21,785 bases of DNA from a virus, in IMG/VR virus record IMGVR_UViG_3300033149_004005, positions 1-21,785 of that record. One strand, written 5' to 3'. The translations under genes were made by a program, and so were the position numbers. The notes below the pieces were generated by a model. It was not told the DNA's origin. It was given only the letters and a program-made list of their open reading frames with translations, and made no database searches. Positions 1-21,785 of this stretch are shown here, piece by piece; position 1 is the stretch's first letter; the number at the start of each line of letters is the position of its first letter.

Positions 1-2
1 AT

Positions 3-266
3 GGCGAACAGATCCCGTTCGCCGAGTTCTTGACCCAACACGCTGGGGCTCACGCCAAGCCCTGCTGGTGGATCGCAGGGTCGGCGAAGGAGGCGGGGTA
101 CTCGGATGCGCAGATCGGGGCGCTGGCGGCGTTCCTGGGTCTGCGGATGTACGACTGGTTCTCTCCGCGTCCGATGGACGGCGGGTACGTCTGGAAGGCG
201 GGCTGGAGCCGCTACACGGCGTGGCATCAGGCCCGGAAGGTTCTGGAGGGCCTGTCGAATGCGTAG
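3..266 (+). CDS. 3' end of an unidentified gene, cut by the left edge
   Basis: The frame is open from base 3 to a TAG at 264-266, so this is probably the C-terminal 87 residues of a gene starting outside the window. A TTG at base 30 could be a start, but no convincing ribosome-binding site precedes it. The piece is rich in Trp, Ala and Gly (AKPCWWIAG, YDWFSPRPMDGGYVWKAGW) with no domain I recognise. It overlaps the next gene by 8 bases (ATGCGTAG), which suggests co-translation in the same late operon. I cannot say whether it is structural, lytic or something else. Confidence 0.6.
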   Translation, partial: GEQIPFAEFLTQHAGAHAKPCWWIAGSAKEAGYSDAQIGALAAFLGLRMYDWFSPRPMDGGYVWKAGWSRYTAWHQARKVLEGLSNA

Positions 267-1986
267 GACGTTGGCGTTCTTGGTCCTGTTGTGTGGCATG
301 GTGTATGGGCTGGACATCACCCGGCACGGGATCACGTGGACGATCAGCGGGACGCCGACGCACGGGACGTTCGCCAATGGCGATCCGTGGGTGGTCGGCC
401 CGATCACGATCACGGCGATCAGCCCGGCCAGTACACTTATCGACGAAAGCGGGAATATTTCGAATATCAGTTACTTGGATGATGATGGTGATGGTGATGG
501 TACGGTCACGGTTGATTGTGTGTCTGCGCACGGGCTTCCGGATGAGGCCCTGGTCACTATCAGCGGAACGACGAATTACAACGTGACGGACGCCGAGATT
601 GAAGTTGTCGATAGCGATACTTTTACCTATGACGACAGCTTGGCAGATCCGGCCCCCGAGGCCTCCGGGACGTGGGAGGGTGGATGTACCTTGCATGGTA
701 CGATGGTGGACCCCAATTGTACGCCTCCGCCGAATTATCACGGGTTTGACAGTCGGGCGAGTCGTTCGCCCTTGTTGTTATTCTCTGCAAGCTACAACGA
801 TGGCCGTCCCGGGGGCAGTGATCTATCGGCAGAAAATCCCTTGACGGTCAGTGCCGGTTCCAGCGTGGTGTCCTGTGAGTCTTATATGGACTTGGGGCCG
901 GATGCCACGGCAAACGCGATCTGGAAATATTCCCCAGGGTATAATTCAAGTACATATATCAAGAACTTGGCCGTGCTGACAGTGCTCTCGCAGGCTCCTG
1001 CTGCGAATAGTTTCCGACCCGCTTACGTCTATACGGGCACGGCGAAGGTTCCCTCTTATACGACTTCCGATATTCATTGGGACCGTTTGCCGTCTTTGTC
1101 TCCGGTTGGCGACGAACCCTCCATGGCAACCGCCGAACGGTGGGTCGAGCGATGTTGGTTTGACTGGGGCTGGGAATATTATCCCCGCCTGTTTGCCCCG
1201 CGATATAACCGCCCGGATTATGGTCGTGATTACATGACGATCATCGGCAAGGCGATTCTTCGGGCATGCCTGAATGAATCGCAGGCTCAGAAAGAATCTT
1301 TGGTCATTGGGGCGATCCAGGTCGGCATTGACAATTATGCAGCAGTGCTAGATGAGCCTCTCACGCACATCAGCGGCGGAGCACAAGAGATCGGAAGGAA
1401 GCTTCCTATCTTATTCGCCGGGCTGATGTTGGACGACTCCGACATGCTTGATATCGGCAGCGTGAGTGGGGACTATTTGTATACCGGCGATTACTGGCCG
1501 TTTGAATACGACGAAGATTGGATGGACAACTTTCCTCCTGGTTTCGTATCCTTCCAGGAGGACGATCAGACTTTTTACGTGCTTCAGTACGACATCGACG
1601 AGACGAACGGTGAGGATTGGAATCCGGATACGCGGGGCGGGCCTCCGTTGCGCTACACGGCGATGCATCTTGGAATGCCGGAATGGGGCATCTATAGAAT
1701 CTTGCACGCAGACCGCTCGGATCGGGCGTGGACGGCGAAATACAGAGACACGGCGTCTTTGGCTTTCCCGCCTACGGCGTTGGCCGCTCACATATTAGGC
1801 CTGAAATCGTATTGGAATCACGATGCCTTTTTCGACTATACGGATCGTTGGGTTGCCCGCCAAAAAGAAGAAGGCGATTATTTCTGTGAGGACAATGATT
1901 CGTGGACACAAGCAATGTGGGATGCGTACCGGAATGATTATCCGCCGGTGTATGACATCAATAGACATAGAGGGGTAATTTTCTGA
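259..1986 (+). CDS. Secreted protein, possible alpha/alpha-toroid carbohydrate-active domain
   Basis: 575 residues from the ATG at 259. I chose it because GGAGGG at 245-250 is correctly spaced and because translation then opens with a Sec signal peptide: MRR, a hydrophobic run at about 5-16, and likely cleavage after VYG (17). Upstream in-frame codons look like shadow sequence. Residues 18-60 and about 140-290 form a beta-rich region. Residues about 320-400 (DYGRDYMTIIGKAILRA, IQVGIDNYAAVLD, GRKLPILFAGLMLDD) match, from memory, a family of secreted proteins in Planctomycetota and Verrucomicrobiota with alpha/alpha-barrel features like polysaccharide lyases or hydrolases. No catalytic residues can be assigned. 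Residues 80-139 look like an inserted beta module. The gene overlaps its successor by one base (TGATG). A surface-glycan depolymerase role is inference. Confidence 0.6.
   Translation: MRRTLAFLVLLCGMVYGLDITRHGITWTISGTPTHGTFANGDPWVVGPITITAISPASTLIDESGNISNISYLDDDGDGDGTVTVDCVSAHGLPDEALVTISGTTNYNVTDAEIEVVDSDTFTYDDSLADPAPEASGTWEGGCTLHGTMVDPNCTPPPNYHGFDSRASRSPLLLFSASYNDGRPGGSDLSAENPLTVSAGSSVVSCESYMDLGPDATANAIWKYSPGYNSSTYIKNLAVLTVLSQAPAANSFRPAYVYTGTAKVPSYTTSDIHWDRLPSLSPVGDEPSMATAERWVERCWFDWGWEYYPRLFAPRYNRPDYGRDYMTIIGKAILRACLNESQAQKESLVIGAIQVGIDNYAAVLDEPLTHISGGAQEIGRKLPILFAGLMLDDSDMLDIGSVSGDYLYTGDYWPFEYDEDWMDNFPPGFVSFQEDDQTFYVLQYDIDETNGEDWNPDTRGGPPLRYTAMHLGMPEWGIYRILHADRSDRAWTAKYRDTASLAFPPTALAAHILGLKSYWNHDAFFDYTDRWVARQKEEGDYFCEDNDSWTQAMWDAYRNDYPPVYDINRHRGVIF
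478..501 (+). repeat. Short GAT/GGT microsatellite coding for an Asp-Gly run
   Basis: Eight codons alternate GAT and GGT and encode DDDGDGDG at residues 74-81 of the secreted protein. The run sits exactly at the left boundary of the apparent inserted module. It may be a flexible or calcium-binding linker that arose by slippage; no EF-hand helix flanks it. Confidence 0.7.
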
Positions 1987-3437
1987 TGCGATATTTCATT
2001 GTGGCATTCTTGGTCGATGTACTGATGGTCGCGGCTTTTGCCGACATCAATATCTTTGTTGGAGACATGAGTAATGCTTCAGCATTGAACGGCGGTTGTG
2101 CTGATATTTCATTTAGTGCATCAGATGTGATTGGCACAAATGGGGCAGCCATCGATCCTTGTATCTGCAATATTTCCAACAATGGAAGCGGGAAGGTGAG
2201 GTGCACCGTCACTTCCGGTATGTTTGATGATGCGGATGTCGGGATGTGGGCTTATTTTGACTCCGACGGGACGCACGCGGATGGTCGCTATGAGATTATT
2301 GCAGTCGATGCATCGAATAACTGGATCGATCTGGACCTTGCTTATGTAGGTGATGAAACGTCACGAGGCGTCAATGTGGGCGGAGCGGTGCCGGAATCGG
2401 AATTGGAAAATGTGATGGATGCGACAGGCTATCCAGCGTCGCCGGAAAACCAGTCTGAGAATGTATTCGTACGCTGGTATGACGGCGGCGACGGCTATGC
2501 CCGGTCCACTCAGTGGTTGATAGATGCAGGCGCCGGTGCAGGCAATGAATACTTCCGCTATCTGATCGGTTGCGACGATTCCTTCGATGTGTTGGCTGCC
2601 GAATCATATGCCAGAGTATATGCCTCGGTATCGTTGGGGGACGATGAACTGGTTCGTATTACCGTATCATATCAGGTCTTTCAGAACATCGAGTTTGATG
2701 CGCAATCCAAAGCCTCATATCCAGTGTATCATTCAGGACAATACTTGGCATTCCTGGGCTGCAGTTTCCACGGGGGGACATCGTTTGGTATCTATCAGGC
2801 GGGCGCTTTTTCTCGTTTGGTTGATTGTGAAATCTATGACAATGACAGTCATGGGTATTTCAATGGAACGCGGAGCGGCTGCGCAGTAATCGGTTCGCAT
2901 ATACATGATAACGGCGGGCGTGGGATGAGCGGCAATCCGGAAGAGGGAGGCTGGATTGGTAATGAAGTATACGACAATGGAAGTTATGGTATTGAGATCG
3001 GTTCGGCCGCAAACACAACGTCAGTCATCATATATAACACGGTGTATGGGAATGCTAGCGATGGGATATATGTGAATAGCAGTGCGCGTCAACTCATACT
3101 ATGTTGCAACACGTCGGTTGGCAACTCCGGATACGGATTCAATGTTGGCGCATCTATTGAAGTAACGACAAGCAATAGTTTTGGTTGGAATCACGCATAC
3201 GACAATACGTTGGGGAACACAAACCTATCGGGCACGTGGAGTGATTTGGGCTTGGGTGGTAACGTTACCGGTGATCCGCTGTTCACCTCGGTGGTCGATG
3301 GATCCGAAGATTTCAGACCTCTAATCGGCAGTCCATTGATTCAAGCGGACATGTTGGGCAGAACCATCGGGGCACGGGAACCGCTGATATCGGGCGGCGG
3401 CCGCGGCGCCGGAATCGGGACGGGGATCGGACGATGA
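1986..3437 (+). CDS. Signal-peptide-bearing right-handed beta-helix protein (spike-like)
   Basis: 483 residues. The ATG overlaps the preceding TGA by one base (TGATG), with AGAGGGG upstream. A signal peptide is clear: MRY, hydrophobic to residue 18, then AFA before Asp20. Residues about 20-135 are a beta-rich head. Residues about 255-410 hold parallel beta-helix coils of the NosD/PbH1 type, with recurring IYDN, IHDN, VYDN, VYGN and SVGN turns each followed by a Gly-hydrophobic strand. The C-terminal part reads GDPLFTSVVDGSEDFRPLIGSPLI, a common closing motif of secreted beta-helix proteins, and ends in a Gly-Arg-rich tail. In phages this fold is used by tailspikes that bind or cleave polysaccharide. 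No lyase or hydrolase active site is visible. The sequence is noticeably more AT-rich than the head genes. Confidence 0.75.
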   Translation: MRYFIVAFLVDVLMVAAFADINIFVGDMSNASALNGGCADISFSASDVIGTNGAAIDPCICNISNNGSGKVRCTVTSGMFDDADVGMWAYFDSDGTHADGRYEIIAVDASNNWIDLDLAYVGDETSRGVNVGGAVPESELENVMDATGYPASPENQSENVFVRWYDGGDGYARSTQWLIDAGAGAGNEYFRYLIGCDDSFDVLAAESYARVYASVSLGDDELVRITVSYQVFQNIEFDAQSKASYPVYHSGQYLAFLGCSFHGGTSFGIYQAGAFSRLVDCEIYDNDSHGYFNGTRSGCAVIGSHIHDNGGRGMSGNPEEGGWIGNEVYDNGSYGIEIGSAANTTSVIIYNTVYGNASDGIYVNSSARQLILCCNTSVGNSGYGFNVGASIEVTTSNSFGWNHAYDNTLGNTNLSGTWSDLGLGGNVTGDPLFTSVVDGSEDFRPLIGSPLIQADMLGRTIGAREPLISGGGRGAGIGTGIGR

Positions 3438-4624
3438 GAAAACTATGCATATTGGCCGGGTTGCTTTTATGGGTCGTTCCGGCGTTCGGCCTGGAATTGG
3501 TTCGACAAAAGAACGCGGCGACGATCATCACGTTCCCACTGGTCGATTCGTCGGATACGACCGCTCTCAAGTCGGGCGCGGCTGGCCTGGATTCCGAGAT
3601 CGACACGTGGTCTGATGGGGCTGCGCCAAACGGATTTGAGGATTGCACGAACGAAGCAACGGAAATTGGTACGACGGGTCAGTATTACCTGTCGCTAACC
3701 GCGACGGAGATGAACGCCGACTACATCATCATTCAGGTGAAATCGACGGACGCAATCACGCAGACCATCTTGATCCGGACGGTCGTCGGCGACCCGGCGA
3801 ACCTGGCGACGACGGACGATGGCGGGACGATCAACGTGACCGGCGGGGCGGTCGATACGGTGACGAACGTCACGCAGATTTCCGGCTCGTCCACGGCGGC
3901 AGACAACATCGAGGTCGCCTTCGATACGAATTGGGCGACGGTCTGGGAGTCGTCTACCAGCATGTTCGCGGCCGATGTGCAATATGTCCAGGGGGACACG
4001 CCCAGCACGTCGGCATCCGTCGCCGACGCGGTGTGGGACGAGACGATGAGCGGCCACGTGACGGACGGGACGTTCGGCGGGGACTTCCTGGACGCCGATA
4101 TCTGGACGGCGACGCGGGCGGGATATTTAGACAACCTGGACGGTCATGTGGCTCAGACGGGCGATTCGTATGCGATCGTCACCCACGGCACCTACGGCAA
4201 CAGTGCCATCGAGGGACTGGTCGACGATCTGGAGTCGCGCTTGACGGCCGCACGAGCCGGGTACCTGGATAATCTGAACGGCCACACGCCGCAAACCGGC
4301 GACAGTTACGCGATCGTCAACAGCGGCACCTATGGTAATAGTGCGATCAAAACGGCTATTGATGAGTTGAATGACATATCGGTGGCGGACGTGTGGAGTG
4401 CTACGGTACTCAGTGATGTTGCGGCGGGTGCACCAGCAGAGCCGGGCTCAATGGACGTCAAGACGTTGGCGTCATATCTCTACGCTTGGCTGTTCAACAA
4501 GACGCAGACGACGGCGACCGAGCACCGGATGTTGAAGCGTGACGAAACGACGACGATGTATGAGTACACATTGTCGGACGACGGTACGACATTCGTGCGC
4601 GGCGAGGCGAGGGCAGCAGACTGA
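3434..4624 (+). CDS. Signal-peptide-bearing fibre-like protein with tandem repeats
   Basis: 396 residues, starting at the ATG of an ATGA overlap with the previous gene. It opens with a third Sec signal peptide (MRK, hydrophobic 4-16, likely cleavage after AFG at 19). Residues about 20-118 form a compact beta domain (WSDGAAPNGFEDC, GTTGQYYLSLTATEMNADY) of a type I recall at the start of fibre or baseplate proteins of uncultured phages. Residues 225-266 and 271-312 are two copies of a repeat containing RAGYLDNL, QTGDSYAIV and GTYGNSAI. The C-terminal 50 residues (LASYLYAWLFNKTQTT, YTLSDDGTTFVRGEA) look like a phage structural terminus. The likely role is a tail or surface appendage, but the signal peptide is unexpected for a virion protein assembled in the cytoplasm. 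Confidence 0.65.
   Translation: MRKLCILAGLLLWVVPAFGLELVRQKNAATIITFPLVDSSDTTALKSGAAGLDSEIDTWSDGAAPNGFEDCTNEATEIGTTGQYYLSLTATEMNADYIIIQVKSTDAITQTILIRTVVGDPANLATTDDGGTINVTGGAVDTVTNVTQISGSSTAADNIEVAFDTNWATVWESSTSMFAADVQYVQGDTPSTSASVADAVWDETMSGHVTDGTFGGDFLDADIWTATRAGYLDNLDGHVAQTGDSYAIVTHGTYGNSAIEGLVDDLESRLTAARAGYLDNLNGHTPQTGDSYAIVNSGTYGNSAIKTAIDELNDISVADVWSATVLSDVAAGAPAEPGSMDVKTLASYLYAWLFNKTQTTATEHRMLKRDETTTMYEYTLSDDGTTFVRGEARAAD
4106..4369 (+). repeat. Two tandem in-frame repeats, 138-base period
   Basis: Copy 1 (4106-4231) and copy 2 (4244-4369) encode 42-residue units sharing RAGYLDNL, GH, QTGDSYAIV and GTYGNSAI, separated by four residues. Identity is high at the protein level but lower in DNA, which points to an old duplication kept by selection, as in repetitive fibre shafts. 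Confidence 0.85.
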
Positions 4625-4839
4625 TGACGAACGATAATCGCAGATTTGTCGGCGGTGCTCCGCCGTCGCCGGACGGAACGATCAGTGCGGCGGATCGGAG
4701 ACATATTGCCGGCGTATATCCATTCGCGCGGGGCGAGGTGGCGCTGTGTGGCACGCTCACGATATCCGCGCGACATGATGGGGCTTGCGTGACATCCGCG
4801 CGACATGATGGGGTCGCATCTGTGCTAGAGGCGTGCTGA
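4624..4839 (+). CDS. Small hypothetical protein with an internal duplication
   Basis: 71 residues, starting at the ATG of a TGATG overlap with the fibre-like gene and ending at a TGATG overlap with the next gene. The N-terminal half (RRFVGGAPPSPDGTISAADRRHIAGVYPF) looks like a short conserved phage segment. The C-terminal half is dominated by two copies of SARHDG encoded by an exact 20-base repeat at 4764-4783 and 4794-4813. I do not recognise a family. Tight coupling on both sides supports a real gene, yet the repeat-derived tail may be recent and dispensable. Confidence 0.5.
   Translation: MTNDNRRFVGGAPPSPDGTISAADRRHIAGVYPFARGEVALCGTLTISARHDGACVTSARHDGVASVLEAC
4764..4813 (+). repeat. Exact 20-base direct repeat, 30-base period
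   Basis: ATCCGCGCGACATGATGGGG occurs at 4764-4783 and again at 4794-4813. The 30-base period keeps the reading frame and produces SARHDG twice in the small hypothetical protein. Confidence 0.95.
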
Positions 4840-5369
4840 TGGCTGACGTATACATCGGTACCGATAATGTATTGCTGCTCTCGGGTCTGACTGACCAGGT
4901 CTCTGACAGCTATGTCAACTCTGCAACAGTCACAGCGAGGCTGTACGATCTGACGGATCGGCGGCACCTGGATCGGGCGGCCGCGGCGGACAACGGAGAT
5001 GGTACGATCAACATTACATGTACCGATCATGGTTTGTCAGAGGGTGATGTAATCCTGATCCAAGGAGCGGACGTATACAATGGTGTGTACACGCTTGCTT
5101 CCGGCACGGCCGATGACACGCTGGTCATTACGACGACCTACGTGGCACGGACGTTTACAGGTGACGAGTTTCTGCTCAAGGCAATCGGTGACGAGATCAC
5201 GCTCAGTTATGTGAGTGAAAGCGATGGAAATTACCGAGGCCAGTTGACATCTGCCAGCACAATGAAGCTTGAGCAGGATCATACGTACTGGCTTATTATC
5301 ACGGCGGTCGATACGAGCGGGTATCAGACGATGTTCCGTGTCGAACTCACGGGAGCTTGGGCAACATGA
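4839..5369 (+). CDS. Ig-like beta-sandwich virion protein (putative)
   Basis: 176 residues from the ATG that overlaps the preceding TGA (TGATG). A GTG six bases upstream is in frame, but the coupled ATG fits better. The outer parts (NSATVTARLYDLTD and GDEITLSYVSESDGNYRGQL, HTYWLIITAVDTSGY) read as one Ig-like or fibronectin-like fold common in phage baseplate and fibre accessory proteins. Between them, residues about 52-111 (DNGDGTINITCTDHGLSEGD, IQGADVYNGVYTL) form a second small beta module of the HGL-GD type, which looks inserted. It ends with an ATGA overlap onto the HNH gene. A virion or appendage role is inferred from position and fold; no enzymatic motif is seen. Confidence 0.6.
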   Translation: MADVYIGTDNVLLLSGLTDQVSDSYVNSATVTARLYDLTDRRHLDRAAAADNGDGTINITCTDHGLSEGDVILIQGADVYNGVYTLASGTADDTLVITTTYVARTFTGDEFLLKAIGDEITLSYVSESDGNYRGQLTSASTMKLEQDHTYWLIITAVDTSGYQTMFRVELTGAWAT

Positions 5370-5644
5370 TTATGCCGTATCATCGCCTCCGTGGCCGCCC
5401 GCGGGAGCGGCGACCAAGTGCCAGGCGGCGAGGGTACACGCGGCGGTGGGAACGGGCGCGGCGAGCATTCCTGGCAGCTCATCCGCTATGCGCGGAATGC
5501 TTACGACAGGGCCGGACGCGGGCGGCCGACGTTGTGGACCATATTGTGCCGCACCGCGGGGATATGCGGCTCTTTTGGGATATGGACAATTGGCAGGCAC
5601 TGTGCAAGCGGTGCCATGATCGCAAGACAGGACGCGGGCAATGA
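5366..5644 (+). CDS. HNH homing-type endonuclease associated with terminase
   Basis: 92 residues from the ATG in an ATGA overlap; a TTG nine bases upstream is less likely. The HNH fold is plain: zinc ligands C42 and C45, catalytic-region D58-H59, H63, N75, then C80, C83 and H84 (LCAECLRQ, VVDHIVPH, NWQALCKRCHDRKT). The first 35 residues are very basic. HNH proteins next to terminase genes, such as HK97 gp74, are needed for terminase cutting at cos sites, and the position directly before terS fits that role. It also hints at cos-type packaging. A mobile selfish HNH is the alternative, but the tight overlap with neighbours argues for an integrated packaging component. Confidence 0.93.
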   Translation: MIMPYHRLRGRPRERRPSARRRGYTRRWERARRAFLAAHPLCAECLRQGRTRAADVVDHIVPHRGDMRLFWDMDNWQALCKRCHDRKTGRGQ

Positions 5645-5892
5645 GACTGCGAATTTTCAGGGCCGGCCTGCAAGATGGGTTGCAGGCGGCGGAACGACAG
5701 TTAAACGCCCAGGTCGCCGAGGTCGATGGTCGACGACTGCTGGGTTGTGGAGTTTGCCCGGTGGCAGGCGAGCTCTATGTGACGGTGGTGGTTGACGATG
5801 CCGGCAAGACGAGTACCGACACAAGTGCTGCGGCTTCGCGGGTCGTGGCGCGCAAAGCAACGCGACGGCGAACCCGAGCCGCCCGCGGCTGA
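5641..5892 (+). CDS. Small unknown protein overlapping the terS start
   Basis: 83 residues, starting at an ATGA overlap with the HNH gene. Residues 1-55 look protein-like (AGLQDGLQAAERQLNAQV, VCPVAGELYVTVVVDDAG), with an amphipathic helix followed by two strands. The last 32 residues, rich in Arg, Ala and Thr, are encoded in a stretch that is also read in another frame as the start of the small terminase. I do not recognise the family. Either the tail is tolerated overlap, or this short gene is a packaging accessory. It fills a gap that would otherwise be about 150 bases without a gene. Confidence 0.5.
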   Translation: MRLRIFRAGLQDGLQAAERQLNAQVAEVDGRRLLGCGVCPVAGELYVTVVVDDAGKTSTDTSAAASRVVARKATRRRTRAARG

Positions 5893-6202
5893 GAGCTGCA
5901 AACCTCCAGCCTACGTCAAGGGCAAGGCACGTAAGGCGTGGCAGCGAATCGCGCCGGTGCTCATCGGGCTGGGAGTGCTGACAACATTGGACGTGGACGT
6001 GCTCGCCGAATATTGCGTCTGTTACGCAGCATGGCGCGACGCAGCAGAGACCGGCGATGTGGATCGCATGCTCAAGCTTGGCACGCACCTGAATCGTCTG
6101 CGTGCAGTTCTGGGCCTGACGCCGGTGGATCGCAGCCGGATCAAAGTGACTGCAAAGGATGGCGACGAAGACCCCTACCTCCAGCCGCGCGTCGTGGGTT
6201 GA
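5798..6202 (+). CDS. terS: Terminase small subunit, P27 family
   Basis: 134 residues from the ATG at 5798. No strong ribosome-binding site is visible, so start choice rests on homology-like sequence (VPTQVLRLRGSWRAKQRDGE). That segment matches the basic Arg-Gly N-terminus of P27-type small terminases. Residues 37-80 (PPAYVKGKARKAWQRIAPVL, LGVLTTLDVDVLAEYC) are the diagnostic helical core. Small terminases recognise the packaging start site and recruit the large subunit. The next gene begins inside this one, with 44 bases of overlap, and the preceding small gene overlaps it by 95 bases. Confidence 0.88.
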   Translation: MPARRVPTQVLRLRGSWRAKQRDGEPEPPAAESCKPPAYVKGKARKAWQRIAPVLIGLGVLTTLDVDVLAEYCVCYAAWRDAAETGDVDRMLKLGTHLNRLRAVLGLTPVDRSRIKVTAKDGDEDPYLQPRVVG

Positions 6203-7790
6203 AACGCTGCGATTGCTGCCGGGATACGACTGCTTTCAAGATTCCGGGGGGGCTGTCTTTGACGAGGCCGCAGCCAACCATGCGGTGGGCTTTTTCGAGC
6301 ATCATCTGCGATTCTTTGAAGGCCGTTGCGCCGGCCAGCCGTTTTTGCTGGAGCCGTGGCAGCGGGCGGTTGTCGGAAATCTCTTCGGCTGGCGGATGCC
6401 GGATGGGACGCGACGCTATCGGCAGGTCTACCTTGGCGTTGCACGAAAGAACGGCAAGACGCCGCTGGCGGCGGGGATCATTCTCTACGTTGCCTTCTGC
6501 GACGGGGAACCCGGCGCACAGATATACTCGGCCGCCGGCGAGCGTGACCAGGCTGCATTGATCTTCCGGCATGCGGCCGGGATGGTGGACTTAAATCCAA
6601 AGCTGGCCGATCGCTGCCGCGTGTACCGGTCGTTCAAGTCGATCGAATTCGACGGCCAGACGTTTTACCGCGCGTTGACCGCGACTGCCGAGTCCAAGCA
6701 CGGACTCAACGCCCACTGCGTGGTCGTCGACGAGTTGCATGTGCAGAAGACACGCGATCTCGTCGACGCGCTGGTGACATCGACGGCCAGCCGAACGCAG
6801 CCGATCGTACTGTACACGACCACCGCCGGCTATGACCGGCACAGCATCTGTTGGGAGGTGTATCGCTACGCGATGCAGGTACGGGATGGGGTGATCGAGG
6901 ACTCGACGTTCCTGCCGGTGATTTACGAGGTGCCCGAGGACGCCGATTGGCAGGATGAGAGCCTCTGGGCCCTGGCCAACCCAAACCTCGGCGTAAGCGT
7001 CGAGTTGAGTTACCTGCGGCGTGAAGCGGCTCGGGCTAAAAAGCTGCCCGCGTACGAGAATACGTTCCGACGGCTGCACCTGAACCAGTGGGTCGAGCAG
7101 GAGCAACGATGGATCGCGATGGGCGCTTGGGACAAGTGCAACGGGCCGGTCGACCCGGAACGGCTCCGCGGCCGACCGTGTTACGCGGGACTGGATATGT
7201 CCAGTACGCGGGACCTGACGGCCTTCGTCCTGGCGTTCGACGTGGACGGAGACATTGCGGTGTTGCCGTACGCCTGGATACCGCGTGACCGGATGCACGA
7301 GCGGGTCGAGCGCGACCGGGTGCCTTACGACGCTTGGGCCCGGGCCGGGTTGATCGAGACGACACCCGGCAATGTGATCGATTATGAGCACATCAAGCGA
7401 CGCATCTTCGATATTGCCGAGCGATACGATCTCCGGCAGATTGCGATTGACCGCTGGAACGCGGCCCAGATGATCCAGGAGCTGGCGGCCGAGGGCTTGA
7501 CCGTCGTGCCATTTGGTCAAGGGTTTGCTTCAATGTCCGCCCCAAGCAAGCGGCTGGAAGAACTCGTTCTGAGCGGGCGGCTTCGGCATGGCGGGCATCC
7601 GGTTCTGCGATGGTGCATCGGCAACTGCGCCGTTGAGATCGACGCGGCCGAGAATGTCAAGCCGAGCAAGAAACGGAGCTTCGAGCGGATCGACCTGGTC
7701 GTCGCGCTCGTGATGGCCCTGGGGCTGATGATGACCGCCGAGCGCCCGAAAGAATCGATATACGAGCAGCGGGGGCTGATACAGCTATGA
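6159..7790 (+). CDS. terL: Terminase large subunit (packaging ATPase and nuclease)
   Basis: 543 residues, a normal length for HK97-type TerL. The ATPase domain shows a Walker A (GVARKNGKT, 93-101), a Walker B with catalytic glutamate (VVVDELH, D191-E192) and a coupling motif (LYTTTAG, 218-224). The RNase H-like nuclease domain shows its metal-binding acids at D346 (GLDMSSTRD), D431 (AIDRWNA) and D512 (RIDLVVAL). It uses ATP to pump DNA into the prohead through the portal and makes the terminal cuts. The ATG lies within terS and AAAGG directly abuts it, so translation probably depends on coupling to terS. It ends in an ATGA overlap with the portal gene. All key residues are intact. Confidence 0.97.
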   Translation: MATKTPTSSRASWVETLRLLPGYDCFQDSGGAVFDEAAANHAVGFFEHHLRFFEGRCAGQPFLLEPWQRAVVGNLFGWRMPDGTRRYRQVYLGVARKNGKTPLAAGIILYVAFCDGEPGAQIYSAAGERDQAALIFRHAAGMVDLNPKLADRCRVYRSFKSIEFDGQTFYRALTATAESKHGLNAHCVVVDELHVQKTRDLVDALVTSTASRTQPIVLYTTTAGYDRHSICWEVYRYAMQVRDGVIEDSTFLPVIYEVPEDADWQDESLWALANPNLGVSVELSYLRREAARAKKLPAYENTFRRLHLNQWVEQEQRWIAMGAWDKCNGPVDPERLRGRPCYAGLDMSSTRDLTAFVLAFDVDGDIAVLPYAWIPRDRMHERVERDRVPYDAWARAGLIETTPGNVIDYEHIKRRIFDIAERYDLRQIAIDRWNAAQMIQELAAEGLTVVPFGQGFASMSAPSKRLEELVLSGRLRHGGHPVLRWCIGNCAVEIDAAENVKPSKKRSFERIDLVVALVMALGLMMTAERPKESIYEQRGLIQL

Positions 7791-9286
7791 ACGCAATAAC
7801 CCGATGGCGATCTCGGCTGGCTCAGTGGATCATGCCGACCATGAGCACGACCAGCTCTACGGCGGGCTGGAGTACGCTGCTGTCCACGGATACGGCGGCC
7901 GGCGAGAGAGTGACAGCCGACACGGCCAAGCAGGTGACTGCGGTCATGGCGTGCGTCCGCGTGTTGTCCGAGGCGATAGCCTCGCTGCCGCTGGTGTTGT
8001 ATCGACGTTTGCCGAACGGCGGCAAAGAGCGCGTAGTCGATCATCCGATCCACGACGTTGTGGTCATGCGTCCGAACGGCCAGCAGACGGGTTTCGAGTT
8101 CCGCGAGATGCTTCAATCACACTTGGCCCTGCGAGGCAATGCTTACGCGCTGATCGATTGGGATTATCTCGGCCGACCTATACGGTTATGGCCTTTGCAC
8201 CCGGATCGCATCAGTGTCGAATCCGAAGGTGGGCGCGTTACGGGTTACCAGTACGCCGACCTGAACGGGCAGCGGAAACGTTATCCGGTTGAACGCATTT
8301 TGCACCTGCGGGGTCTTTCTGAGGATGGGGTCAAGGGCTTGAGCCCGGTTCAGTATGCAGCACGAGCGATCGGTGTCTCGCTGGCCACCGACAAGTTTGG
8401 CGAGAAGTTTTTTGCCAACGGGGCCCGGGCGTCGGGTGCACTGAAACATCCGGGTGTGTTGAGCGACACCGCCATCCAGCGATTGCGTCGCATGCTGGCC
8501 GAGACGATCAGCGGGCAGAACATGCTCAAGCCGTTGGTGCTCGAAGAAGGCGCCGAGTGGCAGCAGCTGTCCATCAATCCGGACGAGGCTCAGTTCCTTG
8601 AAACGCGCAAGTACCAGGTGGCGGACATCGCCAGGATATTTCGCATCCCACCACACATGATCGGTGACCTGGAGCGGGCGACGTTCAGCAACATCACGGA
8701 GCAGTCGATTGAGTTCGTGCAATACAGCTTGCTGCCGTGGTTGCGTCGCTGGGAGTTGCGGTTGAATGCGATCTTTCTGGACAATGGCCGCAAGTATTTC
8801 CTGGAGTTCCTGGTCGACGGGCTGCTGCGGGGTAAGCCGTCGGAGCGGACCGAGGCGCTGGCCAAACAGTTCATGCATGGGGCCCTGACGCTCAACGAGT
8901 GGCGGGCCATCGAGAACCGCAACCCCGTCGAGGGCGGCGATGAGCATTACGTGCCGGCGAACCTGGCCCGGCTGGGCGAGGGATCGCAGGTGCCCCAGGC
9001 GATACTCGACGACGCGGCCGAGCGGCTGTCGTCGGCGCACATTCGCGCAGCCGATCGATCCAAGCCGTACGACGCGATGCGATATGTGTCTCGTGTGCTC
9101 GACCCGATCTCCATGGCCTATCGCCAGCCGTGGGATCACAAGCTGGCGACCGAGCGTTGTCGGCTAGCCGAGCAGGTGGTGAACGACTGTCAGGAGGGTT
9201 GGGAGCAAACCATCCATCAAATCTACCGGGACATGGTCTCGGACGTACTAGGAGCGGCAAAAGATGAAATACGCACGGATATGTGA
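7787..9286 (+). CDS. Portal protein, HK97 family
   Basis: 499 residues from an ATGA start. Family signatures are strong: TAVMACVRVLSEAIASLPLV (51-70), LRGNAYALIDWDYLGRP (115-131), LWPLHPDRI (134-142), and the stretch DIARIFRIPPHMIGDLE (280-296) followed by SIEFVQYSLLPWLRRWE, which is typical of this family. A dodecameric portal forms the DNA entry channel and binds terminase and the head-tail connector. The family core ends near residue 395. About 100 further residues (RYVSRVLDPISMAYRQPWDH and beyond) form a C-terminal helical extension of unknown role. The protease gene starts inside the last 23 bases. Confidence 0.96.
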   Translation: MNAITRWRSRLAQWIMPTMSTTSSTAGWSTLLSTDTAAGERVTADTAKQVTAVMACVRVLSEAIASLPLVLYRRLPNGGKERVVDHPIHDVVVMRPNGQQTGFEFREMLQSHLALRGNAYALIDWDYLGRPIRLWPLHPDRISVESEGGRVTGYQYADLNGQRKRYPVERILHLRGLSEDGVKGLSPVQYAARAIGVSLATDKFGEKFFANGARASGALKHPGVLSDTAIQRLRRMLAETISGQNMLKPLVLEEGAEWQQLSINPDEAQFLETRKYQVADIARIFRIPPHMIGDLERATFSNITEQSIEFVQYSLLPWLRRWELRLNAIFLDNGRKYFLEFLVDGLLRGKPSERTEALAKQFMHGALTLNEWRAIENRNPVEGGDEHYVPANLARLGEGSQVPQAILDDAAERLSSAHIRAADRSKPYDAMRYVSRVLDPISMAYRQPWDHKLATERCRLAEQVVNDCQEGWEQTIHQIYRDMVSDVLGAAKDEIRTDM

Positions 9287-10139
9287 GGCGGTGTACAACA
9301 CGCCCTGGATGGTCCTTCCCGAGAAGCTGGCAACGATCGAGGCATATGTGCGGGCCAGGGTTCTCGGCAAGGCATCGGAGAGTCCGGCTGTGGCTGCGCG
9401 GGATCGGTCGACCCATCAGCGACGTGGAGTTGCGATCGTTGGTATGTACGGAACGATCCTGCCCAGGACCTACATGCTGAATCCCTTTTCCGGTGGCGTC
9501 AGCCTGGAGCAGTTCCGGCAGGACATGCGGGCCCTGGTCGACGATGAGCGCATCTCGGCGATCGTGCTCGATATCGATTCGCCGGGTGGCATGGTTGCCG
9601 GCGTCCGGGAGACCTGGGACCTGTTGATGGAAGCACGTGAACGCAAGCAGATCGTGGCAGTGGCCAACACGCTCATGGCCTCGGCGGCGTACTACCTCGG
9701 CTCGGCGGCCGGCCGCGTTGTGGCCACGCCGTCGGCGGACGTCGGCAGCATCGGGGTGGTGATGGCGCATTACGACTACAGCCGACAGCTGGACCGCGAG
9801 GGTATCACGCCGACCGTTCTGCGGTCGGGCAAATACAAGGCCGAGGGCCTGCCCGTTGAGCCGTTGAGCCAGGAGGCGCGGGAATGGGCCCAGGCCCAAC
9901 TTGATCGACTGCATGACGAGTTCGTGCGGTCCGTTGCTGCGGGTCGGGCTGTGTCCCTGACGCAGGTCCGCGAGCACTTCGGCCAGGGTCGTGTGGTCGA
10001 CGCCCAGTCGGCCCTGAAGGCCGGCATGGTCGACGAGGTCGCTACGCTGGAGTCGGTCGTCGAGCGACTGCAAGCGGGCCGCACGATCAAGTCGTGGCGC
10101 GCACGCCTCGAGGCGTTGCGTCCGCCACGGATCACATAG
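9264..10139 (+). CDS. S49 (SppA/ClpP-like) prohead maturation protease
   Basis: 291 residues, with AGGAG at 9250-9254 spaced nine bases from the ATG, which lies inside the portal gene. The fold is that of signal-peptide-peptidase-type serine proteases: VLDIDSPGGM (101-110), the nucleophile Ser140 in LMASAAYYLG, and the general-base Lys192 in RSGKYKAEG. The segment VGSIGVVMAHYDYS (160-173) is also characteristic. In HK97-like phages using this family, the protease removes the scaffold region of the capsid protein inside the prohead. Its place between portal and capsid genes supports that. A bacterial SppA is unlikely, since there is no membrane anchor. Confidence 0.95.
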   Translation: MKYARICEAVYNTPWMVLPEKLATIEAYVRARVLGKASESPAVAARDRSTHQRRGVAIVGMYGTILPRTYMLNPFSGGVSLEQFRQDMRALVDDERISAIVLDIDSPGGMVAGVRETWDLLMEARERKQIVAVANTLMASAAYYLGSAAGRVVATPSADVGSIGVVMAHYDYSRQLDREGITPTVLRSGKYKAEGLPVEPLSQEAREWAQAQLDRLHDEFVRSVAAGRAVSLTQVREHFGQGRVVDAQSALKAGMVDEVATLESVVERLQAGRTIKSWRARLEALRPPRIT

Positions 10140-10162
10140 AGCCCCTACAAGACAAGCCAGCC

Positions 10163-10194
10163 AAGGGGCGGCCGTTGCGACGGTCGCCCCTTTT
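10163..10194 (+). terminator. Hairpin plus T-tract between protease and capsid genes
   Basis: GGGGCGGCCG (10165-10174) pairs with CGGTCGCCCC (10181-10190) over ten base pairs including one G-U, with a TTGCGA loop. AA before and TTTT after (10191-10194) extend the stem. The T-run is short, so partial termination or an RNA-processing/stability element is more likely than a full stop. Confidence 0.7.
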
Positions 10195-10263
10195 GCATGC
10201 GCGGTAGCGCGTGCATCGGCACGGGCAGTCAGCAACGGAAAACACGCAATGAGGAGAAGTATC
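10195..10263 (+). promoter_or_regulatory. Capsid gene leader with small hairpin and strong Shine-Dalgarno
   Basis: A second imperfect hairpin (10196-10216, ATGCGCG against CGCGTGCAT with a two-base bulge) follows the terminator. GAGGAGAA at 10251-10258 lies seven bases before the capsid ATG. An upstream in-frame ATG at 10249 overlaps this Shine-Dalgarno sequence and is therefore rejected as the start. No convincing -35/-10 promoter is visible. Confidence 0.55.
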
Positions 10264-11637
10264 ATGGAAAACTTGAAACAGCTGGCCGACCGCCGGCGTC
10301 AGCACATCGACGCAATGGACGCGCTGGTGGCCACGGCCGAAGCGGAAGACCGCGACCTGACCGACGACGAGCAGACGCAATTCGACGAGCACCAGGCGGC
10401 GGTCAAGCAGCTGGACCGTCGGATGGAGCGGATGCTGGCGGTCCAGGAGGTCAAGGAGCAGTCGAACGAGGTGGTCGACCCGATCGATCCGCCGCCCTCG
10501 GCGGCGCCGATCAGGGAGAGCCGGCCAACGGTTCTGCCGGCCACGGCTCACCGGTACGGTGGGCTAGCGATCTTCAACACGCCGGATCGGGCCGAGACGG
10601 CCTACAAGCAGGGTATGCTGATGCTGGCCTCGTTGGGCCGGCCCGAGGCAGCCCGCTGGTGTCACGAGCACGGGATCGCACCCCAGTGGGTCAATTTCGC
10701 CGTCCACGAGGAAGGCAATAATGCGACCGGCGGATACATGGTCCTGCCCGAATTCGACCGCGAGGTTATCAAACTGGAACTCCAGTACGGGGCGTTTTTG
10801 GCCAACGCACGTCGGGTGCCGATGAGCAGCGACAGAATGCTCCGCGTCAAGAAGGAGGGCGGCCTGACGGCCTACGCGATCGGCGAAAGCGACCAGATCA
10901 CCGAGAGTACGAGTGATTGGAGCCAGAAGGAGCTGATCGCGAAGAGCTGGGGCGTCCTGACGCGGATCAGCAACGAGTTGGCGGCCGACACCGTCATCAG
11001 CCTGATGGACGAACTGGCTCAGGATGTGGCCCTGGCGATGGCCCAGAAGATCGACGAATGCGGCTTCAACGGCGACGGCACGTCGACCTACCACGGCATC
11101 TTGGGGGTCAGGCAGCGGCTGAGCGACGTCAACGGCGCCGACGACGGCGGCGGCTTGGTGCTCGGCTCGGGTAACGCCTGGAGCGAGCTGACCCTGGCGA
11201 ACTTCCACAGCGTGCTGGCGCGAACGCCGACCTACGGCAAGTATGGCGGCAAGTGGTTCTGCTCTCCGGCGTTTTACGAGTCGGTCATGGTGAAGCTGCA
11301 GATCGCCGCGGGCGGCAACACGCGCAACGACATCTCGCAGGGAGGGCTCGGCGAGTTTCTGGGCTATCCCGTCCTTGGTGTTGAAGTAATGCCTACCAGT
11401 GAGGCCAACAGCCAGATTTGCTGCCTGTTCGGCAATCTGGTCAAGGCGGCCGATTTCGGAGATCGCCAAGCCTCGACCTTTGCGGCTTCCGAGCACGCGA
11501 CGGTTGGCGGCGAGAGCGTTTTCGAGCGCAACCAGATCGCGCTGCGATGGACCGAGCGATGGGATATCAACGTTCACAGCATCGGCACGTCGAGCGCAGC
11601 CGGCCCGATTGTCGGCCTGATCACCGCAGCCTCGTAA
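10264..11637 (+). CDS. Major capsid protein, HK97 fold
   Basis: 457 residues. Residues 1-65 are a charged coiled coil (LADRRRQHIDAMDALVAT, LTDDEQTQFDEHQAAVKQLD), the delta or scaffold domain typical of HK97-type capsid proteins. A Pro-rich linker at about 73-90 probably holds the cleavage site for the S49 protease upstream. From about residue 150 the HK97 core is clear: TGGYMVLPEFDREVI (155-169), RVPMSSDRMLRVKK, then LLTRISNELAADT-type E-loop and spine-helix sequence and GDGTSTYHGILG. It builds the icosahedral shell. No HK97-like cross-linking Lys/Asn pair can be assigned by eye. Base composition is GC-rich compared with the beta-helix gene (38 of 60 versus 25 of 60 bases in one sampled line each). 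Confidence 0.95.
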   Translation: MENLKQLADRRRQHIDAMDALVATAEAEDRDLTDDEQTQFDEHQAAVKQLDRRMERMLAVQEVKEQSNEVVDPIDPPPSAAPIRESRPTVLPATAHRYGGLAIFNTPDRAETAYKQGMLMLASLGRPEAARWCHEHGIAPQWVNFAVHEEGNNATGGYMVLPEFDREVIKLELQYGAFLANARRVPMSSDRMLRVKKEGGLTAYAIGESDQITESTSDWSQKELIAKSWGVLTRISNELAADTVISLMDELAQDVALAMAQKIDECGFNGDGTSTYHGILGVRQRLSDVNGADDGGGLVLGSGNAWSELTLANFHSVLARTPTYGKYGGKWFCSPAFYESVMVKLQIAAGGNTRNDISQGGLGEFLGYPVLGVEVMPTSEANSQICCLFGNLVKAADFGDRQASTFAASEHATVGGESVFERNQIALRWTERWDINVHSIGTSSAAGPIVGLITAAS

Positions 11638-11654
11638 CAGGAAGGAGATGAACC

Positions 11655-12155
11655 ATGAATCCGAGTGACAAATGTGCGGTAGTCGCGATGCCGCCGGCGA
11701 CGTGCGCGACGAACGCGACGCAGTCGATGGTCTTCGAGACGCCAGGCTACGGCCGGGCCCTCGTCGCCGTGGACGTTGGCACGCATGCCACAAACGGAGA
11801 GTCCATCGGGACGCTGAAGTTCTCCGAGTCGGATACGTCGACGGCGATCAGCAGCATGACGGACATCGCCGCCCTGACCGGCGGGACGCAGACGAGTTCC
11901 AGTGTCGGCTTCGTGATCCCCGGCGCCGATGAGCTCGGCCCCGGTGCCGCCCTGGTGTTCAACATCGACTTGACGAAGCGCAAGAAGTATCTGGCGCTGC
12001 AGATCACGCCGGGCACGACGACGATGAACATCGGGGCTGTGGCGCTGCTGAATCAGCCGCAGCACACGAGCGCCGAGACGGCCTCGGAGAAGTCGGCCGT
12101 CACGAACTACGCCAACACCAACGCCACGAACTGCGCCCTCGTGGTCACCGCGTAG
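11655..12155 (+). CDS. Candidate capsid decoration or stabilisation protein
   Basis: 166 residues with an excellent Shine-Dalgarno (AGGAAGGAG) just before the ATG and directly after the capsid gene. It is rich in Ala, Thr and Ser with beta-strand-like segments (GRALVAVDVGTHATNG, KKYLALQITPGTTTMNIGAV). It has no catalytic motif, signal peptide or membrane segment. Genes in this position often encode head decoration proteins, and the strong ribosome-binding site fits a high-copy virion protein. The role is inferred from position and composition; I cannot match it to a named family. Confidence 0.7.
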   Translation: MNPSDKCAVVAMPPATCATNATQSMVFETPGYGRALVAVDVGTHATNGESIGTLKFSESDTSTAISSMTDIAALTGGTQTSSSVGFVIPGADELGPGAALVFNIDLTKRKKYLALQITPGTTTMNIGAVALLNQPQHTSAETASEKSAVTNYANTNATNCALVVTA

Positions 12156-12163
12156 CCAACCGG

Positions 12164-12246
12164 TCCTGTCTGGTCGGCCCCGCTCGGTCTCGTGCCGGCG
12201 GGGCTCGACCGACCGGGCCACGACAATCCCAGACCAGACAGGAGAA
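12164..12246 (+). promoter_or_regulatory. Long inverted repeat enclosing the Shine-Dalgarno of the next gene
   Basis: TCCTGTCTGGTC (12164-12175) is perfectly complementary to GACCAGACAGGA (12232-12243). Within it GCCCCGC (12177-12183) pairs with GCGGGGC (12198-12204). The right outer arm contains most of the AGGAG (12240-12244) used by the ATG at 12252, so the folded RNA would hide the ribosome-binding site. No T-run follows, so it is not a terminator. Confidence 0.7.
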
Positions 12247-12251
12247 AATCA

Positions 12252-13454
12252 ATGAAGCTGAACCTCGGCAGCGGCGAGCAGATGATCGAGGGCTACGTGC
12301 CCTACGACGTGAAGCTTGGTCGCGAAGCCTATCCATTGGATGTGCCCGACGATTCGGTCGATGAGATCCGTGCCTCGCATGTGCTGGAGCACTTCTCACA
12401 CCGCGAGGTCTACTGGGTCGTCAAGCACTGGGTGAACAAGCTCAAGCCGGGCGGTATCCTGAAGATCGCCGTGCCGGACTTCGGCAAGCTCGCTCACTCC
12501 TATGTTTCCGGGGAAAACACGGAGGTGTGCCTGTATGTGATGGGCGGACAGGTGGACGACGACGACATCCACCGCTGCATCTTCGACGAATCGTCCCTGC
12601 GTCAGGTGATGGAGCGGGCCGGCCTGGACGACATCCAGCCGTGGGAATCGGAGATCGAGGATGCCGCGGCCCTGCCGATCTCGCTGAATCTGATGGGCCG
12701 CAAGCGGGCGGACGCCAAGCATGAGGTCTCGATCAAGGCGGTGATGAGCATGCCGCGGTTGGCGTTCACCGACAACATCTTCACGGCCGTAGGCGTCCTG
12801 CATCCGCTCGGGATCACCTTGGAGTGGGGCACCGGCGTATTCTGGGGCCAGGTGCTCGAGCGGCTGATGACCACGCACCTGCACGACGGCACCGAGTTTA
12901 TCCTGACGTTGGACTACGACACGTGGTTCCGTCGCGAGCACGTGCTGCGGTTGTGCCAGCTGATGGCGGCCCACCCGGAGGCCGACGCGATTTTCCCGAT
13001 GCAGGTCCAGCGGCAGCGCGACCTGGTTATGGCCGGCCGTGCCGACGGCGAGGGCGGTGTGCGGGTATCCTACACCGAGCAAGAGTTGGCCGCCGACCTG
13101 ATCCCAGCCGCAACGGGGCATTTCGGGTTGACGCTGATCCGGGTCGAGGCGCTGCGTGGGCTGCCGCATCCCTGGTTCCACTCGCAGCCCAATCCGCAGG
13201 GTCGGTGGGACTTCGGCCGGATCGACGAGGACATCTGGTTCTGGCAGCATTTCCGCAACCACGATCGTCGGGCGTTCCTGGCGCCTGGCGTGCGGATCGG
13301 GCACATGGAGCTGATGTGCACGTTCCCGACGTTCGATGGGACCGGCCGGTGCGTGCCGGCCCACGTGCACATCGATCAAGCCAACCGTGGCGAGGTACCG
13401 CCGGGAGGCATCCCCAATGCTGAAATGGAAAGTAATCACGGCGCCGACGACTGA
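12252..13454 (+). CDS. Methyltransferase-glycosyltransferase fusion
   Basis: 400 residues from the ATG behind AGGAG; an in-frame upstream GTG falls in the hairpin and is rejected. Residues 1-155 form a predicted SAM-dependent methyltransferase of the COG4627 type: motif I LNLGSGEQ (3-10), VPDDSVDEIRASHVLEHF (31-48) and LKPGGILKIAVPDF (64-77). Residues about 160-370 look like a GT-A glycosyltransferase: FILTLDYDTWF with a DxD at 221-223, DAIFPMQVQRQ (245-255), DEDIWFWQHF (325-334) and a late His351 in VRIGHMEL. It could glycosylate or methylate a virion protein or a glycan. Glycosyltransferases within structural operons are known in phages whose capsid and tail proteins are glycosylated. Substrate and donor are unknown. 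Its 3' end overlaps the connector gene by 38 bases. Confidence 0.82.
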   Translation: MKLNLGSGEQMIEGYVPYDVKLGREAYPLDVPDDSVDEIRASHVLEHFSHREVYWVVKHWVNKLKPGGILKIAVPDFGKLAHSYVSGENTEVCLYVMGGQVDDDDIHRCIFDESSLRQVMERAGLDDIQPWESEIEDAAALPISLNLMGRKRADAKHEVSIKAVMSMPRLAFTDNIFTAVGVLHPLGITLEWGTGVFWGQVLERLMTTHLHDGTEFILTLDYDTWFRREHVLRLCQLMAAHPEADAIFPMQVQRQRDLVMAGRADGEGGVRVSYTEQELAADLIPAATGHFGLTLIRVEALRGLPHPWFHSQPNPQGRWDFGRIDEDIWFWQHFRNHDRRAFLAPGVRIGHMELMCTFPTFDGTGRCVPAHVHIDQANRGEVPPGGIPNAEMESNHGADD

Positions 13455-13998
13455 CCCGATCACCGTCGAGGACGCCAAGCGACATATGCGAGTCGATGCG
13501 GACGACGATGACGAGTACATCAAGTCCCTGATCGAGATGGCGACGCAGTGGTGCGAGCGCATTCAGGGTCGGGCGTACATCACGCAGACGCTGATGAGCA
13601 AGTGTGACGCCTTCCCCGAGTATTTCCTGCTGCCGCGGCCGCCCCTGCAATCCGTCACGTCGATCACATACGTCGACCAGAATGGTGATACGCAGACGGT
13701 GGACACCAGCATCTATGTGGTCGACACGCACAGCGAGCCGGGGCGTGTGACGTTGGCCTACGATGAGGAATGGCCCTACGACGTGCGGGCGATCGAGAAC
13801 GCCGTGGCCATCACCTATGTTGCGGGCTACGGCGGCCCGGCCGACGTGCCGGAGCGGATCAAGCACGCGATCCGCCTGCTCGTGTCGCACATGTACGAGC
13901 ACCGGGAGCCCATCGTCCTCAATGCCACCCCGTCTACTGTCCCGATGAGCATCCGTGACCTGCTCGGCGTGGACCGTATCTGGGATGCTCCGCTATGA
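13417..13998 (+). CDS. Head-tail connector (gp6-like) protein
   Basis: 193 residues from the ATG at 13417, which is preceded by GGGAGG at 13403-13408; a longer in-frame reading upstream only shadows the fusion gene. The pattern ITVEDAKRHMRVDADDDDEY, ATQWCERIQGRAYITQT, LPRPPLQSVTSITY and VPERIKHAIRLLVSHMYEHR is the usual connector signature (HK97 gp6 / phiE125 gp8 type). Such proteins form a ring under the portal and prepare the head for tail joining. It ends with an ATGA overlap onto the head-closure gene, matching the standard gene order. Confidence 0.92.
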   Translation: MLKWKVITAPTTDPITVEDAKRHMRVDADDDDEYIKSLIEMATQWCERIQGRAYITQTLMSKCDAFPEYFLLPRPPLQSVTSITYVDQNGDTQTVDTSIYVVDTHSEPGRVTLAYDEEWPYDVRAIENAVAITYVAGYGGPADVPERIKHAIRLLVSHMYEHREPIVLNATPSTVPMSIRDLLGVDRIWDAPL

Positions 13999-14312
13999 GA
14001 GCTGGCCGACTGAGACATCGCGTTGATCTGCAGCACGTCACGGAGACGCAGGACAGCACGGGTGATCCTGTGCGCAGCTACAGCACTTACGCGACGGTCT
14101 GGGCGTCGATCGAGCCCGTCTCGGGACGCGAATATTATGCCGCCCAGCAGGCCGGCGCCGTCCGGCAGCACAAGATCGTGATTCGAAGCAGGAGAGATGT
14201 CGCGCCGACCGATCGCGTCATGTTTGGTAGCCGAATCTTTGAGGTCGAAGCCGTGCTTCACCCGGCCGAGCGCAACATCGAGACGCACTTGATGTGCAAG
14301 GAGCTGGTGTGA
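13995..14312 (+). CDS. Head closure (head-tail joining) protein
   Basis: 105 residues from an ATGA start. The sequence RAGRLRHRVDLQH, followed by WASIEPVSGREYYAAQQ, RSRRDVAPTDRVMFGSRIFE and a closing LMCKELV, is the SPP1 gp16-like / Phage_H_T_join pattern at normal length. It closes the DNA exit after packaging and provides the tail docking surface. It ends in a TGATG overlap with the next gene. Confidence 0.92.
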   Translation: MRAGRLRHRVDLQHVTETQDSTGDPVRSYSTYATVWASIEPVSGREYYAAQQAGAVRQHKIVIRSRRDVAPTDRVMFGSRIFEVEAVLHPAERNIETHLMCKELV

Positions 14313-14791
14313 TGGACGGGGTGTCGATCGGCATTGAGGGTGACAAACGGTTGCAACGGAAGCTGGCGGCGCTCGAGCGGCGAGACAAGACCAAGATCGT
14401 CAAAAAAGGGTTGCGCGAGGCCTCGAAGATTCTGCGTGATGCTGCGAGGCAAAATGCCCGGTCGATGGTTGGCGGGCAGATGGGGAGCCTGTTGGCACGA
14501 ACGTTGAAGTATTACATGCTTCGTATGCGACGGCGTGACCTGTATGGCATGCAGGTCAGACATAAGGCTGACGTGCCGGAGTTGGTGGATACGACGAAGG
14601 ACGACCAGAAATATTACATTCCCGCAGCGATCGAATATGGTCACGCCCTGCCGGGCTATGGCGGATCCGGTCGTAAGGATGTCGGTCCGATCCCTTACGT
14701 ACGACGAGCCTACGATGAAAAAGAGGATGCGGCGAAGCTCGCGTTCGAAGCATGTTTGAGACGGCAGGTGGAGGCAGTGTTCCGTGGCTGA
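14312..14791 (+). CDS. HK97 gp10-like tail or neck completion protein
   Basis: 159 residues from the ATG in TGATG, with AAGGAG upstream. The region GDKRLQRKLAALERRDKTKI and KKGLREASKILRDAARQNA, and the later IEYGHALPGYGGSG followed by PIPYVRRAYDE, fit the HK97 gp10 family of minor neck/tail proteins, which sit between head closure and tail terminator genes. It is strongly basic in the first half. It ends in an 8-base overlap with a GTG-started gene. Confidence 0.87.
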   Translation: MDGVSIGIEGDKRLQRKLAALERRDKTKIVKKGLREASKILRDAARQNARSMVGGQMGSLLARTLKYYMLRMRRRDLYGMQVRHKADVPELVDTTKDDQKYYIPAAIEYGHALPGYGGSGRKDVGPIPYVRRAYDEKEDAAKLAFEACLRRQVEAVFRG

Positions 14792-15167
14792 AGAAGCGGC
14801 ACTCTACGCCCTGCTCTCCGGTGTGGCAGGCCGGGTCTATCCGCAAGTGCTTCCACAAGGTGCGACATTGCCTGCCGTCGTTTATACACGGATCGGCGGC
14901 GGTGGCGATTACGCACTGGCTGGAGAGGTCTCGGCCAGGCGGAGCACTTGGCAGATCAGTGTTTGGGCCTCGACGTATAGCGCGGCTTTGTCGCTTGCGG
15001 CATCGGTGCGTTCGACCTTGACGGCCTATACGGGCACGTCGGCCGGGACCTCGATCGACCACATATCGATCGACGACGAAAGCGACCTGTACGCCGCACC
15101 GAACCAGATTGACGTTGCACGCCGGTACGGACGGCGGATTGATGTGACATTATGGACACAGGCATAA
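14784..15167 (+). CDS. Tail terminator / tail completion protein (DUF3168-like)
   Basis: 127 residues starting at GTG, with GGAGG at 14770-14774 spaced nine bases away. The sequence EEAALYALLSGVAGRVYPQV, LPAVVYTRI, TWQISVWASTYSAALSLA and YGRRIDVTLW is typical of the DUF3168 / lambda gpU-like fold. These proteins cap the tail tube and join it to the head. It stands in the conserved position just before the major tail protein, 12 bases away. Confidence 0.9.
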   Translation: MAEEAALYALLSGVAGRVYPQVLPQGATLPAVVYTRIGGGGDYALAGEVSARRSTWQISVWASTYSAALSLAASVRSTLTAYTGTSAGTSIDHISIDDESDLYAAPNQIDVARRYGRRIDVTLWTQA

Positions 15168-15179
15168 GGAGTCTGAATC

Positions 15180-15644
15180 ATGGCCTACGGTAAGCCAGGA
15201 GCTAATGCGCGGCTCTACGTTGCAGTAGACGCAGCCTTCAGTACGAACACGGAGGTGGCGGACGTCGTCAGCGTAAACTGGACAGGCGCCGAGCGCGGCG
15301 CCGAGGAGATCACGACACTCGCCGACATGTGGCGGCAGTACGAGCCGACGCTGGGTGAGGCCGGGTCGTTGGAGGTTGAACTGAATTATGCGGCGACGAA
15401 CAGCAGCGCAAGCTCGCAGCTGTTGCACGATTATTACGACAACGGTTCGACCGCCTATTGGGGCCTCCGGCTGATGGAATCCACCAACACGACGTTCACC
15501 GAGACGAGCTCTTCTCGGCTCTACGCTGCGGGGTTCATCACCTCGCTCGGTATCGAGGTTCCGGGCCCCGGCGGAATCGTCAAGTGTTCCGCGACGATCA
15601 AGCTGACCGGCCAGCCCACCGTCAAGGCGGTTGGCGAGTCCTAA
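15180..15644 (+). CDS. Major tail tube protein
   Basis: 154 residues, with AAGGAG before the ATG. The segments ANARLYVAVDAAF, VNWTGAERGAEEITTLAD, YYDNGSTAYWGLRL and GPGGIVKCSATIKLTGQP follow the beta-sandwich pattern of siphovirus tail tube proteins. The protein polymerises as stacked rings around the tape measure. It lies between the tail terminator and the chaperone genes, as expected. The good ribosome-binding site fits a high-copy product. Family assignment beyond tail tube is not possible by eye. Confidence 0.87.
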   Translation: MAYGKPGANARLYVAVDAAFSTNTEVADVVSVNWTGAERGAEEITTLADMWRQYEPTLGEAGSLEVELNYAATNSSASSQLLHDYYDNGSTAYWGLRLMESTNTTFTETSSSRLYAAGFITSLGIEVPGPGGIVKCSATIKLTGQPTVKAVGES

Positions 15645-15672
15645 TTGATTGTGACCAGGCAGGAGACGAGTC

Positions 15673-16017
15673 ATGTTGACACGTGAGCAGATTCTTGGCG
15701 CGGATGATCTTCCGCGTGAGAAGGTGGAAGTCCCGGAGTGGGGCGGATCGGTGTATGTGCGGACGATGACTGCCGCCGAGCGTGACGCCTTTGAACAGTC
15801 GCTCGTTGGCGATGGCAACACCGTACAACTGTCCAACGTGCGTGCTCGCCTGGCGGCCCTGACGATGGTGGACGTTGGAGGCAAGCGACTATTCAGCGAT
15901 GCGGACGTCGAGGCGCTCGGCCAGAAGAGCGCTGCGGCTTTGACCCGCATCGTCGAAGTCGCCCAGCGGCTCAACCGATTGCAGCCCGACGACATTGAGG
16001 ACCTGGCGGGAAACTGA
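15673..16017 (+). CDS. Tail assembly chaperone, short (G-like) form
   Basis: 114 residues, with GGAG upstream of the ATG. The sequence (DDLPREKVEVPEWGGSVYVR, MTAAERDAFEQSL, VRARLAALTMVDVGGKRLF) is typical of the N-terminal part of siphovirus chaperones. These hold the tape measure soluble during tail assembly, like lambda gpG. Its stop codon directly follows the slippery heptamer GGGAAAC. A fraction of ribosomes slipping back one base would continue into the T-like frame and make a 216-residue form. Confidence 0.9.
   Translation: MLTREQILGADDLPREKVEVPEWGGSVYVRTMTAAERDAFEQSLVGDGNTVQLSNVRARLAALTMVDVGGKRLFSDADVEALGQKSAAALTRIVEVAQRLNRLQPDDIEDLAGN
16008..16014 (+). promoter_or_regulatory. -1 ribosomal frameshift site GGGAAAC
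   Basis: In the zero frame the codons are GGA AAC preceded by G, which gives the canonical X XXY YYZ pattern, and a TGA stop follows at once (16015-16017). A GAGG at 15997-16000, seven bases upstream, could act as an internal Shine-Dalgarno stimulator. Slipping back one base enters the frame of the T-like segment without meeting a stop. Only a weak downstream hairpin (16019-16029) is visible. Confidence 0.9.
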
Positions 16018-16322
16018 GGCGGAATCCGCGGCGGCGGATGTACTTTACGCTGGCGCGTGCGCTGGGCATGACCGTTCGGGAAATGTTAAGCCGTATGGAC
16101 GCGGCCGAGCTCGCCGAGTGGTTGGCCTACATGAGTGTCGAACCGATCGGTGATGACCGGATCGATTTGGCAGCCGGAATACTTGCTACGATCATGTCGC
16201 GGCTCTGGTCGCAGTCATCCCTGCGACCTACGGACCTCATTCCCGATTATTGGCGTGGGCGAAGCGCGCAAAGTCTTGAGGAAATGCAGGCCCTGTTCAG
16301 GGCGATCGGGCGGAAGAAATAA
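16014..16322 (+). CDS. Tail assembly chaperone T-like extension, made by -1 frameshift
   Basis: This frame adds 102 residues to the short chaperone after the slip, joining as LAGN then LRRNPRRRMYFTLA. The sequence GMTVREMLSRMDAAELAEWL, AYMSVEPIGDDRIDLAAGIL matches the phage tail assembly protein T pattern. In lambda the GT fusion binds the tape measure through the T part and the tube protein through the G part. An ATG at 16038 exists but has no good ribosome-binding site, so independent translation is unlikely. The gene ends immediately before the tape-measure ATG. Confidence 0.88.
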   Translation: MRRNPRRRMYFTLARALGMTVREMLSRMDAAELAEWLAYMSVEPIGDDRIDLAAGILATIMSRLWSQSSLRPTDLIPDYWRGRSAQSLEEMQALFRAIGRKK

Positions 16323-16820
16323 ATGGCGACGAATGTTTACGTCAACGTAATCGCAAGGACCTCGGGGTTTACCCGGGGTATGCGACAGGCGCAGCGCGGC
16401 TTGCGGGACCTTCGCGTTTCGGTTGGCCGAAGCTATGCGAGCCTGATGCGGCTCAGCGCTGCCATTCTCGGCGTCGGCGGCGTGACCTATGCGCTCAAGA
16501 AAATGGTCGAGGCGACGGCGGACACCGAGACGGCATTGGCAAAGTTCAACGTCGTATTCGGTGAGCAAGCTAAGGCGATGCGAACATGGGCGAACGAGTT
16601 TTCTCGCAACATGAAGCTGGCGCAGACCGATACGCTCAAGTATCTATCGAGCGTCCAGGACTTGTTGGTCCCACTGGGGTTGGCCCGCAAGGACGCGGCG
16701 GAGCTGAGCAAGATTGCGGTGCAGGCGGCGGTCGACCTGGCCCGGTTCGGCGGCCGCGAGCCGGCGGACGCGATCCGCGCCTTGCAGGGCGCCTTGACCG
16801 GCGAGACCGAGGCCATGTGA
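16323..16820 (+). CDS. Tape measure protein, N-terminal part (broken frame)
   Basis: 165 residues starting right after the chaperone stop. The sequence is typical of siphovirus tape measures: VYVNVIARTSGFTRGMRQAQ, a hydrophobic stretch at about 41-60, and the conserved region DTETALAKFNVVFGEQAKAM through GREPADAIRALQGALTGE. It stops at TGA 16818-16820 in the middle of that conserved region. The expected continuation (KSFGVVLNEVQLKQEAM) follows in the -1 frame. Relative to an intact gene, the sequence ATGTGAAG looks as though it has an extra TG. It could be a real mutation, an assembly error, or a split gene translated in two parts. Confidence 0.9.
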   Translation: MATNVYVNVIARTSGFTRGMRQAQRGLRDLRVSVGRSYASLMRLSAAILGVGGVTYALKKMVEATADTETALAKFNVVFGEQAKAMRTWANEFSRNMKLAQTDTLKYLSSVQDLLVPLGLARKDAAELSKIAVQAAVDLARFGGREPADAIRALQGALTGETEAM

Positions 16821-17791
16821 AGAGCTTCGGGGTGGTGCTCAACGAGGTGCAGTTGAAGCAAGAAGCGATGGTCCTGGGCTTCAAGGAGTCCTTCAAGCAG
16901 ATACACCCGGCCATGCAGGGGTTGATTCGCCTGTCGGCCGTACTGCGTTTGTCGGCCGATGCGATGGGTGCCTCGGAGCGGATGGCCGGGACGTACATGA
17001 TGCAGATGCAGGAGCTGCGGGCACACGTCGCAGACCTGGCGGATAACCTTGGCGCCGTACTTCTGCCGACGGCCGCGTTCGCGATCGGAGAATTGAATAC
17101 GCTCTTGGGTGGTGCGGCGGATAATACGGCCGACCTGTCTCGACACGCAACGCGATTTGGCCTCGGAATCATCAATCTCGCCAAAAAGATCGGCATTGTC
17201 ATCGCGCCGATTATTGACTGGTTCTCCGGCCTGTTCAATGCGTGGAAGATGTTCATTCATGGAATGATTGCCGGTGTTGCCAAGCTTGCATCATATCTGC
17301 CGGGGACGATCGGCAAAGTCGGTCGCGAAGTGGCCCGCGAGTTCGGGGCCAGTGCCGCAGCAGCCGGGCAAAAGTCGTTCAAGGGATTCTGGGGTGCGCT
17401 GACATTATCCGGGCAGAGCCGCATGGAGCAATGGGGGGCCGGCGCCCGGACGCGATTCCTGGAGCAGCAGATGCAGCGTCAGAAGCTCATGGCCGGCCGG
17501 TTCGAGCGTGATAACTTGGCGGATCGCATGCGCGAGACGATCCGTGGCATGGTCGAGGGACTCAAGAGCGCGTTTCCGTCGCTGGCGGCAAAGACCCAAG
17601 ACGCAGCCAAGAAGGCCGCCGATACGATTCGGTCTGCCGGGGCGAGAGAGATCATGTTCCCGTACATGAGCGTCGCCGGGTTGTCTATCGGAGCCAATCC
17701 CGTGCTGAATCAATTGCAGATGATCCGTGCCGAGCAGCAAGAAACCAATCGGCAGCTCGGGCGCATTCGGAGGGATAATGGACTGCCATGA
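16817..17791 (+). CDS. Tape measure protein, C-terminal part
   Basis: 324 residues if translation restarts at the GTG of the GTGA overlap with the first part. The sequence continues the tape-measure core (KSFGVVLNEVQLKQEAMVLG, LRAHVADLADNLGAVLLPT) and has hydrophobic segments typical of this family (LLPTAAFAIGEL, IGIVIAPIIDWFSGLF, HGMIAGVAKLASYL). Joined to the first part it gives about 489 residues, a short tape measure implying a short tail. The Shine-Dalgarno match before the GTG is weak. Sequence upstream in this frame is only a shadow of the first part. It ends in an ATGA overlap with the next gene. Confidence 0.88.
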   Translation: MKSFGVVLNEVQLKQEAMVLGFKESFKQIHPAMQGLIRLSAVLRLSADAMGASERMAGTYMMQMQELRAHVADLADNLGAVLLPTAAFAIGELNTLLGGAADNTADLSRHATRFGLGIINLAKKIGIVIAPIIDWFSGLFNAWKMFIHGMIAGVAKLASYLPGTIGKVGREVAREFGASAAAAGQKSFKGFWGALTLSGQSRMEQWGAGARTRFLEQQMQRQKLMAGRFERDNLADRMRETIRGMVEGLKSAFPSLAAKTQDAAKKAADTIRSAGAREIMFPYMSVAGLSIGANPVLNQLQMIRAEQQETNRQLGRIRRDNGLP

Positions 17792-18681
17792 GTATCCAGA
17801 TCGACCTGACATCCGGCAATAGTGCCCAGCTCGGGCCGAACGGCTACGAGTATGATCGGATTGCTCGCGTCAGCGGATTATCGACGATGCTTGATAACGC
17901 TGCCAAGTTCCACGCAGCCATGCAGGCGCTGGCTATCCAGGCGGGGATCACGATCGGATCGCCACATCCGACGATTCCGACCGCCAGGTTGCGAGACGTG
18001 CGGATGATTTCTGCGGACGGGGCCTCGGTCCGGCTCGAATTGCACTATGTCGATGCCGATGAGGGTCCTCGCATGTCGCTGTCGTCGGCGCCGCAGGACG
18101 TCGAGACGAATATGGGGTACTTGGTCACGGAGAGCGAGATTGGCAAGGTTCAGTCGCGGGCGACGAGCAAAACCGCAATGTGCGTACAGCATACGTATCC
18201 GTCCGATTGGCCGGTCGAGCAATACGCCGGTCGGACCATCAAGACGGGGGTAACGGCCAACCGGCTCAAGCCGTGTCCGACGATGACAATCCGAAAGCGA
18301 GAATACGGCAAGACCTATGAAGATTACCTTCTGCTCATGACGCGGTTTGTCGGCCGGGTCAACAAGACGACTTGGAATGTCGCTCCACAGGCAGATGCTT
18401 ATACCTGGTTGTGCACCGGCATCGAGGTCGAGGCGGTCGACCATCGCCGCAAGTATGATTCTTGGGTTCGGCCGGACGAGCCGGGGACTTGGGACGTCAC
18501 GTACACGTTCCAATATCAGGGCGGTGATAAGTGGGACAAGCGGTTCGTTTTTCTTGATCCGGAGACGGGCCGCCCGATCGACCCGGACGAAACGGATGAT
18601 GACGGCGTAAACGTCGAGGTCAAGCGGTATCAGATTTACGATGCGGCCGACTTTAATGAGCTCGGTCTGACATCACAATAA
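17788..18681 (+). CDS. Putative distal tail protein, unrecognised family
   Basis: 297 residues from an ATGA start directly after the tape measure, where distal-tail or baseplate hub genes usually lie. The sequence is beta-rich with many Tyr, Trp and Asp (VRLELHYVDADEGPRMSL, WDVTYTFQYQGGDKWDKRFV). A Lys-Arg-rich middle (GRTIKTGVTANRLKPC, TIRKREYGKTYEDYLLLMTR) and an acidic C-terminus (IDPDETDDDGVNVEVK) complete it. I see no known distal-tail (Dit) or Tal signature and no enzymatic motif. The role is positional inference. Confidence 0.7.
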   Translation: MSIQIDLTSGNSAQLGPNGYEYDRIARVSGLSTMLDNAAKFHAAMQALAIQAGITIGSPHPTIPTARLRDVRMISADGASVRLELHYVDADEGPRMSLSSAPQDVETNMGYLVTESEIGKVQSRATSKTAMCVQHTYPSDWPVEQYAGRTIKTGVTANRLKPCPTMTIRKREYGKTYEDYLLLMTRFVGRVNKTTWNVAPQADAYTWLCTGIEVEAVDHRRKYDSWVRPDEPGTWDVTYTFQYQGGDKWDKRFVFLDPETGRPIDPDETDDDGVNVEVKRYQIYDAADFNELGLTSQ

Positions 18682-18692
18682 CGAGGTGAGCT

Positions 18693-20066
18693 ATGGCGAC
18701 GGTGCGATGGGTCGGCGGCGCGACGGCGACCGCACAGGTAGATGCATTGACGGTGGGCGGGACGATCGAGACAGACGATATTTTCAAGATTACGCTGACC
18801 GGCGAAAACGGTGATACGCACACCCTGAGCGTGACGGCCGGGTCGACGAATGCTGATACTGTGGCATCGAACATTGCAGCAGCCTTCAATGCCGAAACGC
18901 ATTACTTGTTCACCGGTATCACGGCTGCGGCCGTCGGTTCCGGCGGGCAATTGACTTTGACTGCTGACACTGCAGGCGTTCCGTTTTATTGCACGGTCGA
19001 GACGACGGAAGCTGGTGGCGGTGCGGCCGATGCCCAGACGTTCACACGATCGGCAACGACGGTCAACAGCGGGCCATACGACTGGAACACGGCGGAGAAT
19101 TGGGATACTGGCAGCATTCCCGCAGATGCCGACACGGTGTATGTAGAAGGGGCGACTATTCTCTATGGTTTGGATCAATCTGGTTCGTTCGGCGCGTTGG
19201 AGTCGCTGGCCGCTTTGCATATCAATCAATCCCAGGTGGGCAGCAACCCGGGCACTGGGCGATCGGCTGCCTATCTCGTGATCCCCGCCGATGAGGTCCA
19301 TATCAATGAATATGTCGGCCCTGGCTCAGTCGTGCAGTCAGGCCCTGTCATGGTGGACACCTCGAACACGGCGTCGACCATTGTAGTATACGGCGGGAGC
19401 AGCAATACGACCAGTACATTACCATCGGTTTGGCTTCTCGCCAACGCAGACACTACCGTTATTGACATTCGCGGTGGCATCGTTGGGATTGCATATGACT
19501 CAGGCAGTTCTAGCCTCATCAAGACATTGAGGGTTTCCGGCGGCTCTGTTTATACAGGCGACGGATTTTCTTGCTACGGGAGCGGTAATGGCGCAATCGA
19601 GATTTCTGGTGGAGTTGCGGATTTGGGCCTAGCCAATGACGTGCAAGACATTGACATTTTGGGCGGTACGGTCAAGATTCGCGAGAATGCCAACGACTTC
19701 CATGACTTGCGAATGGACGGCGGAACGCTTGAGCTCAGGATGGGAGACGACGGAACGGGTGGTGTGACTGTCTACGGTGGCACGCTTACATGGATTGGGT
19801 CGTCGACCACCGGCGGCATCAATTCGTTCGATATCTATGACGGGATGTTCATCTATGGCGGCGATCAGGATATTACGACGCTCAAGATTTACGGTGGAAT
19901 AGTAGACTGTACGGCAACGCATGACCAATATGGTGGTCGCACAGTTACGACCTGCTACCTTGAGCCCGGCGGAACGCTTATCGCGGATTTCTCGCAGATT
20001 ACGATTACCAGCGCGATTGCGCCGTACATTGACAATCGTGTCAAGTATGTCGCCGTTAGCCCATAA
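18693..20066 (+). CDS. Beta-solenoid tail fibre or surface protein
   Basis: 457 residues with GAGGTGAG before the ATG. Residues 1-120 (ATVRWVGGATATAQVDALTV, GDTHTLSVTAGSTNADTVAS) form an N-terminal module I recall from fibres of uncultured phages. At 130-152 DWNTAENWDTGSIPADADTV resembles the lead-in of autotransporter-like strand repeats. From about 225 to 430 a solenoid of short strands repeats an x-I/L-x-G-G-x-V pattern: IDIRGGIVGI, LRVSGGSVYTG, IEISGGVADLG, IDILGGTVKI, LRMDGGTLEL, VTVYGGTLTW, LKIYGGIVDC. No signal peptide is present, unlike the left-end spike genes. A fibre or adhesin role in the virion is likely. Confidence 0.75.
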   Translation: MATVRWVGGATATAQVDALTVGGTIETDDIFKITLTGENGDTHTLSVTAGSTNADTVASNIAAAFNAETHYLFTGITAAAVGSGGQLTLTADTAGVPFYCTVETTEAGGGAADAQTFTRSATTVNSGPYDWNTAENWDTGSIPADADTVYVEGATILYGLDQSGSFGALESLAALHINQSQVGSNPGTGRSAAYLVIPADEVHINEYVGPGSVVQSGPVMVDTSNTASTIVVYGGSSNTTSTLPSVWLLANADTTVIDIRGGIVGIAYDSGSSSLIKTLRVSGGSVYTGDGFSCYGSGNGAIEISGGVADLGLANDVQDIDILGGTVKIRENANDFHDLRMDGGTLELRMGDDGTGGVTVYGGTLTWIGSSTTGGINSFDIYDGMFIYGGDQDITTLKIYGGIVDCTATHDQYGGRTVTTCYLEPGGTLIADFSQITITSAIAPYIDNRVKYVAVSP

Positions 20067-20073
20067 GTGTGAC

Positions 20074-20514
20074 ATGCTGATTCCCACCTTACAATCCGGC
20101 CCACAGACTATCCGCAGTGTTGTGAATGCGCTTGTCCGCGCAGTCAATGGCCTGCTGGCAATCCGCGGCGACCGTTACATTCAGGTCTCGCGATCCCCGG
20201 TCGGGCTGGGCGTATCGCTCAACATTGAGCATGTAATGGAGCACCTCCGCGCAGGCGGCGGGGCGACGGCCGGTAGCAGTGTGCGGCTCGCTTACTGCCT
20301 GGAAGACGCACCGTCAGCATCGACGGTCCACTGTGCGCTGGATGATCCCGAAGGAGAGGTCATTATCGTGACTTGCCTGATTACCGGCGCTACGACGCTT
20401 GACGAGGCTGTGCCGAGGCTTGAGACCAATGCTGTGATCCCGGTCGCCAGAATCGGCCAAGACTGGTATTGCACGTCAATGTTTATCGGGTATTGCGCTG
20501 GGACATGTGAATGA
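20074..20514 (+). CDS. Hypothetical tail-module protein
   Basis: 146 residues from the ATG at 20074, seven bases after the solenoid stop; an in-frame ATG at 20047 would overlap that gene. No strong Shine-Dalgarno sequence decides between them. The N-terminus (QTIRSVVNALVRAVNGLL, AIRGDRYIQVSRSPVGLGVS) reads as an amphipathic helix plus a strand pair that recurs in phage tail clusters. The C-terminal part (GEVIIVTCLITGATTLDEAV, IGQDWYCTSMFIGYC) is beta-rich with several Cys. No named family is recognised. It ends in an ATGA overlap with the next gene. Confidence 0.65.
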   Translation: MLIPTLQSGPQTIRSVVNALVRAVNGLLAIRGDRYIQVSRSPVGLGVSLNIEHVMEHLRAGGGATAGSSVRLAYCLEDAPSASTVHCALDDPEGEVIIVTCLITGATTLDEAVPRLETNAVIPVARIGQDWYCTSMFIGYCAGTCE

Positions 20515-21368
20515 TGCGGGTTTTGTACGACTACGCCGAAAACCGTGTGCTCTTTGACGATGCTGCCGGGCAAGTGTTGGCTGGAGAGGGTGCAGTAACA
20601 CCGGATTATGTCGACCAGCAATACGAATGTCAGTTTTTGCCGCCCGGCAAAACGCCGCAGGCAATACACGTTGAGTTGGCCGGGTTCAAGGACTTGTTCC
20701 AGTTGTCCGACTATAAGCCGGCTGGATACGTACGGCCGAACGAATATAATATCAATGCTTACAGGGGCTATCAATGCTACCTTGACATGAACACAATGGA
20801 TGGTGAGTACTCGACCGTACACACGTACTTGCTGTCTCCAAGCCATGAGTGGTACCAAGGGGGGCGATGCCTGTGGTATGGCACGTCATCTGCTTCGTGG
20901 CGATCATATGGCCTGAGGCCTCCGTCCCGGATTCTTAGAAAAATGGGGGGCGACTGCCGCATAACGTACACCCAGTATGCTGTATTTCTGTCGTGTGAGG
21001 GCTCGCCAGAGTACCCTGATGTTCCGGATGGGTATTATGTTATCCAGGACTGGTATATGCCGAGCCGTTTTACTTGGACCGCACATACGCTCTGGATGTA
21101 TGTGATGATCCGCCACAATAGGATAGAGGTGGGGGTCGATGCGGTCGGGCAATACGACTCGCCGGCGCATCCGGACGTAGGGATGGTAGTATTCTACGGC
21201 TTCTTGTCTGTGCCGGACCTTGCTGTCAACGGACTTGTTCCGGAGCGAAGGTACATCGTGCCAAATACCGCATACGTCGCAGACTCCGTTCCATTGCCTG
21301 GCGGTGGTTGCCCGGCGCCTGACTATTGCCCTGTGCCTTGGCTGCCTACAGTAACAGTGAGAGTCTGA
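20511..21368 (+). CDS. Hypothetical beta-rich protein, possibly virion
   Basis: 285 residues. Two adjacent ATGs (20511 and 20514) can serve; the first gives an ATGA overlap. The sequence is rich in Tyr, Trp and Pro (NEYNINAYRGYQCYLDMNTM, SPSHEWYQGGRCLWYGTSSA, YVIQDWYMPSRFTWTAHTLW), suggesting a lectin-like or jelly-roll beta-sandwich, with a Pro-Cys-rich C-terminus (PGGGCPAPDYCPVPW). No signal peptide, membrane segment or catalytic motif is seen. Composition is AT-richer than the head genes. Its place after a fibre gene suggests a receptor-binding or decoration role, but I cannot name the family. Confidence 0.65.
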   Translation: MMRVLYDYAENRVLFDDAAGQVLAGEGAVTPDYVDQQYECQFLPPGKTPQAIHVELAGFKDLFQLSDYKPAGYVRPNEYNINAYRGYQCYLDMNTMDGEYSTVHTYLLSPSHEWYQGGRCLWYGTSSASWRSYGLRPPSRILRKMGGDCRITYTQYAVFLSCEGSPEYPDVPDGYYVIQDWYMPSRFTWTAHTLWMYVMIRHNRIEVGVDAVGQYDSPAHPDVGMVVFYGFLSVPDLAVNGLVPERRYIVPNTAYVADSVPLPGGGCPAPDYCPVPWLPTVTVRV

Positions 21369-21694
21369 TGGGGTGTTGCGGGAAACTTGCGAGAATCGTG
21401 GCTGGCCATTTGGCAAGTCGCACCAAGCCGGGGCCAATGCGGGTAAGCCGCCTGCAAATATGCTTGGCATGCGATTCCCTGTTGGTGATGTCCATGGCAA
21501 ACTATGTGCGGTGGGTTGCAAGCGGCCGGCGGGAAGAGCTTGTCGCGGCATCGCAGTCGTCGCATGGCGGCGTGAAGGTCTGCGGTGAATGTGGCTGTGC
21601 AATAGTCGCCAAGGCTGCACTTGCAGACGAGCAATGTCCGCTCGGCAAATGGAAAGGAGGTGATGATCGTGGCGTGCAAAGGAAGAAAGCGTAA
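21368..21694 (+). CDS. Small Cys-rich (zinc-ribbon-like) phage protein
   Basis: 108 residues from the ATG in a TGATG overlap. Cysteines fall in pairs: C3-C4, C32-x2-C35, C72-x2-C75 with C77, then C90 in a CPLGKW motif. The arrangement R-x3-C-x2-C, then C-x2-CGC, then CP-x-GKW recurs, from memory, in small proteins near the end of tail clusters in many tailed phages. Two pairs could coordinate zinc. About 35 residues between the pairs are helical and charged (YVRWVASGRREELVAAS). Its function is unknown. The 3' end carries the Shine-Dalgarno and start of the next tiny gene. Confidence 0.72.
   Translation: MGCCGKLARIVAGHLASRTKPGPMRVSRLQICLACDSLLVMSMANYVRWVASGRREELVAASQSSHGGVKVCGECGCAIVAKAALADEQCPLGKWKGGDDRGVQRKKA
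21653..21664 (+). promoter_or_regulatory. Full-length consensus Shine-Dalgarno sequence
   Basis: AAAGGAGGTGAT is a 12-base perfect complement of the usual bacterial 16S rRNA 3' tail. It is far longer than any other ribosome-binding site in the window. It lies inside the Cys-rich gene. The core AGGAGG ends eight bases before GTG 21669, while ATG 21663 is too close to be served. Confidence 0.85.
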
Positions 21695-21716
21695 GAAAGG
21701 CGGGCGGAGGAAATAA
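21669..21716 (+). CDS. 15-residue Lys/Arg-rich peptide
   Basis: GTG start eight bases after an exceptional Shine-Dalgarno core; an in-frame ATG at 21663 overlaps that sequence. The product is MACKGRKRKKGGRRK, with nine of 15 residues Lys or Arg and one Cys. It overlaps the 3' end of the Cys-rich gene by 26 bases in another frame and ends seven bases before the terminator stem. It could be a nucleic-acid-binding or translation-related micropeptide. The strong ribosome-binding site is the main evidence that it is translated. No family is known to me. Confidence 0.55.
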   Translation: MACKGRKRKKGGRRK

Positions 21717-21722
21717 TCCGCA

Positions 21723-21759
21723 GGGGCGGGCCACCAAGCTGGTCCGCCCCGCTTTTTTT
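21723..21759 (+). terminator. Rho-independent terminator closing the late operon
   Basis: GGGGCGGGCCA (21723-21733) pairs with TGGTCCGCCCC (21740-21750) over 11 base pairs with one G-U and a CCAAGC loop. GC and then seven T residues follow (21753-21759). This is the strongest terminator in the window. The stem shares GGGGCGG with the hairpin before the capsid gene. Confidence 0.93.
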
Positions 21760-21762
21760 GTG

Positions 21763-21785
21763 CGCAGATTGGCCGGTGATCTGCG
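21763..21785. repeat. Inverted repeat at the right edge
   Basis: CGCAGAT (21763-21769) and ATCTGCG (21779-21785) are perfect inverted copies around a nine-base spacer TGGCCGGTG. The second arm touches the window end, so the full extent is unknown. It may be an operator, a hairpin or part of the next leader. Confidence 0.6.

Follow-up and report, generated by a model that had tools for sequence, protein, structure and literature searches.

A methyltransferase–glycosyltransferase fusion beside the capsid genes of uncultured siphophages, probably serving virion decoration

A gene within the head operon of an uncultured siphophage encodes a methyltransferase (MT) fused to a glycosyltransferase (GT), and we consider it rather probable that this gene belongs to a modular phage cassette that attaches a probable deoxy-sugar to a head protein, most likely the product of the gene at 11655 (p11655), and methylates, sometimes also sulfates, that sugar. 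Phages with the fusion probably place modified sugars on their own virions, because in the relatives examined the fusion nearly always adjoins capsid genes, sometimes along with sulfate or deoxy-sugar enzymes. The window, i.e., the whole stretch of DNA that was analysed (21,785 bp), is an entire IMG/VR fragment and is incomplete as a phage genome. It contains a siphovirus head-tail module, comprising terminase, portal, S49 protease, HK97-type major capsid protein (MCP), p11655, the fusion, connectors and tail tube; the features used below are:

6159..7790, + strand, terminase large subunit (PF20441/PF03354)
7787..9286, + strand, portal protein (PF04860, E 3e-110)
9264..10139, + strand, head maturation protease, S49 (PF01343, E 6e-38)
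10249..11637, + strand, MCP, the alternative candidate acceptor (PF05065, E 1.4e-29)
11655..12155, + strand, p11655, Ser/Thr-rich beta-sandwich protein after the MCP, the proposed acceptor (phrog_5707)
12252..13454, + strand, MT-GT fusion protein (400 aa, single open frame, stop included)
12252..12701, + strand, MT half, residues 1-150 (motif I LNLGSG, ASHxLEHF, KPGG; Pfam Methyltransf_23/11)
12726..13427, + strand, predicted GT-A half, about residues 159-392 (DYD 221-223, D325xD327, H351; Pfam, Foldseek)
13417..13998, + strand, head-tail connector Ad1 (PF05135, E 1.4e-12; ATG 13417 after GGGAGG)
13995..14312, + strand, head closure protein Hc1 (PF05521, E 2e-29)

The position between capsid and connector genes that an earlier note had given to the fusion was borne out by the neighbours on either side (MCP, PF05065; p11655, phrog_5707; Ad1, PF05135). 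The fusion start (ATG 12252) is preceded by AGGAG, a ribosome-binding site, and the Ad1 gene begins within the last 38 bp of the fusion, an overlap suggestive of translational coupling. A promoter and terminator scan from 9200 to 15200 gave no signal above chance, and none parting the fusion from its neighbours. Other genes of the window include a 483-aa right-handed beta-helix protein upstream of terminase (1986-3437; Pfam Beta_helix, E 2.7e-15), possibly tail fibre or tailspike-like, and a 95-aa HNH endonuclease adjoining the terminase genes (5357-5644; PF01844, E 1.7e-10), an arrangement common in HK97-type phages; the large proteins at 106-1986, 18693-20066 and 20511-21368 gave no Pfam match.

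The same note had proposed that both activities reside on one polypeptide, and this stood: the frame of 400 aa is single, Pfam and Foldseek place an MT and a GT in its two parts, and the AlphaFold2 model, built from an input alignment of 60 relatives, has a mean pLDDT of 94.3 and yields a class I methyltransferase fold and a GT-A fold. Since the pTM is 0.77, the placement of the two domains relative to one another is less certain than is each domain. The MT half matched Methyltransf_23 over residues 30-128 (E 4.5e-6) with a score of 26.9 bits, just 0.1 bit short of the Pfam gathering threshold (27), and its model aligned by Foldseek with class I methyltransferases at E about 1e-5 to 1e-7; it is thus predicted, by fold and motifs, to be a class I SAM-dependent methyltransferase that binds SAM and transfers methyl. 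The match of the GT half to Glyco_trans_2_3 (residues 216-348, E 4.2e-4) scored 20.6 against a cut-off of 27 and likewise stayed below threshold, and Foldseek aligned this half with the GT-A enzymes GlfT2, GalNAc-T2, B4GALNT1, COLGALT1 and Mnn9 (E about 1e-5 to 1e-7); the model predicts a GT-A fold with a DxD metal site. The GT27 polypeptide GalNAc-transferases and GlfT2 share with it the GT-A fold and a DxD-type site, but identity is 10-14%; a PDB sequence search with the fusion protein returned nothing useful and no detectable homology to GT27 or GlfT2, and the GT half was assigned to no CAZy family. GT27 enzymes are metal dependent and, like the GT half, have a late His in addition to the DxD-type site.

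The motifs picked out earlier proved to be invariant or nearly so across the 60 aligned relatives. D221-x-D223, D325/D327 and H351 are invariant, as is A41-S-H-x-L-E-H47; of the motif-I and GG glycines of the MT half, which are invariant or nearly so, G6 is invariant and G8 nearly, while D19, the carboxylate after beta 2, is present and conserved in less than 90%. Both halves are under purifying selection, with dN/dS mostly 0.06-0.2 in the two alike, and all of the 80 best full-length relatives, out of at least 496, keep both domains in one uninterrupted frame; on these two grounds the fusion is not a chance joining. The protein is without a membrane segment (highest 19-residue hydropathy, 1.26).

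What had been described earlier as a single gene is real, and is extended here to one member of a widespread modular family: a first scan found relatives at 12 loci and an alignment-based scan of IMG/VR found at least 496 stretches. Conservation of the slot was surveyed from two sides. Among the 80 best full-length fusions, counted on six frames wherever the flank was long enough, p11655 was found upstream in 72/74 and the MCP upstream in 65/67, and a recognised Ad1 follows downstream in 50/66. When loci were picked by the MCP gene alone (n=63, at least 2.5 kb downstream), p11655 was present in 62/63 and matches to the MT and GT models followed in 50/63, one of these (L249) being a DUF1698-type fusion with a separate MT. 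At least a GT-family match was found in 54/63, four loci having GT alone by model; one locus is cut off after MT, and seven carry p11655 but neither domain, so phages with this type of capsid can do without MT-GT. The two surveys partly share contigs, are thus not fully independent, and cover one capsid family. Co-occurrence of the fusion with p11655, raised in the earlier note, was therefore strongly positive (72/74 loci, and 50/63 in the reciprocal survey), and the genes are linked to virion structural genes, as would be expected of a phage virion glycosylation system. In several exceptions of the capsid-anchored set, a GT of the same family is joined to a different methyltransferase, or an MT is joined to an MptE-like domain. 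At L229 (6915-8489), L234 (1613-3211), L245 (4064-5662) and L249 (5016-6587) the slot holds a DUF1698-type MT fused to a GT of this family, a second, independent fusion.

A scan of 84,980 GTDB genomes gave MT and GT together in 6 of the best 80 loci (L088-L093); p11655 adjoins in five of the six, and further recognised phage genes occur in four of those five. L092, a 25-kb contig, has MT and GT and no phage gene by the models used; the other 74 have a methyltransferase with no GT-model match, a result for the best 80 loci that leaves room for the GT half elsewhere among bacteria. Within 50,697 phage records representing cultured phages, the fusion protein had no tblastn match at E 1e-5, two distant MT-GT members and one alternative fusion used as queries gave partial weak matches or none, and no full-length fusion relative was obtained with any query tried; p11655 also had no match in this collection. 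No description of the MT-GT head-operon arrangement was found in open-access papers, a scope that places most subscription papers and all preprints outside.

Accessory genes accompany the fusion in the slot. Across the 80 fusion loci there are 12 with a sulfotransferase, 12 with an FkbM methyltransferase and eight with a nucleotidyltransferase (the L073 match being weak); the seven strong nucleotidyltransferase loci of this fusion-anchored set all have a sulfotransferase too. Of four sulfotransferases examined singly, each either scores above the PF00685 cut-off of Pfam or retains the same motifs (K-x-H, RDGRD). The combinations FkbM-MT-GT, MT-FkbM-GT and SulfoT-MT-GT are each encoded in one uninterrupted frame, and these in-frame fusions tie the FkbM and sulfotransferase activities to MT-GT. 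A supposed sulfotransferase fusion (L054) and a nucleotidyltransferase fusion (L091) were rejected, as the frame joined to MT-GT was not the sulfotransferase or nucleotidyltransferase protein. The slot nucleotidyltransferase is of the HxGH type, as at L002 (2056-2685), L008 (2331-2993) and similar loci, and may perhaps contribute to making the sulfate donor.

As to which sugar is transferred, a GDP-mannose 4,6-dehydratase-type (gmd) gene adjoins the fusion in 6/80 loci. At L048 this gene is above the NCBIfam equivalog cut-off and is joined by a GDP-L-fucose synthase just below its cut-off; the other five loci have the gmd family, and GDP-L-fucose synthase was seen in one of the six. The MT half also has stand-alone bacterial relatives, which we take to be COG4627-like, which have the same domain and align with it across some 100-170 residues at an identity of about 28-41%; they differ from the fusion in having no GT-model match in the locus and no phage head genes (possible exception L140). 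In four of the six such loci inspected, the neighbours were gmd/fucose-synthase-type genes (L100, L123), a GT10 fucosyltransferase (L128) or flagellin (L126). The gmd-type genes in six relatives and these bacterial neighbourhoods favour a 6-deoxyhexose. The window itself showed no recognisable gmd/fucose-synthase-type gene, and the donor for its phage may therefore come from the host.

The candidate acceptor p11655, a putative virion protein, has the highest average Ser+Thr content of the modelled families (22.6%), at the level of the tail tube protein and above the MCP. Its model is mostly beta (pLDDT 83); fold searches returned only generic beta-sandwich or jelly-roll proteins from the PDB and mostly uncharacterised phage proteins from BFVD, so its proposed role rests on position, composition and co-divergence. 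Over 96 non-redundant loci, GT distances correlated with those of p11655 at r 0.71, with the attached MT half at 0.55 and with the MCP at 0.43, and the 60% subsample intervals exclude zero for each difference; this analysis was picked after the first correlations rather than preplanned, and such distances may be distorted by saturation, by differences in rate and by p11655 being short. The GT-p11655 partial r was 0.57 with MCP and MT controlled. Cluster agreement ran in the same direction at 6-10 clusters and not at 3-5, and nearest-neighbour agreement did not separate GT from MT. Simple linkage fails to explain the co-divergence of GT with p11655, because MT sits between them; narrow MT distances together with saturation could be an alternative source of the correlation. 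We regard the co-divergence as moderate evidence for p11655 as acceptor, and the sulfotransferases, the GDP-6-deoxyhexose genes and the co-divergence agree in fitting virion modification.

The mechanism that we infer, from the acceptor, sugar and methylated position to metal use and the presence of glycan on the virion, would have a soluble bifunctional enzyme produced together with the proteins of the head. The GT-A half of this enzyme, holding metal through D221-x-D223 and H351, would take a sugar from its nucleotide-linked donor, which in some relatives at least is probably a GDP-6-deoxyhexose, and move it to a Ser/Thr-rich surface of a virion head protein, p11655 being the most likely and the MCP a less likely one; the fused MT half would methylate the transferred sugar, and relatives would add tailoring by FkbM methyltransferase, sulfotransferase, nucleotidyltransferase and GDP-mannose dehydratase/GDP-fucose synthase. 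A broader proposal, which we advance tentatively, is that in this widespread, uncultured siphophage lineage a mix-and-match cassette, kept at a single fixed position of the head operon, builds methylated and in some cases sulfated deoxy-sugar glycans on p11655 as a dedicated protein of the head surface, the glycan chemistry diversifying as modules are swapped, like tail fibres.

The same enzyme might instead act on the MCP or tail tube protein, p11655 being a mere neighbour. For the mycobacteriophage Che8, capsid and tail tube subunits are reported to be glycosylated at their C-termini (cited in PMC12619734 and PMC11256854); moreover the MCP is upstream in 65/67 loci, and the tail tube protein is as rich in Ser/Thr as p11655. 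The MCP, however, is lower in Ser/Thr (13.9%) and weakly linked to GT (partial r 0.10 with p11655 and MT controlled, against 0.57 for p11655), and we think this acceptor choice unlikely. That MT and GT act on different targets (e.g., protein methylation and an unrelated sugar transfer), joined for co-expression, would suit the partly separate histories of the halves (r 0.55) and the DUF1698-type MT found on the same GT family at L229, L234, L245 and L249; but that different methyltransferases became fused independently to one type of GT points to a single pathway, and the chlorovirus protein A064R (see below) shows a GT/MT arrangement working on one glycan, which makes separate targets improbable.

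Modification of a host surface glycan, for superinfection exclusion or receptor masking and with the head operon giving only late expression, has precedent in phage glycosyltransferases that alter host serotype (cited in PMC12619734 and PMC10955285), and bacterial MTs encoded near surface-glycan genes are homologues of the MT half. We give it little credence, since the fusion has no membrane segment, late head-operon timing is odd for a surface change before lysis, and the fixed pairing with p11655 is left unexplained. Glycosylation of phage DNA at a hypermodified base is the most improbable reading: DNA is the substrate of many glycosyltransferases from phages (Pyle 2024, as cited in PMC12619734), but no base-modification gene was recognised among the scanned proteins of the incomplete window, the enzymes closest in fold glycosylate proteins or polysaccharides, and the slot is tied to capsid genes, not to replication genes.

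For sugar transfer and methylation on a virion head protein, the nearest precedents by analogy would be A064R of chlorovirus PBCV-1 and the virion glycosylation of mycobacteriophages. A064R (GT-GT-MT) is a soluble protein joining rhamnosyltransferases, of which domain 1 is GT-A, to a 2-O-methyltransferase that acts on a capsid glycan deoxy-sugar, and PBCV-1 also encodes GMD and GMER (PMC7019647, PMC5408694). We liken it to the fusion by domain content, GT and MT being on one viral polypeptide; it differs in belonging to a eukaryotic algal virus with an unrelated capsid type, in acting on an N-glycan and in its order (GT-GT-MT vs MT-GT), and a gmd-type gene is found in the slot of 6/80 fusion relatives and was not seen in the window. 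For Che8 and relatives (Freeman 2023, as cited in PMC11256854 and PMC12619734), capsid and tail glycans are attributed to phage glycosyltransferases. The fusion had no tblastn match among the 50,697 phage records, a collection that may not include Che8; and in the cluster F1 phage Maravista glycosyltransferase genes lie near the genome 3' end, whereas the fusion lies between capsid and connector genes. Few tailed phages have been documented to glycosylate their virions. If the proposed reading is true, a large uncultured group does so as a matter of routine, using methyl, sulfate and deoxy-sugar chemistry of its own that is encoded next to the capsid gene; p11655 would be a named candidate glycan carrier, and those sulfotransferase, FkbM and gmd genes of viral metagenomes that lie in this slot, otherwise perhaps read as auxiliary metabolic genes, would serve virion decoration.

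Two further observations concern the slot. In several relatives an extra protein of ~166 aa lies between the fusion and Ad1 (L003, 7208-7708; L002, 4570-5070), with no Pfam match above cut-off. Some head modules carry two GT-family genes (L013, 377-1975 and 5947-6720; L205, 6700-7506 and 8280-9434), which suggests that some phages add two sugars one after the other.
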